Assembly (NCBI RefSeq): GCF_007993065.1
Contig: NZ_VOPL01000007.1
Location: 62,001-126,000 of the forward strand
From: Paracoccus aurantiacus
GTDB taxonomy: Bacteria; Pseudomonadota; Alphaproteobacteria; Rhodobacterales; Rhodobacteraceae
DNA length: 64,000 bases
Direction: 5' to 3'
Below the pieces are notes generated by a model, which had not been told where the DNA came from, did no database searches, and worked only from the letters and a program-made list of their open reading frames with translations. Position 1 is the stretch's first letter, and every line of letters begins with the position of its first letter. Positions 1 to 64,000 of this stretch are shown in pieces. Made by a program: the position numbers and the translations under genes.

Positions 1-1
1 G

Positions 2-172
2 CCGGACATCGTGGGCGAGGGTCTCTCGGCCATCGTGGTCGAGCAGGACATCGCCAAGGCGCTGTCGGTATCCTCGCATGTCGTCTGCCTGCAGGAGGGG
101 CGCGTGTCGCTGACCGGCGGCTCGGGCGAGCTGTCCCGCGACGAGATCAGCAAAGCCTATTTCGGAGTATAG
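2..172 (+). CDS. Liv-type ABC transporter ATP-binding protein, C-terminal end (partial)
   Basis: An open frame enters from the left edge and stops at 172. The 56 residues include a VVEQD segment, which matches the end of the H-loop region of LivF-type ATPases (usually VEHD or VEQN). They finish with ISKAYFGV, close to the usual LivF ending xxYLGx. The stop lies two bases before the ATG of the permease at 175, so it belongs to the same operon. The family role is ATP hydrolysis that drives branched-chain amino acid or amide-type uptake at the inner membrane. The N-terminal part with the Walker motifs is outside the window. Confidence 0.85.
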   Translation, partial: PDIVGEGLSAIVVEQDIAKALSVSSHVVCLQEGRVSLTGGSGELSRDEISKAYFGV

Positions 173-174
173 CC

Positions 175-1038
175 ATGGACTGGATCAATGCGATCATTCA
201 GGGGGCCTTGCTGGGCGGGCTTTATGCCATGTTCGCGGCCGGCCTCAGCCTGATCTTCGGGGTCATGCGACTGGTCAATATCGCCCATGGCGATCTGATC
301 GTGCTGTCGGCCTATGTGGCGCTGACCACCTCGGTCGGGCTGGGGCTAAACCCGCTTCTCGCGCTTGTCATCGTGGTGCCGGTCATGGCCGGCTTTGGCT
401 ATGCGCTGCAAAGGCTGGTGCTTAACCGGACCATGGGCGACGACCTGCTGCCGCCCTTGCTGGTGACGTTCGGACTGTCGATCATCATCCAGAACGCGCT
501 GTTGATGGGCTACAGCGCCGATCCGCAGAAACTGCAGGCCGGCCCGATCGAGACGGCATCGGTCAATCTCGGTCCGATCACGCTTGGCGTCATGCCGGTC
601 ATGGTCTTCGCCATCGCCGTCGCGGTGATCGCCGGGCTGCAATGGATGTTCTACCGCACCGCGCTTGGCCGCGCCTTTCGGGCGACTTCGGACCGGCAGG
701 ACATCGCGCAGCTGATGGGGTTGAACCGGGCGCATGTCTTCGGCCTTGCCATGGCGCTGTCGCTGGCGGTGACGGCGATTGCGGGGGTGTTTCTGGGCAT
801 CCGCACCTCCTTCGATCCGGCGGCGGGCGCCTCGCGGCTGATCTTCGGGTTTGAGGCGGTGATCATCGGCGGGCTCGGAAATCTCTGGGGGACGCTCTGG
901 GGCGGGATCATCCTTGGCGTGGCGCAGACGCTGGGGGCCAAGATCAATCCCGGCTACCAGATCCTTGCCGGGCATATCGTCTTCCTGCTGATCCTCGCCG
1001 TTCGCCCGCGCGGCCTTTTCCCGAGGATGGACGGATGA
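175..1038 (+). CDS. branched-chain amino acid-type ABC transporter permease (LivH-like)
   Basis: The 287-residue product is hydrophobic throughout, with about eight predicted membrane segments. Near the N-terminus it has the LivH pattern GLYAMFAAGLSLIFGVMRLVN followed by AHGD, and the C-terminal half has the family EAA-like segment GGLGNLWG. The length is normal for LivH. The start ATG follows the ATPase stop by two bases, and the end overlaps the next permease by ATGA. It forms the inner-membrane channel with the LivM-like protein. The substrate cannot be read from the sequence. No periplasmic binding protein for this system is seen in the window. Confidence 0.92.
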   Translation: MDWINAIIQGALLGGLYAMFAAGLSLIFGVMRLVNIAHGDLIVLSAYVALTTSVGLGLNPLLALVIVVPVMAGFGYALQRLVLNRTMGDDLLPPLLVTFGLSIIIQNALLMGYSADPQKLQAGPIETASVNLGPITLGVMPVMVFAIAVAVIAGLQWMFYRTALGRAFRATSDRQDIAQLMGLNRAHVFGLAMALSLAVTAIAGVFLGIRTSFDPAAGASRLIFGFEAVIIGGLGNLWGTLWGGIILGVAQTLGAKINPGYQILAGHIVFLLILAVRPRGLFPRMDG

Positions 1039-2054
1039 CAAACCTGACCGTATCGCGCAGCACGCCTGCCTCGACCATCGCGATGGTCGCCCTTGGCACG
1101 GCCATCATCATCCTGTTCGCCGCGCCCTGGTGGGCCGGCCGATCTGAACTGCGACTGCTGGGCGAGATCTTCCTTTATATGTCGCTGGCGACATTGTGGA
1201 ATTTCCTTGCCGGCTATGCGGGGCTCGTCTCAGTCGGGCAGCAGGCCTATGTAGGCCTCGGCGGCTATATGTTCTTTGCCGCTACGATCTTCTGGGGCCT
1301 CAGCCCACTGGTGGCGCTGCCGATAGCTGCCCTGATCGGGGCGGCGATCTCGGCCCCGGTCGCGGCGCTGATCTTCCGGCTGCGCGGTGCCTATTTCGCC
1401 ATCGGCACCTGGGTCGTGGCCGAGGTCTTCCGGCTGACCTTCGCGCAGATCAGCGCGCTTGGCGGTGGCTCGGGCACCTCATTGCCGGTCTCGGTCGCGC
1501 AATCGCTGGCCGATGGGCGCGACGCACGCGAGGCGCTGACCTATTGGCTGGCGCTTGGCATCGCCGTGGTCGTCATAGGCGCCGTCTTCGCCTTCCTGCG
1601 TTCGCGCCGGGGCGTGGCGCTGATGGCGATCCGCGACAATGAACTGGCGGCGAAATCGCTGGGCATCGACATCTGGTGGACCAAGTTCACCGTCTATGTC
1701 GTTACCGCCGGGCTGACCACGCTGGTCGGCGGGCTGATCTTCCTGCAGAAGCTGCGGATTTCGCCGGATGCCGCCTTCTCGGTCAATGACTCGACCGCCT
1801 TCGTCATCTTCATCGTGGTGATCGGCGGGATCGGCACGCTGGAAGGCCCGATCCTAGGCACGCTGGTCTATTTCGCCCTGCGCGAGACGCTGGCCGATTA
1901 CGGCACCATCTACCTCATCGCGCTCGGCGTGGTGGCCATCGCGATCATGCTGTTTGCCCCGAAAGGGCTCTGGGGCCTGATCCGCGGCCATCGCGGGACC
2001 GAGCTTTTCCCACTCAGCCGCCGCGTGCGCGGCCTTACCGAAAAGGGGCAATAG
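1035..2054 (+). CDS. branched-chain amino acid-type ABC transporter permease (LivM-like)
   Basis: The 339-residue membrane protein is of LivM length. It has the family segment GYAGLVSVGQQAYVGLGGY near residue 60, GAYFAIGTWVVAEV near residue 115 and the late motif FVIFIVVIGGIGTLEGP. It starts inside the stop of the LivH-like gene (ATGA), which implies translational coupling, and it is followed two bases later by the BKACE gene. It is the second transmembrane subunit of the ABC importer. The close link to a beta-keto acid cleavage enzyme suggests that the imported compound or its product is a beta-keto acid (inference). Confidence 0.92.
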   Translation: MTNLTVSRSTPASTIAMVALGTAIIILFAAPWWAGRSELRLLGEIFLYMSLATLWNFLAGYAGLVSVGQQAYVGLGGYMFFAATIFWGLSPLVALPIAALIGAAISAPVAALIFRLRGAYFAIGTWVVAEVFRLTFAQISALGGGSGTSLPVSVAQSLADGRDAREALTYWLALGIAVVVIGAVFAFLRSRRGVALMAIRDNELAAKSLGIDIWWTKFTVYVVTAGLTTLVGGLIFLQKLRISPDAAFSVNDSTAFVIFIVVIGGIGTLEGPILGTLVYFALRETLADYGTIYLIALGVVAIAIMLFAPKGLWGLIRGHRGTELFPLSRRVRGLTEKGQ

Positions 2055-2056
2055 CC

Positions 2057-2989
2057 ATGGCGAAGAAGCCGAGAACGATCATCACCTGCGCCATTACCGG
2101 CGCGATCCATACGCCCACCATGTCGGATGCGCTGCCCTGGACCTATGACGATATCGCGGCGCAGGCTGTCGAGGCCGCCGAGGCCGGCGCCTCGATCCTG
2201 CACCTTCACGCCCGCAATCCCGAAAACGGCGCCCCTTCGGTCGATCCCGAGGATTTCACGCCCTTTCTGGGCCGCATCAAGCAGGCGACGGATGCGGTGG
2301 TTAACATCTCGACCGGTGGCTCGCTGACCCTGTCCATTCAGGACCGGATCAGGCCGACCATGCTGTTCAGCCCGGAGATGTGTTCGATGAACATGGGGTC
2401 GATGAATTTCTCCTTCCATCCGCTTGCGAAACGCTATGATGACTGGAAATTCGACTGGGAACGCGACTATGTCGCCAATTCCGACGGCAACATCTTCCGC
2501 AACACTTTTCGCGACATCGAAGAGGCCGCGACCACGCTGGCTCCGCATCAGGTCAAGTTCGAGCATGAATGCTATGATGTGGGCCACCTGTATAACCTGA
2601 AATTCTGCATGGATATCGGGCTGTTCAAGGCGCCGATCTTCATCCAGTTCGTGATGGGCATCCTGGGCGGGATCGGCGCCGATATCGACAATCTCGTCTT
2701 CATGAAGAAGACCGCCGACAAGCTGTTCGGCGACGATTACCGCTGGTCAATCCTGGCGGCCGGCGCCGCCCAGATCCCGTTGGCGGTGACCGCCAGCCAG
2801 ATGGGCGGCAATGTCCGCGTGGGACTGGAGGACAGCCTGTTCATCAGTCGCGGCGTGCTGGCCGATTCCAATGCCCAGCAGGTCAGGAAGATCCGCCAGT
2901 TGGTCGAGGATCTGGGCCATGAGGTCGCCAGCCCCGACGAGGCGCGCGAGATCCTCGGCCTCAAGGGCGGCGACAAGGTGCAATTCTGA
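2057..2989 (+). CDS. beta-keto acid cleavage enzyme (BKACE / DUF849 family)
   Basis: The 310-residue protein matches the BKACE family, whose known member Kce condenses 3-keto-5-aminohexanoate with acetyl-CoA. The fold is a TIM barrel with zinc. The zinc ligands expected in the family are visible: the HxH of ILHLHARNP near residue 48 and the glutamate of VGLEDSLF near residue 257. The SxGG of NISTGGS near residue 90 and the MGGNVRVG loop also fit. It starts two bases after livM. Other BKACE members accept many beta-keto acids, so the substrate is open. Confidence 0.9.
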   Translation: MAKKPRTIITCAITGAIHTPTMSDALPWTYDDIAAQAVEAAEAGASILHLHARNPENGAPSVDPEDFTPFLGRIKQATDAVVNISTGGSLTLSIQDRIRPTMLFSPEMCSMNMGSMNFSFHPLAKRYDDWKFDWERDYVANSDGNIFRNTFRDIEEAATTLAPHQVKFEHECYDVGHLYNLKFCMDIGLFKAPIFIQFVMGILGGIGADIDNLVFMKKTADKLFGDDYRWSILAAGAAQIPLAVTASQMGGNVRVGLEDSLFISRGVLADSNAQQVRKIRQLVEDLGHEVASPDEAREILGLKGGDKVQF

Positions 2990-3036
2990 CAATCGCATAA
3001 CCAGCCCGGCAATCGGGCAAATCAAGGGAGGACTAC

Positions 3037-4029
3037 ATGAACATCAAAATGATCGCAGCCGCCTCGGCACTGGCATTGATGGCGGGAACGGCGGGGGCGG
3101 AAACCGTGCTTCGCGCCTCGACTTTCCTGCCACCGAACCACACCTGGAACCACGCCATCGAAGAATGGGGCCAGGAGCTGACCGAGAAAAGCGGCGGAGA
3201 GCTGCGGGTCGAGATCTATCCCGCAGGCCAGCTCGGCCCGCCGCCGCGCCAGTTCGATCTGGTGACTTCGGGTGCGGCCGAAATGGCGGTGATCCTGCAT
3301 GGCGCCACGCCGGGGCGCTTCGCGATGACCGAACTGGCCGGCCTGCCGCTGGTCACGCCATCGGCGGGCAATACCAGCCAGATTATGTCGCGGCGCCTGA
3401 CGGAAATCGCGCCCGACTTTCTGGCCGAGGAACATCCCGGCACCAAGATTCTGTGGATGGCGGTGACGCCGCCCCTGAAGTTCCACTTGGCCGATACCGA
3501 TCCCACCGATCCCGCGGCGCTGGAGGGCAAGCGGATCCGCTATGCCGGCACCGTCTGGCAGCAGATCATCGAGGCGATGGGCGCAAGCCCGGTCCCGGTT
3601 CCGCCGGCCGAGGCGGCGGATGCCATGAGCAAGGGCGTCGTCGATGGCGCGACCTTCCCCTATGAGGCCACGCAAAGCTTCGACCTCGCCCCGGTGACGA
3701 AATTCTCGATGGAGCCGGGGATTGCCTCGGCCACATTCGCGCTGGTCATGTCGCAATCCTTCTTCGACGGGCTGTCGCCGGAATTGCAGGCGATCATTGA
3801 CGAGACCACCGGACCCGAGCGCGCCGACTGGTATGGCGCGAAATGGGACGAGGGCGAGGCCGCTGGCCGACAATACATGGTCGATGGCGGCGTCACCATC
3901 GTGACACTGGACCCTGCGCAGGTCGATGAATTGCGGGCGGAATATGCGCCCATCGTCGAAGGCGCCATCGCGGCGGTCGCCGGCGGCGGCAAGCCCGCGC
4001 AGGAATTCGTCGACGCCTATACCCAATAA
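3037..4029 (+). CDS. TRAP transporter substrate-binding protein (DctP family)
   Basis: The 330-residue product has a clear Sec signal peptide, with hydrophobic ALALMAGTAGA and cleavage before ETVLRAST. The body is of DctP type: the early ASTFLPPNH strand, LRVEIYPAGQLG near residue 65, and the central GKRIRYAGTVWQQIIEAMGA segment that contains the conserved arginine used for carboxylate binding. The family role is to capture an organic acid in the periplasm and deliver it to the DctQM permease encoded immediately downstream. An SD sequence, GGGAGG, lies just ahead of the ATG. Confidence 0.93.
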   Translation: MNIKMIAAASALALMAGTAGAETVLRASTFLPPNHTWNHAIEEWGQELTEKSGGELRVEIYPAGQLGPPPRQFDLVTSGAAEMAVILHGATPGRFAMTELAGLPLVTPSAGNTSQIMSRRLTEIAPDFLAEEHPGTKILWMAVTPPLKFHLADTDPTDPAALEGKRIRYAGTVWQQIIEAMGASPVPVPPAEAADAMSKGVVDGATFPYEATQSFDLAPVTKFSMEPGIASATFALVMSQSFFDGLSPELQAIIDETTGPERADWYGAKWDEGEAAGRQYMVDGGVTIVTLDPAQVDELRAEYAPIVEGAIAAVAGGGKPAQEFVDAYTQ

Positions 4030-4037
4030 GACCCATG

Positions 4038-4062
4038 CCGGCCCGCGAAAGCCGCGGGCCGG
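4038..4062 (+). terminator. intercistronic hairpin between TRAP SBP and permease genes
   Basis: A perfect 10-bp inverted repeat (CCGGCCCGCG / CGCGGGCCGG) encloses a 5-base loop. No U-tract follows and the permease gene starts 18 bases later, so it is probably not a full terminator. Stem-loops at this place in SBP-permease operons commonly protect the upstream SBP message or partly attenuate readthrough, which gives more SBP than permease. That role is inference here. Confidence 0.6.
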
Positions 4063-4080
4063 CCATTCACGGAGGTTCAA

Positions 4081-4605
4081 ATGGCCGAAGGCCCCGATGA
4101 AACGGAATTGAAGGGCGTACCGCGCGCGATGCTGTGGATCGCCTCGGTCGCGCTGGCGGCGATGATGCTGGTCGTGGTGGCGGATGTCCTGCTGCGCTTC
4201 ACAATCAACAAGCCGGTGCGCGGTTCATATGACATGGTCAGCATCGGACTGCTAGTGATGGTCGTCTTCGGCATCGCCCCGGTCATCGCCCGCAAGGGAG
4301 AGATCCTGATCGACCTGATCGACCCGCTGCTGACGCGCCGGATGCTGCATGGGTTGGGCCTGATCACCATTTTCGGAACGCTGGCGCTGTTCGTCTTCCT
4401 TGGTTGGGCGATGATCGGCCCCGCCATCGACGCATGGAAATGGGGTGGCTATTCGCTGGAACTCGGCCTGCCGGTCTGGACGCTCTGGGCCGTGGCTTTC
4501 ATCGGCATGGCGGGCATCCTGTGGACGGTGGTCGTGAGGCTGATCCGCACGCTTCGCGGTGAAGGCGATGATGGTCCCCACCCGACCGAGGAGGGCGCAC
4601 TGTGA
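4081..4605 (+). CDS. TRAP transporter small permease (DctQ family)
   Basis: The 174-residue protein has four hydrophobic segments: WIASVALAAMMLVVVADVLLRF, MVSIGLLVMVVFGIAPVIA, a segment after the short EILIDLIDPLL loop, and VWTLWAVAFIGMAGILW. This is the standard DctQ layout, and the RKGEILIDL loop is typical of the family. An SD, GGAGG, precedes the ATG. It overlaps the large permease gene by GTGA at 4602. It forms the small membrane subunit of a sodium-driven TRAP importer. Confidence 0.92.
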   Translation: MAEGPDETELKGVPRAMLWIASVALAAMMLVVVADVLLRFTINKPVRGSYDMVSIGLLVMVVFGIAPVIARKGEILIDLIDPLLTRRMLHGLGLITIFGTLALFVFLGWAMIGPAIDAWKWGGYSLELGLPVWTLWAVAFIGMAGILWTVVVRLIRTLRGEGDDGPHPTEEGAL

Positions 4606-5900
4606 CCCCTTTTGCGCTTGGACTGACCTGCATCGTCGTGATGTTCGCGTTGCTGTTCATCCGCCAGCCGGTCTGGCTGGCGCTCGGCGCGGTGGGCATA
4701 GCCGGCAATATCGCCCTGAACAACTTTGCCGTGGCCAAGCTGGTTTCTGGCACGGCGTTTTTCGACACGGCGTCCTCCTATAACCTGTCGGTGGTGCCAC
4801 TGTTCATCCTGATGGGCGAGGTCGCCAGCGGGTCCCGCATGTCGGCAGAGCTGTTCAACGCCGCCCGCACCATCATGTCGGGACTGCGGGGCGGGCTTGC
4901 GGTCGCCTCGATCGCCGCCTCGGGCGCCTTCGGGGCAATCTGCGGATCGTCGGTCGCCACCGCTGCCAGCATGACCCGCATCGCCATGCCCGAGATGAAG
5001 CGGGCAGGCTATGAGCAGGGCTATTCGGCGGCCTCGGTCGCGGCCGGCGGATCGCTGGGCATCCTGATTCCGCCCTCGATCATTCTGGTCATCTACGGCT
5101 CCATTGCGGAACAATCCGTGGCCCGGCTGTTCGCGGCCTCGATGGTGCCGGGCATCGTCCTGCTGCTGCTTTACGTCGTGGTGGCACTTTGGGTCGCCGG
5201 CCGGTCGGGCGCGGTGCCGAGCGAGGCGCGCGTCACCCTGGCGCAGCGGATCCTGGCCCTGCGCGGGCCGTGGCAATTCCTGCTGCTTTTCGTGATGACA
5301 ATCGGTGGCATCTATGCGGGCATCTTCAGCCCGAACGAGGCGGCATCCATTGGTGCCTTCGGGGCGATCCTGCTGGGCTTTCTGAAACGCTCGCTCAGCC
5401 TGCACGGCCTGGTTCACGCCATTCAGGCCTCGGTCCTGGTGTCCTGCGCCTTGTTCATGATCATCATCTCGGCCACCATCTTCGCCAATTTCATCGTCCA
5501 GACCCGGCTGCCGGACACGCTGCTGGGCATGGCGCAGGATGCCGGGCTGTCGGCATGGGTCGTGATGACCCTGATCGTCGTCCTTTACATCGTCATGGGC
5601 TGCTTTCTGGAAGGGATCGGCATGGTGCTGATCACGGTGCCGGTCTTCCTGCCGGTGGTTGCGGGCTATGGTTTCGATCCGATCTGGTTCGGCGTGCTGG
5701 TGGCGGTGCTGGTCGAGCTGGGGCTGATCACGCCCCCGGTCGGCATGAACCTGTTCATCATCCGCGCGCAGGTCCCTGACCTGTCCATGGCAAGGCTCTA
5801 TCGCGGGATCGGACCCTTCCTTCTGGCGCCCATCGTGCTGGTGATCCTGCTCTTCCTGCTGCCCGGCCTCGCGCTGTGGCTGCCGCAAGTCCTGTATTGA
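4602..5900 (+). CDS. TRAP transporter large permease (DctM family)
   Basis: The 432-residue protein is of DctM length with about 12 membrane segments. The family motif region SVVPLFILMGEVASGS lies near residue 65, and GAFGAICGSSVATAASMTRIAMPEM and GGSLGILIPPSIILVIYG follow. The late LGLITPPVGMNLF is diagnostic of DctM. It starts with GTG overlapping the DctQ stop. With DctP and DctQ it makes a complete TRAP system in one forward operon that also carries three enzymes. Confidence 0.95.
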   Translation: MTPFALGLTCIVVMFALLFIRQPVWLALGAVGIAGNIALNNFAVAKLVSGTAFFDTASSYNLSVVPLFILMGEVASGSRMSAELFNAARTIMSGLRGGLAVASIAASGAFGAICGSSVATAASMTRIAMPEMKRAGYEQGYSAASVAAGGSLGILIPPSIILVIYGSIAEQSVARLFAASMVPGIVLLLLYVVVALWVAGRSGAVPSEARVTLAQRILALRGPWQFLLLFVMTIGGIYAGIFSPNEAASIGAFGAILLGFLKRSLSLHGLVHAIQASVLVSCALFMIIISATIFANFIVQTRLPDTLLGMAQDAGLSAWVVMTLIVVLYIVMGCFLEGIGMVLITVPVFLPVVAGYGFDPIWFGVLVAVLVELGLITPPVGMNLFIIRAQVPDLSMARLYRGIGPFLLAPIVLVILLFLLPGLALWLPQVLY

Positions 5901-5908
5901 GGTCCGCG

Positions 5909-6859
5909 ATGGCGAATGTCCTGATCCTCGACGAACATGCCGACTGGTATGCAGAACAGCTGTCCGCCCGGCAGCCCGGTTTCAGCTACCATGCCGCCCG
6001 CAGCCCGGAAGAGGCGATGCCGATTGCAGCCGGGGCCGAGGTGCTGATCGCCCTTGCCCCCCGCATCCCCGCCGAACTGGTCGCCGCGATGGAGCGGCTG
6101 GCCTGGGTGCAGGCGCTGACCACCGGGGTCGACAATCTGCTGGCGATGAAGGAACTGCCCGATGATGTCGCGCTGACCAGTTGCGGCGGCTTTCATGGTC
6201 CGCAAATGTCGGAACTGGCGGTGATGCTGATGCTGGCCAGCGCGCGCCGCCTGCCGCAGATGATCGCCGACCAGCAGGCCGGCAACTGGACCCGATGGGA
6301 ACAGCCGCTGCTGCGAGACAAGACGGTCTGCATAATCGGCCTTGGCAGCATCGCCGAATACCTGGCCGGGCTGTGCGGTGCGTTCGGGATGCGGGTGACG
6401 GGTGTCTCGGACGGTCGTCGCGAAGCGCCCGGTATCGACCGCATCCATCCCCGCGCCGAGATCGAGACTGCGGTTGCCGAGGCCGACTTCCTCGTCGTTC
6501 TGGTGCCCTATTCGCCGCGCACCCATCATATCGTCGATGCGGCCGTGCTGGCGGCTATGAAGCCCTCGGCCATCCTTGTCAACATTGCCCGCGGCGGTTG
6601 CGTGGACGAGGATGCGCTGCTGGATAGCCTGCGCGCGGGCCGGATCGCTGGGGCCGGCCTCGATGTCTTCGCGACCGAACCGCTGCCCGCCGACTGTCCC
6701 TTCCGTAGCCTGCCCAATGTCATCGTGACCCCGCATATCGGCGGCTATGCCGATGTCTATCGCCAGCAGGCGCTGCCCATCGTCGCCGCCAATCTGGATG
6801 CCTACGCGAAGGGCGGGATCGACGCCCTTCCCCTGATTGACCGAGGAACGAAGCCATGA
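5909..6859 (+). CDS. D-2-hydroxyacid dehydrogenase
   Basis: The 316-residue NAD(P)-binding protein belongs to the D-isomer 2-hydroxyacid dehydrogenase family. The Rossmann glycine motif is GLGSIAEYLAG near residue 144. The catalytic arginine sits in NIARGGCVDEDAL, the glutamate in FATEPLPADCP and the histidine in VTPHIGGY. I chose the ATG at 5909 (MANVLILDEHAD) because it follows the dctM stop by eight bases and the family starts there; an upstream in-frame start lies inside dctM. Its substrate is presumably a 2-hydroxy acid brought in by the adjacent TRAP system (inference). Confidence 0.88.
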   Translation: MANVLILDEHADWYAEQLSARQPGFSYHAARSPEEAMPIAAGAEVLIALAPRIPAELVAAMERLAWVQALTTGVDNLLAMKELPDDVALTSCGGFHGPQMSELAVMLMLASARRLPQMIADQQAGNWTRWEQPLLRDKTVCIIGLGSIAEYLAGLCGAFGMRVTGVSDGRREAPGIDRIHPRAEIETAVAEADFLVVLVPYSPRTHHIVDAAVLAAMKPSAILVNIARGGCVDEDALLDSLRAGRIAGAGLDVFATEPLPADCPFRSLPNVIVTPHIGGYADVYRQQALPIVAANLDAYAKGGIDALPLIDRGTKP

Positions 6860-8025
6860 CCAATTCCCCGATTTCCCGCGCTGAGATGGAACGCCGCTGG
6901 GGCCTTGCTCGCGAGGTCATGGCCGATCTCGGCCTCGATGCGATGGTGATGCAGGCGCGCGAGGATTGGTGCGGCGGCTATGTCCGCTGGCTGACCGATG
7001 TCCCGGCCAATAACGGCTATCCGCGCACGGTGGTGGTGTTCCCTGACCGTCCGATGGAAGTGGTCGAAATGGGGGCCTTCGGCACCGACATGGCCACCGA
7101 TCCCGAGGCGCGCGAGACCGCCGGGGTAGGGCGCGTTCTCGGCACGCCCAGCTTCGTCTCGGTGAACTACACCATCGACTACGACACCGAACTACTGGTG
7201 AAGCTTCTGCGCGAGGCGGGGGCAAGGCGCATCGGCCTGATCGCCCCCGGCGCGCTGCCCTATTCCCTGGTCGCGGGGCTTCAGGCCGCGGGGTTCGAGA
7301 CGGCCGACGCGACGGACGCGCTCGACCGGGCGAAAGCCCCGAAAAGCGCCGAGGAGCAGGCGCTGATCCGCGCGACTGCGCGCCTGCAGGACAGGGTCTT
7401 CGCCGAGATCTGCGATTTCATCCGCCCCGGCGTGACCGACCGCGATATCGCCGCCCATGCCGAGGCGGCGGGCCGCAGGCTCGGCAGCGATCAGGGCATT
7501 CATCTGGGCGTCTCGGCGCCGCTGGGGCAGGCCTCGCGTTTCCGCAACCGCCCCTTCCAGACCCGCGAACTGGCGCCGGGCGATCATCTGTCGATGCTGA
7601 TCGAGGTGAACGGGCCGGGCGGCGCCTATCTGGAAATCGCCCGGACGATGGTGCTGGGCCGCGCCGATGATCATTTGCTGCAGGCCTTTGAGAATGTCCG
7701 CGAGGCACAGGATCACACGCTGTCACTGATGGTGCCGGGCGCAGCACCGGCCGCCATCGCCGCGGCCCATGACGCATGGATGCAGGGGCGCGGCCTGCCG
7801 CCCGAGATTCGGCTTTATGCGCATGGGCAGGGCTGCGAGATGGTCGAGCGCCCGCTGATCCGCCGCGACGAGACCCTGCCGCTGGCCGAGGACATGCTGC
7901 TGGCCGTCCATCCCGGCTATGACGATGGCCGCGTCTTCGCGGTGATCTGCGACAATTACCTGATCGGCCCGGATGGCCCCGGCGACTGCCTGCATCAGAC
8001 GGAAAAGAAGATATTCGAGCTTTGA
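6856..8025 (+). CDS. M24 (creatinase/aminopeptidase-fold) protein with altered metal ligands
   Basis: The 389-residue protein has a creatinase N-terminal domain and a C-terminal M24 pita-bread domain. It starts in an ATGA overlap with the dehydrogenase. In active M24 peptidases the metal ligands are Asp, Asp, His, Glu, Glu. Here the first pair reads Glu/Glu (MLIEVNGPGGAYLEIART, near residues 247-260), the histidine is kept (YAHGQGCEM), and the usual late EPG is HPG (LLAVHPGYDD). A classical Xaa-Pro peptidase is therefore doubtful. A creatinase-like hydrolase or lyase acting on a small organic substrate is more likely (inference). Confidence 0.75.
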   Translation: MTNSPISRAEMERRWGLAREVMADLGLDAMVMQAREDWCGGYVRWLTDVPANNGYPRTVVVFPDRPMEVVEMGAFGTDMATDPEARETAGVGRVLGTPSFVSVNYTIDYDTELLVKLLREAGARRIGLIAPGALPYSLVAGLQAAGFETADATDALDRAKAPKSAEEQALIRATARLQDRVFAEICDFIRPGVTDRDIAAHAEAAGRRLGSDQGIHLGVSAPLGQASRFRNRPFQTRELAPGDHLSMLIEVNGPGGAYLEIARTMVLGRADDHLLQAFENVREAQDHTLSLMVPGAAPAAIAAAHDAWMQGRGLPPEIRLYAHGQGCEMVERPLIRRDETLPLAEDMLLAVHPGYDDGRVFAVICDNYLIGPDGPGDCLHQTEKKIFEL

Positions 8026-8036
8026 GAGGAGCCCAC

Positions 8037-8996
8037 ATGACCCCCAAGATCGCATTGGAAGAACATTTCGTCGCCCCCGGATTCGAGGATTACTGGGCGC
8101 TGACCAAGGAAAACATTTCTCCCGATCTGTTCGGTAAGGCCCGCGACACGCTGGCCGATTTCGGCGAGCAGCGTCTGGCCGGGATGGACGAAATCGGTGT
8201 CGAAAAGGCGATTCTGTCGCTGTCCGGTCCCGGCGTGCAGGCCGAACCGGACACCAGAACCGCCGTGCGCAAGGCGCAGGAGGTCAATGATTTTCTGGCA
8301 AAGGAAATTCAGGCCCGCCCCGACCGCTATGGCGGCTTCGCCCATCTGGCCGTGCAGGATGCGAAGGCGGCGGCGGATGAACTGGAACGCTGCGTGCGCG
8401 ACCTTGGCATGCAGGGCGCGATGATCAATGGCCAGACCAATGGGACCTATCTGGACGACGACCGCGTCTCTCCCCTTTGGGAACGGGCCGAGGCGCTTGG
8501 CGTGCCGATCTATATCCATCCCAACAACCCGCCCGACGTGCCTTATATGTATCACGGACATTCGGAACTCTGGGGTCCGGTCTGGTCATGGACGGTGGAA
8601 ACCGGCAACCACGCGCTGCGCCTGATCTTCGGCGGCGTCTTTGACCGTTTCCCGAAGGCGAAGCTGCTGCTCGGTCATATGGGCGAGACGCTGCCCTATC
8701 AGCTCTGGCGTTTCGACAGCCGTTGGGCGATCTCGAACCGCAAGGAAAAGACGCTGGAGATGGCGCCCTCCGCATATTTCCGCCGCAATTTCTGGTGCAC
8801 CACGGCCGGCGTCTATTCTGACGAACCCCTGCGCTGCGCGCTTGCGGCATTGGGCGACGACCGGGTGCTGTTCTCGGTCGATTATCCCTATGAGCGCCCG
8901 CATGAGGCCGGCGAGTGGATCGAGGCGGCGGATATCACTGATGCACAGCGCAGTGCAGTCTGCCGCGAGAATGCGGTCAGCCTGCTGGGGTTGTAA
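8037..8996 (+). CDS. amidohydrolase-family decarboxylase, gamma-resorcylate decarboxylase-like
   Basis: The 319-residue protein starts MTPKIALEEHFVAPG, the N-terminal signature of the gamma-resorcylate / 2,3-dihydroxybenzoate decarboxylase branch of the amidohydrolase superfamily. Other family points are IYIHPNNPP (metal-ligand histidine), the ETGNHALRLIFGGVFDRFP segment, LLLGHMGETLPYQLWRFD and the catalytic aspartate in LFSVDYPYE. I use the ATG at 8037 because GAGAGGAG lies just before it. The expected reaction is non-oxidative, reversible decarboxylation of a phenolic acid. It is the last gene of the forward operon. Confidence 0.85.
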   Translation: MTPKIALEEHFVAPGFEDYWALTKENISPDLFGKARDTLADFGEQRLAGMDEIGVEKAILSLSGPGVQAEPDTRTAVRKAQEVNDFLAKEIQARPDRYGGFAHLAVQDAKAAADELERCVRDLGMQGAMINGQTNGTYLDDDRVSPLWERAEALGVPIYIHPNNPPDVPYMYHGHSELWGPVWSWTVETGNHALRLIFGGVFDRFPKAKLLLGHMGETLPYQLWRFDSRWAISNRKEKTLEMAPSAYFRRNFWCTTAGVYSDEPLRCALAALGDDRVLFSVDYPYERPHEAGEWIEAADITDAQRSAVCRENAVSLLGL

Positions 8997-9009
8997 GACC
9001 CGTGTCCGT

Positions 9010-9034
9010 CCCATGCCGCAGTCCGCGGCATGGG
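9010..9034. terminator. bidirectional terminator-like hairpin
   Basis: A perfect 10-bp stem (CCCATGCCGC / GCGGCATGGG) with loop AGTCC sits between two convergent genes ending at 8996 and 9048. Its position fits termination of both operons. It has no long U-run. Confidence 0.65.
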
Positions 9035-9047
9035 CTACCAGATCCGC

Positions 9048-9503
9048 TCAGTCCCGACCCGAAGGCAGGCAGTCCAGCCCCGCCGCCCGCGCGCCGGCAA
9101 TCGCACAGATTTCGTCATTGGGTCCGGTATCGCCGCTGATCCCGATCGCGCCGATCCCCTCGCCTTGCCGGTTCAGGATCAGGATCCCGCCCGGATTGGG
9201 CGCGAAGCGCCCGCCGGAGGCGGCGATCAACCCGTTCAGAAAGCCCGGATTGTTGGCCAGACGCTTGCCCATCACCCCCGATGGCACGCCCATGCCAAGC
9301 GCCGCCCAAGCCTTCGCGATCGCGATATCGGCGCGCAGGATGCCGCTGCCATCCTGCCGTTTCAGCAGGATCAGGTTGCCGCCCAGATCAAGGACCGCGA
9401 CCGTCAGGGCCATGAAGCCCTGCGCCTCACGCTCGGCCAGGGCGCCGGAAACGATCCGTTCGGCCTGATCGAGGCCGAGCGGCGTGAGTAGTGGTGTCAC
9501 CAT
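9048..9503 (-). CDS. GlcG/HbpS family protein
   Basis: The 151-residue protein matches the GlcG/HbpS (DUF336) family. It has the early GLDQAERIVSGALAEREAQG helix, the ALTVAVLDLGGNLILLKRQDG strand region and the glycine-rich GGRFAPNPGGILILN segment. The ATG at 9503 has GGAGGGAGG just upstream, so the longer in-frame extension is rejected. Members are found beside glycolate, TRAP and aromatic catabolic genes, and some bind haem or corrinoids. Here it follows a TRAP operon on the same strand. The exact role is unknown. Confidence 0.85.
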   Translation of the reverse strand: MVTPLLTPLGLDQAERIVSGALAEREAQGFMALTVAVLDLGGNLILLKRQDGSGILRADIAIAKAWAALGMGVPSGVMGKRLANNPGFLNGLIAASGGRFAPNPGGILILNRQGEGIGAIGISGDTGPNDEICAIAGARAAGLDCLPSGRD

Positions 9504-9616
9504 CTTGCCTCCCTCCGCTGGGCGGAGCGTCCCTGCGGACGCCCCGGTCGCGCTTAATATTCGACCTTGCTGTAAATCTCGTCCCAAAGCAGGCCGGCAT
9601 AGTTGTCGGTGCCCTG

Positions 9617-10648
9617 TTAGTCGACGATACCTTGCCATTTGGCGATATTGTCCTGAAATGCGGCGACGATGGCGGCGGCATCGGCGACACCGCGTGCCTC
9701 GCCCTTGGCGGCGGCGCGGCTGGCGTAATCGGACAGGAAACCGTCCAGTTCCTGACGATAGGCGCCGCCCAGATCGGTGAAGGTCAGGCCCTGTTCTTCG
9801 GCGGCGGCAAGGGCTTCTTCATCGGCGGCCACATAGCCGTCGACAATGGCCGCGATTGCCTGCGGCATCGCCTGCAGGAAGGCCGTCTTCGCCTCGTCCG
9901 AAAGTCCCGCCCAGGTATCGCTGTTCATGGTCATGAAACTGGTTGCGAATTGCGAACCGATGGGCGCGGTGATGATCGTCTCGGCGGCTTCGCCGATGGA
10001 AAAGGCGGTCAGCCATTCGGGCGAGATATTGGTGCAATCGGCGGTGCCGCGCTCCAGCGCCTCCAACTGGCCGGGCGGCGGCACGTCAAGCTGCGTGCTG
10101 CCAAGATGGCCGATCCAGTCCGCCACCGCCTGCTGGCCGATGATCCGAAGCCCGCGCAGATCGTCTATGGATCTGATTTCGCGCGCGCAAACCGTCATCG
10201 CCGGCGTGGCTGCATGAGCCCCGAGAAACAGTGCGTTCGCCTGCGCATATTCGTCGCGGCAGCTTTGGCAGTCCAGAAGAATGGTCGCATTCACCGCCGC
10301 CGCCGTCACATAGGGATCGCCGCCGAAATGATAGAGATCCGAGAACATCATGTTTACCGGCATCTCGGCCTGATTGCTGGCAGGCTGGGTGAAGGCAGTG
10401 TCGATCACGCCCCCGCGGATGGCATCGAAATTGCCGGCAGAGTCGTAAAGCTGCCCGGCCCAGAAATATTTCGCCGTCACCTCGCCGCCGGTCGCCTTGG
10501 AGACGAGGTCGAAGACTTTTTCGACGCCAGCCGAATTGACCAGCACCGAGGGCGGCAGATGAGTGGAGTATTGCAACTCCTGCGCCGATGCGGTGCCAAA
10601 CAGGGCAGCGCTGCCGGCAAGGGTCAGCCCGAATGTCGTCAGTTTCAT
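9617..10648 (-). CDS. TRAP transporter substrate-binding protein (DctP family)
   Basis: The 343-residue product has a signal peptide (MKLTTFGLTLAGSAALFGTASA, then QELQYST). The DctP features are EVTAKYFWAGQLYDSAGNFDAIRGG, the long MMFSDLYHFGGDPYV region and the conserved-arginine segment DDLRGLRIIGQQAVADWIGHLGS. A pair of cysteines, CQSC, near residue 130 is unusual for the family. The ATG at 10648 has a GGAGGAGG SD, and the open frame further upstream overlaps dctM and is not real. It is the last TRAP gene of the reverse operon. Confidence 0.92.
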   Translation of the reverse strand: MKLTTFGLTLAGSAALFGTASAQELQYSTHLPPSVLVNSAGVEKVFDLVSKATGGEVTAKYFWAGQLYDSAGNFDAIRGGVIDTAFTQPASNQAEMPVNMMFSDLYHFGGDPYVTAAAVNATILLDCQSCRDEYAQANALFLGAHAATPAMTVCAREIRSIDDLRGLRIIGQQAVADWIGHLGSTQLDVPPPGQLEALERGTADCTNISPEWLTAFSIGEAAETIITAPIGSQFATSFMTMNSDTWAGLSDEAKTAFLQAMPQAIAAIVDGYVAADEEALAAAEEQGLTFTDLGGAYRQELDGFLSDYASRAAAKGEARGVADAAAIVAAFQDNIAKWQGIVD

Positions 10649-10680
10649 GTCTTCCTCCTCCTGAAGTGAATTGTCCCGGC

Positions 10681-11982
10681 TCAGCGCAGCGAGGGCAGGA
10701 ACAGCGAGATTTGGGGAAAGGCGATCAGCAGGGCGAGCACGACCAGTTCGGTCACGAAGAACCAGGCTGTGCCGCGAAAGATCACCTGCAGCGGAATATC
10801 GGGCAGGATCGTCCGCATCACATAGACATTCATGCCTACAGGCGGGGTGATCAGGCCGATTTCGGTATATTTGATGAACAGGATGCCGAACCAGACCAGG
10901 TTGATATCTGCCGCGATATAGATCGGCAGAAAGACCGGCAGCACCAGCAGCATCAGCCCTATGGGGTCGAGAAAACAGCCAAGGACCAGGAACACGGCGG
11001 CGGTGACCAGCACCAGCGTCAGTTCCGACACGCCGATGGCAATGACCATATCTGCGACGGTTTCGGGCAGGTCGGAATAGGCCATGAAGCGGGTCAGCAG
11101 CACCGCACCGATGATAATGAAAAACAGGCTCGCGGAATTGCGGATCGTGTCGAGCAGCGCATCGCGCAGGACCGGCCAACTCAGCCGGCGCTGGAATGCC
11201 GCGATCACCAAGGCCGCGACGGCGCCGAAGGCAGCCGACTGAGTGGCTGAGGCGATGCCGGCATAGATCGTGCCGACCACGACGAAGATGATCACCGGCA
11301 GCGGCCAGACCTCCAGCAGGGCGCGCCACTTTTCGGCCGGGTCGCTTTCCTCAATGATCTTCGGGGCCAGTTCCGGGCGCAGGGTGCATCGGATAAGAAT
11401 CATCAGGCTGAACAGGAAGGCCGTCAGCAGGCCGGGCAGGATGCCGGCCATGAACATGTCGCCGACCGAGACCTCAGCGAAATAGGCATAGATGATCATC
11501 GGGATCGAAGGCGGGATCATCACCCCAAGCGTGCCCGCCGCCGCGACCACGCCAGTCGCCAGCCCCTTGTCGTAATTGTAGCGCAGCATCTCCGGCACGG
11601 CGATGCGCCCCATCGAGATCGAGGTAACAAGGCTTGATCCGGCGGCGGCGGAAAATCCCGCACAGCCCAGGTTTGTCGCGATGGCCAGCCCGCCGGGCAG
11701 CCATGCCAGCCACAGTCGGGCGGCCCTGAACAGCGACGTCGTCATGCCCGAAGTATGCGCGATGCTTCCCATCAGGATGAACAGCGGCACGGCCGAGAAT
11801 TCCCAGTTCGCCGCGAAGCTGTAGGGGATGTTCTGCAACACGCTGGAGGTCGCGCGGGGACCGGCGATCAGCCAGATGCCGATGGTCGCGACCGCGCCCA
11901 TGGCCAGACCGATATGGAAGCGCAGCGCGATCATCAGCACCATCACGCCCAGCCCGGCGACGCCGATGGCAAAATCGCTCAT
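10681..11982 (-). CDS. TRAP transporter large permease (DctM family)
   Basis: The 433-residue multi-pass membrane protein has DctM hallmarks: FSAVPLFILMGSIAHTSGM near residue 60, GFSAAAGSSLVTSISMGRIAVPEM, AAGTLGVMIPPSIPMIIYAYF and the late EIGLITPPVGMNVYVM. It overlaps the small permease by four bases (start 11982, upstream stop at 11979) and lies 32 bases before the SBP. It provides the main transport channel of the second TRAP system in the window. Confidence 0.95.
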   Translation of the reverse strand: MSDFAIGVAGLGVMVLMIALRFHIGLAMGAVATIGIWLIAGPRATSSVLQNIPYSFAANWEFSAVPLFILMGSIAHTSGMTTSLFRAARLWLAWLPGGLAIATNLGCAGFSAAAGSSLVTSISMGRIAVPEMLRYNYDKGLATGVVAAAGTLGVMIPPSIPMIIYAYFAEVSVGDMFMAGILPGLLTAFLFSLMILIRCTLRPELAPKIIEESDPAEKWRALLEVWPLPVIIFVVVGTIYAGIASATQSAAFGAVAALVIAAFQRRLSWPVLRDALLDTIRNSASLFFIIIGAVLLTRFMAYSDLPETVADMVIAIGVSELTLVLVTAAVFLVLGCFLDPIGLMLLVLPVFLPIYIAADINLVWFGILFIKYTEIGLITPPVGMNVYVMRTILPDIPLQVIFRGTAWFFVTELVVLALLIAFPQISLFLPSLR

Positions 11983-12494
11983 GCCGGGGTCTCCGTATCG
12001 GATTCGGCGCCGAGGATGCTATCCAGCGCCTTGAGGGCGGCGATGGCGAGCATGGCCAGCAGCCCCATCACCGCGATCCAGCGCGAGGGCCAGAGAGGGA
12101 TCTGGCCGCCTGCGATGGTCTCGTAGGCGCCGACCTCGGTCTGCTGGATTGCCTTGACGGTCGCATACCAGCACAGCAGGCCCACATAGCCCGTCAGCAA
12201 CAGGTGGTTTGCGGTGGTGGCGATGCGCTGCAGGCGCCGTGACAGCAGGCTGAAGCCGAGATCGGCGCTGATATGCGCGCCTTGCGATTCGGCATAGCCG
12301 AGCGGCAGGAAGAACAGCGCGACCATGTAATAGAAGGTCACGATCTGATGGGTGCCGTTGATTGGCGACAGGAACAGTTTCGTCGCCACTGCATCGGCGA
12401 AGATATGCAATGTCGCGAGGACGAGGGCCAGGCAGGCGCCGGCAGTGATGGCGCGCGCATAGGCCTCGGCAGCACATCGCGCGAGGCGTCTCAT
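11979..12494 (-). CDS. TRAP transporter small permease (DctQ family)
   Basis: The 171-residue product starting MRRLARCAAEAYARA has four membrane segments and the DctQ-type loop FFLPLGYAESQGAHISADLGFSLL. I chose the ATG at 12494. A longer frame begins only at a TTG that overlaps the SD. The perfect SD GGAGGAG instead serves an ATG at 12535 in another frame, which opens a 14-codon ORF. That ORF's stop overlaps this ATG as ATGA, so the small permease may be translated by coupling. Confidence 0.85.
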   Translation of the reverse strand: MRRLARCAAEAYARAITAGACLALVLATLHIFADAVATKLFLSPINGTHQIVTFYYMVALFFLPLGYAESQGAHISADLGFSLLSRRLQRIATTANHLLLTGYVGLLCWYATVKAIQQTEVGAYETIAGGQIPLWPSRWIAVMGLLAMLAIAALKALDSILGAESDTETPA

Positions 12495-12535
12495 GCGCCT
12501 GACCGGGCTGGCTGGCTGGCCTCTGCTCTGGTCAT
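12491..12535 (-). CDS. 14-codon leader ORF coupled to dctQ
   Basis: The frame MTRAEASQPARSGA starts at 12535 immediately after GGAGGAG and stops at 12491-12493 in an ATGA overlap with the dctQ start. Either it is a short leader that sets translation of the TRAP operon, or it is the original dctQ N-terminus separated by a one-base change. The dctQ start already gives a normal N-terminus, so I favour a leader, weakly. Confidence 0.4.
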   Translation of the reverse strand: MTRAEASQPARSGA

Positions 12536-12563
12536 GATCTCCTCCCAAGAATCCACCACCGAG

Positions 12564-12579
12564 TTAAACACATGTTTAA
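12564..12579. promoter_or_regulatory. inverted repeat, candidate TetR operator (TRAP side)
   Basis: TTAAACACATGTTTAA is an inverted repeat with arms TTAAAC/GTTTAA around four bases. It lies between the reverse TRAP operon and the forward tetR gene. A near copy (TCAAACGCATGTTTAA) lies at 13340-13355 after tetR. The pair fits autoregulation by the encoded TetR protein. Confidence 0.65.
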
Positions 12580-12645
12580 GTCTTGCGTTTAATGCGTCAA
12601 GCCCTGAATCATGGGGGCGCGTAAATTCAGGTCAGGGAACAGGTG

Positions 12646-13326
12646 ATGAAGCAGCCCAGATCAGGTCCATCCGAAACCCGCCGCAAGTTGTTGGAGGCGG
12701 CGGTCCGGCTGTTTTCCGAACATGGATTCCGAGCGGTGTCGGTGCGTCAGATCGCGGCCGCGGCGGGGGTCAATTCCGCCCTGGTCAATTATCATTACGG
12801 CTCCAAGGACAGCCTGATCGAGGAGGTGATCCGTGCCAGCGCCGCCGGTCATGTGGCCGAGCGGATGCATCATCTGTCGCAGGCCAAGCGGCGCGGCGTG
12901 GCCTTCGATCTGACGGGCTTGTTGCGCATCTATCTGGAGCCCCTGCTGATGCAGGAAAGTTGGGCGGAACAGGGCGGAACGCTGGTCCGTCTTCACGGCT
13001 ATCTGGTCACCGAACGTCCCGACCTGGCCGAGGATATCGTCGCCCGCGCCTTCAATACGGTGAATGTCGCCTTCATCGACGAACTGGGCGCGCTGCTACC
13101 GCATCTGACCCGAGAGGTGATCATCTGGCGCTTCTACGCGATGATCGGATCGCTGCTGTTCTTCCAGATCCGGCCGGCGCCGCCCGGCCTGCTGTCCATC
13201 TCGGCCGGGCGCTGTGATTCGTCGAATTCGGTTGAGGTGCTGGCCCAGCTTCTGCCCGCCAGCATTGCCGCCTTTCAGGCGCCGATGCCGCAAGCGGGCG
13301 GTGAAGATCAGGCGCGCGCAATCTGA
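12646..13326 (+). CDS. TetR family transcriptional regulator
   Basis: The 226-residue protein has an N-terminal TetR helix-turn-helix: TRRKLLEAAVRLFSEHGFRAVSVRQIAAAAGVNSALVNYHYGSKDSLIEEV at residues 12-62. The C-terminal domain is a divergent ligand-binding region. The ATG at 12646 follows GTG and an AGGGAACAGG stretch. It sits between the reverse TRAP operon and the forward TPP-enzyme/GST/ALDH genes. The same inverted-repeat type occurs in both flanking intergenic regions, so it probably controls both sets and itself. The effector is unknown. Confidence 0.92.
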   Translation: MKQPRSGPSETRRKLLEAAVRLFSEHGFRAVSVRQIAAAAGVNSALVNYHYGSKDSLIEEVIRASAAGHVAERMHHLSQAKRRGVAFDLTGLLRIYLEPLLMQESWAEQGGTLVRLHGYLVTERPDLAEDIVARAFNTVNVAFIDELGALLPHLTREVIIWRFYAMIGSLLFFQIRPAPPGLLSISAGRCDSSNSVEVLAQLLPASIAAFQAPMPQAGGEDQARAI

Positions 13327-13339
13327 CGGGTTGCAAATT

Positions 13340-13355
13340 TCAAACGCATGTTTAA
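13340..13355. promoter_or_regulatory. inverted repeat, candidate TetR operator (enzyme side)
   Basis: TCAAACGCATGTTTAA shares AAAC-N4-GTTTAA with the element at 12564-12579. It lies 30 bases before the start of the TPP-enzyme gene, where a repressor would block its promoter. Confidence 0.65.
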
Positions 13356-13384
13356 TATCTGCTCCGGGATGAGGAGTGGCCAAC

Positions 13385-14564
13385 ATGCTGACAGGTGCCG
13401 CCGAGGCGATTATCCGCTGTCTTCACGCTGAGGGCGTGAACCGAGCCTATGGCATTGCCAGCGGCAAGCTGATGCCGCTGATGAAGGCGCTTGCCGGGGC
13501 CAATGATCTCCGTTTCATCGGCGTCCGCCATGAAGGCGCGGCGGCGCTGATGGCGGCGGGACATGCGGCGGGAACCGGGCGGATCGCCGTTGCCCTGGGC
13601 GAATTGGGGCCCGGTGGCGGCAACCTCGTCTCTGGCGTGGCAAGCGCGTTTTCCAACAACCTGCCGATGCTGGTGCTGACCTCGGGCAATCCTGGCCATG
13701 CCAGCCGACCGGCGCGCGGGATGCTAATGGAGCTTGATCTCGTCTCGCTCTTCGCGCCGATCACCAAGCGAAGCGAGGTGGTGCTGGATGGCCGCCGTAT
13801 CCCGGAAATGATGCATGCCGCCTTCCGCACCGCGCTGTCGGGTCGGCCCGGCCCGGTCCATCTGAACATCCCGGCGGATATCCTCGCCGCGAGCTTTCCC
13901 TATCGCGAGACCGCGTTTGCGGCGCCGGACACCTATCGTCCGCTCTCGCCGCAACTGCCGAACGAGGCCCAGCTCGAACTGGCCACAGAGATCCTTTCGG
14001 AAGCCCGACGGCCCCTGATCGTTGCTGGCGGCGGTGCGATCGCGGCGGGTGCCAGCGTCGCGGCATGCCGGCTGGCGGAGGAATTGGGCGCGGCGCTTGT
14101 GCCGACGCAGATGGGGATCGGGGCGATGGCCTCGGATCATCCGGCTTTTATCGGCCATGGGGGCGTGATCGGCGGTCCGGCGCTGATGCGGGCCGTAACG
14201 CAAGCCGATGCGGTGCTGCTGCTTGGCTGCCGGGTATCGTCATGGTTCTGGGGGCCGGAAGGGCCGCTGTTCAGCCCAGAAGCCAGAATCGTTCAGGTCG
14301 ATACCGATCCCGAGCAGATCGGGCGGATCGTCAGCATTTCCTGCGGAATCAATGCCGATGCGCGTGCCGTGGCCGAGGTCTTGCTTGATCGAGTGCGCGG
14401 CCGCCACACGGATCCCGGCTGGCTAAGCGGACTCGCGGCGGAACACGGCCTCGGGCCTGCCGGCCGTGCTGGACTGCCGCGTGGGCTTCGTGCCGCATCC
14501 CGCCATGCCCCATTTCGGGGCCATGGCAAAACCGCCCGCAGAGGACGCCGCCTTGCCGGCCTGA
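13385..14564 (+). pseudogene. thiamine pyrophosphate enzyme (acetolactate synthase-like), internally deleted
   Basis: The N-terminal Pyr domain is present (MLTGAAEAIIRCLHAEGVNRAYGIASGK, the catalytic glutamate in VRHEGAAALMA, PGPVHLNIPAD). The central domain is also present (RRPLIVAGGGAIAAGAS, GCRVSSWFWG, RIVQVDTDPEQIG). The C-terminal TPP-binding domain with its GDG...N motif is missing. After about 14430 the typical last residues of such an enzyme (PAVLDCRVGFVPHPAMPHFG) appear in the +1 frame and stop at 14564. About one third of the gene has therefore been removed internally and the frame shifted. The ATG at 13385 has GAGGAG upstream. In the original frame the reading continues in phase into the GST gene, which could give a false fusion. 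Confidence 0.85.
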
Positions 14565-14578
14565 AAGGAAGGACGACC

Positions 14579-15379
14579 ATGCCCGCGCTGCAGCTTTACC
14601 ACGGCACCACCAGCGTCTGTTCGCAGAAGGTCAGGCTGGGCCTGGCCGAGATCGGGCTGGATTACGAAAGCCATCTGATCGACCTGCAGAAGGGCGAGCA
14701 GTTCGCGCCTGACTATCTGCGGCTCAACCCCGATGCTGTGGTGCCAACGCTGGTCGATGACGGGCTGGTCGTCGTCGAATCGAGCCTGATCCTCGAATAT
14801 CTCGACCGCCGGCATAATGGCGGCCGGCTGATGCCGTCGGATCCGGCGGCGGAAATGACCGCACGCCACTGGCTGCTGCGCTGTCTTGGAATCCACGCCG
14901 CCATCAATACGCTGACATTCTCGACCGTGATGCGCGACAAGATTCTCGCCAGCAAGAGCGCCGAGGAGATCGGCGCGGATATCGCGAAGATGCCCGACCC
15001 GATTGCAGGGCTGAAGCGGCAGGATCTGCTGGATCGCGGGCTGGCCTCGGCCCATGTCGATCAGGCGCTGCGGGTGCTCGACCGCGCCATGCGGGACATG
15101 GATGCGCAATTGTCGCGCGACACCTGGCTTTCGGGCGCGGGTTTCGGCATCGCCGATATTGCCTTGGCGGCCTATTTCGACCGGATCGACCGGCTGGGCT
15201 TTGCCGGTCTGTGGCAGGATCGTCCCAGGATCGCGGCATGGCTGGACGGTATTCGCGCGCGCGACAGTCACGGTCCGGCCATCGCCGATTTCATCCCGGC
15301 CGAGGCGGCAGCAGCGATGAGGGCTGGCGGGGCCGGTCACTGGCCGCAGCTTCGCGACAGATGGGAAGAACGGCATTGA
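14579..15379 (+). CDS. glutathione S-transferase family protein, LigF/beta-etherase-like
   Basis: The 266-residue protein starts MPALQLYHGTTSVCSQKVRLGLAEIGLDYE, a thioredoxin-fold GST N-terminal domain. VPTLVDDG (cis-proline loop) and VVESSLILEYLDRR (glutathione gamma-Glu binding) follow, and then a long helical C-terminal domain. The insert IAKMPDPIAGLKRQDLLDRGLASAHVDQALRVLD resembles the LigF-type beta-etherase branch. Its own ATG at 14579 has GGAAGGA upstream, so it is separate from the broken TPP gene that reads into it. The neighbouring ALDH and phenolic decarboxylase make aromatic substrates plausible (inference). Confidence 0.85.
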   Translation: MPALQLYHGTTSVCSQKVRLGLAEIGLDYESHLIDLQKGEQFAPDYLRLNPDAVVPTLVDDGLVVVESSLILEYLDRRHNGGRLMPSDPAAEMTARHWLLRCLGIHAAINTLTFSTVMRDKILASKSAEEIGADIAKMPDPIAGLKRQDLLDRGLASAHVDQALRVLDRAMRDMDAQLSRDTWLSGAGFGIADIALAAYFDRIDRLGFAGLWQDRPRIAAWLDGIRARDSHGPAIADFIPAEAAAAMRAGGAGHWPQLRDRWEERH

Positions 15380-15427
15380 CAGCCGCGCCTGTATGATCGG
15401 GCGCATAGGGAAGGGGAGGATCGAAAG

Positions 15428-16873
15428 ATGGTTCTGCAATTGCGAATTGGTGGCGAGGACAGGAGTGCCGGCGGCAATGCCAGCTTCAAGCGCCATGACC
15501 CGGTGACCGGCGCGGTGGCGACCGAAACCGCTGCTGCCTCGATCGAGGATGCGCTGGCAGCCGTCGCGGCGGCAGAGGCCGCCTTTCCTGGCTGGGCCGC
15601 GACCGCGCCGACCGAACGCCGGCGCATCCTGAATGCCGCCGCCGATGCCATGGCGCGGCGTGCCGATGAATTCGTCGAGGTGGGCATTGCCGAGACCGGC
15701 GCCACCGGGCCGTGGATCGGCTTCAATGTCCATCTGGCAACCAATATCCTGCGCGAGGCGGCCAGTATGGTCACCCGCATGGTCGGTGAGACCATCCCTT
15801 CGGACAAGCCGGGAACGCTGGCCATGTCGGTGCGCCGGCCGCGCGGCGTCTGTCTTGGTATCGCGCCCTGGAACGCGCCGGTGATCCTTGGCACTCGTGC
15901 CGTCGCCATGCCGCTGGCCATGGGCAATACTGTGGTCCTGAAATCCTCGGAACTCTGCCCACGCCTGCATCGCATGATCGGCGAATGTCTGGAGGAAGGC
16001 GGCGTCCCGCCCGGCGCGATCAACGTGATCTCGAACGCGCCAGAGGATGCCGCGAAACTGGTCGAGGCCCTGATCAAAGCGCCGGAGGTCCGCCATGTGA
16101 ACTTCACGGGCTCGACCTCGGTCGGACGCATCATCGGGCGGCTCGCGGGCGAGAACCTGAAGCCCGCGCTTCTGGAGCTGGGTGGCAAGGCACCGCTGAT
16201 CGTGCTCGACGATGCCGATATCGACGCGGCGGTGAATGCGGCGATCTTTGGCTGCTACATGAATATGGGCCAGATCTGCATGTCGACCGAACGCGTCATC
16301 GTCGATGAGGCGGTGGCCGATGAATTTGCGGAAAAGCTCGCGGCGCGGGCGGCGGCTCTGCCTGCGGGCAATCCGCGCGAACAGGTCGTGCTGGGCGGCC
16401 TCGCCATGGCGGGCGCTGGCGAAAGGATGGACGCGATCATCGCCGATGCTCTGGACAAGGGCGCGGTGCTGCGGGCCGGCGGCACGCGAAACGGCGCGGT
16501 GCACAGCGCAACGCTGATCGACAAGGTGACGCCCGCGATGAAGATCTATGCCGAGGAAAGCTTCGGTCCGGTCAAGGGCATTATCCGCGTCAAGGGCGAT
16601 GACGAGGCCGTCCGGATCGCCAATGACACGGAATACGGCCTGTCATCGGCGGTGTTCAGCGGCAATATCAACCGTGCCATGACCGTCGCCAACTGCCTCG
16701 AAACCGGCATATGCCACATCAACGGTCCCACGGTTGCGGATGAGGCCCAGATGCCCTTCGGCGGCGTCAAGGGATCGGGCCACGGCCGCTTCGGCGGCAG
16801 CGCCGTGATCGACGAATTCACCGAACTGCGCTGGATCACCATCGAGGATCCACATCAGCACTATCCATTTTGA
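15428..16873 (+). CDS. aldehyde dehydrogenase (NAD(P)+), vanillin/salicylaldehyde-type
   Basis: The 481-residue protein is of full ALDH length. The catalytic cysteine is C284 in GQICMSTERV and the general-base glutamate is E250 in ELGGKAPLIV. The NAD-binding FTGSTSVG and the oxyanion asparagine region IAPWNAP are present, as is the C-terminal EESFGPV motif. GQICMSTERV and EESFGPVKG occur in vanillin, salicylaldehyde and benzaldehyde dehydrogenases. It oxidises an aldehyde to the acid. It follows the GST by 48 bases with a good SD (GGGGAGG) and is probably co-transcribed with it. Confidence 0.92.
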   Translation: MVLQLRIGGEDRSAGGNASFKRHDPVTGAVATETAAASIEDALAAVAAAEAAFPGWAATAPTERRRILNAAADAMARRADEFVEVGIAETGATGPWIGFNVHLATNILREAASMVTRMVGETIPSDKPGTLAMSVRRPRGVCLGIAPWNAPVILGTRAVAMPLAMGNTVVLKSSELCPRLHRMIGECLEEGGVPPGAINVISNAPEDAAKLVEALIKAPEVRHVNFTGSTSVGRIIGRLAGENLKPALLELGGKAPLIVLDDADIDAAVNAAIFGCYMNMGQICMSTERVIVDEAVADEFAEKLAARAAALPAGNPREQVVLGGLAMAGAGERMDAIIADALDKGAVLRAGGTRNGAVHSATLIDKVTPAMKIYAEESFGPVKGIIRVKGDDEAVRIANDTEYGLSSAVFSGNINRAMTVANCLETGICHINGPTVADEAQMPFGGVKGSGHGRFGGSAVIDEFTELRWITIEDPHQHYPF

Positions 16874-16972
16874 GGCTGTCATGCTGCTGATCACACTACA
16901 CGACACAGGGGTGGTTGAGGGCGGCGAGAGGTGATTTTCTGACGGATTCTGCCTTGCAAACAGGATCGCCGG

Positions 16973-17749
16973 ATGGTCACGAAACTCAGCGCCGCCCTCA
17001 CCGAAAAACTATCGCTGCATATCGATCTGAGCAAGAGCCGGCTGGAGACGCTGGCGCTGCTGATCACGGGCATGATCGGGGCGCGGACGGTCAATCTGAG
17101 CCATGTTGCCAGCGAGCGGGGATCGCCGGTGAAACCCGCCTCGACCTACAGGCGTCTGCAGCGCTTTTTCCAGCATGTTGCCCCTGACGATGACTGGGCG
17201 GCCAGGCTGATCGTGACACTGCTGGGGGTGCGCGGGCCGTGGCTGCTCTGCCTCGACCGTACCAACTGGCAGATCGGCGCGAAGCACGTGAATGTCCTCG
17301 TCCTGGCGCTGGTGACACGCCGCCACCGGGTGCCGCTGATGTGGCGCATGCTGGACGGTCCGGGCAACTCTCCGACCGCCACGCGGATCGCGCTGATGGA
17401 GCGCTATCTGGCGCTGTTCGGCGCCGGATCGGTCAGGATGCTTCTGGACGACCGCGCGTTCATCGGTGGCGAATGGTTGAGATATCTCCATGAAAACAAC
17501 ATTCCCTTCACCATCCGCCTGCGGGAAAACATGACCGTCATCACCGAAACCGGTCAACGCGTCCCGCTCGGCACCCTGCTGAAAACGACCCGCGGCGCGC
17601 GCAGTTTCCAGGCCGCTCTGCCCGGCGATGACGGCAATGCGCCCTTGGTGCTCGGCTTCGCCGCCAAACGCATCAGGGGCGGCGAATTGCTGATCGCCGC
17701 CGCCAGCAAGGACGCACATTACGCGCTTGTCGCCTATCGCAGACGATGG
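16973..17749 (+). pseudogene. IS4-family transposase, 3'-truncated
   Basis: The first 259 residues are IS4-type. The first DDE aspartate is in LLCLDRTNWQIG and the second in MLLDDRAFIGGEW. The C-terminal Y-R-E-K motif begins (AYRRRW) but is cut before its glutamate at about 17749. From there the reading frame runs into the reverse-strand HTH gene, so the last 24 residues to 17824 are chimeric. No right inverted repeat is present. This marks the broken left border of the integrative element. Confidence 0.85.
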
Positions 17750-18734
17750 CGTTCCGCCGTCACCAGCCCGCGCTCCAGCATGGCATTGCGGACGGTGTTC
17801 GAGATGGCGTTGGAGGGCAGGTAGCCGTCCCCATTCACTAGCCCGGCGTAAAAGCCCGCGATCTCGTCCATGCTGGCACGTGGTGCGTCTGCAGGCTTGC
17901 CGCCGCGCTTCCGGCGCTTGTCGCCATCTGCGGCTTTTGTTGCGCCGGCTGATCGTGCCGCACGTTCCATCGCCCGGTCCAGTGCTCTGGGCCCGTCCGG
18001 CGGGGCCGGATGCCTTTCGCGGCTGTCCCGGGCGACGGCAATGATCCTGTCCTCGGTCAGGCCGAGATCGGTGATCCAGCGCCGAACGTGTTCGCGGGGT
18101 GGCCAGCCCTGCCACCAGCCGGGAAGCCCGGCATCGGTGTCCAGGCCGAGGGCGTCGAGCAGCTCGCCAAAAAACTCTTCAAATCGATCATCGCGCGCTC
18201 GCGCGCCCACCTCCTCCTTTACCGGTTCCCTTAATGGTTCTCTTACAGGGTTAGTGTCCGGATTCCGGACACGGAAATCGCCATTTTCTGGACACGGCTC
18301 TGCCCGAAATCCGGACACGGCTCCGTGTGCAGTTTCCGGACACGGGTTCACGACATTGGGCGACACTGGGCGTGTTTCGCCATCAGGATCATCGCCTGAA
18401 AACCTGGGAAAATCGCCATGTCCGAAATCCGGAGACGGGTCCGAATTCGGGTCGTCGAATCCGTCCTCGAAGCCGAGAATGTAGCGGGTCGGCTGCTGGC
18501 GTTTCGTCACCGGATCGACGCTTGCGCAGCGCCGGATCAGACCGGCCAGTTCCAGCTTGCGGAGATGGTCATTCAGGGCCGAGCGGCTGATCTCGCAATC
18601 GGCGGCCAGCCGCGCCTGCGTCGGGAAGCAGCCGAAATCGGGATTGTGGCGGTCGCAGAGGTGCCAGAGCACGATCTTGGTCGCGGCTTCAGCCCGCGTT
18701 GCAGAATCGCCCAGTTGGTCGCGAAATGGCTCAT
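17734..18734 (-). pseudogene. helix-turn-helix replication/regulatory-type protein, frameshifted and 3'-truncated
   Basis: The gene should start at 18734 (MSHFATNWAILQRGLK), where its ATG overlaps the VRR-NUC stop as ATGA. One base is missing near 18685, so the continuation KIVLWHLCDRHNPDFGCFPTQARLAADCEISRSALNDHLRKLE is in another frame. This is a winged-HTH domain of the type found beside integrases in Rhodobacterales elements. A low-complexity linker and an Arg/Lys-rich segment follow. The 3' end is lost at the IS4 junction near 17750, which leaves a foreign tail HRLR. An internal GTG at 18672 could still give a shorter protein. Confidence 0.75.
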
Positions 18735-19129
18735 GCGCAGGCCCTCCGGCGCGGGTTCTTGGCCTGCACCCGGGAGGTGATGCCGTGATCGGCCAGGGCG
18801 CCCAGCGCGTCCTCGACCGAACGGATCAGCGCCCAGCCAAAGCCCTGAGCCTTCGCCATGTCGCGAAACGCCTTCTGCGCCGGGCTGAGACGGCCCGAGG
18901 GGCTTTTCACTTCCAGAAACAGCACCTGACCGCCGGTCAGGACGATCAGATCGGCGAAGCCCGGAAACACGCCCATGCCGGTCAGGATCGCCTGGCGCTG
19001 CCGTGCGGGTTTGCCGCCGCTGCCGACCTCATTGGCGGAATGATGAATGATGGCCTCGCGCGGCAACACGATACGCAGGGTATGGACGATGGCGCGTTGA
19101 ATATCGGCCTCAGGGGTGCGGCGGGTCAT
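18731..19129 (-). CDS. VRR-NUC domain nuclease
   Basis: The 132-residue protein matches a stand-alone VRR-NUC module of the PD-(D/E)XK nuclease superfamily. The N-terminal helix is TPEADIQRAIVHTLRIVLP. The active site is the aspartate of GFADLIVL and the ExK of VLFLEVKSPSGRLSPAQ. Such small VRR-NUC proteins are common in prophages and integrative elements. Both ends overlap neighbours by ATGA, so it is the third gene of a tightly coupled four-gene run. It probably has a DNA-processing role in the element. Confidence 0.88.
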   Translation of the reverse strand: MTRRTPEADIQRAIVHTLRIVLPREAIIHHSANEVGSGGKPARQRQAILTGMGVFPGFADLIVLTGGQVLFLEVKSPSGRLSPAQKAFRDMAKAQGFGWALIRSVEDALGALADHGITSRVQAKNPRRRACA

Positions 19130-19395
19130 GCGCCACCGCCTTTCCGCTTCCGGCGCGACAGGCAGATCAACAGTCCGGCGAGTGCCAACGCCTCACGACA
19201 TTCCTGCGGGTCAGGGCTGTGCGCGGCGATTGCGCGGCAGGCGAGGACGATCAGGCTGTCCGGGTGATGGACGAAATCGGCGACAATGCCGCGTGCTTCT
19301 GTGAGGCGCTGGGCTGGCCAATCTGCGGGGCAGTGCGCGCCGGGCGTGCTGTTGCAGTTGGTGTCGGTATATGGGATCGGGGTCATTGCGTTCAT
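19126..19395 (-). CDS. hypothetical protein of integrative element
   Basis: The 89-residue protein is not recognised. It has a polar N-terminus, a central helix region (EARGIVADFVHHPDSLIVLACRAIAAH), a short hydrophobic helix (ALALAGLLICL) and a basic tail (RRKRKGGG). It overlaps both neighbours by ATGA, which supports it as a translated gene of the element. No catalytic motif is visible. Confidence 0.7.
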   Translation of the reverse strand: MNAMTPIPYTDTNCNSTPGAHCPADWPAQRLTEARGIVADFVHHPDSLIVLACRAIAAHSPDPQECREALALAGLLICLSRRKRKGGGA

Positions 19396-19652
19396 TTCCG
19401 CCCCCGTGCTTTGCTCGGCTTCGCATCAGCGACCCGCGGCAGCTCCTGCGACTGCAGCCAGTCCTGCACCACGCTCATACGATAGAAAATCTTGCGACCG
19501 GCACGGACGCAGGCGGGACCCTTTCGCCGACGTTCCCAGCGCCCCAGCGTATCGACCGTCAGATCCAGCTCCTGCGCCAGATCGTAACGGCTGATCCAGC
19601 CGCGCAGCAGGCGCGGTTCAATTGCGCGTTCCACACTCATGGGTTGTGTCAT
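19392..19652 (-). CDS. small helix-turn-helix (excisionase/MerR-like) protein
   Basis: The 86-residue protein contains an HTH_17-type fold: GWISRYDLAQELDLTVDTLGRWERRRKGPACVRAGRKIFYRMSVVQDWLQ. This DNA-binding unit is typical of excisionases and AlpA-like regulators. The ATG at 19652 has GAGGCAAG upstream; longer in-frame extensions lack an SD. It opens the reverse ATGA-coupled run and probably acts with the integrase in excision or in control of the run (inference). Confidence 0.8.
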   Translation of the reverse strand: MTQPMSVERAIEPRLLRGWISRYDLAQELDLTVDTLGRWERRRKGPACVRAGRKIFYRMSVVQDWLQSQELPRVADAKPSKARGRK

Positions 19653-20119
19653 GCTCTTGCCTCCATCTTGGCCGTCCGGGTCGGGCGGCTGACGGGGAGA
19701 AGAACAATCACATCGAAAGCCCCGGCAGGGAGGCGGAAGGTGGCGTAATTGGCCCGGACTTATGCCGCCCCATGTTTTGCTGGGGTTTGCGCGATTCGCA
19801 TCCGTTCGACCGGCAGGTGCCCCGGCGAAGCGGCGGGCATGCCGGTGGGACATCATGCCGCATGTTCGGTAAACATCTGCGATTGCGGCGGCGCAGAATG
19901 AATCGCGGACGTTGTCGCCGCTGTCCGGGTCAAATGTCCTTGCCAAGTCGCGCTCCACCGTTAAAGAAACTCACCTATCACGCCCGAAGCGGAGGTCTGG
20001 CGCAGATCCGCCATGCGGTCCGCGACCGGCAATCGTGTTCTTCGGGAGATGATCGAACTGAAGCGCCGATGGTCGGGAGGATTGGCGGTCCGGCGCAGGA
20101 AGACGGGGAGAAGACACCA
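19653..20119. other. intergenic region of the element, divergent promoters likely
   Basis: These 467 bases separate a reverse run from a forward gene. I see no supported gene. It holds one copy of a 24-base direct repeat (19722-19745; other copy 22097-22120), a 13-base repeat GACGGGGAGAAGA at 19691-19703 and 20102-20114, and a small CCCCA/TGGGG hairpin near 19770. Divergent promoters are expected. Confidence 0.5.
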
Positions 20120-20716
20120 ATGCCGTTGCCGCAACGCGCGTTTTACACGGTCCAGGAGGCCGCGCTCCGATGGGAATGCTCACTCAGCGATCTCGCCGGT
20201 TGGGCGGCGGTGGGGAAGCTGGAAATCGTGGCGGCGCTCCGACCGGTGGTTCAGCAGGGTCAGGTCCATGCGGGCTTTGTCGCCGTGCCGGCCGCGGATA
20301 TCATGGGCCTGTTCGACGGCGGCGCTGCCGAAACCGGCAGCCTGAAGCTCTGTCGTTTCCGAGCGGCCGATGGGGACGACTGGACGCTGATCGAAACGCC
20401 CGACAAATGCGTCCATCTGCGGCTTGCCGATCTCAAGATCACCGTCGAGGAGATGCAGCGTTTCGAGAGCGAGCATGGGCTGATGCGCAGGCTCGCCGCC
20501 AATAGCGGTGCCCCGTCGCGCCATAACTGGGAGGGTCTGCTGGCGTTCCTGATCCAGCGGGTCCATGTCGAGGGCGTACCTGCGACGCAGGGCGAATGGA
20601 TCGCCGTCGCACAGGACTGGTTCGCGCAGAATTCTGAGGGCGGCGAGATTCCCGACGAGAGCACGATCCGGCGGCGCTTGGGGCCGATCTGGAAGTCGCT
20701 GCAGGCGGCGGCATAG
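20120..20716 (+). CDS. hypothetical protein of integrative element
   Basis: The 198-residue protein starts MPLPQRAFYTVQEAALRWECSLSDLAGWAAVGKLEIVAAL, which resembles a short HTH/excisionase-like opening. The middle part is soluble and unassigned (LKLCRFRAADGDDWTLIETPDKCVHLRLADLKITVEEMQRFE). The C-terminal part (FLIQRVHVEGVPATQGEWIAVAQDWF...PDESTIRRRLGPIWKSL) resembles proteins found next to integrases in alphaproteobacterial islands. I do not assign a function. The frame extends upstream without an SD, so I chose the ATG at 20120. Confidence 0.7.
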   Translation: MPLPQRAFYTVQEAALRWECSLSDLAGWAAVGKLEIVAALRPVVQQGQVHAGFVAVPAADIMGLFDGGAAETGSLKLCRFRAADGDDWTLIETPDKCVHLRLADLKITVEEMQRFESEHGLMRRLAANSGAPSRHNWEGLLAFLIQRVHVEGVPATQGEWIAVAQDWFAQNSEGGEIPDESTIRRRLGPIWKSLQAAA

Positions 20717-20758
20717 GGCAGGACGCTGCTGCGCCCAGCGCCGTGAGAATACGATGGG

Positions 20759-22021
20759 TCAGGCGCTCTTCCGCGCCTGCTCTCCGGCATCATGCACCAA
20801 CTGCGGCCGTGGCCGAAACGCGCTGGCCACCGCATCGACCCCGGCGCGGAGCGGCGAATCCATCAGATGGGCATAGCGCGCCGTCGTCTGGGTCTGGCTG
20901 TGACCCAGCAGCTTGCCGATCATTTCCAGCGAGGCGCCGCCGCTGACCAAGAGCGAAGCAAAGGTGTGGCGCAGATCGTGGATCCGGACATCCTCGATCC
21001 CGACCTGCTTCTGGATCTGCGCCCAGAAGCGGCGGATTTCCTTCACCGGCTGGCCGGGCACATCGCCCGGAAAAAGGAAGGCGCAACCGCGCGGCACCAG
21101 CAATTGCCGCTGGCGGACGATGGCAGCCGCTTCATCCGAGATCGGCAAGCGGTGAATCTTCCGCTGCTTGGTCATGCTGGCGGGCTTGGACCAGCTCAGA
21201 TGTTCGAGGTTGAAATGCTCGAACCGCGCCTGCCGGACTTCGCCGACCCGTGCTCCGGTCAGCATGCAGAGCCGGATGATATCGGCTGCCCGCCGATCCT
21301 CGGCCGCGTCCAGCGCGGCGGCGAGTTTGCGGATTTCCTCCTGCGACAGAAATCGCTCGCGCGGGTTCTCGATCCGGCGCCGAAAGCCAGATGCCGGATT
21401 ATCCTCCCGCCAACCCCAGCCCTGCGCATAGGTGAACATTTTTCGAAGCACTTCGCCGACGCGGTTGGCACGCACGGGGGTGGGCTTTGCACCTTGCAGC
21501 TTCCTTGCCCGGTTGTTGGGCTTTTCCTTGTGTGGTCGGGCACGACCCTTGGCGATCTGGTTCAGGAGCTTTTCCACGTCGTAAGGCGTGATCTCGGTCA
21601 CAAGACGGTTGTTCCAGTCCGGCCCGACCAGCTTGGTCAGCATGGAGCGCTGATCGGAGGCATTGGTCTTCGCCAGATTCGGCAGATGAACCTCGGCATG
21701 GCGCTCAACCAGATCGCTGAAGCGCGGTGCGTCCCGACCATCCTCCTTCGTGCCCAGCGGATCGCCCCCGGCATCGATATCCCGCCGCAATTCCTTCGCC
21801 CGTTCCCGCGCCGCCGCCGTCGACCATTCCGGCCAGCGCCCCAGCGTCATCCGCCGCTGCCGTCCGGCATGGCGGTAATCCAGCGTGAAGGCCCGATTGC
21901 CAGAGCGGTAGATGCAGATCGCAAATCCCCGCACCTCGCTGTCGAAAATCTGATAATCCCGGCCCGGCTCCGGCGCCGCCTCGCGCACCGATTTCTCGTT
22001 CAGCCTCAGTCTCTTGACCAT
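20759..22021 (-). CDS. site-specific tyrosine recombinase/integrase
   Basis: The 420-residue protein has the P4-type layout: an N-terminal DUF4102 arm-binding domain (RLNEKSVREAAPEPGRDYQIFDSEVRGFAICI), a SAM-like core-binding domain and a catalytic domain. The catalytic residues are visible: arginine in TGARVGEVRQAR, HxxR in IHDLRHTFAS, the second histidine in LLGHSQTQTTARYAHL and the tyrosine in the same segment. The ATG at 22021 (MVKRLRLNE) fits the family start. An IS1182 element now separates it from the tRNA-like attachment fragment at 23761-23791, its probable target. Confidence 0.93.
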   Translation of the reverse strand: MVKRLRLNEKSVREAAPEPGRDYQIFDSEVRGFAICIYRSGNRAFTLDYRHAGRQRRMTLGRWPEWSTAAARERAKELRRDIDAGGDPLGTKEDGRDAPRFSDLVERHAEVHLPNLAKTNASDQRSMLTKLVGPDWNNRLVTEITPYDVEKLLNQIAKGRARPHKEKPNNRARKLQGAKPTPVRANRVGEVLRKMFTYAQGWGWREDNPASGFRRRIENPRERFLSQEEIRKLAAALDAAEDRRAADIIRLCMLTGARVGEVRQARFEHFNLEHLSWSKPASMTKQRKIHRLPISDEAAAIVRQRQLLVPRGCAFLFPGDVPGQPVKEIRRFWAQIQKQVGIEDVRIHDLRHTFASLLVSGGASLEMIGKLLGHSQTQTTARYAHLMDSPLRAGVDAVASAFRPRPQLVHDAGEQARKSA

Positions 22022-22096
22022 GCCCAGCGCCTCCTTCTTGCATCCCACATGAGGCTCAGCCTCGCGCGCATGGCAAGTCATACATCGGCACCCACA

Positions 22097-22120
22097 CCGG
22101 CGGGGAGGCGGAAGGTGGCG
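22097..22120 (+). repeat. 24-base direct repeat, copy 2
   Basis: This matches 19722-19745 at 23 of 24 positions (core GGGAGGCGGAAGGTGGCG). It lies just upstream of the integrase start, and the other copy lies upstream of the excisionase-like gene. It could be a shared protein-binding site or trace of a duplication. Confidence 0.55.
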
Positions 22121-22174
22121 GAACTACGGTGGAGGCGTGCCGGTGGGGTGCTTATCCAAGGGGGAAACGGGCGT

Positions 22175-23706
22175 ATTTTGTTGAAAAACTCTTCTTGATT
22201 GGTGGGCTGGTCGCTGATTCAATTCCGTTGTCAGGCGGGAGGATCGGCGATGATGGGTCCACGGCAGGAAGCACAAGCAGCACTGTTCTACGCGTTTTCG
22301 CTTGAGGATCATGTCCCGCAGGACCATCTGCTGCGGTCGATTGATCGCTTTGTCGATCTGGACAGTATTCGGGCTCACTTGGCGGATTTCTACAGCCACA
22401 CGGGCCGCCCCTCGGTCGATCCCGAACTTCTGATCCGCATGCTTCTGGTCGGCTATTGCTTCGGTATCCGGTCCGAGCGGCGGCTATGCGAAGAGGTGCA
22501 TCTGAACCTCGCCTATCGCTGGTTCTGCCGTTTGGACCTGACCGACCGGGTGCCGGATCACTCGACGTTTTCCAAGAACCGGCATGGTCGGTTTCGCGAG
22601 AGCGAGTTGCTGCGTCGCCTGTTCGAGACCACGGTAGCGCGCTGCATTGCCGAAGGACTGGTCAGCGGACAGCGGCTGGCGGTGGATGCCAGCCTGATCG
22701 AGGCGGATGCCAATAAGCAGAACTCGACCCCGAAGGAAGATTGGGATGCAACGCAGATAGACCCGTCGGATGCGCCCCGCGCCGTGCGCGAATATCTCGA
22801 CACCTTGGACAAGGCCGCATTTGGCGCCGCCAGCGAGGTCCAGCCCAAATTCACCTCGCATTCCGATCCGGCCAGCCAGTGGACGGCGGCGCGTAAGGGA
22901 CCGGCATTCTTCAGCTGTTCCGACAATTACCTGATCGACACGGATCATGGTGTGATCGTCGATGTCGAGGCAACACGATCAATCCGGCAGGCCGAGCTCG
23001 GATCAACCAAAACCATGCTGAAGCGTGTGAGGGACAGGTTCGATCTCCATCCTGAACGCCTGATCGCCGACACCGCCTATGGCACCGGCCCGATGCTGGG
23101 CTGGCTGGTTGACCAGGGCATCGCACCGCACATCCCTGTCTTCGACAAATCCGGCCGCCCCGATGGAACATGGACCCGGGCCGACTTTGAATGGGATGCC
23201 GGGAACGACCAGTATATCTGCCCGGAAGGACATGCGCTGAAGCAGTTCCGCCGCAACTATTCGGACCCGAACCGCGGCCCGACCGGCAAGGGAACCGCCG
23301 AATACCGCGCGCTGAAACTGACCTGCCAGGCCTGCCCATCGAAACAGAAGTGCTGCCCGAACGCCGATGCCAGATCGATCACCCGTGAGGAACACGAAGA
23401 TGCGCGCCAGATCGCCCGGGACATCGCCCTGACCCGCCAATACGAGATCTCGATGAAGCTGCGAAAGAAGGTCGAGATGCTGTTTGCCCACCTCAAGCGC
23501 ATCCTCGGCCTCGGGCGGCTCCGACTACGAGGACCATACGGCGCAAGCGACGAATTCCTCCTCGCCGCCGCAGCCCAGAACCTCCGCAAACTCGCCAAGA
23601 TCTTTCCTGCACCGCAGCATCCACGAAAAGCCTGACACCAGAATGGCTTGAGGCCAAAATCACCGCCTAAACAAACCGCTCAAAACGCCGGGTTTTTCAA
23701 CAGAAT
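22175..23706 (+). mobile_element. IS1182-family insertion sequence
   Basis: The element is bounded by 17-base inverted repeats, ATTTTGTTGAAAAACTC at 22175-22191 and its near complement at 23690-23706 (15 of 17 matching). It contains one intact transposase gene. No direct target duplication is obvious. It sits between the integrase gene and the attachment-like tRNA fragment, so it entered after the element integrated. Confidence 0.85.
22250..23635 (+). CDS. IS1182-family DDE transposase
   Basis: The 461-residue transposase starts MMGPRQEAQAALFYAFSLEDHVP. It has the family N-terminal DUF772 region (GRPSVDPELLIRMLLVGYCFGIRSERRLCEEVHLNLAYRWFC). The DDE residues are D in LAVDASLIEADANK, D in LIADTAYGTGPML and E in LRKKVEMLFAHLKRILGL. 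A Cys-rich patch (CQACPSKQKCCPNA) near residue 380 is typical. GGGAGG lies 10 bases before the ATG. The gene looks complete and potentially active. Confidence 0.93.
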   Translation: MMGPRQEAQAALFYAFSLEDHVPQDHLLRSIDRFVDLDSIRAHLADFYSHTGRPSVDPELLIRMLLVGYCFGIRSERRLCEEVHLNLAYRWFCRLDLTDRVPDHSTFSKNRHGRFRESELLRRLFETTVARCIAEGLVSGQRLAVDASLIEADANKQNSTPKEDWDATQIDPSDAPRAVREYLDTLDKAAFGAASEVQPKFTSHSDPASQWTAARKGPAFFSCSDNYLIDTDHGVIVDVEATRSIRQAELGSTKTMLKRVRDRFDLHPERLIADTAYGTGPMLGWLVDQGIAPHIPVFDKSGRPDGTWTRADFEWDAGNDQYICPEGHALKQFRRNYSDPNRGPTGKGTAEYRALKLTCQACPSKQKCCPNADARSITREEHEDARQIARDIALTRQYEISMKLRKKVEMLFAHLKRILGLGRLRLRGPYGASDEFLLAAAAQNLRKLAKIFPAPQHPRKA

Positions 23707-23760
23707 CGGCGGGAAGCGAAAGTTCGCTGTGGGGGCAAACGCTTTATAGTCGTTCAACTA

Positions 23761-23791
23761 ACGGGAAGTTCGAATCCCGTCCGCTCCGCCA
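23761..23791 (+). other. tRNA 3'-end fragment, candidate attachment site
   Basis: The segment reads as the T-arm and 3' acceptor strand of a tRNA: GTTCGAATCCCGT followed by CCGCTCCG and a terminal CCA. CCGCTCCG would pair with a GGAGCGG 5' strand as in alphaproteobacterial tRNA-Ser. The 5' half is absent. The T-stem arms (ACGGG/CCCGT) pair perfectly but enclose 10 bases instead of 7, so it is not a functional tRNA. It lies next to the integrase/IS block and is most simply an att duplicate. A tmRNA piece is a less likely alternative. Confidence 0.65.
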
Positions 23792-23795
23792 AACA

Positions 23796-23840
23796 CCGCC
23801 GATTGCCGCCGAAAATAGCCCATGTGCCGCCGATTGCCGC
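23796..23840 (+). repeat. two direct copies of a 14-base repeat beside the attachment site
   Basis: CCGCCGATTGCCGC occurs at 23796-23809 and again at 23827-23840, 31 bases apart, just outside the tRNA-like fragment. Spacing of about three helical turns beside an att site suggests protein-binding arms (inference). Confidence 0.5.
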
Positions 23841-23878
23841 ACGCGGAAATGGCGGTTTCTGGCGGAAGTCGCTCCCCA

Positions 23879-24484
23879 TCACCTCGGGGCCGTCAGAAGA
23901 ACCTGAGTCATCCGCACGAGTTCATCCTCGAACTCCTTCGTTCCGAAGTAGGCTGACTCCTCCATGAGCGCTGCCCTTGCTGCGCCGATAATCGCGCGGG
24001 TCAGGACATAGGCGGTGATGGGTTTCAATTCCCCTGTTTTCGCCTGCGCGCTGAGAATATCCGGCATGACCCGGTCGACAGGTCTGGCCAGTTCGTCCGA
24101 CAACCCGTTGGCAATCAATGCCTCAATCAGGGCCTTCCGGCTTCTCGGTCTGCCATGAAAGCCCTGCAGCAAGGCCTGGATTCCACGACGAAGGGGATCA
24201 ACTGCTTCGTCGACCTGCTCCGCGCCGGAAACGCCCGCTGCCACCGCTTGACTGGTTTCAGCCAGTTCCTGACGTGCCAGAGCGATCAGGATGGCGTTCT
24301 TGTCCGGGAAGTATTGATAGAGCGTCCCGATGCTGACCCCGGCCTTTTCCGCGATGGCATTGGTAGTCAGGGCGCCCACGCCATCCTGCTGCAAAATCTG
24401 AGCCGTCGCCTCCAAGATCGCATCAACACTGGCCTTCGCCCGAGCCTGCGTTGGAATTTTCCTATATGAAACAATATCTTTCAT
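23879..24484 (-). CDS. TetR family transcriptional regulator
   Basis: The 201-residue protein has the TetR N-terminal HTH: RAKASVDAILEATAQILQQDGVGALTTNAIAEKAGVSIGTLYQYFPDKNAILIAL at about residues 15-70. The C-terminal half is the variable effector domain. It is divergent from an NAD-dependent dehydrogenase gene, with 103 bases between the starts. That gap contains an inverted repeat at 24530-24548. The usual arrangement is repression of both genes; the ligand is unknown. Confidence 0.92.
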   Translation of the reverse strand: MKDIVSYRKIPTQARAKASVDAILEATAQILQQDGVGALTTNAIAEKAGVSIGTLYQYFPDKNAILIALARQELAETSQAVAAGVSGAEQVDEAVDPLRRGIQALLQGFHGRPRSRKALIEALIANGLSDELARPVDRVMPDILSAQAKTGELKPITAYVLTRAIIGAARAALMEESAYFGTKEFEDELVRMTQVLLTAPR

Positions 24485-24529
24485 CTCTGGCCGCGCTCAT
24501 TCCCGGATTTTCGCAATGCGAGTTTATAA

Positions 24530-24548
24530 ATGTGAGCATTACTCATAT
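24530..24548. promoter_or_regulatory. inverted repeat, candidate TetR operator
   Basis: ATGTGAGCATTACTCATAT has arms ATRTGAG/CTCATAT around CATTA. It lies between divergent tetR and dehydrogenase genes, 46 bases from the tetR start, where such operators normally sit. Confidence 0.55.
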
Positions 24549-24587
24549 TTCTTTGCCACACAACAACCGAAGCAAGGAAATACGGAA

Positions 24588-25490
24588 ATGAAACCTGCAA
24601 TCACTGAAACCATCGCAGTCATCGGCCTTGGCAAGATGGGAGCCGGAATGGCGCAGAACATTCAGGCCGCTGGAGCTGAACTCGTCGTGTTCAACCGCAC
24701 CACGGCAAAAGCGCAGCCGTTTGTTCAGCATGGCGCACGGCTGGCCGAAACCCCGCGCGACGCGGCGGCGAGCGCGTCCATCGTGCTCACCAGCCTTATG
24801 GATGATGTCTCGGTGCGTGAGATCGTAACAGCATCCGACGGCATTCTGGCGAGCCTGAAGCGCGGTGGAATCCACCTTTGCGCGACGACGGTCTCACCCG
24901 AACTGGCGGCGGAACTGACAGAGCTGCATCGCCAGCATGGCAGCCACTTCGTATCGGGAACCGTGGTCGGACGGCCGGATGTGGCGGCTGCGGGCGAGTT
25001 GATCACGCTTTTGTCTGGTGACGATGCGGCCATGGCACGGTGCAAACCTGTCTGCGAAAGCTATTCCGCCAAGGTCGTCGCCCTCGGGAGTCGCCCCGGG
25101 CTGGCCAACTATGCCAAACTTTCCATCAACTATTTCGCGGTTTCCAGCATGGAATTGATGGGCCAGATTTACGCCTATGGTGATGCGGTTGGCATTGACC
25201 GTGCCTTCTACGGTCGGCTGTTCGACAGCAGCTTCTCCAATCCGATCCTGAAACTCTACGCCGTTAAGATTCGCGACCGCGCATTTGAGACCGGGGTCGG
25301 TTTTGAGTTGTCAGGTGGATTGAAAGACGTAAAGCTCATGGCCGCAGCCTCTGAGCGGACATCTAAATCCTTCGAATATGCACCCATCATCATCCGCAAG
25401 ATGGAGCAAGCCATTGAGCATGGCCGCGCCAATAACGACTGGAGCGTGTTTACAGCATTCCCGGGCAGCGAGGCTGACTCCACTGTCTAA
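24588..25490 (+). CDS. NAD(P)-dependent 3-hydroxyisobutyrate dehydrogenase-like oxidoreductase
   Basis: The 300-residue protein belongs to the beta-hydroxyacid dehydrogenase family. The dinucleotide motif is IAVIGLGKMGAGMAQNIQAAG at the N-terminus. The substrate-binding loop appears as VSGTVVGRPDVAAAG, and the catalytic-lysine region lies around YAKLSINYF. The cofactor pattern VFNRT suggests NADPH. I start at 24588 because AAGGAA precedes the ATG. Its divergent TetR partner and the operator between them suggest induction by a small molecule. The physiological substrate is not evident. Confidence 0.87.
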   Translation: MKPAITETIAVIGLGKMGAGMAQNIQAAGAELVVFNRTTAKAQPFVQHGARLAETPRDAAASASIVLTSLMDDVSVREIVTASDGILASLKRGGIHLCATTVSPELAAELTELHRQHGSHFVSGTVVGRPDVAAAGELITLLSGDDAAMARCKPVCESYSAKVVALGSRPGLANYAKLSINYFAVSSMELMGQIYAYGDAVGIDRAFYGRLFDSSFSNPILKLYAVKIRDRAFETGVGFELSGGLKDVKLMAAASERTSKSFEYAPIIIRKMEQAIEHGRANNDWSVFTAFPGSEADSTV

Positions 25491-25982
25491 CGGCGCGTTC
25501 CAAAATGGTCTTCGTGGCCTTCCTATGGTACGCTATTTTTGAACACTCCTCGCGTTGGTCGGCGACTAAATTAGGCTGCCGACCAATTTGAGTTAGTCAT
25601 TTCATAGGGCTATGGCGTCGGTGTAGTTCTCTTTTTCATCGGCTTCGGCCCAGCAACAGCTCCATCGCTCCCGAATTAGTTGAATGACGAGGGCAACAAG
25701 GTGACACGCTACGCAGGTGGTTGAGCGCCACCGCACAATTACTAGCTGATGCCGCCCGTTTAGTTTGGCATCAGCTGGGTGGTTGGCAGCTGTCTGAGTC
25801 ACTAATCTCATAAGGTAGGTAGAAAATTGCTTCCCAAATCATGCCAGCTTCGGCATAGTTGGCTTGGCTGAACTGCTTCTGCCTACCGCACTTCTATCTC
25901 GTTTGAGCAATACTGCAATCTTGTCTATCCTTGGGCGCTGCCAAAGCTGCAAGAATGCAAAAGTGCTGCAGAGACTAAATTT
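25491..25982. other. intergenic region with terminator-like hairpin
   Basis: No supported gene lies in these 492 bases. A 9-bp inverted repeat TTGGTCGGC/GCCGACCAA (25555-25586) probably ends the dehydrogenase transcript. Open frames here, such as 25602-25811 reverse, lack recognisable content. Base composition shifts toward A+T, which marks the left side of the secreted-protein cluster. Confidence 0.5.
25555..25586 (+). terminator. terminator-like hairpin after the dehydrogenase
   Basis: A perfect 9-bp stem TTGGTCGGC/GCCGACCAA with a 14-base loop is followed by TTTG. It lies 65 bases after the dehydrogenase stop. Confidence 0.5.
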
Positions 25983-26480
25983 ATGGGGTGTCTTACGTCG
26001 ATGTCCTTCATTCGCTCGCTGAAATCTTCTTGGTTGATCGCATTGCTTTTGTTCGTGAATGCGAACCCAAGCCTAGCTTGGGACGCTTTCCCTGTAGGGG
26101 AATCTGTTACGCTGATGCAATCAGGCACCGACTACAACGTAGAGATTAGCTGTGCCAAGACCAACGGCAGTAAGCTGCGCCTTGAAATCCGCCGAGTCTA
26201 TGCGCCGATTGACGAGATAGAGCGTATAAAGTCTGTCACGCTTCATATTTATACCGGAACGTCTTTGGAATTCGCGCAGGAAATTGCGGTGGCGCTTACA
26301 ACTGATCGGGACATAATGCTTACCGGCTTTGTGGATTTCGCAATGGCTGGCCTCAAAAGTCTGGCTTCTGGCAGCAAGCTTGATATTATCGATAACGCGA
26401 CCGGGCGGATAATTTTCTCCAGTCCCATGCATGGCACATCGCAGGGGCGAAAGCTGTTCAAAGAACGATGCGGGATATGA
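25983..26480 (+). CDS. small secreted protein, paralogue 1 of cluster
   Basis: The 165-residue protein has a Sec signal peptide, with hydrophobic SWLIALLLFVNANPSLA and then WDAF. It is not recognised. One cysteine falls in an early strand (NVEISCAKTNGSKLRLEIRR), and the protein ends in KERCGI. The gene at 26562 has the same plan (signal peptide, strand cysteine, SERCGI end), so these are paralogues, probably with a disulphide. The start could also be the ATG at 26001; neither has a strong SD. It opens a six-gene forward cluster of exported proteins. Confidence 0.7.
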   Translation: MGCLTSMSFIRSLKSSWLIALLLFVNANPSLAWDAFPVGESVTLMQSGTDYNVEISCAKTNGSKLRLEIRRVYAPIDEIERIKSVTLHIYTGTSLEFAQEIAVALTTDRDIMLTGFVDFAMAGLKSLASGSKLDIIDNATGRIIFSSPMHGTSQGRKLFKERCGI

Positions 26481-26561
26481 GGCTGACCAGGATGACGCTT
26501 CCACGGGTGGGGCCCAATTCTCTTTACGCTTCTTTGGCTAGGTTTTGCATGGGAGTTTCGG

Positions 26562-27053
26562 ATGAAAAAGCTCGGGCGGATTTCGATATGGGTGATGTGC
26601 ATCGCGCTTCCGGCATCGTCGCTCGTCACGCCGAAAGCCCACGCATGGGAACTTGGCAAAGCTGCAGATAGCGCTTGGACGGCAGAAAGCAGCGACGGCA
26701 TAAGACTTCGGTTCAGTTGCAGCCGCGGCACTGGTCGGCTGTCCATGATGCTTACGGATCTTTCCAAGGGTGCGGACCTGTCAGCTCCACTCGCCTCGAT
26801 CGAGGCGTCGGAATCTCTGATGCTGACTATCCAGCTGCCCGACGGCCGCACCAGCCGTAAGCCGATTGCCAGTTTCAATGAGCAAGGCTCTGTCGCGGCC
26901 GAGATTCCTGCGGGTTCGTTCGATCTTGAGGCCTTCGCGAATGGGCAGAGTCTGATTCTTGAGGATGTCGGCACGGCAAGAGCGCTGTTTCGGTCTGGGA
27001 TGAAGGGGACAGGCGCGGCACGCCTTGCCTTCAGCGAACGCTGCGGAATCTGA
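26562..27053 (+). CDS. small secreted protein, paralogue 2 of cluster
   Basis: The 163-residue protein starts MKKLGRISIWVMCIALPASSLVTPKAHA and is probably cleaved there, before WELG. The mature part looks like a small beta-rich domain. Cysteines occur in LRFSCSRGTG and at the terminal SERCGI, the same two places as in the 25983 gene. An SD-like GGGAG precedes the ATG. I find no known domain. An export role in the periplasm or outside follows from the signal peptide only. Confidence 0.75.
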   Translation: MKKLGRISIWVMCIALPASSLVTPKAHAWELGKAADSAWTAESSDGIRLRFSCSRGTGRLSMMLTDLSKGADLSAPLASIEASESLMLTIQLPDGRTSRKPIASFNEQGSVAAEIPAGSFDLEAFANGQSLILEDVGTARALFRSGMKGTGAARLAFSERCGI

Positions 27054-27107
27054 ACGATCATTCAAGAGCATATACTCAGTCCAACCGGGAAAGGGAGATA
27101 ATGCGTT

Positions 27108-28427
27108 ATGATCCAGATTAAACACGCGCTTTTCGGCCTCTGCGTCATGAGCGCTCTTCCCGTCCATGCGCAAAGCCAGGCCGAGCGGCTGGCGCAAATG
27201 ATGTCCAAGAACTACGCCATGCAGTCCCTTCAATCGATAATGCTGGGCGATCTTGAGAGCGCGCGGAACTTTGCGCTTCGCGCGTTCCCGCCCGACCCGA
27301 CCGAGCAAGAAGCAATGGCGCTTCCTGAGGCCATGTTCGCTCTGGAGTTGGCGATGGGCGCGCGTATCGCGCATATCGACGACGAAGGGACGGGGCTCTA
27401 CAGTGTTGACAGCACCGGTACGAGGGCGTTCGCAGGGTTCTACGATCCTCGTCCGGAAGTGAACACGCAATATGTCACCCCGGCAATCTACGATCCCCGT
27501 GACGGGGCCCTGATCGGCGCGCTGGATGAGGTCGCGGCGTCGTCTTCCCCCGAGTTTTCTCCCGAGTTCTCGCCTGACGGCAAGCTTCTTGCCTATCCGA
27601 CCTTTCCCAGAGCGAAGGTCCAGCTTTTCAGCTCTGAAGATGGAAGTCTGGTGCGTGAACTGACGACTGATGTGTCGGCGCCGTTCGATTGGCTGGTGCC
27701 AGTGCCCTTGGGCTTCTCGGCTGACGGAACGCAATACGCATATGGGTATCGTCACGACCGCGGAGGCATCCTGGTCTGGAACGTTGCCGACGGCAGCTTG
27801 GTGAGCCATCTGGCGGCGGAGGGTGAGGGCGCCGAAACATGGGTGCCACTCGGTTGGGATCATGAGGGCGGCTTCGCCGTTCAGAAGATCATCAATGATA
27901 CAGCGACCGGAATGGTAACGAATGCTAGTTTGGAGCGGTGGAGCCAGGACGGAGGAAAGGCCATGCTTTCCGATCTCGCAGGCGTGATAGACACCGTATC
28001 GCTGAAATCCATCACCTTTCCGGGCGTGCCTGTTGTCTTCATGTCGGACGAGATGCGCCTGGCGGCGATTGATCTTGAGACCGGCGCAGTCCGCTTCAAG
28101 ACCGAGGTTGAGTTTCCCGAAATCGCGCTTGTGCGTAACGGCACGGCATTTTCGATAAGGCCCTTCGACATCGAATCGCTTGACGATTTTCAGGTCTTCG
28201 ATCTGGCGGGAAATCGGCTGCAGATATTGGGACGCGATCTCATTCCGCTGGCGCAGGCGGCTGTATCACGGTCCGGCATGATTGCGGCGGTTCCGAAAAA
28301 CGCCACGCGGCATACATATCTTGGGCAGGATCTGCCGAAAGGTGCAGCACTCTATAACGCTGTCTGGGACGGACTCGACGCGGCGACCCAACAGGCCATC
28401 AACCAGGATCGGGTCGTCCGGCCATGA
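27108..28427 (+). CDS. exported propeller-like protein, paralogue A
   Basis: The 439-residue protein has the signal peptide ALFGLCVMSALPVHA, cleaved before QSQAERLAQMM. A helical N-terminal section resembling a repeat (SARNFALRAFPPDPTEQEAMALPEAMFALELAMGARI) is followed by WD40/beta-propeller-like blades: FSPDGKLLAYPTF, GFSADGTQYAYGY, GILVWNVADGSLVSHL. The C-terminus is DRVVRP. The next gene encodes a clear paralogue and overlaps by ATGA, so the pair arose by tandem duplication. The propeller suggests a binding or scaffold role; no enzyme motif is seen. Confidence 0.78.
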   Translation: MIQIKHALFGLCVMSALPVHAQSQAERLAQMMSKNYAMQSLQSIMLGDLESARNFALRAFPPDPTEQEAMALPEAMFALELAMGARIAHIDDEGTGLYSVDSTGTRAFAGFYDPRPEVNTQYVTPAIYDPRDGALIGALDEVAASSSPEFSPEFSPDGKLLAYPTFPRAKVQLFSSEDGSLVRELTTDVSAPFDWLVPVPLGFSADGTQYAYGYRHDRGGILVWNVADGSLVSHLAAEGEGAETWVPLGWDHEGGFAVQKIINDTATGMVTNASLERWSQDGGKAMLSDLAGVIDTVSLKSITFPGVPVVFMSDEMRLAAIDLETGAVRFKTEVEFPEIALVRNGTAFSIRPFDIESLDDFQVFDLAGNRLQILGRDLIPLAQAAVSRSGMIAAVPKNATRHTYLGQDLPKGAALYNAVWDGLDAATQQAINQDRVVRP

Positions 28428-29749
28428 TGATCAAGCAGGCTGCATTTGCCGGGCTGATACTGGCCCAATCCGCCCTCGCTCAGACGGATACCGAACGTCT
28501 CGCGGATCTGATGTCACGGGACTTTGCCAATCAGGCGATCACGGCGCTTCGAAAGGGGGACAGGCCGGCAGCGCTGAGCCTTGCCCTGAGAGGTCTGCCG
28601 GATCAGCCCACTGAAGACGATCTGGTGCGCTATCCCGAAGCGGTCTTTGCGCTGGAACTGGCCTATGGCGCGCGCGTCCCGCGCATCGATCAGGACAGGG
28701 ACGCACGTTACAGTGTCAACAGCGACGGAACGCGGGCGTTCGTCAGCCGGTGGGAGGATCCGACACATCCTGATCAGGACAGTTTTCCCCAAGCCATCAT
28801 CGACCCGCGCGACGGTCGCCTGATCGCAGAGCTGGATCCACAGATAAGGGTTCACGGGGTCACAACGCCGGGCATATCGGCCTCGTTTTCGCCTGATGGC
28901 AGCATTCTGGCCTTGCCGTCGAACGAGACATCGATCGTTCATCTCTACGCCGCCGAGGATGGCGCATATATTGGTGAAATGAAACCCAGTCCCGAGGCGA
29001 GTGGAGGAAAATCCATCGGCTACGAGGCCGGCTTCAATCAGGACGGGCGCCTTTATGCGCGCGCCTATAGCGTTCTCCGAACGACGGGTATCGACATATG
29101 GGATGTGCGATCACGCGATCTAATTCATAACTTTCAGACCGTCTCGGATAAGACCACGCGGCAGGTGCCTTTGGGATGGGACCATGAAGACGGATTGATC
29201 GTTCAGACGACGCGAAGCGATCCGGACAGGAAAATTCCTGATAAAATCATCATCGAGAGATGGAAAACGGATGGGACGAAATCGGCGCTCGTCTCGCGGG
29301 AAGGTCGAAAATACGACATGGATGTCACCGCCTTTGCCTATCCAGAAACCGGCCTTCTATTCCTTGCAGGTGAACAGGGGCTGGAGGCCGTAGACATGTC
29401 GACCGGCCAGCTACGCTTCAGTCATCCGATGATCGGGCCGTTCGCGGCCCTTGCGCGCGACGCTCATGCGGTCGTGCTTCGGCCCCGTTCGCTGGTCCAG
29501 CCGGACGCCTTCACCGTCCTTGATCTGGATGGTAACGAACTTGCTATCAGAGGGAATGACGCAATCCCTTTCATGCATGACGTTTTCTCGCCTGGCGGCA
29601 ATCGTATAACCATGTCGACCGGTCTGCTGCAGACGACCTACGCGGGGGCTGGCGCGCCTCAGGGTTTGACGCTGTACGAGCGGGTGTGGAGCGAAATGAG
29701 CGAGGCCGAGCGACGGAATATCAGTGTCGAGCGCGTGCCTCGCCCGTAG
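28424..29749 (+). CDS. exported propeller-like protein, paralogue B
   Basis: The 441-residue protein parallels the upstream gene from end to end. It has a short signal peptide (AAFAGLILAQSALA), ERLADLMSRDFANQAITALRKGDRPAALSLALRGLP, PEAVFALELAYGARVPRID, YSVNSDGTRAFVS, blade-like FSPDGSILALPS and GIDIWDVRSRDLIHNF, and the end ERVPRP. The ATG overlaps the previous stop. The alternation of a helical start with a propeller is shared only within this pair, so the two probably form a complex or bind related partners (inference). Confidence 0.78.
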   Translation: MMIKQAAFAGLILAQSALAQTDTERLADLMSRDFANQAITALRKGDRPAALSLALRGLPDQPTEDDLVRYPEAVFALELAYGARVPRIDQDRDARYSVNSDGTRAFVSRWEDPTHPDQDSFPQAIIDPRDGRLIAELDPQIRVHGVTTPGISASFSPDGSILALPSNETSIVHLYAAEDGAYIGEMKPSPEASGGKSIGYEAGFNQDGRLYARAYSVLRTTGIDIWDVRSRDLIHNFQTVSDKTTRQVPLGWDHEDGLIVQTTRSDPDRKIPDKIIIERWKTDGTKSALVSREGRKYDMDVTAFAYPETGLLFLAGEQGLEAVDMSTGQLRFSHPMIGPFAALARDAHAVVLRPRSLVQPDAFTVLDLDGNELAIRGNDAIPFMHDVFSPGGNRITMSTGLLQTTYAGAGAPQGLTLYERVWSEMSEAERRNISVERVPRP

Positions 29750-29822
29750 CCGTAACGTCAACGGTGCCGCCACAAAGGAGGCATCATCTGTCCGTCCTTG
29801 GCCGTTATATCGAGGTCACCCG

Positions 29823-30296
29823 ATGCGTAAAACTAAATCTGCGTTCCTGATTGCCTTTTCTTACCTTCTTGCGAACCCGGTCCACGCTTGGGACAGAGTT
29901 AACAGCACCATGAACAGTGCCTTCTATGAGGCCGGTTCCGGCGATGTGACGATCTTGATCGGGTGTTATCCGGGTAGCGCAGAAATCCAGTTCACAATCA
30001 AAAGTGGAAGGCCGTTCCTGACCGGAAAAGAGCAACCGCGGACTATCGCTTTCGTAATTGACGGGGTGCGCTTCGCATCGGGTCTGTCGGACTACCTGAC
30101 CGGTCAAGAAGAAAGCTGGATCTCCGGAACATTTCCGTTCGGTCGGCATGCGGCCGTATTTGCAGGAGGTAACTCCATGACGGTTATTGATGCGACCGGC
30201 CGAAACGATGAGACTTTCCTGACCGTGGATCTTAAGGGATCCTCGTCTGCCATAAAAAAGCTATTGCAGACCTGCCCGGCGGCGGCAGGGCGATAG
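29823..30296 (+). CDS. small secreted protein, paralogue 3 of cluster (divergent)
   Basis: The 157-residue protein has the signal peptide MRKTKSAFLIAFSYLLANPVHA, then WDRV. As in the two small proteins upstream, a tryptophan follows the cleavage site. A cysteine sits in the early strand (VTILIGCYPGSAEIQF) and another near the C-terminus (KKLLQTCPAAAG). Sequence identity to them is low, so relatedness rests on layout. GAGG lies eight bases before the ATG. Function is unknown. Confidence 0.72.
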   Translation: MRKTKSAFLIAFSYLLANPVHAWDRVNSTMNSAFYEAGSGDVTILIGCYPGSAEIQFTIKSGRPFLTGKEQPRTIAFVIDGVRFASGLSDYLTGQEESWISGTFPFGRHAAVFAGGNSMTVIDATGRNDETFLTVDLKGSSSAIKKLLQTCPAAAGR

Positions 30297-30383
30297 GTTG
30301 AGGGAAGCGTCTGAACTGTTCGAAACCTCTTCCTGCCGCCATTTATACGACGTGCTTCGGCATTCATGCCTTACGGAGGACAA

Positions 30384-32141
30384 ATGAACCGCAAGATGCT
30401 GAGGGCGCTGATGCTGATGCTGTTCGTCGCCCCGAACTCTCTTCACGCCAGAGGCGAAGTGATCGAAATCGACCGGACGGAGATCGACGATCTGCTGCGA
30501 GGGTCCGGTTGCCCACGCGATTCTGCCAAGCAATATACAAGCATAACGGCTGGAATGATCTATATCGAGTGCCTGACTCGCGTGCTTGAGCGGCTGGGAT
30601 GTATGGAACCGCCCGAAGGTGGCTCGCCGTCTTTTGACCGTGGGCTGCAGTGTCTGAGGGAAGCGAACGGGCGCCCAAAAGGAACCGGAGGCGGGCAGCG
30701 GATAGATGACGTGCGCCTGATGCTGGGCGCTTACGCGTCGGATGGCGATGGCTCGGTCCCGCTGATGGGGATTTCGCTGGAAGGCCGGGATGTCAGGACC
30801 CTTGCCGCCGATGCGATCCTTGACCCGTTCGTGACGAGCGAGGCGCCACTGGCGGGTGCGGAAGCAGTTCGTGATCGGTATGGCATTGAGCTTATGGCGC
30901 GGGACGGGGGCGGGTTCACAATCGGCAGGGTGTCCGTCGGCGGGCCTGCATTTTTGCAGGGCAAGGGCTTCGGGACCGGCGATGCCCTTGAGCAGGTGAT
31001 CTTCGATACGCCCGGACAAGATGCAGAAGCATGCGGGGATATGCACTGTATTCATGAGGTCGCTTCCCGAAATGAATTCGGAGAGGCAATTCGAATAGGG
31101 GCAGATCTGATATTGCAGGCCGAGGCGCCAGACAGTCCACCCTGGATCGAGGTTCGCACCGATAAGCGCCAGGATTTGCTGCGTAAATACATGAACCAAA
31201 TACTCTGGGCAAAGCTGGGATTAGTCATAGTTGATGGTGACGGCGGAGGATATGCAAAGGTCCACAAGGTGAGGGGGCAAGGTCCGGCCGATCAGGTCGG
31301 GCTGACAGAGGGTCAGAAAATTCTGTCTCAACATGAGCCAAAGAACTGGGAAAGGCGAAACGACCAGCGCCGGCTTCAGGGGGCTGATTATATCATTGAC
31401 GGAGTTTATGATGCTCTGAATGAGTCTTATTTTATTGGAATCATCGGATTTTACTCTGGCGCCATTGGCGAAAAGCCACAACATCGAAAGATTACGGTGA
31501 ATCCTGGCGCAATTGTTTTCGATGGTGGCGTCGTGGCCTTAGATGCCGATAGAGAGTTTTCCGCGGTGAACCCTGGGCGAGATCGTCGTGAGGCGGAGCG
31601 CAACTGGAAGCTGGCGTCAGAGAGAAAGGCCCAGGAAATCGAAGCGGCACGGCCCCGGGAATTTGTCATGTTCGAGGAAGCCGAGCGAAGCATTTTGGAG
31701 CTTGTCTATAGGGGTGAGTATGCGGCCGCTGCCAATTATGTGCCTCAGCGGGCCGAGTACACGCCATCGGTTGACAGTATATTCATGGATCCAGTTCGAA
31801 GGATGATCCATTCAGGATATTCTGCGATGCGGTGGAAGCCCCTGGTAAAGGACTACGCGATTTGGCGTGCATCTGTGTTGGGTGCTTGTCCCGGGGATGG
31901 CAGAGCCCTGACTGTCGTGACGACAACGACAGAAGACGGGCGGATAGTTGGTGAAGAGAGCCGTCAGTATTTTTTCAATCCAGATTTTTATCGAATAACA
32001 GTTGAACTAGATAATTTTGACACTGGAACGGGCATGAACGCATTTCGTCTTCCATGGGCTGAGTTCTTTGGTCAGCTAAGCTGCAATAGCGAATTTTTGT
32101 CTACTATGGACAGGAATATGGTAGAATTTTATGATTACTGA
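30384..32141 (+). CDS. exported protein with two PDZ-like segments
   Basis: The 585-residue protein has the signal peptide MNRKMLRALMLMLFVAPNSLHA and an SD GGAGG before the ATG. A Cys-containing N-terminal domain (GSGCPRDS, YIECLTRVLERLGCMEP, GLQCLREA) is followed by two segments of PDZ type: YGIELMARDGGGFTIGRVSVGGPAFLQG near residues 165-195 and LGLVIVDGDGGGYAKVHKVRGQGPADQVGLTEGQKIL near 280-315. A charged helical stretch and an unassigned C-terminal domain follow. No protease triad is seen. Codon use becomes A/T-rich toward the end (31380-32140), unlike the flanking genes, which points to transfer. Last gene of the cluster. Confidence 0.75.
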   Translation: MNRKMLRALMLMLFVAPNSLHARGEVIEIDRTEIDDLLRGSGCPRDSAKQYTSITAGMIYIECLTRVLERLGCMEPPEGGSPSFDRGLQCLREANGRPKGTGGGQRIDDVRLMLGAYASDGDGSVPLMGISLEGRDVRTLAADAILDPFVTSEAPLAGAEAVRDRYGIELMARDGGGFTIGRVSVGGPAFLQGKGFGTGDALEQVIFDTPGQDAEACGDMHCIHEVASRNEFGEAIRIGADLILQAEAPDSPPWIEVRTDKRQDLLRKYMNQILWAKLGLVIVDGDGGGYAKVHKVRGQGPADQVGLTEGQKILSQHEPKNWERRNDQRRLQGADYIIDGVYDALNESYFIGIIGFYSGAIGEKPQHRKITVNPGAIVFDGGVVALDADREFSAVNPGRDRREAERNWKLASERKAQEIEAARPREFVMFEEAERSILELVYRGEYAAAANYVPQRAEYTPSVDSIFMDPVRRMIHSGYSAMRWKPLVKDYAIWRASVLGACPGDGRALTVVTTTTEDGRIVGEESRQYFFNPDFYRITVELDNFDTGTGMNAFRLPWAEFFGQLSCNSEFLSTMDRNMVEFYDY

Positions 32142-32611
32142 TAATGGTGCGGCTCTGTCGTACAAATCAGCTGCTGGTCGGGGTTTCTTTTTCCCGGAAC
32201 GGGTCTGTCGGACGGCTTCAGTAACAGGGATGCCGAGCGCGGTGTAGCCATTGGGGACGGTGACACGGACTTGGAGTTCGGTGATTTGCCGGATCCAGAT
32301 GTCCCGGACCTGTCCAATTCGGACGGTTACGAAGTGATGTTCCACGACCTGCGCTTTCCCTGCGCCACCAGCGTAACGCAGAAGCGAGTCGCTACGAAGT
32401 TGGAAAGGGTACTTAACCTGCCACGATGCTGCGATGGTGTCGAATAAGGTTCACCTCAACGCCACCTCAACCCTTGGCTGCAGTTTTCGCGTGGGTTGGG
32501 CCGTCCAAAGCCGGGTGATGCGGTCGAATGTCGGCATGGAAGTCGCAAGAAAACAAACAGTTATCTCATAAGTCGCTGATAATACTAGATTTTGCAATTT
32601 CCGCTTTGATC
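32142..32611. other. intergenic region before the tRNA-fMet fragment
   Basis: No supported gene lies in these 470 bases. A reverse open frame around 32130-32345 reads VRVTVPNGYTALGIPVTEAV, which has the look of a degraded coding end, but I cannot assign it. The phrase TCAACGCCACCTCAAC near 32454 recurs in similar form near 32728 on the other side of the tRNA fragment. Confidence 0.4.
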
Positions 32612-32658
32612 GGCTCATAACCTGAAGGTCGTAGGTTCAAATCCTACCCCCGCAACCA
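32612..32658 (+). other. initiator tRNA-Met 3' fragment (attachment scar)
   Basis: Forty-seven bases match the 3' half of alphaproteobacterial tRNA-fMet: the CAT anticodon loop (CTCATAA), CCTGAAGG, the T-arm GTAGGTTCAAATCCTAC and the acceptor CCCCGCA with ACCA. The 5' anticodon stem strand no longer pairs and the D-arm is absent. A tRNA 3' half cut within the anticodon region is the usual remnant of tyrosine-recombinase integration. No integrase lies between here and 23.8 kb, so the element that used this site has lost its integrase or lies elsewhere. Confidence 0.8.
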
Positions 32659-32815
32659 AAAAAATTTAAATAAATCAAGTAGATATGTGGGAGGTATTAT
32701 TATACTCACGCCCAATCGCCCACTTACATCAACGCCACATCAACACCAGACACCAAAAACTGCGTAAGCGTCCGGGCTGACTGATCAGCCCCACCTAGGT
32801 GGTCCAACTTGATTG

Positions 32816-32912
32816 TTAGCGCATGATCGGCCTACGGTCCATTGCGACGATGGTTTCCGGTGCCGGTGGGCGGTAGCCCAAGGCGCTGTGTGGGCGTTTT
32901 GTGTTGTTGTGT
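32816..32912 (-). pseudogene. IS3-family transposase, C-terminal fragment
   Basis: Read on the reverse strand, the frame HNNTKRPHSALGYRPPAPET runs on to a TAA at 32816-32818. This is the standard end of an IS3-type orfB integrase. It starts abruptly at 32911. The missing preceding part, ending in ILIEGWRKHNN, is at 47998-48194 on the same strand. Joining the two at their shared bases restores WRKHNNTKRPHSALGY in frame. Confidence 0.85.
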
Positions 32913-33019
32913 GCTGGTGATCAGCTAAATCGACATGCATGATCATGACATTTCATCATGGGCGGGCAATCAGAACCGACAGTCTTGAGCACCCGCCTCG
33001 ACATTGATGTGCAGCGACG

Positions 33020-33750
33020 TCAGATCGTTTTTCGTCGCAAGGACGGTCCAGAAAGCTCGATGCGATGCGCAGCACTGGTGAGGCGATCGAGTATTGCATC
33101 TGCGATCGTCGGATTATCGATGAAGGCATGCCAGTTCTCGACCGGCAACTGACCACAAACGATGGTCGCGCGTTCGCCAATTCGGTCATCCAGAAGCTCC
33201 AGAAGATCATGTTTGCCTGTCGCCTTGAGCTTGCTGACGCCGAAGTCGTCAAGGATGAGCAAGTCTGCCCGCTTATAATACGCACGCAACCGCGGGGTGG
33301 TGCCTTCCAGATGCGCAAGCTCAAATTCCTCCAGGAGGCGGGAAACCATCCTATAGGAGACGCTGATGCCGTTGCGGATGGCCTGCATCCCCAGGCAGCA
33401 GCCGAGCCAAGTTTTTTTTCTGTACCGCTCTTGCCGGTGATCAGCACATTCTGGTTACGATTAATCCAGTCGCAACTTAACAAGCGTGTCGTTAGCGATT
33501 TGTCCAGATTTCGCTGACTGCCATAAGTCAGTTCTTCGGGCTGGGCGTGAACACGCAATTTTGCGGCGCGTAGAAGGCGTTCTTTTCGAGCGTTCAGGCG
33601 GTACAGTTCTTCGGCATCGACCAGCATGGCCAGCCGGTCTTCGAACCCCAAGTCCGCTTGCTGAGGAGTTTCGACCTGTTGGCGCAATGCCTTCTGCATC
33701 CCTTTCAGTTTAAGATCGTCGAGTTTTCGTAGTGTCGCTTCAACGCTCAT
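33020..33750 (-). pseudogene. istB: IS21 helper ATPase IstB, frameshifted
   Basis: The N-terminal part is normal (MSVEATLRKLDDLKLKGMQKALRQQVETPQQADLGFEDRLAMLVDAE), as is the start of the P-loop (NVLITGKSGT). The sequence then has a run of eight A near 33412, and the frame is lost. The rest of IstB (WLGCCLGMQAIRNGISVSYRMVSRLLEEFELAHLEG, Walker B DLLILDDFGVSKLK) continues in another frame to 33020. The expected GTGKT of the P-loop is damaged even if a ribosome slipped, so the protein is probably inactive. It overlaps istA by ATGA. Confidence 0.85.
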
Positions 33751-35306
33751 GTATCGGTCCTCCCGTAATAGCTGGCTCCGCGGATGTTCTTGTGATTGGC
33801 GCTCGGATCCTCGGTTCCGTCTGCCTTAACCGGGGTCTCTATCCGAGCCGGCTGCGCAATCAATCGTTCAATCCGCCTGATATGCGGTGCGTCGGGGCAA
33901 TGCGTCAGAACCCAATCCGCAGCCTGAACGACGATCTCCTCGCCGTGATGGTCGACAAGTTCGGCAAGTTTGCGCGCGCATTTATCCGTCGCATTCGGGT
34001 TCTTCCAAACCGCCAGATGAAGTCTGAGATAGCGGTCGATTGGCTTCGCCTGATACCTGCCCCAGGTATTGAAATATCGATGTCGGTGATCACCATGGAA
34101 ACGATGGTTGTCCGGCTGATGGTGTCTGAGCGTCGAAACTTTACCTACGCCCTGCAACTGCGGATGAATGGCCACGCGTCGACGAACATGAAAGAGGCTG
34201 ACGACCTCCTGATCCTCGAAGAGGTCGACGGTCTTGCCAATCAACTCATGTGGTACGGAATAGAAATTGCCGCGATATTCGACGTGATAGTCTTCGGGAA
34301 CGCGAACCGACCTGATGTGCTGAAGGTTCCGAAACGGTCGATGCGGCAGCGCTCTCAAACGGCTTCTTTCTTCTTCTTCGAATATCTGTCTTCGAGACCG
34401 TCCGCCAAGGCGACGCATAGGCTTATCGTTGATCCGGTCCAGTTCGATCCCAATGGCGCGGTTGATTTCGGGGATGGAATGAAATGTCTGGCGAGATAAT
34501 GGTAGCGTGATCCAGCGTTTGACATGCAGCACGGACTGCTCGACGAGGCCTTTGTCCTGTGGGTTACCAACGCGAGCTGGAAGTGGCGTTACGCCATAAT
34601 GCTGCATCGCCCGATCAAAGGCAGCATTGAGCACTTGGCCACGTGCATGGGATCTCGGGTGGATCACAGCCGCCTTCAGATTGTCCGGGACAATATACTT
34701 CGGCGTCCCTCCAAAGTAGTCGAACATGGCGACATGGGCCTTTATCCAACTTTGTGCGCTCTGGTCAGGCACTGCGGTCGCGAAGATAAGGCGGCTATGC
34801 CCCAAAGCGCCAATGAAGAGCTCGACATGGCGCTTTTTGCCAGTTTCCGGGTCCGTGAGTTCCGGGCGCTTGCCTGAAAAATCGACGAAGGCTTCCTCTC
34901 CGGCAATTCGCACCTGCCGCATGATCGGACCGCGCTTTTTGAGATGCGCCTTGAGTTTGCGGCAAAATCGCGTGTAACTCATGGGAACTTCGGACTGCCG
35001 CGCGTATTCATTATGCAGTACGGTCATGACCATACCCTTCTCTGACGACATGCGCCGCGCCATCAGGTCCCAATCAGGTTCGGTCCAGGTCGTGGGCAAT
35101 AACTCACGCTTGAGGTCGAGAAGATCGCGCAACGCGTCCACGGTCAGCTCGTCGATTTCGGCCAAACTTAAAGGGCGATTACGAAGCTTACTCCGATATT
35201 TGCCAACTGTCGTGCGGTGTATGTCACACACCCGACCGATGGCGACATTGCTCAGATCTTCCATGACGATCAGACGCAGTGCTTTCTTGAAATCCATGTC
35301 TGGCAT
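33747..35306 (-). CDS. istA: IS21-family transposase IstA
   Basis: The 519-residue transposase has an N-terminal HTH (DFKKALRLIVMEDLSNVAIGRVCDIHRTTVGKYRSKL) and an rve-type catalytic core. The aspartates are in EEAFVDFSGKRP and YIVPDNLKAAV, and the glutamate is in QDKGLVEQSVLHVKRW. The Mu-type beta-barrel region (YHVEYRGNFYSVPHELIG) follows. Length and order are those of a complete IstA. The helper gene downstream is broken, so autonomous transposition is doubtful. Confidence 0.93.
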   Translation of the reverse strand: MPDMDFKKALRLIVMEDLSNVAIGRVCDIHRTTVGKYRSKLRNRPLSLAEIDELTVDALRDLLDLKRELLPTTWTEPDWDLMARRMSSEKGMVMTVLHNEYARQSEVPMSYTRFCRKLKAHLKKRGPIMRQVRIAGEEAFVDFSGKRPELTDPETGKKRHVELFIGALGHSRLIFATAVPDQSAQSWIKAHVAMFDYFGGTPKYIVPDNLKAAVIHPRSHARGQVLNAAFDRAMQHYGVTPLPARVGNPQDKGLVEQSVLHVKRWITLPLSRQTFHSIPEINRAIGIELDRINDKPMRRLGGRSRRQIFEEEERSRLRALPHRPFRNLQHIRSVRVPEDYHVEYRGNFYSVPHELIGKTVDLFEDQEVVSLFHVRRRVAIHPQLQGVGKVSTLRHHQPDNHRFHGDHRHRYFNTWGRYQAKPIDRYLRLHLAVWKNPNATDKCARKLAELVDHHGEEIVVQAADWVLTHCPDAPHIRRIERLIAQPARIETPVKADGTEDPSANHKNIRGASYYGRTDT

Positions 35307-35472
35307 CCTCCAGTTACGCCGGTGCTGATCGGCGCGATTGAAAAATCGTCCGGTGTCAGCCTTGACGTGATTGCGGTGATGTAAGAGGGTTGCCTTATCG
35401 GTGTCCTACCGAAGGCATTTTCAGAGGGCGTACACGGGCATGTGTGCGCCCTCTGCAATTTTTAGGGCCAAG

Positions 35473-35688
35473 TCATTTCCCGTCCTCTGATGATTCAGTG
35501 TTCCATATTTTGTCGACCGGGACGCCGAGCTTCTCAGCCAGTGCCTTGGATATGCGGGCCGAGCGGCGCTCTTTTTTGGCAACATCGACCACCGCAGTGT
35601 GGGACACTCCGAGTTCACGAGCGATCGCCCGGAAACTGGTGCCGGATCGCTTCAGAGCATGCTTCAATTTCTCGTAGGACGGGTCCAT
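35473..35688 (-). CDS. small XRE/Ner-like helix-turn-helix regulator
   Basis: The 71-residue protein contains a compact HTH: SYEKLKHALKRSGTSFRAIARELGVSHTAVVDVAKKERRSARISKALAEKLGVPVDKIW. It resembles Nlp/Ner-type phage regulators. The ATG at 35688 follows CGAGGCGG; the upstream TTG extension is less likely. It sits between the IS21 genes and the ATPase gene and may control genes of the inserted unit. A possible promoter region upstream (35730-35800) is unusually A/T-rich. Confidence 0.8.
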   Translation of the reverse strand: MDPSYEKLKHALKRSGTSFRAIARELGVSHTAVVDVAKKERRSARISKALAEKLGVPVDKIWNTESSEDGK

Positions 35689-36731
35689 GCCGCCTCGGGT
35701 CCAATAGACGTGTTTCGCAGTCAATTGGAGCGAGAGGACTAAGTCAAGTTACTGATTTTAATACAATATTGTAAGATTGGGGATGGTATTAGAATATTGC
35801 AGCTGGGACCCTAGGTTCAGGGAAGGCTCTGCCTGAACGGACCGTCCACGTCGTCCACGACCTTTTTATTCTTTGATGTCCGTTGCTTGAAGTGAATCAG
35901 AACCCTCATGGAACGCGCGCGCTCCTCCGGCAAGATTTGACCTGAGGGTACAAGATCGAGGTTCATACGATTTTCGCATTGAATAACGGCCTGATGGTAC
36001 TGAAAGCTTCCAAAGAAGCTTCGTGATGCCGTCCGGCGGCGCGAATAATCCTTTTGATCGCCTGCCGCGCCGAGTCGGGCAGCCAGCTGCTTAGCCAATC
36101 AGATTTCAGCAGGATAAACCAGTTCGCTCCGGAAATACGGTGGTAACTCGCCCAGTGAGGCCAGACCAAAAGCTGTGGCGATCCGCCCAAGCATGCGCTC
36201 TCTATACTGAGGCTGGAAAGCTCGCAGCTTCGGAACCGCAGGGACCGGATGCAAGTACCAGTCTGATTGAGTCGCTATTGATCTCGCGGTCACGGCATCC
36301 ATGGTTCCAGTAGCTTCACAGCCCCTTCTAGCTTCCATCGCCTTACGGAGATAGGCTTCCACCTACAATACGGCAAGCGCGCCAGACAGCTGGCGTTGGT
36401 GTCAGCAAGCGCGGGCGGAAGGCTGGCTTTCGCTGCACTTCAATCGAACGACGGAAAAGGAGCCGTGAGCGGACAGGCGGGTTCTGGAAAGCACTGGCCA
36501 GTAGGCGGCCGTTCATGCGGCGCATCATCGAGCAAAGTTTGCCTCGTCAGTTCGCGACCTAATCCGAGCCGTTCGATGGCCCACTGTAGAGTTTCACCTG
36601 CAGTTTAGGCGGTGGGCGCATGAGACCGGATCGGTATGAGCCGGCAAAACTTGTCGGGTGCGCAGAAACACCGCACTGTGTGGACTCAGGAACGAAATAG
36701 GCATCGGCGATTGGCGGTGGCAGAAGCGTCG
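35689..36731. other. 1.0-kb region with degenerate coding remnants
   Basis: No intact gene is supported. On the reverse strand a frame at 36099-36362 (VEAYLRKAMEARRGCEATGTM...RMLGRIATAFGLASLGELPPYF) breaks off. A continuation in another frame (KSDWLSSWLPDSARQAIKRIIRAAGRHHEA, to 35963) suggests one decayed gene of unknown family. The remaining part next to the ATPase gene holds nothing I recognise. Confidence 0.4.
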
Positions 36732-39482
36732 CTACTGTCGTTGCGATAGTGACTTGTAGTAAATCCTAGCCGCGCCGGGCGTGGGCTCGAAGGTGAAGCA
36801 ATCGCAATAGTCATCGATCGCCTGCATTACGCCGAGCAGGGACGGGCCGGAGAATGCCGCTGTCTGGCCGGTGCCCCAGTGGCTTAGGAAATTTCCGACG
36901 ATTGTCACCATGTTGGTGTTCAGACCGGCTTGCTGGGCCGCGTCGAGTGCGAGACTGTTTGCGGCCCTGTGCAGCTTGACGGCCGCCTCAATGGCTTTGA
37001 GGAATTCGCTCGACAATTGCTTGTCGTCATTGAAGGCTATGTCCACAGGCACCGGGATCCGGAGCTTGCTGATGAGACCGCTCAATCGGTATTCAAGATA
37101 CTGCCTTACGCCTTCCTTCGCTGAATCAACCTGACCAGCCTGAAGCATCGAGATAGTGCGGTCCCGCACCCTGTTGACCGCTCCGGCCTGCGGCAGGACG
37201 GCGACCTGCGGCGATCCCTCGAGGCGCTGGTGCCACCACGTTCCCGAACCGCTGTGCTTGTTGAACAGCTTCTCAAGCATCGTGTCGTGGCTCAACAGGA
37301 TCACCTGCGGACCTGTCGCGTTTCCGGGCCTCGCGAAGGTGGTTCTGATGAGCTCAACGAGGAAGTGCTGGTGCCCGGCGTCGAAGCTGGACGTTACGTC
37401 ATCGAGAACTACGAATTTCGGCAGTCCGCCATAGAGGGACGCAGCCGCCAGATAGAGTGAAATCGCGAAGGCGTTGCGGAAACTCTCTGAGAGAAGCGCT
37501 TGGGGTGAGACGTTCGTCAGCCCGTAGAAGTGGGCAAGGCCGATGCGCAGTTCCTCACTGTTCGCCTTCTTAGAAACGGCCGGCTCGACCCCGTGGAACG
37601 ACATCTTCTTGAAATAGTCTTTGAAGACCGGCTCGACGGCAGCGAGGCGCGCCTTGCTCATGCCCGCCTCTGCGGTCGCGAATGTCTTTGATGCATCAAC
37701 AAGAAAGTTGCGAACTCGATCGACACAGGCGTCTCTCGCGGTTTCTTCCCCTATCACTTCCCGGGATTGCTCGAGTTCATGCCAGCTATCCTGCAAGCGT
37801 CGCGCGGTCTCCACTTTCTTAGTGACCTCGACCGAGGACGGCGGCAGTTCTTTCTCGAGTTGGGCCTGCTCGGCTGCCAGCTTCATATCGTTCTCGCCGG
37901 CCTTGGTACGCAGCGCCGCAAGATGTTCCACCAACGCTTCGGCTTCCGCCTTGGTGATCGAGCCTTGGGCGGCTCGGGCCTGCCGCACGGCGAGCAGCCG
38001 TTTTTCGGCGGTGGGCTCTAAAGTGGATTCGAGCTGAAGAAGCTCTGTCCACCCAGCCTCGTTCCATTCCGTCGCCAGCGCCGTGGTCGCCTTATCCAAA
38101 GCTTCGAACTCGGACAGCTTGGAGGCAATGTGGTCCCGCAGGCTGTGAGCTCCCGTCCCATCGCAAAGCGGGCAAAGATGCGGATCCTGCCACTCTCCGG
38201 CTTCCACGACCTTCGTGCCCGCCTGATAAAGCTGGAGCATCAGATCGCCGGCGGTCTTCTCCAGTGCGTTCTCCCGCTCGGCGGCCCGCGTGGTCAATTG
38301 CGCGGCCCGCTCCGTGACTGGAGCCTCGTGATTGACTTTCTCGAGGTCGCCGCGTTCTCGAATACGGGCGCTGAGGCGCTCGCGTTTCGGGCCGGCCTCG
38401 GCATCCTTGATCGCCTCTATGCAAGCGTCGATGTCGATGGTGGCGAATGCCCTTCCTTCACAGACGGGTTTCAGGGGCGGTATCTGGGCCAGCGCGTCCC
38501 GGCACTTCTCTTTCGCCGCCGGCGCATCCAACTCGCCGATGGCCGTGCCGACTAGAATCTCGTAGTCCTTGGCGATCGCCGCTGACAGTTCACCGGCGGT
38601 CCGTTCTTCACGTGCCTTGTTCTGCGAATGGGCGGCGGTGTCGAAGTGATTGTTGAACGCGCGCGTGTTCGCCAGACCTGCGAGGGCCTGACGAAGGTCG
38701 CTATATGCGGATAGCCCCAGCAGGCCGGAAAAGGTGCGCCCCCGAACGAGTGGGGCCGCGGCGATGAACTTCTGAAATGTCGGTCCATCGAGGAACACGA
38801 ACTCGCGGTTGAGCGCGGTCAGTATCGCGCTGGCGTCCCACGGCGCCGTGGCGGCGACCGAGCGAAGGCCGAGCGTGTTCCGGCTGACGGTGATCTCGCA
38901 TTTTTCTCCGCAGGGCTCGGCGACGAGCCGGAGCTTTATGGTCGATTGACCGGTCGAGTGAAATCGATTCTGATAGTAATCTATGTCCCGCTCGGCGGCG
39001 GGGAGTTCATCCAGCCAAGGTAGCTTTCCGGTTATCGCGTAACGCACGGCATCGTAGACCGATGTCTTGCCCACGCCGTTGACTGCAGAGATGCTGCTGA
39101 CCTTGGCGGGTTGCACCTTAAGCTCGAGGGGATGCCCCTCATTGTTCACGCCCCTGAATCCCTCGATCGAAACCCCCTCAAGTAACCAGCCGGTCACTGG
39201 CGGGAGGGGCGCGGCCAATGGTTGGGCGGTAGCCGCGTTTGCGGGCGCTACCGCCGCCTCGCCTGCATCCTTGTCCTCGGCCTGCAGCGCCGCGCAAATC
39301 TCGAACAACCGATCCCAGACTTCGTCCGCCTGGTATTTTCCCTCGAGAAGCGCTGGAAATTGCTTGCGCATTTCCACTCCCAGCGCGGCGTCCATCAGGT
39401 CGATATAGTTTCCGAACGCGGATAGATTGTCGTCGAGACTTGCATTCTCGTCGAATGCGAAGGCCGCTGACTGTACAGCCAT
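36732..39482 (-). CDS. Rad50/SMC-like AAA ATPase with zinc hook
   Basis: The 916-residue protein carries an N-terminal helical extension of about 100 residues, then GVSIEGFRGVNNEG and Walker A AVNGVGKTSVYDAV near residue 134. A long coiled-coil region contains a single CPLC (DPHLCPLCDGTG, near 436), like a Rad50 zinc hook. An ABC signature LLSESFRNAFAISLYLA (near 662), Walker B KFVVLDDVTSSFD (near 692) and H-loop ILLSHD (near 730) follow. An unassigned 170-residue C-terminal domain ends the protein. LDDVxSxxD in place of LDEP is common in solitary ATPases of defence islands. No nuclease partner lies next to it. A defence or DNA-repair role is inference. Confidence 0.82.
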   Translation of the reverse strand: MAVQSAAFAFDENASLDDNLSAFGNYIDLMDAALGVEMRKQFPALLEGKYQADEVWDRLFEICAALQAEDKDAGEAAVAPANAATAQPLAAPLPPVTGWLLEGVSIEGFRGVNNEGHPLELKVQPAKVSSISAVNGVGKTSVYDAVRYAITGKLPWLDELPAAERDIDYYQNRFHSTGQSTIKLRLVAEPCGEKCEITVSRNTLGLRSVAATAPWDASAILTALNREFVFLDGPTFQKFIAAAPLVRGRTFSGLLGLSAYSDLRQALAGLANTRAFNNHFDTAAHSQNKAREERTAGELSAAIAKDYEILVGTAIGELDAPAAKEKCRDALAQIPPLKPVCEGRAFATIDIDACIEAIKDAEAGPKRERLSARIRERGDLEKVNHEAPVTERAAQLTTRAAERENALEKTAGDLMLQLYQAGTKVVEAGEWQDPHLCPLCDGTGAHSLRDHIASKLSEFEALDKATTALATEWNEAGWTELLQLESTLEPTAEKRLLAVRQARAAQGSITKAEAEALVEHLAALRTKAGENDMKLAAEQAQLEKELPPSSVEVTKKVETARRLQDSWHELEQSREVIGEETARDACVDRVRNFLVDASKTFATAEAGMSKARLAAVEPVFKDYFKKMSFHGVEPAVSKKANSEELRIGLAHFYGLTNVSPQALLSESFRNAFAISLYLAAASLYGGLPKFVVLDDVTSSFDAGHQHFLVELIRTTFARPGNATGPQVILLSHDTMLEKLFNKHSGSGTWWHQRLEGSPQVAVLPQAGAVNRVRDRTISMLQAGQVDSAKEGVRQYLEYRLSGLISKLRIPVPVDIAFNDDKQLSSEFLKAIEAAVKLHRAANSLALDAAQQAGLNTNMVTIVGNFLSHWGTGQTAAFSGPSLLGVMQAIDDYCDCFTFEPTPGAARIYYKSLSQRQ

Positions 39483-40055
39483 AATATACGCGCCCTATGT
39501 TTGCCCGTCTCAATCATGACGTGAATATTTCGTGGACACAAGTGTCGCAGGTTTGATCGCGGTGAGCGGCGCTGTGGTGATTGAGCCTCCGCCAGCAGCC
39601 ACCAAAATGCCAGAACCCGTGAATGCCACGCTGTCACCGAGAATCGTGCTTGGAGGGCAATTCATGACCGACCACATCATCGCGCGCGGTGGATCTTGTC
39701 GAAGCCTGAACCCGAATAGTGATGCCACGCCGTTAGGGTCGCCAAGTACGAGCCGAAACGTCCGCTTCCTGATGATGACAAAGTCTAGCTGAAGGACCGC
39801 GATTGAGGTGCTTTGCTGCCGTCGAAAAATGAACGTCTGTGTGTCCGCTTTGGGCCGACCTTGCCTGACAACCACGAGCTGCGCGGCGCAATGGTGCCAC
39901 AGCGCCGCATGTCCGGTCAGAGCCCAATCTACCGAATGATGCGTAAGGCTCGAACGGAAGCATAGCGCTCCTGAAGCTGTGATTGTTGATCGTAAAACCG
40001 CAACGCCGCCCGATGATCGGACGGCGTCGACTCACAAATTAAACCAACCAACGTA
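39483..40055. other. intergenic region between ATPase and Tct operon
   Basis: These 573 bases contain only weak overlapping frames on both strands (for example 39510-39875 reverse) with no recognisable domain. It probably contains the ATPase promoter next to 39482 and debris of an older gene. Confidence 0.4.
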
Positions 40056-41546
40056 TCAGTTCGCAATATCCTTTGCTCTTGAGCGGCGGAGAAATGGCGA
40101 CAGGTAGGGCCACAAGATACTGAGCAGGGCCAAGGCAAGCAACACCCCCGAAACAGGCCGGATCAGGAACAGTTCCAGCCCGTTATCGGCATAGGTGATG
40201 CCTCTCCTCAGGTTCAACTCCAGCATCGGGCCGAGGATGAAGGCCAGGATAAAGGGGCCGACCGGAAGCCGGCAGTGGTCCATGATCAGGCCAAGCGCCG
40301 CAAAGCCGAGCAAAAGCAGATAGTTGAAGGCCGTGCTGGAACCGACGAAGACGCCGACGAAGCCCAGAACGACAACTGCCGGATAAAGATAGTGATAGGG
40401 GATCTTCAGAATCGCCGGGAACAGCCGCATCCCGAAATATTGCAGCAGCAGCACCAGCACTGCCGAAATCAGTGCAGTCAGGAACAGGGCATAGACGATA
40501 CCGGGATTGTTGGTAAACAGAAGCGGTCCGGCCTGGATACCGTGGATCATCAACCCACCCAGCAGGATCGCCGTTGTGCCGTCCCCCGGAATACCAAGCG
40601 CCACCATAGGGATCAACGAGCCGCCGACAGAGGCATTGTTCGACGTTTCCGAGGCAAATACCCCATCAATGATCCCTTCGCCGAATTTCTCGGGCGTGCG
40701 AGAGGCGGATTTCGCCTGCGCATAGGCGACCATATTCGACAGGCCGGATCCCATGCCGGGCAGGAAGCCAATCCAAAGACCAATGAAGAACGACCGGATG
40801 ATGTTCCAGGCATTGTCCCGATATTCGCGCAGGCTGACGCCAAAGCCCCGGATATCCGTCATGTCGACCTCGGGCACCTGCTGTTGTCCCCGCGCATAGT
40901 CCGCGACGACCTGCTTCAGCGCGAACAGGCCCAGCATCAGCGCAACAAGATCCAGACCGCTGCCAAGATAGATACTGCCGAAGGTAAAGCGTGCGTAACC
41001 GTCGATCGGCGCGAAGCCGACGGTGCTGAGCAGCAGGCCAAGTGCGGCCGAGGCCATGCCCAGGAACACGCTGCCCTTCGACAGCGCCGCAACCAGCGAG
41101 ATTGCGCAGAAGCCAAGCGAGAAATACTCCCATGGTCCCAGCTTCAGGGCGAGCTTGGCAAGCATGGGGCTGAGGAACATGGCAACAGTGATCGACAGAA
41201 CGGTGCCGAGGAACGAGGCGGTAATCCCCGCGCCAAGTGCCTTTACCGCCTGTCCGTTGCGCGTCATCGGATAGCCGTCAAAACAGGTGGCAATGGATGA
41301 GGGCGATCCCGGTATCCCCAGCAGGATCGAACCGATCAGCCCACCAGATACGCCGCCGATCCAGATCGAGACCAGCATGGCCAGCCCGACTTCCGATGGC
41401 ATGCCGAATGTCACGGGCAGAAGCAACGCCACCCCAAGGCCGCCAGACAGGCCCGGGATAGCACCAAGGATGATCCCGATCGTCGTCGACACCAGAATGA
41501 TCAGGAAAGTAAGCGGTTGCAGAAGTGTCAGGAATGTATCCAGCAT
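40056..41546 (-). CDS. tctA: tripartite tricarboxylate transporter large permease (TctA family)
   Basis: The 496-residue protein is of TctA length with about 12 membrane segments. It has TTIGIILGAIPGLSGGLGVALLLPVTFGM near the N-terminus and the paired GxxxG repeats IGGVSGGLIGSILLGIPGSPSSIATCFDGYPM and ETSNNASVGGSLIPMVALGIPGDGTTAILLGGLMIHGI, both diagnostic of TctA. The ATG at 41546 follows GAGGGTCGTGAG. It forms the main channel with TctB for a carboxylate bound by a TctC-type protein. Confidence 0.95.
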   Translation of the reverse strand: MLDTFLTLLQPLTFLIILVSTTIGIILGAIPGLSGGLGVALLLPVTFGMPSEVGLAMLVSIWIGGVSGGLIGSILLGIPGSPSSIATCFDGYPMTRNGQAVKALGAGITASFLGTVLSITVAMFLSPMLAKLALKLGPWEYFSLGFCAISLVAALSKGSVFLGMASAALGLLLSTVGFAPIDGYARFTFGSIYLGSGLDLVALMLGLFALKQVVADYARGQQQVPEVDMTDIRGFGVSLREYRDNAWNIIRSFFIGLWIGFLPGMGSGLSNMVAYAQAKSASRTPEKFGEGIIDGVFASETSNNASVGGSLIPMVALGIPGDGTTAILLGGLMIHGIQAGPLLFTNNPGIVYALFLTALISAVLVLLLQYFGMRLFPAILKIPYHYLYPAVVVLGFVGVFVGSSTAFNYLLLLGFAALGLIMDHCRLPVGPFILAFILGPMLELNLRRGITYADNGLELFLIRPVSGVLLALALLSILWPYLSPFLRRSRAKDIAN

Positions 41547-41556
41547 CTCACGACCC

Positions 41557-42003
41557 TCAGAACAGGAAGCCCTGGGGCAGGAACGTCCCCAGCATCGTCT
41601 TGAAGACAAGGTGCACGCCTAGCGTCAGCAGCAGGGCATAAATCGCGCCGCGCATCAGGCTGCGTTTCTCGGGCCCCGCAATAGCCCAGTAAAGCGCGAA
41701 ACCGCCGATGAAAGTCGCCGCATGGAACCCCACCAGCCACAGGCCGAGCGCATAGCCGACCAGCAAGCCGGCCATTGTCAGGCCACGCCGCCATTCTGTG
41801 GCGGGAATGGCTGGTGTCACCCGGTTGCTTTTCCGCAGCAAAAGACCAAGCCCGCAGATAATCAGAATGGCGCAAGCCATCATCGGAAACAGCTTCGGGC
41901 CGGGATCGTTGTTGAATGTGCGTACGCTGATCTGCGCGGCGCTGATCACCCCGCCCGCACCGAGCACCAGCAAGGCGGCGCCCAATGGCTTGTCGGTATT
42001 CAT
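41557..42003 (-). CDS. tctB: tripartite tricarboxylate transporter small permease (TctB family)
   Basis: The 148-residue protein has four membrane helices, with FNNDPGPKLFPMMACAILIICGLGLLL and LVGYALGLWLVGFHAATFIGGFALYWAI in the TctB order. The ATG at 42003 has GGGAGGAGACAGG upstream. It lies 10 bases before tctA and 34 bases after the tctC gene, in one reverse operon. Confidence 0.9.
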   Translation of the reverse strand: MNTDKPLGAALLVLGAGGVISAAQISVRTFNNDPGPKLFPMMACAILIICGLGLLLRKSNRVTPAIPATEWRRGLTMAGLLVGYALGLWLVGFHAATFIGGFALYWAIAGPEKRSLMRGAIYALLLTLGVHLVFKTMLGTFLPQGFLF

Positions 42004-42037
42004 CCTGTCTCCTCCCTTCTGCGAAAATGCGCTCTGC

Positions 42038-42991
42038 CTATTGCGAAAGGCCGAGCGCTTCGGCCAGTTTGGCGATCTTCGCGTCCTCCTCGGCCACGAA
42101 GGCCTGAGTGGCCGCGACATCATAGGCGGTAAAGGCGCTGTCGGCAGCGGCCAGACGTTCCTGAACGGTCGGATCGTCCGCCATGCCGGCCACGGCCTCG
42201 TTGATGGCCTGCACTGTCGGCTCGGGGATGCCTGCCGGCCCCCAGATCACCAGTGGAGCCAGCCAGGTGATGTCGACGCCCTGGCTCTGGCAGGTTTCGT
42301 ATTCGGGATAGTCGGGATCGGGCTGAGGGTCGATCATGCAAAGAACGCGCATCTGACCGGATTCTTCAAACTGCTGGGCCGAACCCGCGCCGAGATTGCC
42401 GATGTCGATGTGACCACCCTGAACGCCGGCAACCTTGTCGACTTCGGCCGAGGCCTCGACCAGTCGCAGGTCGATTCCCTCGGCCTCCATAAGTGCGCCA
42501 GCAATGAAATGGGTGGTCCCACCAAGAGACACGCCGACCGTGCGTTGGCCGGGATTGGCGCGGGCATCCTCGACGAAGTCGCGCAGGGTCTGCCAAGGTG
42601 CATTGGCACCAACCGCAAAAACCTGCGGCGGATAGCTTTGTGCAACGGCAACATTGGTGAACTCGCCAACCTGATGATCATATTTGCCCGTATGCGCGTT
42701 CACCATGAGGCCCGAGTGATAGAACAGCAGCGTCTGACCGTCGGGATCAGCATTGCGAACCTGCTCGAACGCGACGGTGCCGCTGCCGCCCGGCTGGTTG
42801 ATGACGGCGACGGGCGTGTCCAGCTTCTGCTGCAGATAATCGGCGACGATGCGGCCCATGATATCGGTGCCGCCGCCGGGACGTGACGGGATCACCAGTT
42901 CGATGGTGCCATTCGGCCAGTCCTGCGCCATGGCCGACAAAGGCAATATGCAAACTGCAAGTGCTGCCATGCTGCATTTACGGATGTTCAT
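42038..42991 (-). CDS. tctC: Tct/Bug-family periplasmic binding protein 1
   Basis: The 317-residue product has the signal peptide MNIRKCSMAALAVCILPLSAMA, cleaved before QDWP. The Bug fold shows in WPNGTIELVIPSRPGGGTDIMGRIVADYLQQKL, VINQPGGSGTVAFEQVRNADPDG and SLGGTTHFIAGAL. The ATG at 42991 follows GGGGAGGAG. It delivers a carboxylate or similar small anion to TctAB. A second Bug protein gene in the same run (44843) shares PGGxGxVAxEQVRNADPxGQxLLF, so the two are fairly close homologues. Confidence 0.93.
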   Translation of the reverse strand: MNIRKCSMAALAVCILPLSAMAQDWPNGTIELVIPSRPGGGTDIMGRIVADYLQQKLDTPVAVINQPGGSGTVAFEQVRNADPDGQTLLFYHSGLMVNAHTGKYDHQVGEFTNVAVAQSYPPQVFAVGANAPWQTLRDFVEDARANPGQRTVGVSLGGTTHFIAGALMEAEGIDLRLVEASAEVDKVAGVQGGHIDIGNLGAGSAQQFEESGQMRVLCMIDPQPDPDYPEYETCQSQGVDITWLAPLVIWGPAGIPEPTVQAINEAVAGMADDPTVQERLAAADSAFTAYDVAATQAFVAEEDAKIAKLAEALGLSQ

Positions 42992-43011
42992 GATTTCTCC
43001 TCCCCGGAGTT

Positions 43012-43920
43012 TCAGGCGGCAACGCGGTCGCGAAGCCAATCAACAAGCACGCGCCGCGCCTCCAGATGGCGGGCCTGTCCCGCGATCAGGAATCCGTGGT
43101 CGCAATCGTGGAACTGCCGGACGGTCACATCGACGCCCGCCAGGACCAACTGCCCGGCATAGCGCTGCGCCTCGAACCGCAGCGGGTCCAGACCTGCCGT
43201 CAGAATGAAGGCGGGCGGCTGGCCGGCCAGTTCGGATGCATCGGCCAGAACCGGCGATAGCAGTGGATCGGTCAGGTTCGCCGGGTCCGAGGCGTAAAGC
43301 GCATTGAACGCACGCAACCGTTCCGCCGGGAAAATGCTATGCGGCTCCAGCTTTTCCTCTGCTGGTGTGACGCCGTCCAGAAACGGATAGTCCATGAACT
43401 GACCGCGCAGCGCGAATTGCCCCGAACGGCTTGCCATCAGGCAAACGGCGGCGGTTAAATTCCCGCCCGCGCTGTGCCCGCCCAGCACGATCCGCGCGGG
43501 ATCGACGCCAAGCGCGCCCGCCTGTCGAAACGCCCAGACCGTGATGTCGTGACATTCGTGCAGCGCGGTTGGAAACGGAAATTCCGGCGCGAGGCGATAG
43601 TCGACATCCAGCACCACGGCGCCCAATTGACTGGCTAAATGCGCGCAGAACACCGTGTCGCGGCGCTGATAGCCGCGCACGAAGCCGCCACCGTGTATAT
43701 TGATGACCATCGGTCGCAACCCGCCCGCCGCTCCTTTCGGCGTTACCTTCAGGACGCGCGCATCACCGACACGGGTTGGAACAGCCAGTTCCTCGACCTC
43801 GACCAGATCAAGGTCAGCCTCCATCTCGGGGGTCAGTCGTGTTTCCACCAGCGATCCGGTGCGCAGCCGGACGGCCGCCGCCGCGCGTTCATCTGCATTC
43901 CAGTCAAATTCGTCCTTCAT
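43012..43920 (-). CDS. alpha/beta hydrolase (HSL/esterase family)
   Basis: The 302-residue protein is an alpha/beta-hydrolase fold-3 esterase. The oxyanion HGGG is in VINIHGGGFVRG near residue 80. The nucleophile is in GGHSAGGNL near residue 150. The acid is in ILTAGLDPLRFEAQ and the histidine in DCDHGFLI near the end. I start at 43920, which overlaps the stop of the MBL-fold gene as ATGA. It probably hydrolyses an ester of the transported or derived compound. Confidence 0.88.
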   Translation of the reverse strand: MKDEFDWNADERAAAAVRLRTGSLVETRLTPEMEADLDLVEVEELAVPTRVGDARVLKVTPKGAAGGLRPMVINIHGGGFVRGYQRRDTVFCAHLASQLGAVVLDVDYRLAPEFPFPTALHECHDITVWAFRQAGALGVDPARIVLGGHSAGGNLTAAVCLMASRSGQFALRGQFMDYPFLDGVTPAEEKLEPHSIFPAERLRAFNALYASDPANLTDPLLSPVLADASELAGQPPAFILTAGLDPLRFEAQRYAGQLVLAGVDVTVRQFHDCDHGFLIAGQARHLEARRVLVDWLRDRVAA

Positions 43921-44756
43921 GCCGCGGCCTCCATCAATTTGCGAACCTGTGCGATCCGGCCATCGATCAATTGCGTCCACATGGCGGGATCGTGGAACGG
44001 ATTGTGACCGGGGCTGATCTGATCGACCTTGCCCATCATCTCGACCTGTTTCGGATGCGATCCCAAGGCAATATCGACCGGGAATTTTCGCATCTTCAGC
44101 AGCGAGTTCAGGAAATCATCCCGGATCGACACCGGCTGGCCAGAGCTTGCCAGCGCCTCATCAGACAGTGTGTTCAGCCCCACACCGCCATGCATCCCGC
44201 ATAGCAGCATCTCGCCATTCTCGCCCTCGGTTTCAAAGAAGAACGAGGTCGTGCCGGGCGTGTGTCCGGGCGACAGCACAGTGCGAATACGGCGCTGCCC
44301 GATCTCGACCGGCTTGTCATCGTCATAGAAAGCATCTGGTGTGAAGCTGCCGAAGGGGTAGCCTTCGGTGAAGATCTGATCGGGCCGATCGTTCATGAAT
44401 TGCCAGTCCTCGCGGCTCATCAGAACTTGCGCGCCGGTATGTTCGATCAGCACCCGCACCCCGCCGATATGGTCGTAATGCATGTGAGAGATCAGGATCT
44501 TTTTCACATCCAGCGGATCGAAGCCCAGCTTGCGGATGTTTTCCAGCACCAGATAGACCTGCGGCTGCATGGTCGTGTCGATCAGCGCAAGCCCGTCATC
44601 CGACGCCAGCAGATAGGCGCCGACCCAGTTGTTGCCGACGTAATACGTGTCTCGGGCAACCTGGAAAGGTTCGGTCGCTACTTCCCAAGGACGCTCGCAG
44701 CCTTGGCACAGGCATTCATACGGATCGGTTGGCAGCGGGGGCAGTTCGCGTTGCAT
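43917..44756 (-). CDS. MBL-fold metallo-hydrolase (B3 lactamase-like)
   Basis: The 279-residue protein carries the metal motif HMHYDHIGG near residue 92 (HxHxDH), a later histidine in SPGHTPGTTSFFFE and another in IALGSHPKQ. No signal peptide is seen, unlike true B3 lactamases, although the core (NNWVGAYLLASDDGLALIDTTM) resembles them. It is probably a cytoplasmic hydrolase of a thioester, lactone or ester. Its stop overlaps the esterase start, and the gene lies between two binding-protein genes. Confidence 0.87.
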   Translation of the reverse strand: MQRELPPLPTDPYECLCQGCERPWEVATEPFQVARDTYYVGNNWVGAYLLASDDGLALIDTTMQPQVYLVLENIRKLGFDPLDVKKILISHMHYDHIGGVRVLIEHTGAQVLMSREDWQFMNDRPDQIFTEGYPFGSFTPDAFYDDDKPVEIGQRRIRTVLSPGHTPGTTSFFFETEGENGEMLLCGMHGGVGLNTLSDEALASSGQPVSIRDDFLNSLLKMRKFPVDIALGSHPKQVEMMGKVDQISPGHNPFHDPAMWTQLIDGRIAQVRKLMEAAA

Positions 44757-44842
44757 GGCGAGATCACCTTCTGAATGGATGCAAGGGGCAGGCCGGAACC
44801 GCGACCGGTGCCGGAAGTCGTCAAAATGCGGAACGATTGGGC

Positions 44843-45850
44843 CTATTTCAGTCCGAGCATCACCGCAGTTTCGCTGATGCGCGTATCGGTATCCGTAAGC
44901 TGCTTGGACATATCGGCCTCGGCCAGGGGCATGACCGGCATTCCCATCGTGTTCAGCTGCTCGGTCACCGGGGCCTCACCCGCGGCCGCCGTAACCGCGT
45001 CATGGATGGCGGTGACAAGTGCCGGGTCCATACCCTTCGGGCCAAGAACCAGGAAGTCAAAGCCGAAGATCGCGCTCGAGAAGCCCTGTTCGGCCACAGA
45101 TGCAACATCGGGCATAATCGGATCCCGTTCGGCATTCCCGCCGATTGTGCCCAGCACCTTCAGCGCGCCGGTATCGACATATTGCTTGGTGCCCGAGGCG
45201 TTGACGAGGGCCGCGTCGATCTGCTTGCCCTGAAGCTGAACCAGCTTGTCAGAATCGCTGCCGGCCTCGACAAAGCGGAACTTTGCGCCACTGTCCTTTT
45301 CCAGCAGCCCACCCATGAAATGGGTAGAGCCGCGAAGCTGAACGCCGAGGCTGATCTTTTCGGGTTCTGCCTTCGCGGCATCGACGAGGTCCTGAACGCT
45401 GCTATAAGGCGCATCCGCAGGCACGGCGAGCGCGTAGGTGCCGCCTACCGACATGACTGCCACGGGCGTGAATTCCTGCAGAGGATCGTTGGGATAGGCG
45501 CCGGTGTGATAGGACGTCATAAGCCCCGTATGGAAGAACAGCAGGGCCTGGCCATTTGGATCGGCATTTCGAACCTGTTCGGCCGCGACCGCACCACCGC
45601 CACCCGGCGCGTTGACGACGACGAAAGGCGCGCCCTGCGCTTTCTGCAAAGCGTCAGCCAGGATCCGCGCCACAGCGTCGGTCCCGCCGCCCGGGCTGGC
45701 CGGAACGTAAAACTGGACGGGGCCATTCGGCCAATCCTCGGCGGCCTGCGCCGGTGTGGCAACAACTGGCGCCACCAGCATCGCCGCTGACACAAGGAAC
45801 GCACCGATCATGCGGCGGCGGGTGAATGCAGAGCAGTTTACAAGAGCCAT
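44843..45850 (-). CDS. Tct/Bug-family periplasmic binding protein 2
   Basis: The 335-residue product has a long signal sequence with an RRR start (SAFTRRRMIGAFLVSAAMLVAPVVATPAQA), possibly Tat-like, cleaved before AEDWP. Bug-family segments are WPNGPVQFYVPASPGGGTDAVARILADAL, VVNAPGGGGAVAAEQVRNADPNG and GVQLRGSTHFMGGLL. GGGAGG lies eight bases before the ATG. It is first in the reverse operon and divergent from the lysR gene. Two binding proteins with one TctAB pair could widen the substrate range. Confidence 0.92.
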   Translation of the reverse strand: MALVNCSAFTRRRMIGAFLVSAAMLVAPVVATPAQAAEDWPNGPVQFYVPASPGGGTDAVARILADALQKAQGAPFVVVNAPGGGGAVAAEQVRNADPNGQALLFFHTGLMTSYHTGAYPNDPLQEFTPVAVMSVGGTYALAVPADAPYSSVQDLVDAAKAEPEKISLGVQLRGSTHFMGGLLEKDSGAKFRFVEAGSDSDKLVQLQGKQIDAALVNASGTKQYVDTGALKVLGTIGGNAERDPIMPDVASVAEQGFSSAIFGFDFLVLGPKGMDPALVTAIHDAVTAAAGEAPVTEQLNTMGMPVMPLAEADMSKQLTDTDTRISETAVMLGLK

Positions 45851-45868
45851 GAAATTTCCTCCCAGAAC

Positions 45869-45907
45869 TTCATTGATTGCAGGTTAGGCTCGGTGTGGCA
45901 TAATGAA
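45869..45907. promoter_or_regulatory. divergent tctC/lysR control region
   Basis: Inverted TTCATT (45869-45874) and AATGAA (45902-45907) lie 27 bases apart between divergent genes. LysR proteins often bind extended sites of this kind. The assignment is tentative. Confidence 0.3.
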
Positions 45908-45948
45908 CAAATAAGAAATGCCCGGTTCACATAAGCAGAGCTTTTACC

Positions 45949-46905
45949 TTGGCAACCGACGCGCTGACCCTTTTGAAACGGCTGACGACACGAGGGCGCA
46001 TCCGCCATATGCAGGCCCTTATCGTTCTGGACGACAAGCGCAGCATGAGCCGTGCGGCCGAAGCGATGGGCATGACCCAACCCGGCATGACCCAACTGGT
46101 TAACGAGTTGGAGCAACTATTGGATACGGTGCTGTTCCTGCGCCATGCCCGCGGTGTCGCGCCGACGGTTGCCGCGCAGGCATTGTTGCCCGTCGCACGC
46201 CGGATCATATCTGCCTCAGAGCATGGGGCCGAGGTTATCGCCTCGCACAATCGGCGTGATGGCGGACTGGTCCGCATCGCTGCAACTGTCGCCGCGCAGG
46301 GTTCGATGCTGCCGCCCATTTTGCCGGCCTTCGTCGAGGACCATCCAGACATCCAGTTGCAGATCGAAGACGTAATCGGACAGACGCTGGATGCATCTTT
46401 CAGTGGCGATGTCTTCGATCTCGTTTGTTGCCGCAAGCAGACGGTGGTTCCGGACGAATGGGTGTGGCAAGTCTGCCGCGATGACGTTCTCGCCGTTATC
46501 TGTGGCGCATCGCATCCGATGGCAGCTGCCGGGAGGGCAGATATGGATCAACTCGCGGATCAACACTGGCTGCTCAACCATGTCTCCAGCCTGGCCCGGC
46601 ACCATTTCGACGACCTGGCGCGCAAAGCGGGATGGCAGTCGATCCGCTCGGTTCAGGTCATCAGCCGCATCCCCCTTCTGGTCCGGGTCATGCTGGGTTC
46701 CAGCCGCACCGTCTCGCTTCTGCCCGAAAGCGCGGTCGAGCCATGGCTTGCCTCGGGCGAAATGGTCCGTTTGGACAGTCCCATGACGCTGCCACTTGAG
46801 CCGTTGGGCTATTACTGGCGGCCAGAGAATGCCGGTCAAGCAACCCGGACGCTGGCCAAAAGATTGACCGAGTCAGGCAATTTCCCACAGGCCAAGGAGA
46901 TATGA
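45949..46905 (+). CDS. LysR family transcriptional regulator
   Basis: The 318-residue protein has the LysR winged HTH at residues 20-80 (RHMQALIVLDDKRSMSRAAEAMGMTQPGMTQLVNELEQLLDTVLFLRHARGVAPT) and a periplasmic-binding-like effector domain. It starts with TTG at 45949; the first ATGs are inside the HTH and would truncate it. It is divergent from the reverse Tct/esterase/MBL operon and probably activates it with the substrate as effector. The DUF3237 gene follows after three bases. Confidence 0.9.
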   Translation: MATDALTLLKRLTTRGRIRHMQALIVLDDKRSMSRAAEAMGMTQPGMTQLVNELEQLLDTVLFLRHARGVAPTVAAQALLPVARRIISASEHGAEVIASHNRRDGGLVRIAATVAAQGSMLPPILPAFVEDHPDIQLQIEDVIGQTLDASFSGDVFDLVCCRKQTVVPDEWVWQVCRDDVLAVICGASHPMAAAGRADMDQLADQHWLLNHVSSLARHHFDDLARKAGWQSIRSVQVISRIPLLVRVMLGSSRTVSLLPESAVEPWLASGEMVRLDSPMTLPLEPLGYYWRPENAGQATRTLAKRLTESGNFPQAKEI

Positions 46906-46908
46906 ACG

Positions 46909-47412
46909 ATGAGCAACGATCTTTTCGAGAATACGCCCCACCCTGGTCTTCACTTTCGCCTCGCTCTCGAATTGCTCGTCGATGTTTCAGACAAGCGCGA
47001 CCTCGGGTGGGGGCCGCTTGGACAGAGATTCATTGTCCCGATAACCGGGGGCGTCTTCAGAGGAGGGCCGGGGTTCGAGACGCTCAAGGGCATGGTCCTG
47101 CCGGGTGGCGCTGATCGCCAGCTTGTCCGCCCCGATGGGATAAAGGAATTGGACGCGCTCTACGAGCTGCGAACCGAAGACGGCGACGAACTGACGGTAC
47201 GGAACCGCGTCCTGATTGATGAATCGCGGGCAGGCCAGCGTTATGCGCTGTCTCGCGTGTCGCTATCGGCACCGTCAGTACCTTGGGGATACCTGAACAG
47301 CCGCCTTTTCCTTGGAACACTGCAGTCGGCGCGTCCGACCCGAAATGCGGTAATTGTGCGATGCTGGGAAGTCGATGATCGTGAGTTCCACCTTCGGGGG
47401 AGTGGCTCGTAG
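46909..47412 (+). CDS. DUF3237 domain protein
   Basis: The 167-residue protein fits DUF3237, a small beta-barrel family. It has FRLALELLVDVSDKRDLGWGPLGQRFIVPITGGVFRGG, MVLPGGADRQLVRPDGIKELDALYELRTEDGDELTVRNRVL and SRLFLGTLQS. It follows the lysR stop by three bases and is probably co-transcribed with it. The family often occurs with aromatic or ester catabolic genes, but no reaction is established. Confidence 0.85.
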   Translation: MSNDLFENTPHPGLHFRLALELLVDVSDKRDLGWGPLGQRFIVPITGGVFRGGPGFETLKGMVLPGGADRQLVRPDGIKELDALYELRTEDGDELTVRNRVLIDESRAGQRYALSRVSLSAPSVPWGYLNSRLFLGTLQSARPTRNAVIVRCWEVDDREFHLRGSGS

Positions 47413-47997
47413 CGCGATCCGACGAGGCCATTGTCAGCTCCTGCTTGCGTCTTGAGGCCATTTCGCGTTTGCCGCGAACGACCGCCTCGCCTCTTACTGA
47501 CAGAGGTCAAATGTCGCGAAGTGCAGGCTGCGGCCATTCGGGCGGTCGTCGCAGATGTCCGCTTTGTCCCGCATTGCTGACCTTGGCCTGCCAGGTCAAG
47601 CTGCACAATGCCGCCGATGGCCGGTTTAGGGAAGCTGCACCGCAGCGAGGCCCAGCCCGGCGAATGTCCGGAGAGGGCCGGAGGTGCGAAGTGAACACTC
47701 CGCAGACTGACGGCATCGTCAGATTTAGGCTGGGCAAAATTCTGCATGGTTCTGCTATCCGCAAAGCGCTCGAGCACGGTGCCACAAATTTTTAAACATA
47801 TGCCCAGCAGGGGCGGGCAGCGCTGCGATAGTTGCGGTCTCCGCGCTGCCCGCCTTTGCTTCACCTTTCCTCATCACGATCCCGCCGCACTGTTCGAGGG
47901 GATGATGTCACTAGCTATGCTCGGCACTGTCGAATTTCGCCGCCCAGAGGTGTCGGTTGTCACTGCCAGCGAGTGATGATTTCTGTGTCAATTTGCA
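47413..47997. other. right terminal region of the inserted unit
   Basis: No supported gene is present. From 47928 to 47994 there are three copies of an inverted TGTC(G)(A/G)(A/T)TT-like word at 47928-47937, 47951-47959 and 47986-47994. They are the reverse complements of words at the left end (32927, 32974). I read this as an IS21-type terminus. Confidence 0.55.
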
Positions 47998-48194
47998 TTG
48001 TTGTGTTTCCTCCATCCTTCGATCAAGATCTGCGCCTCGCGGAGACTGTAGAATACCTCGCGATCCAGCCACTCGTCGCGGAACCGGGCGTTGAAGCTTT
48101 CGCAGTAGCCGTTCTCCCAGGGTGAGCCGGGTTCGATATAGGCCGTCTTTGCCCCGACCGCCGCTATCCAGTTCCGGACGGCCTGACCGCGCAT
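47998..48194 (-). pseudogene. IS3-family transposase, internal fragment
   Basis: On the reverse strand the frame reads AVRNWIAAVGAKTAYIEPGSPWENGYCESFNARFRDEWLDREVFYSLREAQILIEGWRKHNN. It contains the last catalytic glutamate of the DDE core (PWENGY). It is cut at its C-terminal side by the inserted unit; the remainder is at 32816-32911. On its N-terminal side similarity stops near 48185, so the IS was already truncated there. Confidence 0.88.
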
Positions 48195-48717
48195 GATTAT
48201 ATCCAGATGCGTCTGGGTGCGAACTTCGGTAAGAAGTGATCTGCCGTCAGCACTCCTGAGGGTTACTTTCGATCCGGAAAAGAGTTGGCCGTTCGCGGCC
48301 AGTTCACTCCGGGCGATGGTAGCCGATCGTGGATATGTGGCGAGATAACCGAATCCGATTATCGGTCATTGGCGCATGACGGCTTCGCTGGACCGTTTCT
48401 GCTGCGACGCTACCAACGTTCGGTTATCTCCATACCCGATTCTTCAATTGCTGAAACGAACAGGTTCCTAGGCGATAGCGCCGGCCATTACACTTGGAGC
48501 GATTGCAAGCCACGTTAAGCCGGCTCCTCTGCGGACCGTGACATTTCCTGGCATTGCCGAGGTATTTCTGACCATAGATCAGCAATTCGCCCTTTCGCAG
48601 GATTGCCTGCGCCAAAGGATCGCGGCTGCTTCGCTGCGGCGAAATGGATCAGGATGCATCCGCACCACTTGCCGGTCTGCTTCCTGAGCACGTTGCCGAC
48701 GGCTCGCCTGTTTGTCG
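48195..48717. other. intergenic region with long-range inverted repeat
   Basis: I see no supported gene in these 523 bases. It contains GAGATAACCGAA (48342-48353) and its perfect complement TTCGGTTATCTC (48419-48430), 65 bases apart. This may be a remnant of a mobile-element end or a regulatory hairpin. Confidence 0.4.
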
Positions 48718-49524
48718 CTAGGCTTTCGCCAGCAGTTTCCGGCATGCCCGAGCGACGCGGCCAAGGACCGGGGCATCGCCTTCGGAGGCAGAGAGAGCCG
48801 TCATGGGAACTTCGGCGCTCAGCGGGATGTCGGGTGGAAGGCTGTCAATAAACGCTGTCAGTGCGATCTCACCCTCGCCCGGTGGAAGGCGTTCGTCGCG
48901 GGCGGTGTGAAGCAACTCGGTTTCGGTATAGGCTGATCTGACCGGGGCGTCGGCCAGATGCGCGAAGGGAAGGCGTGCGGGCGGGATGTCATGCAGCATT
49001 TCCAGCGATGACCCCGAGCGGTCGAAATGCAGGCTGTCGGCAAGGATGCCAACGCGCTCGCCCGCCGCCTGAACCACGCGAAATGCGGCGGCAAGGTCGC
49101 GGACGACGGTCCAGGGAAAGAATTCCAGCACGATGCTCAGCCCGCGGCCGGCGGCAAGTGCATCCATCGCGCCGAGATTGTCTGCCAGTCGCGAAAGATC
49201 GGGATCGTAGGGCGCGCAGATCACGTGGCGCGCGCCCAGTTCAGCGCCCGCATCAAGAAATGCGCAAAGGCGGGCGGGATCGGTGGCGGGTTCGATCTTG
49301 ACGAACTCGATATCGCCGACGCGCATCCCTGTCTCGGCCAGAGCGCGTTTTGTCTCGGCCATCATCGCGGCATTCTTCATCAGCGGATAGCCGGGGCTCG
49401 TCTGCGTCACGCGCAGCAGGCGCAGACCGACGTGATCGAAACCTGCGGCTGCGGCAGCTTCGATAAAGTCAGGCGGCGCAAGGTTGATCGCGGTCAGATG
49501 GGCCACGCCCAGTTTACGTTTCAT
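48718..49524 (-). CDS. TIM-barrel sugar phosphate isomerase/epimerase-like protein
   Basis: The 268-residue protein is of the AP-endonuclease-2 TIM-barrel family. Metal ligands can be placed at E in LSIVLEFFPW, D in ILADSLHFDRSG, H in FAHLADAPV and E in PLSAEVPM. This superfamily includes hydroxypyruvate isomerase, xylose isomerase-like enzymes and 3-dehydroshikimate dehydratase. The shikimate-dehydrogenase-like gene and Tct system nearby favour the last type (inference). Its start at 49524 overlaps the end of the FAD gene by 11 bases. Confidence 0.8.
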   Translation of the reverse strand: MKRKLGVAHLTAINLAPPDFIEAAAAAGFDHVGLRLLRVTQTSPGYPLMKNAAMMAETKRALAETGMRVGDIEFVKIEPATDPARLCAFLDAGAELGARHVICAPYDPDLSRLADNLGAMDALAAGRGLSIVLEFFPWTVVRDLAAAFRVVQAAGERVGILADSLHFDRSGSSLEMLHDIPPARLPFAHLADAPVRSAYTETELLHTARDERLPPGEGEIALTAFIDSLPPDIPLSAEVPMTALSASEGDAPVLGRVARACRKLLAKA

Positions 49525-51247
49525 CGCGGCGCTCCGCTGCGTCGCGCCCGGCGATGAACCCGAAGGTAAGGGCCGGGCCGATATTGATGCCACCTGCCGG
49601 GTAGAAACCGCCCATCACGCTGGCCATGTCGGCACCTGCGGCATAAAGCCCCGCAATCGCCTTGCCGTCACTGTCCAGCACGCGCGCGCGCCCATCAGTG
49701 CGAAGGCCCGCAAAGGTTCCAAAGCTGCCCGGCACAACCTTGACCGCGTAAAATGGCGCGGTCCGGATGGGCGCGAGGCATGGGTTCGGTCGCTGGTCCG
49801 GGTCGCCCTGAAGGCGCATATAGGCCGTTGTTCCGCGCCCGAAATCGGGGTCCTCCCCCCGCCTCGCGCCGTCATTGTAACGGGCGACTGTCTTTTCAAG
49901 CTGGTCTGGCGCGATGCCGCATTTGCGGGCAAGGGCCGGGAGATCGCGGCCCGTTTTCAGGTAGCCAGAGCGCAGCCAGGGCCGGATCGGAAGGGGTGCT
50001 GGGCGCACGATGCCAAGCCCGTATCGGCGCAGGAAGCGATGATCGCAGATCAGCCACGAGGCGACCTCGTCCTGTGGCGGCACTGCCTGCAGCATGGCGC
50101 GGACATAGTCGTAATAGCCCAGCCCTTCGTTGCAGAAGCGGTGGCCGCTGGCCAGAACGCCGATCACCCCCGGCTTGCCGCGGTCGATGATGTGCGGGAA
50201 CACACCGGCCTTTCCGTCCGGCCATGTCACGCGCGAAACCGGGCACAGTGCCGCGGGCGAGGCAAGGTCAAGCGCCTGCGTCCCACCCACCGCCTCGCCC
50301 AGCCGAAGGCCGTCGCCGGTGGCTTCTGGCACGGCAAGCGTATGGTGGTTGCCGGGTCGGGGGAAAGTTGCGTCGCGCCGCGTCAGGTCATGCGGATAGC
50401 CGCCACAGGCCAGCACGACCCCGTGTCGTGCGCGAATGCGCTGGCTTTTTCCATCCGCGGTCACGACCGCGCCGACCACCCGACCTGCGCTGGAAATCAG
50501 GGATTCGAGGCTGTGGCGGGGGCGCAAATCGACCCCGCAATCCAGCGCGGATCTGAGAAGGCGCGCAATCAGCGCGCTGCCATTGCGAAGCTGCATGGCG
50601 CGTCCGTGCCGCGCCAGATCCCAGACATGGCGGCCAAGCCTTCTGGCAACATGAAGCGCCGCACGCGGCGACCGGGTTGCGGTCATGAAGGCACGAAGAT
50701 CGGGACCGGCCTGAATGGTCAGGCCACGGAATGTCGTCTCGGGCATCGGGTTACGAAGCAGCGCGATATGCGGACCAAGCGCGCGCCCGTCATAGGGCCT
50801 GGCAATGACCGAGCGCCCGCCCGTCCCGGCCCCCGGAAGATCCGAATAGGTATCGGGGATTTTCAGCCCGGCATCGAATTGCAAAGCAGTTTCGCTGTCG
50901 AAGAAGCCCACCATCTCGGGCGCGGCGCGCAGGAAGGCATCTGCAAGTTCGGGGTTGAAACTGTTGCCAAGGACGCTTTGCAGATAGCGTCGCGGCCCGC
51001 CGTCTTCGACGTTGATGCCGTGGCGCCGGGCGACCGGATTGCCGGGCGCCCAGATCCAGCCGCCGGACCACGAGGTCGTGCCGCCAAGCGTCGTCGCCTT
51101 GTCACACAGAATGACCGACAGACCGCGATGCGCGGCGGTGACGGCCGCCGCAAGCCCAGCAGCGCCGGAACCCGCGACCAGAAGGTCGCAGGTGTCTGCC
51201 CATTCGCCGCTATCGGCTTCGGTCGCTGGCTGTTGATCCGTCGTCAT
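49514..51247 (-). CDS. FAD-dependent dehydrogenase (fumarate reductase/KstD-like flavoprotein)
   Basis: The 577-residue flavoprotein has the N-terminal dinucleotide motif DLLVAGSGAAGLAAAVTAAHRG followed by ATTLGGTTSWSGGWIWAPGN, the pattern of the FAD_binding_2 family. The C-terminal FAD contact is AGADMASVMGGFYPAGGINIGPALTFGFIAGRDAA. Members dehydrogenate or reduce C-C bonds next to a carbonyl or carboxyl (3-ketosteroids, fumarate, tricarballylate). No signal peptide is seen, so it is cytoplasmic. It is divergent from a lysR gene and co-directional with the TIM-barrel gene. The likely substrate is a ring acid of the shikimate/quinate type (inference). Confidence 0.85.
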   Translation of the reverse strand: MTTDQQPATEADSGEWADTCDLLVAGSGAAGLAAAVTAAHRGLSVILCDKATTLGGTTSWSGGWIWAPGNPVARRHGINVEDGGPRRYLQSVLGNSFNPELADAFLRAAPEMVGFFDSETALQFDAGLKIPDTYSDLPGAGTGGRSVIARPYDGRALGPHIALLRNPMPETTFRGLTIQAGPDLRAFMTATRSPRAALHVARRLGRHVWDLARHGRAMQLRNGSALIARLLRSALDCGVDLRPRHSLESLISSAGRVVGAVVTADGKSQRIRARHGVVLACGGYPHDLTRRDATFPRPGNHHTLAVPEATGDGLRLGEAVGGTQALDLASPAALCPVSRVTWPDGKAGVFPHIIDRGKPGVIGVLASGHRFCNEGLGYYDYVRAMLQAVPPQDEVASWLICDHRFLRRYGLGIVRPAPLPIRPWLRSGYLKTGRDLPALARKCGIAPDQLEKTVARYNDGARRGEDPDFGRGTTAYMRLQGDPDQRPNPCLAPIRTAPFYAVKVVPGSFGTFAGLRTDGRARVLDSDGKAIAGLYAAGADMASVMGGFYPAGGINIGPALTFGFIAGRDAAERRDET

Positions 51248-51274
51248 GCGCACATGATCCCGACACAGGTGCTA

Positions 51275-51285
51275 TAACGTCAAAT
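51275..51285 (+). promoter_or_regulatory. shared motif TAACGTCAAAT in the lysR/FAD promoter
   Basis: TAACGTCAAAT recurs in reverse orientation as ATTTGACGTTA at 52291-52301, in front of the Tct binding-protein gene. Both sites lie 20-30 bases from the palindromic motif described separately. Confidence 0.5.
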
Positions 51286-51304
51286 GCTTCTGTGTATGAT
51301 CGCG

Positions 51305-51318
51305 TAACATCAGGTTAA
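51305..51318. promoter_or_regulatory. candidate LysR operator (lysR/FAD side)
   Basis: TAACATCAGGTTAA lies inside a larger near-palindrome (51301-51322). It is repeated with one change as TAACATCATGTTAA at 52259-52272. It sits just before the lysR start and in the divergent promoter of the FAD dehydrogenase gene. Confidence 0.6.
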
Positions 51319-51337
51319 CGCGATGAGGAGCGCGCAG

Positions 51338-52261
51338 ATGCCGGAAATCACCCTGAGGCAAGTCGAGGTCATTCGCGCGGTGATGATGACAGGCACGATC
51401 AGCGGTGCGGCCGAGATGCTGCATGTCTCGGCCCCCGGCATCAGCCGTCTTGTGAAGCATACCGAAGAATCGCTTGGCATCAGGCTGTTCGAGCGGAAGG
51501 CAGGCCTGTTCGTCCCCTCGGTCGAGGCCGCGCGCGTCTTCGAACAGATCCGCGAGGTTTATCGCGGCGTGGAGAACCTTCAGACCGCCATGGACGCGCT
51601 GCAAAAGGGCGAGGACGTGCGGCTTGCCTTCGCGGCCGCGCCTTCGGTCGCGCAATTCGTTGCGGCGCGAGCGCTGCGTCGCGTTCGCACCCGCTATGCG
51701 GACCTGTTCATCGACCTCAACATCCTCAAGATCGAGGAAACCGTTGACTATTTGTTGCTGGAGCGTGGCGAATTTGTCGTCATGAGCTCTGCGGTGCAGA
51801 ACGAGGCGATCGAGAACGAACAGATTGCCGAGGGGCGGCTTGTCGTGATCCTGCCCGAGGGGCACGGCCTTGCGCAGAAGCCGGTGATCTCGGTGCGCGA
51901 TCTGGCCGAGGAAGATGTGATCGGGGTCGATCCCGACGACCCCTATGGCGCGATGCTGGCCGATCCTTTCGTGCAGGCGGGGCTTCCGGTTCGTCACGCG
52001 ATGCGCGGGCGATTTGCGCAGACGGTTGTCAGCCTCGTGCGGCATGGTCTTGGGGTGGCACTGATCGACGAATTTTCCGTGGCCGAAGTCTATATGCCCG
52101 GCCTCGTCCGGCGTCCCCTGGCCGAAGACGCGCGTATCAGAACCTTTGTTGCGCGCAAGAAGGGGCGGGTCCTGTCGGGGTTTGCGGAATACACGATTCA
52201 GCAGTTCCGGCGTGAACTGGCGCGCGCGGTCGAGACAGGGCCGTCCTTACTTCTGAAATAA
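51338..52261 (+). CDS. LysR family transcriptional regulator
   Basis: The 307-residue protein starts MPEITLRQVEVIRAVMMTGTISGAAEMLHVSAPGISRLVKHTEESLGIRLFER, a standard LysR HTH. The effector-binding domain follows (VRLAFAAAPSVAQFV...). I start at 51338 because GAGGAG, which serves as SD, lies inside the longer version. It stands between the divergent FAD/TIM-barrel genes and the forward tctCBA genes, and the same motif pair flanks it on both sides, so it probably controls both. Confidence 0.92.
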   Translation: MPEITLRQVEVIRAVMMTGTISGAAEMLHVSAPGISRLVKHTEESLGIRLFERKAGLFVPSVEAARVFEQIREVYRGVENLQTAMDALQKGEDVRLAFAAAPSVAQFVAARALRRVRTRYADLFIDLNILKIEETVDYLLLERGEFVVMSSAVQNEAIENEQIAEGRLVVILPEGHGLAQKPVISVRDLAEEDVIGVDPDDPYGAMLADPFVQAGLPVRHAMRGRFAQTVVSLVRHGLGVALIDEFSVAEVYMPGLVRRPLAEDARIRTFVARKKGRVLSGFAEYTIQQFRRELARAVETGPSLLLK

Positions 52262-52272
52262 CATCATGTTAA
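52259..52272. promoter_or_regulatory. candidate LysR operator (tctC side)
   Basis: TAACATCATGTTAA is a perfect palindrome in its 13-base core (TAACAT-C-ATGTTA), overlapping the lysR stop codon. It differs by one base from TAACATCAGGTTAA at 51305-51318. It lies 108 bases before the tctC start. Confidence 0.6.
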
Positions 52273-52379
52273 AGAAGCGACGTTATCTATATTTGACGTT
52301 ACGACATTTCCGGCCGACACTCTGACCCATTCGCCGCCGCTGTTCTCAGCCGGTGGACATCAAATCGGGGAGGAGACCC

Positions 52380-53381
52380 ATGAAGAAGATACTGAGCGGC
52401 GCGCTTGGCGCGCTTCTGATCTGCGCGAGCGCAGCCGTTGCCGAATATCCTGAAAAAGAAATTCAGGGCATTATTCAATGGGGTGCCGGTGGTTCGACCG
52501 ATACCGTGATGCGGTCTGTCACACCCCATGCTGAAGAAGTTCTGGGCGGCAAGGTCGTCATGCAGAACGTCACCGGCGGTGCGGGTGCGATCGGTCTGAA
52601 CCAGGTCGCGGCATCGAATCCCGACGGCTATACCCTGCTGATGGGCGCGGAAAACCCGCTGCTCTATAAGGTGATGGGCCTTGGCGACAAGGACTATTCG
52701 GACTTCACCCCGATCAATATCCTTGCCCGCGGCACTGCCGTGCTGGTCGCCAATCCCGACGCGCCTTTCGATGATTATGCGGGGATGATGGAATATATCC
52801 GCGCCAATCCGGGGCAGGTCCGCTTCGGCTCGACCGGGCCGGGTGGCCTGCCGTCGGTCGTAACCTCGATGATCCAGTCGGTCGAGGGTGAGCTGGATGT
52901 CATCACCGTGCCTTACGACGGCGACGGCCCGGCGCTGACCGCGCTTCAGGGCGGTGCCATTGACGTGATGCCTGCGGTTGTCGGCGCTGCCGTCGAATTC
53001 ATTCGCGGCGGCAAGATGAAACCGCTGGCGGTGATTGATACCGAAGCCAGCGAAAGCCTGCCCGACGTGCCAACCATCACCTCGTTCAACGAAGGCTATG
53101 CGGAACATCTGCCCTGGGGTCCGTTCTTCGGTGTCTTCGTGCCCAAGGGAACGCCTGACGACGTGGTCGCCAAGCTGACCGAGGCCTATGCCGCAGGTGC
53201 CGAAAATGCCGATTTCGTCAAGCTGATGGATGATCGCGGCTTTACCATGATGAGCATTTCCGGCGCCGAGGCCGAGGAATTCCTGAACAACTGGCAGCAG
53301 GGCACCGCCTGGCTGCTGCAGGATGCGGGCCTGACCAAAGCCTCGCCCGAGGAATTCGGGATCGAACGGCCCGCCGAGTAA
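52380..53381 (+). CDS. tctC: Tct/Bug-family periplasmic binding protein
   Basis: The 333-residue product has the signal peptide MKKILSGALGALLICASAAVA, cleaved before EYPEKEI. Bug-type features are IIQWGAGGSTDTVMRSVTPHAEEVLGGKVVMQNVTGGAGAIGLNQVA, FGSTGPGGLPSVVTSMI and VPYDGDGPALTALQGGAIDVMPA. An SD GGGGAGGAG precedes the ATG at 52380. It binds the solute taken up by the TctBA pair encoded downstream. Confidence 0.93.
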   Translation: MKKILSGALGALLICASAAVAEYPEKEIQGIIQWGAGGSTDTVMRSVTPHAEEVLGGKVVMQNVTGGAGAIGLNQVAASNPDGYTLLMGAENPLLYKVMGLGDKDYSDFTPINILARGTAVLVANPDAPFDDYAGMMEYIRANPGQVRFGSTGPGGLPSVVTSMIQSVEGELDVITVPYDGDGPALTALQGGAIDVMPAVVGAAVEFIRGGKMKPLAVIDTEASESLPDVPTITSFNEGYAEHLPWGPFFGVFVPKGTPDDVVAKLTEAYAAGAENADFVKLMDDRGFTMMSISGAEAEEFLNNWQQGTAWLLQDAGLTKASPEEFGIERPAE

Positions 53382-53393
53382 GACCACCGAAAC

Positions 53394-53422
53394 CTGCCGG
53401 GGCATCCAGGATGGCCCGGCAG
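53394..53422 (+). terminator. intercistronic hairpin after tctC
   Basis: Arms CTGCCGGG and CCCGGCAG are extended inward by CATCC/GGATG around one G-G mismatch. It lies 13 bases after the SBP stop and 59 bases before tctB. The position is like that of the hairpin at 4038-4062, so it may stabilise the SBP message or attenuate readthrough. Confidence 0.6.
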
Positions 53423-53480
53423 CCCTTGTCTCTGCGACGCACTGCGCCTGTTCTATTTCGAACGCGCAAGGGAGGACCCT

Positions 53481-54065
53481 ATGCCACAGACTGACACCCA
53501 CACCATTATTGACCCTGAACACCATGACGGCACGTCCGACGCGACGCCGGGTGGCGAGCCGACGCAGCGCCGTCCGGGCGAGCTTGCATTCGGGGCGTTT
53601 CTGCTGATCGGCAGTCTCGCGCTGCTCTGGAATGCCTACGGCATTGCCGGTTTCGAAGCGCTGTCATCGCCGGGCGCTATTCCGATGGCGACCAGCTTTG
53701 TCATGGTCGTGACAGCGGCGCTGGTCCTGCTTCGGACTTCGCGGCTTCCGCCTGACCGGACCGAGACGATATCGCGCGATATTCTGCCGCCGGTGGTGCT
53801 GATCTTTGCTGCGCTGCTGATCGGCTATGGGGTGCTGCTGCGCCCGCTTGGCTTCCTGCCGACCTCGCTTCTGTTCCTTGTGATCTCGATCAAGCTTCTG
53901 TCGCGGCGTAGCTGGGCCTGGGTTCTGATGATCTCGGTCGTCTGCCTTGTCGTGATCTGGCTGATCTTCCGGATCGTGTTCACGGTCCTCATGCCGCCCG
54001 GCATCGTCCCCGAGGCAGAGTTCATCCAGTTCTTCCGCAACATGATCGGTGGGGGGGCGTCCTGA
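53481..54065 (+). CDS. tctB: tripartite tricarboxylate transporter small permease (TctB family)
   Basis: The 194-residue protein has a polar N-terminal 35 residues and then four membrane segments (GELAFGAFLLIGSLALLWNAYGI, FVMVVTAALVLL, PPVVLIFAALLIGYGVLLRPLGFLPTSLLFLVIS, WVLMISVVCLVVIWLIFRIVF). This matches TctB. An SD GGGAGG lies before the ATG. The stop overlaps the tctA start as TGATG, so the permeases are coupled. Confidence 0.9.
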   Translation: MPQTDTHTIIDPEHHDGTSDATPGGEPTQRRPGELAFGAFLLIGSLALLWNAYGIAGFEALSSPGAIPMATSFVMVVTAALVLLRTSRLPPDRTETISRDILPPVVLIFAALLIGYGVLLRPLGFLPTSLLFLVISIKLLSRRSWAWVLMISVVCLVVIWLIFRIVFTVLMPPGIVPEAEFIQFFRNMIGGGAS

Positions 54066-55573
54066 TGCAGGCATTCATGGATTTCATGACCATCTTCACC
54101 CAGCCGCAACTGCTGCTGCTGGTCGGTCTGGGCACCTTTGCGGGTGTCTATGTCGGCGCTATTCCGGGCCTTTCGGTGACCATGGCGGTGTCGATCCTGA
54201 TCTCGTTCACCTTTGCCTGGGACGTACTGCCGGCCCTGTCGCTGATGATCGGCATCTATATGGGCGGCGTTTATGGCGGGTCGCGCACGGCGATCCTGCT
54301 GAACATTCCCGGCGCGCCGTCGGCAATTGCGACAGCCCTTGACGGCTATCCGATGGCGCAGCGGGGCGAGGCTGGAACGGCGATCGGTGTGACCACAGTG
54401 ATGTCATTCCTTGGCGGTTTCATCGGCATCGCCGTGTTGGCGCTGGCGGCGCCGTTCGTGTCGGACTTCGCGCTCAGCTTTCAGCCCCGCGACTACATGC
54501 TGCTGGCCGTGCTGGGCATCCTTCTGGTCGGCTCGCTAAGCCAGGGCAGTCTGGTAAAGGGCATCTTCGCTGGTGCGCTGGGTATCGCCATTGGCGCGGT
54601 CGGCCGTGACCCGCTGACCTTTTCCGAGCGTTTCACATTCGATCTGACCATCATGCAAAGCGGCATTTCCTTCATCGCCGTGATGATCGGCATGTTCGGC
54701 GTGTCCGAGGCGCTGGCGCAGCTGCACCATGTCGACAAGGAAGCCGTGCGCCAGAAAATCGACCGGATCGTGCCGTCCTGGGCGACCGTGAAGAAGCATC
54801 TGCCGCTCAGCCTGCAGACATCGACCATCGGCGTTGTCATTGGCGCGCTGCCGGGCACGGGCGGCGATATTGCGGCGCTGATGGCCTATGACCATGCCAA
54901 GCGGGTGACAAAGAATCCTGAACGCCCGTTCGGTGATGGGGCGATCGAAGGGCTGGTCGCGCCCGAAACCGCGAATAACGCGGCTGTGGGCGGGGCCTTC
55001 ATCCCGATGATGACGCTTGGCATTCCGGGTGATGCGGTGACGGCGATCATGATCGGCGCGCTGTTCATCCACGGGCTGAACCCCGGTCCGATGCTGATGG
55101 TCGAACAGCCGAACATGTTCTGGTTCATCGTTGGCGCGCTGGTGACGGCCAACTTCTTCATGCTGCTGTTCGGGCTGACCGGCATCCGGCTGTTCACCAA
55201 GATCGTGGAAATGCCGCGCAGCGTGCTGATCCCGATGATCATGCTGCTGTCCATTGTCGGTGCCTATGCGGTCAACAACTCGATCACCGATGTCTATTGG
55301 ATGCTGGCCTTCGGCCTGTTCGGCTATTTCATGCGCCATTACGGCTATCCCTTGGGACCGGTCATTCTGGGCGTGATCCTGTCGCGTTTGCTGGATGATA
55401 ACTGGAGGCGCGCGATCATTTCCGAACGCGAGGATCTGGGCGCTTTCTTCATGGGCATCTTCACCAGCCCGCTTTCGCTGGTGCTGTTCCTGGCGGTGAT
55501 CTTCATCTTCGTCAGCCAGACACCGGCCTGGGCCTGGTTCAAGGGCCGCGTGTTCGGGCGTCGGGCGGCCTGA
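54065..55573 (+). CDS. tctA: tripartite tricarboxylate transporter large permease (TctA family)
   Basis: The 502-residue protein has the TctA repeats: GTFAGVYVGAIPGLSVTMAVSILISFTFAW, IGIYMGGVYGGSRTAILLNIPGAPSAIATALDGYPMAQ and APETANNAAVGGAFIPMMTLGIPGDAVTAIMIGALFIHGL. About 12 membrane segments are visible. It completes a three-gene Tct importer. Its stop overlaps the next start at 55573, where a broken dehydrogenase gene begins. Confidence 0.95.
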   Translation: MQAFMDFMTIFTQPQLLLLVGLGTFAGVYVGAIPGLSVTMAVSILISFTFAWDVLPALSLMIGIYMGGVYGGSRTAILLNIPGAPSAIATALDGYPMAQRGEAGTAIGVTTVMSFLGGFIGIAVLALAAPFVSDFALSFQPRDYMLLAVLGILLVGSLSQGSLVKGIFAGALGIAIGAVGRDPLTFSERFTFDLTIMQSGISFIAVMIGMFGVSEALAQLHHVDKEAVRQKIDRIVPSWATVKKHLPLSLQTSTIGVVIGALPGTGGDIAALMAYDHAKRVTKNPERPFGDGAIEGLVAPETANNAAVGGAFIPMMTLGIPGDAVTAIMIGALFIHGLNPGPMLMVEQPNMFWFIVGALVTANFFMLLFGLTGIRLFTKIVEMPRSVLIPMIMLLSIVGAYAVNNSITDVYWMLAFGLFGYFMRHYGYPLGPVILGVILSRLLDDNWRRAIISEREDLGAFFMGIFTSPLSLVLFLAVIFIFVSQTPAWAWFKGRVFGRRAA

Positions 55574-55732
55574 TGCCGGACCGCGTTCGCATTGCAGTTG
55601 CCGGGGCCGGCCTGATCGGCCTTCGGCATATCGACGCGACTTCGCAATGCGCCTCGGCAGTCAAACATGGCAGTCGTCGAAGCGGTTGCGAGCGAATTCA
55701 TGCCTCGCAAGGCAGAAAGGACGACCATATGA
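55573..55732 (+). pseudogene. Gfo/Idh/MocA oxidoreductase, internally deleted
   Basis: The first 30 residues (MPDRVRIAVAGAGLIGLRHIDATSQCASA) are the N-terminal Rossmann strand and helix of a Gfo/Idh/MocA enzyme, starting in overlap with the tctA stop. The next bases, in the +1 frame, read MAVVEAVASEFMPRKAERTT and stop at 55732, overlapping the next ATG as ATGA. This looks like the C-terminal helix of the same family. The roughly 300 residues between are missing. In the first frame the remnant reads on into the dehydrogenase gene and could mimic a longer protein. Confidence 0.75.
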
Positions 55733-56574
55733 CGCAGGCGCTGCATCTTGGCCTGATCGGCGACAATATCCTGCGATCCCGCTCGCCGCTACTGCACCGG
55801 CTGGCAGGGGAACAGAACGGTGTCGAGGTCACCTATGACCGGCTGATTCCCAGGGATCTGGGCAAGGACTTCGACAGCGTTTTCGAAACCGCCGCTGCAT
55901 CGGGATATCGGGGCGTGAATGTCACCTATCCCTATAAGGAACTGGCGGCCAAGAAGGTGTCTATGGACGACCCGCTGGTGCGCGCCATCGGTGCCGTCAA
56001 CACCGTGCTGTTCGACAAAGGCGGTCCGAAGGGGCTGAACACCGATTACAGCGGCTTCATTGCCGCTTATCGTAATCTGAGGGGCGATGTCGCGCCGGGT
56101 GTCTCGTGCCTGATCGGCACGGGTGGGGTTGGTCGGGCGCTGGCATTCGGGCTTCTGGCGCTTGGCGCAAGCGAGATCCGGTTGGTTGACCGCGACGGCG
56201 CGAAGGCAGAAGCCCTTGCGGCCGACCTTCAGGCGGTCCGCGATGCACCCCCCGTCTGCGTCTCGACCGATCCGGTTGCGGCTGCAGAGGGCGCGGCGGG
56301 TCTGCTGAACGGCACCCCGCTCGGGATGGTCGGGCACGCGGGCACGCCGCTGCCTGCAAGCGCGATTGAGGGCGCGAAATGGGCGTTCGATGCCGTCTAT
56401 ACCCCGCCGATGACGCAGTTTCTGTCGGACGCGACGGCGGCGGGATTGCAGGTGATCTCGGGCGAGGAGCTGTTTTTCTATCAGGGCGTCCACGCATGGG
56501 GTCACTTCGCGGGGATGCCGCTGGACGAGGCGCGGCTGCGCGCTGACCTGCTCAACGCCGCCGAGGCGGCATGA
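55729..56574 (+). CDS. shikimate/quinate dehydrogenase family protein
   Basis: The 281-residue protein starts MTQALHLGLIGDNILRSRSPLLHRLAGEQ, matching the AroE substrate-binding domain (SxS). The catalytic lysine is in NVTYPYKELA and the paired aspartate in LNTDYSGF. The cofactor motif is LIGTGGVGRALAFGLLALGASEIRLVDRD, with an aspartate at the end of strand 2 that favours NAD, as in catabolic quinate/shikimate dehydrogenases. It follows the Tct genes, so a catabolic rather than biosynthetic role is likely. Confidence 0.87.
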   Translation: MTQALHLGLIGDNILRSRSPLLHRLAGEQNGVEVTYDRLIPRDLGKDFDSVFETAAASGYRGVNVTYPYKELAAKKVSMDDPLVRAIGAVNTVLFDKGGPKGLNTDYSGFIAAYRNLRGDVAPGVSCLIGTGGVGRALAFGLLALGASEIRLVDRDGAKAEALAADLQAVRDAPPVCVSTDPVAAAEGAAGLLNGTPLGMVGHAGTPLPASAIEGAKWAFDAVYTPPMTQFLSDATAAGLQVISGEELFFYQGVHAWGHFAGMPLDEARLRADLLNAAEAA

Positions 56575-56587
56575 GACAAGCGCGTCC

Positions 56588-57331
56588 TCAGCGTGCCAGC
56601 CACCCACCATCCACATTCAGCACCGCGCCGGTGATGTAGCGCGCGGCAGGCGAACACAGGAAAGCTGCTGTGCCGCCGATATCTTCCGGGTTGCCCCAGC
56701 GACCGGCCGGAATGCGTTCGAGAATCTGACGCGAACGCTCGGGATCGTCGCGCAGCGCCTCGGTGTTGTTGGTGGCGATATAACCGGGCGCGATGGCGTT
56801 CACGGTGATGCCATGCGGCGCCCATTCATTGGCCAGCAGCTTGGTGATGCCCGCCACGCCGTGCTTGCTTGCGGTATAGCCGGGGACGCGGATGCCGCCC
56901 TGAAAGGACAGAAGCGAGGCGATGTTGACGATCGCACCTTCGCGACCCCGCGCGATCAGTTCCTTGCCGAAGGCCTGACAGGTGAAGAACACGGCCTTCA
57001 GGTTCGTGTCGATCACTGCATCCCAGTCGGCTTCGGAATGGCTGACGGCATCCTCGCGCCGGATGATGCCCGCGTTATTGACCAGCAGCGTATAGCCGGC
57101 ATCGGCAAACACGCCCTTCGCGGCCAGCGGATCGGCAAAGTCGATCAGCAGATCTTCCGCCTGCCCGCCCGCATCGGTGATCGCGGCGATGGTCTCGGAT
57201 GACGAGCGCCGCCCGGCGCAGGTGACACGCGCGCCCTGCGCAGCAAGGGCGACTGCAATTGCCTGCCCGATCCCGGTATTTGCGCCAGTTACCAGCGCGC
57301 GCTGTCCTTCCAGCGAAAACAGACCCGACAT
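56588..57331 (-). CDS. kduD: 2-deoxy-D-gluconate 3-dehydrogenase (KduD), SDR family
   Basis: The 247-residue SDR has the cofactor motif LVTGANTGIGQAIA, LVNNAGIIRRED and the catalytic serine and YxxxK in NIASLLSFQGGIRVPGYTASKHGV. The C-terminus ITGAVLNVDGGWLAR is typical. The IIRREDAVSHSEADWDAVIDTNLKAVFF region matches KduD. It reduces 2,5-diketo-3-deoxygluconate to KDG in uronate catabolism. Its start overlaps the kduI stop as TGATG, which supports the pairing. Confidence 0.9.
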   Translation of the reverse strand: MSGLFSLEGQRALVTGANTGIGQAIAVALAAQGARVTCAGRRSSSETIAAITDAGGQAEDLLIDFADPLAAKGVFADAGYTLLVNNAGIIRREDAVSHSEADWDAVIDTNLKAVFFTCQAFGKELIARGREGAIVNIASLLSFQGGIRVPGYTASKHGVAGITKLLANEWAPHGITVNAIAPGYIATNNTEALRDDPERSRQILERIPAGRWGNPEDIGGTAAFLCSPAARYITGAVLNVDGGWLAR

Positions 57332-58155
57332 CAGCGCATGTCCTTCGGCTGAATGAACTCCATATCGGTGTAATCGACATTGTCGCCCGCCATGGCCCAG
57401 ATGAAGGTATATTCGCCGATCCCCGCGCCCGAATGGATAGACCAGGGGGGCGAGATCGCGCCCTGTTCGTTCCCGATGAACAGGTGGCGCGATTCCTGCG
57501 GCTGGCCCATCAGGTGCAGAACGCGGGCATCGTCATCCATGCCCCAATACAGATACGCTTCCATCCGCCGGTCGTGGATATGGCTCGGGACGGTGTTCCA
57601 GACCGAGCCGTCCTCCAGCGAGGTATAGCCGAGGATCAACTGGCAGCTTTCCATCACCTGCGGGTGGATGAACTGCTTGATCGTCCGCTTGTTCGATGTT
57701 TCGGCGGCACCCATCTTCACCTCGACACAGTCAGCCAGTGTAACCAGCCGCGACGGATAGGTGTGATGCGCAGGGCAGGAGGTGATGTAAAACCGCCCCT
57801 GACCGCCAAATGTGACCGCACCCGTTCCTTTGCCCAGATACAGCACATCGCCGCGATTCATGGCATAGGTCTCGCCACCCGCCTCGACCGTGCCGGCATC
57901 GCCGATATTGACGATGCCCATTTCGCGCCGGTCAAGGAAGCTGGGCGTCTTCGTCTCGTCAACCTTGTCCAGCGTCAGGCTGCCGCCCGCAGGCACTGCG
58001 CCGCCCATGACGAAGCGGTCGTAATGGGTGTAGATCAGCCGGATCTCGCCATCCGCGAACAGGTTCTGCGCCAGAAAATTCTTGCGCAGGGCGGCGGTAT
58101 CCATCGACTTGGCATGTTCGGGGTGAACGGCCTGGCGGGTTTCAACGGTAAGCAT
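57331..58155 (-). CDS. kduI: 5-dehydro-4-deoxy-D-glucuronate isomerase (KduI)
   Basis: The 274-residue protein matches KduI along its length: LTVETRQAVHPEHAKSMDTAALRKNFL at the start, YTHYDRFVMGGAVP, REMGIVNIGDAGTV, and the cupin metal site in SHIHDRRMEAYLYW with another ligand in SIHSGAGIGEYTFIWAM. The zinc enzyme isomerises 4-deoxy-L-threo-5-hexosulose uronate from pectin or other uronates. I start at 58155; upstream in-frame codons lack an SD. No pectinase or uronate transporter is seen in the window. Confidence 0.93.
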   Translation of the reverse strand: MLTVETRQAVHPEHAKSMDTAALRKNFLAQNLFADGEIRLIYTHYDRFVMGGAVPAGGSLTLDKVDETKTPSFLDRREMGIVNIGDAGTVEAGGETYAMNRGDVLYLGKGTGAVTFGGQGRFYITSCPAHHTYPSRLVTLADCVEVKMGAAETSNKRTIKQFIHPQVMESCQLILGYTSLEDGSVWNTVPSHIHDRRMEAYLYWGMDDDARVLHLMGQPQESRHLFIGNEQGAISPPWSIHSGAGIGEYTFIWAMAGDNVDYTDMEFIQPKDMR

Positions 58156-58260
58156 GCAAACTCCTTCTGGACTGCGCTGCAGCGCGACGGCCACCTTTCG
58201 CGGCGGCATGGCTTTGGCGGGACAGTAGGTGACGATCATGCGCGTGGCAAACGGCGCGCG

Positions 58261-58971
58261 TCAGCTCCACCCGATTTCGGCCAGAAAAATATATCCAGCG
58301 CCATAGATGGTCTTGATAAGTTGCGGGTTTTTCGGGTCTTCGCCCAGCTTGCTGCGCAGCCGGGAAATGCGCACATCCATCGCGCGGTCAAAGCTTTCCC
58401 CGCCTGCGCCGCCAAGAATTTCCAGCATCTGCGCCCGAGAGATGAGCCGCCGCGGGTTGTCGAGAAACATACGCAGCACCTCGGCTTCGGCATGGCTCAT
58501 CGGCGTTTCCGCCCCGTCCGGAGAGATCAGCGCATATTGGTCGAAATCCGCCGTCCATCCGGCAAATGAGGCGCGATTGCGCTGATCGGCGCGTGTCTGT
58601 GCGGGCGGGCGGCGCAGGCGGGCACGCAGGCGGGCAATCAGCTCTGCCGGTTCAAACGGCTTGATGATGTAATCGTCTGCCCCAAGCTCCAGCCCGGTGA
58701 CGCGATCCTGCACCTGCGTGCGCCCCGAGACGATGATGATCGCAGCCCCCGATTCCGTCGCGAGCCGATGGACCAGAGCCAGCCCGTCACGGTCCGGCAG
58801 CCCAAGATCGACAAGGCAGGCATCGGGGGTGATATGACGCAGCGCGGCCTCGAATTCGGTGGCGCGCGCGAAGCACTGGGTCCGGAAGCCCGCAGCCTCC
58901 AGGGTTTCGGACATGATGCGTCGGATGCCCGGCTCGTCTTCAAGGATCGCGATCAGCGGTTTATCAGTCAT
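58261..58971 (-). CDS. OmpR-family response regulator
   Basis: The 236-residue protein has a receiver domain (acidic pocket LEDEPG near residue 11, phosphoacceptor D55 in LVDLGLPDRDG, lysine in IIKPFEPAEL) and a C-terminal winged helix (FDRAMDVRISRLRSKLGEDPKNPQLIKTIYGAGYIFL). The ATG at 58971 overlaps the kinase gene by 8 bases, so the two are translated together. It probably regulates the divergent acyl-CoA synthetase/ABC transporter genes, although the uronate genes downstream are also candidates. Confidence 0.92.
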   Translation of the reverse strand: MTDKPLIAILEDEPGIRRIMSETLEAAGFRTQCFARATEFEAALRHITPDACLVDLGLPDRDGLALVHRLATESGAAIIIVSGRTQVQDRVTGLELGADDYIIKPFEPAELIARLRARLRRPPAQTRADQRNRASFAGWTADFDQYALISPDGAETPMSHAEAEVLRMFLDNPRRLISRAQMLEILGGAGGESFDRAMDVRISRLRSKLGEDPKNPQLIKTIYGAGYIFLAEIGWS

Positions 58972-60847
58972 CAAGCACCTGCGTCAGGATGTCCGCCAGA
59001 TCGGCGGCAGAAAACGGTTTGGTCAGGATCGGTCCCGGCGCACCGGCGCGCAGGGGGTCGCCTGGGGGCAGCGCGGTCATCAGGATAAGCGGCGGCCCGT
59101 CAGCCCGCGCAAGCGCGCTGCCCAGCCCGTCGCCAAGCTGCATGTCCGACAGGATCAGCGTCAGGCCGGGCAGATCCGCCAGACGCTTTGCCTCGTCCAA
59201 CGATCCTGCCTCGATCACCGAATGACCAAGCCCGGTCAGCATCCTGCGCAGGACTTCGCGCAGATTGTCGTTGTCTTCGGCCAGCAGGATCATCTGCGGA
59301 TGGACAGGGCGCAGCGGCAGGCGCAGACGCAGCCGCGCACCGGGACCGTCAGGCCTGTTCGACAGATGCAGCGTGCCGCCCGCAAGCCGCGCCTGATCGA
59401 AGACCATGGCCAGCCCCAGTCCCGAACCCTGTCCTTGCTTCGTCGAAAAGAATGGCTCTGTCCCGCGCTTCATGGCCTCGGGCGTGAAGCCGGGGCCTGT
59501 ATCCGTCACCTCGATATGCAGCCACGGCTCTGCCGCGCGCGCAACGACCGTAATCGTGCCGCCTGCAGGCCCCATGGCGTCGCGCGCATTCAGGATCAGG
59601 TTCAGAAGCGAATCCTGAATATGGCCGGGGTCGAGCATCAGAAGCGTGTCGGGCAGGTCCATGTCGAGCGACAGCGTGATATTGTCGCCAAGCGTCGGGC
59701 GCGCCATCGCGGTCAGGTCGCGCAGCAGAACCTCCAGCCGCACGGGCTGGCGGTCGTTGCCACGCGGCGCTGCGATCTGTCCGATCCGATCCAGCAATTC
59801 CACCCCGCGACGCGCCGCGGCCAGCGTCCCGGCCACATCGCGAAGCGCATCCTCGGGCAGTTGGCTGCGTGACAGACGGTCCTGCAGCCCGAGAATGACG
59901 GTCAGCAGGTTGCCGAAATCATGCGCCAGTCCTGAGGTGATCTTCGCCGCCAGCTCCCGGCGAGAGGCATGCGTCAGCGCCTCGCGCACCTCGACCTCGG
60001 CGGTGACATCCGTTGACAGAACGAACACCCCGTTTCCGTTGCGATCCGGCGTCAGCGCGCTGCGGATGCGGCGACCGGATTCGGGATGCGTAATCTCGCA
60101 GACCTGGCTGCGCCCCGCATAGGCGAGATCAAGATGCGGCCCGATCACGGCATAGGTTTCGGGGCCGAGCGCCTGTTCGGCGGTCAGGCCAAGGATGTCG
60201 GCGCGCGTGCCGGGAAATACTTTCGGCAATTGCCGATTGGAAAAGACATATCGCCGCGCGCGGTCGAGATGGGCGATATGGGCAGGCACCATTTCCGTGA
60301 CCTGCCGCGTTCGCGCCTGCGTTTCTGTCACAACGCGCTTCGCCTCCTGAAGCGCCGTGATCGTCGCGGCAAGTTCGCGGTTCGCGGCAGCCAGCCGTTC
60401 GGCATTCTGCAGCACCTGCCCGGAAAGTTCTTCGGACCGGGCGCGCAGAAGCGCTTCCTGCTGCTTGGTTTCGGTGATGTCGGTATAGACCGCGACCCAG
60501 CCGCCCTGCGAAAGCGGCGCACCTTCAACCGCGACCCAGCGGCCATCCGCGCGTTCCCGTTCCATGTAATGCGGCTGGAAGGCGCGGGCCTGCTCGACCC
60601 GGATGCGCACGGCCTCATCCGGGTCGTCCTGCGGGCCATATTCGCCGCGCAACACAAGATAGCGGATCGTGTCTTCGAAATAAGTGCCAGGCCGGATCAG
60701 GTTGTCAGGCAGATCGAACATGGTCTGATACTGGCGATTTACCACGCAAAGCCGCAGATCGGCATCGAAGATCGACAGCGCCTGTCCGATCAGGTTCAGG
60801 CCGGACTGCATGAGCGCCGCGCGGGAATCGGTCGTAATTTCCTGCAT
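58964..60847 (-). CDS. PAS-domain hybrid sensor histidine kinase
   Basis: The 627-residue protein has no clear membrane segment. In order it has two PAS domains (residues about 15-130, IFDADLRLCVVNRQYQTMFDLP; and about 185-290), a HisKA domain with the phosphoacceptor in GLAHDFGNLLTVILGL near residue 308, and an HATPase with N-box LLNLILNARDAM, DTGPGF and GQGSGLGLAMV. A C-terminal receiver follows with its aspartate in LILSDMQLGDG near 568. It is therefore a cytoplasmic hybrid kinase sensing an internal signal. It is paired with the OmpR-type regulator and divergent from the acyl-CoA synthetase gene. Confidence 0.92.
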   Translation of the reverse strand: MQEITTDSRAALMQSGLNLIGQALSIFDADLRLCVVNRQYQTMFDLPDNLIRPGTYFEDTIRYLVLRGEYGPQDDPDEAVRIRVEQARAFQPHYMERERADGRWVAVEGAPLSQGGWVAVYTDITETKQQEALLRARSEELSGQVLQNAERLAAANRELAATITALQEAKRVVTETQARTRQVTEMVPAHIAHLDRARRYVFSNRQLPKVFPGTRADILGLTAEQALGPETYAVIGPHLDLAYAGRSQVCEITHPESGRRIRSALTPDRNGNGVFVLSTDVTAEVEVREALTHASRRELAAKITSGLAHDFGNLLTVILGLQDRLSRSQLPEDALRDVAGTLAAARRGVELLDRIGQIAAPRGNDRQPVRLEVLLRDLTAMARPTLGDNITLSLDMDLPDTLLMLDPGHIQDSLLNLILNARDAMGPAGGTITVVARAAEPWLHIEVTDTGPGFTPEAMKRGTEPFFSTKQGQGSGLGLAMVFDQARLAGGTLHLSNRPDGPGARLRLRLPLRPVHPQMILLAEDNDNLREVLRRMLTGLGHSVIEAGSLDEAKRLADLPGLTLILSDMQLGDGLGSALARADGPPLILMTALPPGDPLRAGAPGPILTKPFSAADLADILTQVLDD

Positions 60848-61036
60848 TTCGTCATCTCCCCCGACGGTTGGTTAGCACCGCGATCGCGCATCGCAAAGCC
60901 TGTAAGAATTCGTTAGATTCCTGACAAACTGCCGCAAGAGTCCCCGGCAAACCTTTACGGGCCGGAACGTGATCGGGGAGAAATCGCATTCGGCACTGAC
61001 GATCCGCCGCCAACCGGGTCCGATAAGGGAGGAGAC
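60848..61036. promoter_or_regulatory. divergent promoter region, kinase / acyl-CoA synthetase
   Basis: These 189 bases separate two divergent operons. A GGGAGGAG SD precedes the synthetase ATG. An A/T-richer stretch around 60900-60930 (TAAGAATTCGTTAGATTCC) is a candidate promoter or response-regulator target. I cannot identify exact -35/-10 boxes. Confidence 0.4.
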
Positions 61037-63013
61037 ATGGCGCAGCAAGCTGAACCCGCGGATGCGGGTCTGCAATCCATACCGGCGCTTCTGGCGCGCA
61101 ATGCCGAACGCCTTGGCGGCCGGCCCGCTTACCGGGAAAAAGAATTCGGTATCTGGCAAAGCTGGAGCTGGGCCGAAGCCGAAAAGGAAATCCGGGCGCT
61201 TGCGCTTGGCATGCTGAATCTCGGCCTTGCGCCGGGCGACCATGTCGCGGTTATCGGGCGCAACCGCCCTGCACATTACTGGGCCATGATCGCAGCCCAG
61301 ATGTGCGGGGCGGTGCCCGTGCCGCTGTATCAGGACGCTGTCGCGGAAGAAATGTCCTATGTCCTGGGCCATTGCGGCGCGCGCTTCGTCATCTGCGGCG
61401 ATCAGGAACAGGTCGACAAGGTGCTGGAGGTGCAGGAACACGCACCAGGCGTCGAACAGATCATTTACACCGACAAGCGCGGCATGCGGAAATACGACCA
61501 TTCCCGCATGAACGCGCTGGAGGATGTGCAATCCGAAGGCCGCGCCGCCGCGCAACGGCTCAGCGCGGAACTGGATGCCCGCATCGCGGCGCTGGATTAC
61601 GACAGCACCTGTGTGATGCTGTATACCTCGGGCACGACGGGCAAGCCGAAGGGCGTGGTGCTGTCGAACCGCAACATTATAGAAACTGCCAGGAACACCA
61701 GCGAATTCGACAAGTTGACCTATCGCGACGAGGTGCTTGCCTATCTGCCGATGGCATGGGTCGGCGATTTCATCTTCTCGATGGGGCAGGCGACATGGAC
61801 CGGGTTCACGGTGAACTGCCCCGAAAGTGCGGCCACCATGATGACCGACCTGCGAGAGATCGGGCCCACCTATTTCTTCGCACCGCCGCGCGTTTTCGAG
61901 GGCCAGCTGACCAATGTCATGATCCGCATGGAAGATGCCGGCCGCTTCAAGCGCTGGCTGTTCAGGCATTACATGAAGGTCGCCAACCGCGTCGGTCCGT
62001 CGCTTCTGGATCGCAAGCCGGTCGGGCTTGGCGGGCGTCTGGCCTATGGGCTGGGCAAGCTGTTCATCTATGGCCCGCTGAAAAACACGCTGGGCTACAG
62101 CCGTATCCGCGTGGGCTATACCGCCGGTGAAGCGATCGGGCCGGAGATCTTTGATTTCTACCGCAGCCTCGGCATCAATCTGAAACAGCTTTACGGGCAG
62201 ACCGAAGCGTCGGTCTTTATCACCCAGCAGCCGGATGGTGGCGTGCGTTCCGATACGGTCGGCGTGCCGTCGCCGGGCGTCGAACTGAAGATCGGCGATA
62301 CCGGAGAGGTGTTTTACCGCAGCCCCGGCACCTTCGTCGAATATTATCAGAACCCGGAAAGCACGGCCTCGACCAAGGACCCGGAAGGCTGGGTGGCGAC
62401 GGGTGATGCGGGTTTCTTCGATCAGGAAACCGGACAACTGCGCATCATTGATCGTGCAAAGGACGTGGGCAAGATGGCCGACGGCACGATGTTCGCGCCC
62501 AAATTCGTCGAGAACAAGCTGAAGTTCTATCCCAACATCCTGGAGGCGGTCGTGCTGGGCAATGGTCGCGATTATTGCACGGCAATGATCAATATCGACC
62601 TGTCGGCGGTCGGCAACTGGGCCGAGCGGAACAACATTGCCTATGCAAGCTACCAGGAACTGGCGGGTCATCCGCACGTCTATGCCGCGATCAGATCTCA
62701 TGTTGAAGAGGTCAACAGATCGGTCGCCGAAGACCCGATGCTGTCGGGCTGTCAGATTCACCGTTTCCTTGTGCTGCACAAGGAACTCGACGCTGATGAT
62801 GGTGAACTGACGCGCACCCGCAAGGTTCGCCGCGCAGTCATCGCCGAAAAGTTCTCGGACCTTGTGACAGCGCTCTATGACGGGTCTGACACGGTCTATA
62901 CCGAAACCGAAGTCACCTATGAGGATGGCCGGAAGGGCAAGATCAAGGCAACGCTGAAGCTGGAGAATGCGGAAGTGGTGCCGGGCGACGAACAGAAGGT
63001 GGCGGCGGAATGA
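61037..63013 (+). CDS. AMP-binding acyl-CoA synthetase (long-chain type)
   Basis: The 658-residue protein belongs to the ANL superfamily. The phosphate-binding loop is MLYTSGTTGKPKGVV near residues 193-207. The motif LKQLYGQTEASVF comes near 380 and the ATP-ribose motif GWVATGDAGFFDQETGQLRIIDRAKD near 455, followed by the family's long C-terminal part. It activates a carboxylic acid to its CoA thioester through an acyl-adenylate. The ABC ATPase gene starts in its stop (ATGA), so the imported acid is probably activated by it. Substrate may be fatty or aromatic. Confidence 0.92.
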   Translation: MAQQAEPADAGLQSIPALLARNAERLGGRPAYREKEFGIWQSWSWAEAEKEIRALALGMLNLGLAPGDHVAVIGRNRPAHYWAMIAAQMCGAVPVPLYQDAVAEEMSYVLGHCGARFVICGDQEQVDKVLEVQEHAPGVEQIIYTDKRGMRKYDHSRMNALEDVQSEGRAAAQRLSAELDARIAALDYDSTCVMLYTSGTTGKPKGVVLSNRNIIETARNTSEFDKLTYRDEVLAYLPMAWVGDFIFSMGQATWTGFTVNCPESAATMMTDLREIGPTYFFAPPRVFEGQLTNVMIRMEDAGRFKRWLFRHYMKVANRVGPSLLDRKPVGLGGRLAYGLGKLFIYGPLKNTLGYSRIRVGYTAGEAIGPEIFDFYRSLGINLKQLYGQTEASVFITQQPDGGVRSDTVGVPSPGVELKIGDTGEVFYRSPGTFVEYYQNPESTASTKDPEGWVATGDAGFFDQETGQLRIIDRAKDVGKMADGTMFAPKFVENKLKFYPNILEAVVLGNGRDYCTAMINIDLSAVGNWAERNNIAYASYQELAGHPHVYAAIRSHVEEVNRSVAEDPMLSGCQIHRFLVLHKELDADDGELTRTRKVRRAVIAEKFSDLVTALYDGSDTVYTETEVTYEDGRKGKIKATLKLENAEVVPGDEQKVAAE

Positions 63014-63846
63014 GCGATACAATGCTGCTTGACGCACCCGCCGAGGGTTATGTGACCGCCGACGGTCGCCAGATCGGCCCGGTCGTCATGGACCTGAAGA
63101 ATATCACCCTGCGCTTTGGCGGCGTCGTCGCGATCAAGGATATCAGCTTCGACATACGTCAGGGCGAGATCCGGGCGATCATCGGGCCGAACGGTGCCGG
63201 CAAATCGTCCATGCTGAACGTGATCTCGGGCTTCTATGTCCCGCAGGAAGGCGAGGTCTGGTTCAAGGGCTATCGCCGCGGACCGATGCGCCCCTATCAG
63301 GTCGCGCGTCTTGGCATCGCGCGGACCTTCCAGAATATCGCGCTGTTCGACGGGATGTCGGTTCTCGACAACATCATGACCGGGCGGCTGAACAAGACGA
63401 AGTCCGGCTTTCTAAGCCAGGCCCTGTGGTGGGGTCCGGCGGAACGCGAAGAGATTGCCAACCGCGAACAGGTGGAAAAGATCATCGACTTTCTTGAAAT
63501 CCAGAATATCCGCAAGACCCCTGTCGGCCGGCTTCCCTATGGCCTGAAGAAGCGCGTCGAACTGGCGCGCGCGCTGGCGGCAGAGCCACAGATCCTGCTT
63601 CTGGACGAGCCGATGGCCGGCATGAATGTCGAAGAGAAAGAGGACATGTCGCGCTTCATTCTCGATGTGAATGACGAATTCGGCACGACGACGGTGCTGA
63701 TCGAACACGACATGGGGGTGGTCATGGACCTGTCCGACCGGGTCGTGGTGATGGATTACGGCCGCAAGATCGGCGACGGCACCCCGGACGAGGTGCGCAA
63801 CAATCAGGAAGTCATCGACGCCTATCTGGGGGTCGCACATGACTGA
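63010..63846 (+). CDS. branched-chain amino acid-type ABC transporter ATP-binding protein (LivG-like)
   Basis: The 278-residue ATPase has Walker A IIGPNGAGKSSMLNVISGF near residue 58, Q-loop GIARTFQNIALF, signature PYGLKKRVELARALA, Walker B ILLLDEPMAGMN and H-loop VLIEHDMGVVMDLSDRV. The signature reads YGLKKR rather than LSGGQ, as in a branch of LivG proteins linked to acyl-CoA synthetases. The start overlaps the synthetase stop. A LivH-type gene follows 24 bases later. Confidence 0.93.
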   Translation: MSDTMLLDAPAEGYVTADGRQIGPVVMDLKNITLRFGGVVAIKDISFDIRQGEIRAIIGPNGAGKSSMLNVISGFYVPQEGEVWFKGYRRGPMRPYQVARLGIARTFQNIALFDGMSVLDNIMTGRLNKTKSGFLSQALWWGPAEREEIANREQVEKIIDFLEIQNIRKTPVGRLPYGLKKRVELARALAAEPQILLLDEPMAGMNVEEKEDMSRFILDVNDEFGTTTVLIEHDMGVVMDLSDRVVVMDYGRKIGDGTPDEVRNNQEVIDAYLGVAHD

Positions 63847-63870
63847 TCGCATTCTGAAGGAGGCCCGCTG

Positions 63871-64000
63871 ATGGACCAGCTTCTTTACGGGACCGAGGTT
63901 CTGATCAACGGGCTGATGACCGGGGTGATGTATTCGCTCGTGGCACTTGGTTTCGTGCTGATCTACAAGGCGTCGGGCGTGTTCAACTATGCGCAGGGTG
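63871..64000 (+). CDS. branched-chain amino acid-type ABC transporter permease (LivH-like), 5' part
   Basis: The 43 visible residues start MDQLLYGTEVLINGLMTGVMYSLVALGFVLIYKASGVFNYAQG, the standard LivH opening with two hydrophobic stretches and the N-(Y/F)-A-(Q/H)-G motif. AAGGAGG lies ahead of the ATG. The gene runs off the right edge. It is separate from the Liv genes at the left edge. Confidence 0.9.
   Translation, partial: MDQLLYGTEVLINGLMTGVMYSLVALGFVLIYKASGVFNYAQG

Follow-up and report, generated by a model that had tools for sequence, protein, structure and literature searches.

A Paracoccus island block encoding putatively exported propellers and small two-cysteine proteins

The genome of Paracoccus aurantiacus carried a block of six genes, all present in the ORF list on the plus strand at positions 25983–32141 of the 64,000-nucleotide stretch analysed here (the window), as accessory cargo of an integrative island. 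The first four genes formed a core whose co-inheritance in Paracoccus was supported by conserved gene order. Judged from fusions and gene neighbours of related proteins, its most likely function would be that of an island-carried cell-envelope module. Our main explanation, to which a probability of about 0.36 was given, is that this cargo encodes an extracytoplasmic set, in which propeller scaffolds may bind the small proteins at the wall or envelope and have a protective role. The features of the block and of the island around it were as follows.

20759–22081, minus strand: tyrosine integrase (Pfam Arm-DNA-bind_3 and Phage_integrase), located between the island repeats
22162–25652, no strand assigned: IS1182-type element, tetR and NAD-binding dehydrogenase; Paracoccus sp. 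M683 lacks all of these between its integrase and its block
25983–26480, plus strand: small1, ORF for a putatively exported, probably IalB-like protein; start at 25983 or 26001
26562–27053, plus strand: small2, ORF for a putatively exported, probably IalB-like protein whose structure was modelled
27108–28427, plus strand: prop1, ORF for a predicted signal, helical head and WD40-like propeller; ends DRVVRP
28424–29749, plus strand: prop2, of the prop1 family; overlaps the prop1 stop by 4 bp
29823–30296, plus strand: small3, putatively exported small Cys protein; ATG at 29823
30384–32141, plus strand: sixth gene, putatively exported 585-aa protein; orphan except for its C-terminal ~100-aa domain
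32606–32663, plus strand: direct repeat of the tRNA-Met 3′ end, a 58-bp exact copy and distal attachment-site scar

With revised start sites, the intergenic gaps along the block were 81, 54, −4, 73, and 87 bp in the 5′–3′ direction, in agreement with the short gaps and overlaps of an earlier, sequence-only reading. The gene starts required partial revision: the listed GTG of small3 at 29724 was unlikely and was moved to about 29823, and the sixth gene starts at 30384. Signal peptides had been proposed for all six proteins, and all six N-termini were indeed signal-peptide-like by eye. The GC contents from small1 to the sixth gene were 0.50, 0.59, 0.59, 0.59, 0.54, and 0.55, compared with 0.61 for the window, so that the reported rise of A/T toward the end of the block was only partly true. 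Curated profile searches gave no family match above the cut-off for the block proteins. Thus, the claim of no recognised function held at curated cut-offs, but distant relationships to WD40 proteins and probably to IalB were found.

The small proteins, small3 included, indeed had the pattern of a tryptophan, a strand cysteine and a C-terminal cysteine by which they had been described, and both cysteines were found in all 15 rows of the small-protein alignment, in which row M683_3 lacked its N-terminus and from which two G193 proteins, also with two cysteines each, were left out. Both small1 and small2 end in ERCGI, as had been read. Their profiles matched at E 1.2e-11 (reversed control 0.38), which identified them firmly as paralogues at the sequence level. 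The profile of small3 alone reached E 0.13 against that of small1 (reversed 0.051) and 0.18 against that of small2 (reversed 0.12), and these values did not demonstrate paralogy. At E 7.9e-4 (reversed 0.33), its nearest outside group was that of the Sulfitobacter-type small proteins, and it was mainly through this match that the Paracoccus rows were weakly similar to the Sulfitobacter-type rows (E 0.042, reversed 0.21). Relatives of small2 occurred as single genes in genomes G159 and G078 (E 9.3e-22), with more distant ones in G193. Five of the ten genomes in this search gave partial C-terminal matches only; two of them (G125 and G240) were looked at as fused domains and three (G012, G272, and G138) were set aside. 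Matches of the small family to IL-1 and topoisomerase structures in the PDB had E-values of 0.27 or worse and were taken as chance.

The two tandem propellers shared 36% identity and, as noted before, the R-V-x-R-P end, and they are firmly assigned by sequence as paralogues. Their profile, built from the window and M683, matched Tup1 in the PDB at E 2.8e-8 (A11) and, more weakly, TolB at about 3e-4. A broader propeller profile (A3) gave values up to 2.4e-64, with the best stretches within profile positions 119–261 among the best 60 of 426 matches. The best matches of P0003 and P0004 to the curated WD40 Pfam profile were far below the cut-off, and P0003 scored 16.8 bits against the TolB model TIGR02800, which has a cut-off of 343. 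The profile matches indicated that prop1 and prop2 are WD40-like propellers, in line with the blades read earlier. Blade repeats were shared with WD40 propellers and TolB, whereas the predicted exported helical head, which had also been noticed, was the family's own. This diagnostic head was found in the family propellers tested, including the G756 pair, and in no other ORF of at least 150 aa in the loci examined; an origin from STAND-WD40 proteins is therefore not claimed. In the family count, 21 of 27 matched genomes (E ≤ 1e-5) were dropped for having partial WD40-type matches only, and weak matches in G118, G188, and G222 fell outside the 27. A propeller suspected by eye within a 1370-aa caspase protein of G240 was not supported.

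The sixth gene, as judged by sequence comparison, is unrelated to the other five. It was its own sole match among 295 genomes of the family and 337 of the class, and no relative was detected in plasmids or genome contigs. Only its C-terminal ~100 residues were common to P0007 and to proteins of G002 and of pMAQU02, a Marinobacter conjugative plasmid (E 3e-5, reversed 0.29). The P0007 family (M683, Marinobacter pMAQU02, and G002) shared this domain and occurred in mobile or plasmid contexts, but it had no relationship to the sixth gene outside the domain, and BLAST of two sequences reached E 0.012 only. A likeness between the N-terminal region of P0007 and the domain of the small proteins, suspected by eye, was dropped at E 0.054 with controls of 0.076 to 0.3. 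The two PDZ-like segments that had been proposed were not borne out: no Pfam PDZ family matched at E ≤ 10, and the segments were weakly similar to each other, with a score reached in 12 of 1000 shuffles. A Phage_G match of one segment (E 0.3) was irrelevant, and the structure model of the protein was unusable (mean pLDDT 30.6).

Paracoccus sp. M683 and the G756 genome also had the order small1-small2-prop1-prop2 on one strand; five genes kept their order in two genomes and four in three. The orthologues of small1 were 77% (M683) and 45% (G756) identical at the amino acid level, the counterparts of small2 85% (M683), 69% (G756), and 51% (G799), those of prop1 93% (M683) and 68% (G756), and those of prop2 83% (M683) and 61% (G756). 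The M683 copy of small3 was 79% identical, and its 5′ end was replaced by foreign DNA. The dN/dS ratios against M683 were 0.15–0.23 for four block genes (0.22 for small1 and 0.15 for prop1), which indicated purifying selection on the genes measured. The duplications are old, since every copy is matched by a separate orthologue in the other strains. Six paralogues that arose by repeated internal duplication had been proposed; this stood for the pairs small1-small2 and prop1-prop2, was weak for small3, and failed for the sixth gene.

The sixth position differed between strains: its place in M683 was taken by a different protein, and the stretch of G756 that was read yielded no small3 and no sixth gene. 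The core thus recurred elsewhere, but the six genes were not a fixed unit. The block was found in four of 125 genus genomes, including that of P. aurantiacus, and one of the four was a fragment. Outside Paracoccus, a small, putatively exported Cys protein adjoined a propeller of the same family in four of the nine loci read, and the other five had no such neighbour in the stretch read. Such a pair was adjacent on two Sulfitobacter plasmids, in G255 and in G345.

The block was the last cargo before the tRNA-Met repeat that closes an island segment of ~47.5 kb. A 35-mer at 32624–32658 was found exactly at G000:C40:47101–47135, where the exact repeat extends to 58 bp, and the intact tRNA-Met gene lies at C40:91–167. 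The integration scar suspected beside the block was thereby identified. The tRNA fragment was first seen by eye and then tested; ARAGORN reported no tRNA in the window, and Rfam gave nothing in window positions 15000–50000 at E ≤ 0.1. The tRNA-Met site is known from the genome of the window only: the M683 contig ends too early for the repeat, and no tRNA was found in the G756 and G799 stretches. The integrase in M683 was 94% identical at the amino acid level, and about 620 bp separated its start from the block. Homology to Paracoccus plasmids at the nucleotide level ended at 22144–22147 in three of four records and at 22124 in the other.

The small proteins probably have the IalB fold, according to a model of small2, the one member of small1–3 that was modelled (pLDDT 71.8). 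Its best structural match was IalB of Bartonella henselae (3dtd; rmsd 3.6, 124 of 143 residues aligned) with a Z of 8.2, just above the typical best value of the tool (7 to 8); the next unrelated match had a Z of 6.1, and 2 of 999 chains reached Z ≥ 8. Foldseek gave no match to this model with an E under 0.001. In profile–profile comparison, 19 IalB rows matched all 15 small-protein rows at E 1.3e-5 (reversed 0.42) through the C-terminal strand–helix region. Split group by group, this combined score leaned on the Sulfitobacter-type rows (E 2.8e-4, reversed 0.073). The Paracoccus rows alone gave 0.0054 (reversed 0.17), the single members small1, small2, and small3 gave 0.043, 0.054, and 0.036 (reversed 0.23–0.37), the G193 rows gave 0.072 (reversed 0.14), and the G159/G078 rows were no better than the control (0.53, reversed 0.55). 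The small proteins resembled IalB in predicted export, in size and, for small2, in predicted fold, but they differed from it in their 11% identity, in their association with propellers on an island, and in having no PF06776 match (small1–3 at E ≤ 1 and seven family members at E ≤ 10).

Signal peptides seen by eye and the domains of partner proteins suggest an envelope location. The N-terminal domain of a 1550-aa protein of G125 resembles the small proteins (E 1.6e-5, reversed 0.29); true IalB gave 0.026 (reversed 0.44) against the same region. Behind this domain comes an LprI match that fell slightly short of the cut-off (21.3 bits vs. 22). The body of the protein matched a 1436-aa protein of G799 (E 9e-23), which begins with PG_binding_1 (E 2.9e-8) and directly precedes a small2-like gene. 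S. indolifex has a gene annotated as LprI family about 2.4 kb downstream of its propeller–small pair. The block proteins themselves had no match to LprI (PF07007) at E ≤ 1. An LprI-domain periplasmic protein of Salmonella is reported to affect cell-wall homeostasis (PMC7933661). The periplasmic IalB-domain protein RgsG of Sinorhizobium meliloti is described as required for growth and localised to zonal cell-wall synthesis sites, its protein set also contacts Tol-Pal, and its molecular function was reported as still unknown (PMC7327166). The small proteins would share with RgsG the IalB-type domain and the periplasmic location, but RgsG belongs to a growth-pole protein set, and the portion of that report cited here makes no mention of a propeller operon.

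In our main explanation, the block encodes an extracytoplasmic set of two old types, small two-cysteine proteins, probably of the IalB fold, and exported WD40-like propellers. Most likely, the propellers would serve in the periplasm as scaffolds to which the small proteins bind, and this assembly might sit on the cell wall or envelope and protect or adjust peptidoglycan-linked processes, with the sixth position as a slot for an exchangeable partner. Here, we infer export, a physical complex, an envelope target and a protective role. The block is rare and is therefore not a housekeeping wall function. A bolder version, which we consider rather unlikely, is that of an undescribed island system, in which WD40 scaffolds would serve several specialised IalB-fold proteins, and a swappable sixth subunit would set the target; the host cell would thereby be protected at its envelope from hydrolases, toxins or phages.

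Other explanations were also considered. The variable sixth gene, the carriage on island and plasmids, the small paralogues kept as a set, and the partner domains LprI and PG_binding_1 would fit a cargo for contact-dependent competition or immunity, which neutralises periplasmic toxins or peptidoglycan hydrolases of rivals and adapts the sixth gene to the local threat. This appeared unlikely: no toxin or secretion gene was recognised by eye beside the block in the stretches read, and no immunity family matched above the cut-off, Imm75 reaching E 0.17 with the C-terminal part of the sixth gene only. Superinfection exclusion, in which the island would block phage or conjugation at the cell surface, is consistent with predicted exported products as island cargo and with the patchy distribution in the genus. 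However, P0001–P0007 had no PADLOC match at E ≤ 0.1, P0006, A5, A7, and A8 had no relative in viral contigs, and P0007 had none in phage records, and we regard this explanation as quite improbable.

Bartonella IalB is reported to affect erythrocyte invasion (PMC6299047), so that secreted or surface IalB-like proteins might aid contact with eukaryotic cells. The fold relation is distant and probable only, RgsG is described with a cell-growth role (PMC7327166), and true PF06776 proteins were found in the genome of the window and in all 12 same-genus relatives searched; therefore the superfamily is no host-specific marker, and a host-interaction role seems highly improbable. A chance pile-up of unrelated exported genes beside an integration site would account for the strain differences in the sixth gene and flanks, the mobile surrounding DNA and the weak profile link of small3. 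Against it, three genomes had four of the genes in the same order and orientation and two genomes had five, the four measured genes were under constraint, and propeller–small pairs recurred in other genera. Chance was thus disfavoured for the core, may still account for the sixth gene, and was given little probability overall.

By combining a propeller with probable IalB-fold proteins, the conserved operon names a candidate binding partner for IalB-domain proteins, which are mechanistically unexplained. PF06776 was found in 18 of 21 genomes searched, including that of P. aurantiacus. The operon also represents a putatively exported multi-protein set that travels on an island and is not listed in the PADLOC library. 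This old, co-inherited set may act as an accessory cell-envelope module in Paracoccus.

The block comprised six open reading frames, all on the plus strand at 25983–32141 of the window, with intergenic gaps of 81, 54, −4, 73, and 87 bp at the preferred start sites. Each of the six products began with a signal-peptide-like segment, which was judged by eye rather than with a signal predictor. In gene order they were two small proteins (small1 and small2), two propellers (prop1 and prop2; 439 and 441 aa, 36% identical), a third small protein (small3), and a 585-aa product unrelated to the other five; the small proteins were about 155–165 aa each. The block is a real, old, co-inherited set of exported genes on a mobile island. 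Its parts have folds that are known or probably known, and no description of this combination was found: the matches listed in partially covered literature on IalB, LprI, Paracoccus M683, and Paracoccus tRNA-Met islands held no report of such a cluster. The sequence-only reading had proposed six exported paralogs; a four-gene core, small1-small2-prop1-prop2, is firm, and the unity of all six was not supported, with small3 not tied to small1 or small2 and the sixth gene unrelated and variable.

A scan of genome contigs with both propellers returned one locus, scaffold28 of Paracoccus sp. M683, which had the same gene order as the window and identities of 77% (small1), 85% (small2), 93% (prop1), 83% (prop2), and 79% (small3, shared part). 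The dN/dS ratios against M683 were 0.15 to 0.23 for four genes. In the M683 small3, other DNA had taken the place of the normal 5′ end, and this copy is probably devoid of a signal peptide. By eye, an apparent insertion-sequence remnant supplanted its start (8720–8990 of the locus read, L051). Four of 125 same-genus genomes matched: the genome itself, G807, G756, and G799, the last with a fragment in a 116-aa frame. The prop1 match in G807 had the same coordinates and identity as that of M683, from which the genus is inferred to be Paracoccus. Genome G756 carried small1-small2-prop1-prop2 in the order of the window, followed by a resolvase (identified by eye), and matches to small3 and the sixth gene were not found in the stretch read. 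The order in G799 was a propeller remnant, a 1436-aa exported protein whose start was chosen by us, and a small2-like gene (51%).

Using a profile of eight propellers, full-length relatives were found in six of 394 family genomes (the genome itself, G159, G255, G320, G345, and G366), and 21 further genomes gave partial WD40-type matches only. A tblastn search of plasmids with prop2 gave five records. Nine propeller loci outside Paracoccus were read (L009–L014 and L048–L050). A small exported Cys protein adjoined the propeller in four of them, Sulfitobacter W074, S. indolifex, G255 (where the propeller was double), and G345, and no such neighbor was found in the stretches read from Roseivivax, Salipiger, G159 (a 6.4-kb contig), G320, and G366. 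A second Sulfitobacter W074 plasmid record was also matched by both the propeller and the small-protein searches. At the loci examined, the 70-residue helical head was present in the family propellers tested and in no other ORF of at least 150 aa; the two propellers of G756, a locus read later, also had it. In G366 (L050 10365–10748) and G159 (L014, within 4418–6406), the propeller had next to it, on the opposite strand, a small exported protein that is unrelated and whose sequence ends in FLPPGNG.

The small proteins were compared by hhalign, whose E values here are not database-calibrated and are followed by those of reversed sequences: small1 matched small2 (1.2e-11; 0.38), the single genes of G159 and G078 matched small2 (9.3e-22; 0.068), and the G193 genes matched the Paracoccus small set (3.6e-6; 0.15). 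From these profiles, small1 and small2 are firmly judged to be kin, as are the G159 and G078 genes and small2; the G193 genes count as kin of the Paracoccus set. On the same uncalibrated scale, no tie of small3 to small1 (0.13; 0.051) or small2 (0.18; 0.12) was found; small3 came closer to the Sulfitobacter type (7.9e-4 across 89 columns; 0.33), and the whole Paracoccus set gave 0.042 against that type (0.21). Two Cys residues occurred in all 15 aligned rows, and all 14 rows with an intact N-terminus had a Trp at or beside the position where the mature protein is expected to begin. The small-family profile (E ≤ 0.01) matched 10 of 295 family genomes, over most of its length in five (the genome itself, G255, G159, G078, and G193) and at its C-terminal end only in the other five.

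The small proteins probably have the IalB fold. A small2 model built from six sequences (mean pLDDT 71.8; residues 1–34 under 50) gave nothing under E 0.001 in Foldseek. In a second look with VIA, for which a top score of 7 to 8 is nothing unusual, the top chain was Bartonella henselae IalB (3dtd; Z 8.2, rmsd 3.6, 124 residues), and the next unrelated chain scored 6.1. Nineteen IalB rows, taken from PF06776 matches of relatives, aligned with the 15 small proteins at E 1.3e-5 (reversed 0.42). This score was carried mainly by the Sulfitobacter-type rows (2.8e-4; reversed 0.073). By themselves, the Paracoccus rows reached 0.0054 (reversed 0.17), and no signal came from those of G159 and G078 (0.53; reversed 0.55). 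A C-terminal motif that had suggested IalB ahead of the structure search was not counted as evidence.

The sixth gene had no match beyond itself in 295 family and 337 class genomes, nor in plasmids, viral contigs, or genome contigs. In M683, small3 was followed by a different exported protein, P0007 (662 aa). The conjugative plasmid pMAQU02 of Marinobacter nauticus VT8 encoded a relative covering 95% of P0007 at 34.8% identity (L065 11899–13869), and G002 had a partial one. The pMAQU02 protein links a gammaproteobacterium with the Paracoccus cargo. The last ~100 residues of the sixth protein resembled the C-terminal domain of these three proteins (E 3e-5, reversed 0.29; two-sequence BLAST, E 0.012). 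Thus, the sixth position is variable, with a domain in common. The two PDZ-like segments previously read in this protein were not supported; they were weakly alike, and 12 of 1000 shuffles reached their score.

The following features of the window and its contig (C40) lie in or around the island:
C40:91–167, intact tRNA-Met (CAT), with two mismatches to the 35-base tRNA end
C40:47101–47135, exact copy of the 35-base tRNA 3′ end
window 20759–22081, integrase, between the repeats
window 32624–32658, tRNA 3′ end, 35 bases
window 32956–35306, minus strand, IS21-type element, just past the island repeat
window 33747–35306, the IstA-like frame of that element, with Mu-transpos_C_2 and rve matches
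window 36732–39482, minus strand, SMC/AAA-type ATPase of 916 aa, resembling LmuB in PADLOC (E 5.2e-17)

The integration scar reported earlier beside the block was borne out as an exact tRNA-Met 3′-end repeat of 58 bp. As the window is C40:62001–126000, the block is the last cargo of a ~47.5 kb segment and ends 464 bp before the distal repeat. The segment lies in an apparent tandem island that follows tRNA-Met. Accretion of two islands in tandem is suggested by the single intact tRNA-Met and the pair of 3′-end copies ~47 kb apart. In three of four plasmid records from Paracoccus, nucleotide homology around the integrase stopped at 22144–22147, and in the remaining one at 22124; beyond it the genes differed among the three annotated records. 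The homology of M683 likewise stopped at 22144, and the block came next there; an IS1182-type element together with tetR and a dehydrogenase separated the integrase from the block in the window. An 18-bp direct repeat (19728–19745 and 22103–22120) flanked the integrase gene region and is possibly part of the recombination site of the integrase. The ATPase beyond the island repeat may be a defense gene.

The best-supported reading of the block is an extracytoplasmic module. Propellers often act as scaffolds, and those of the block would do so here; the small proteins are likely their ligands, because they remain neighbors of the same propeller family. The N-terminal domain of a G125 protein resembled the small proteins (E 1.6e-5; reversed 0.29), with only 0.026 against true IalB; this protein also had an LprI match just under the cut-off, and its large body matched the 1436-aa G799 protein (E 9e-23). 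The latter had a peptidoglycan-binding domain at its start, with the small2-like gene directly after it. A 1370-aa exported protein of G240 (L071 2109–6221, minus strand) combined a small-protein-like start with PAN and a C-terminal caspase domain, and an annotated LprI-family gene lay downstream of the propeller/small pair in S. indolifex. RgsG of Sinorhizobium meliloti is described as a periplasmic IalB-domain protein in a growth-site protein set contacting Tol-Pal (PMC7327166). Read from these domain architectures, the block would act at the envelope or cell wall.
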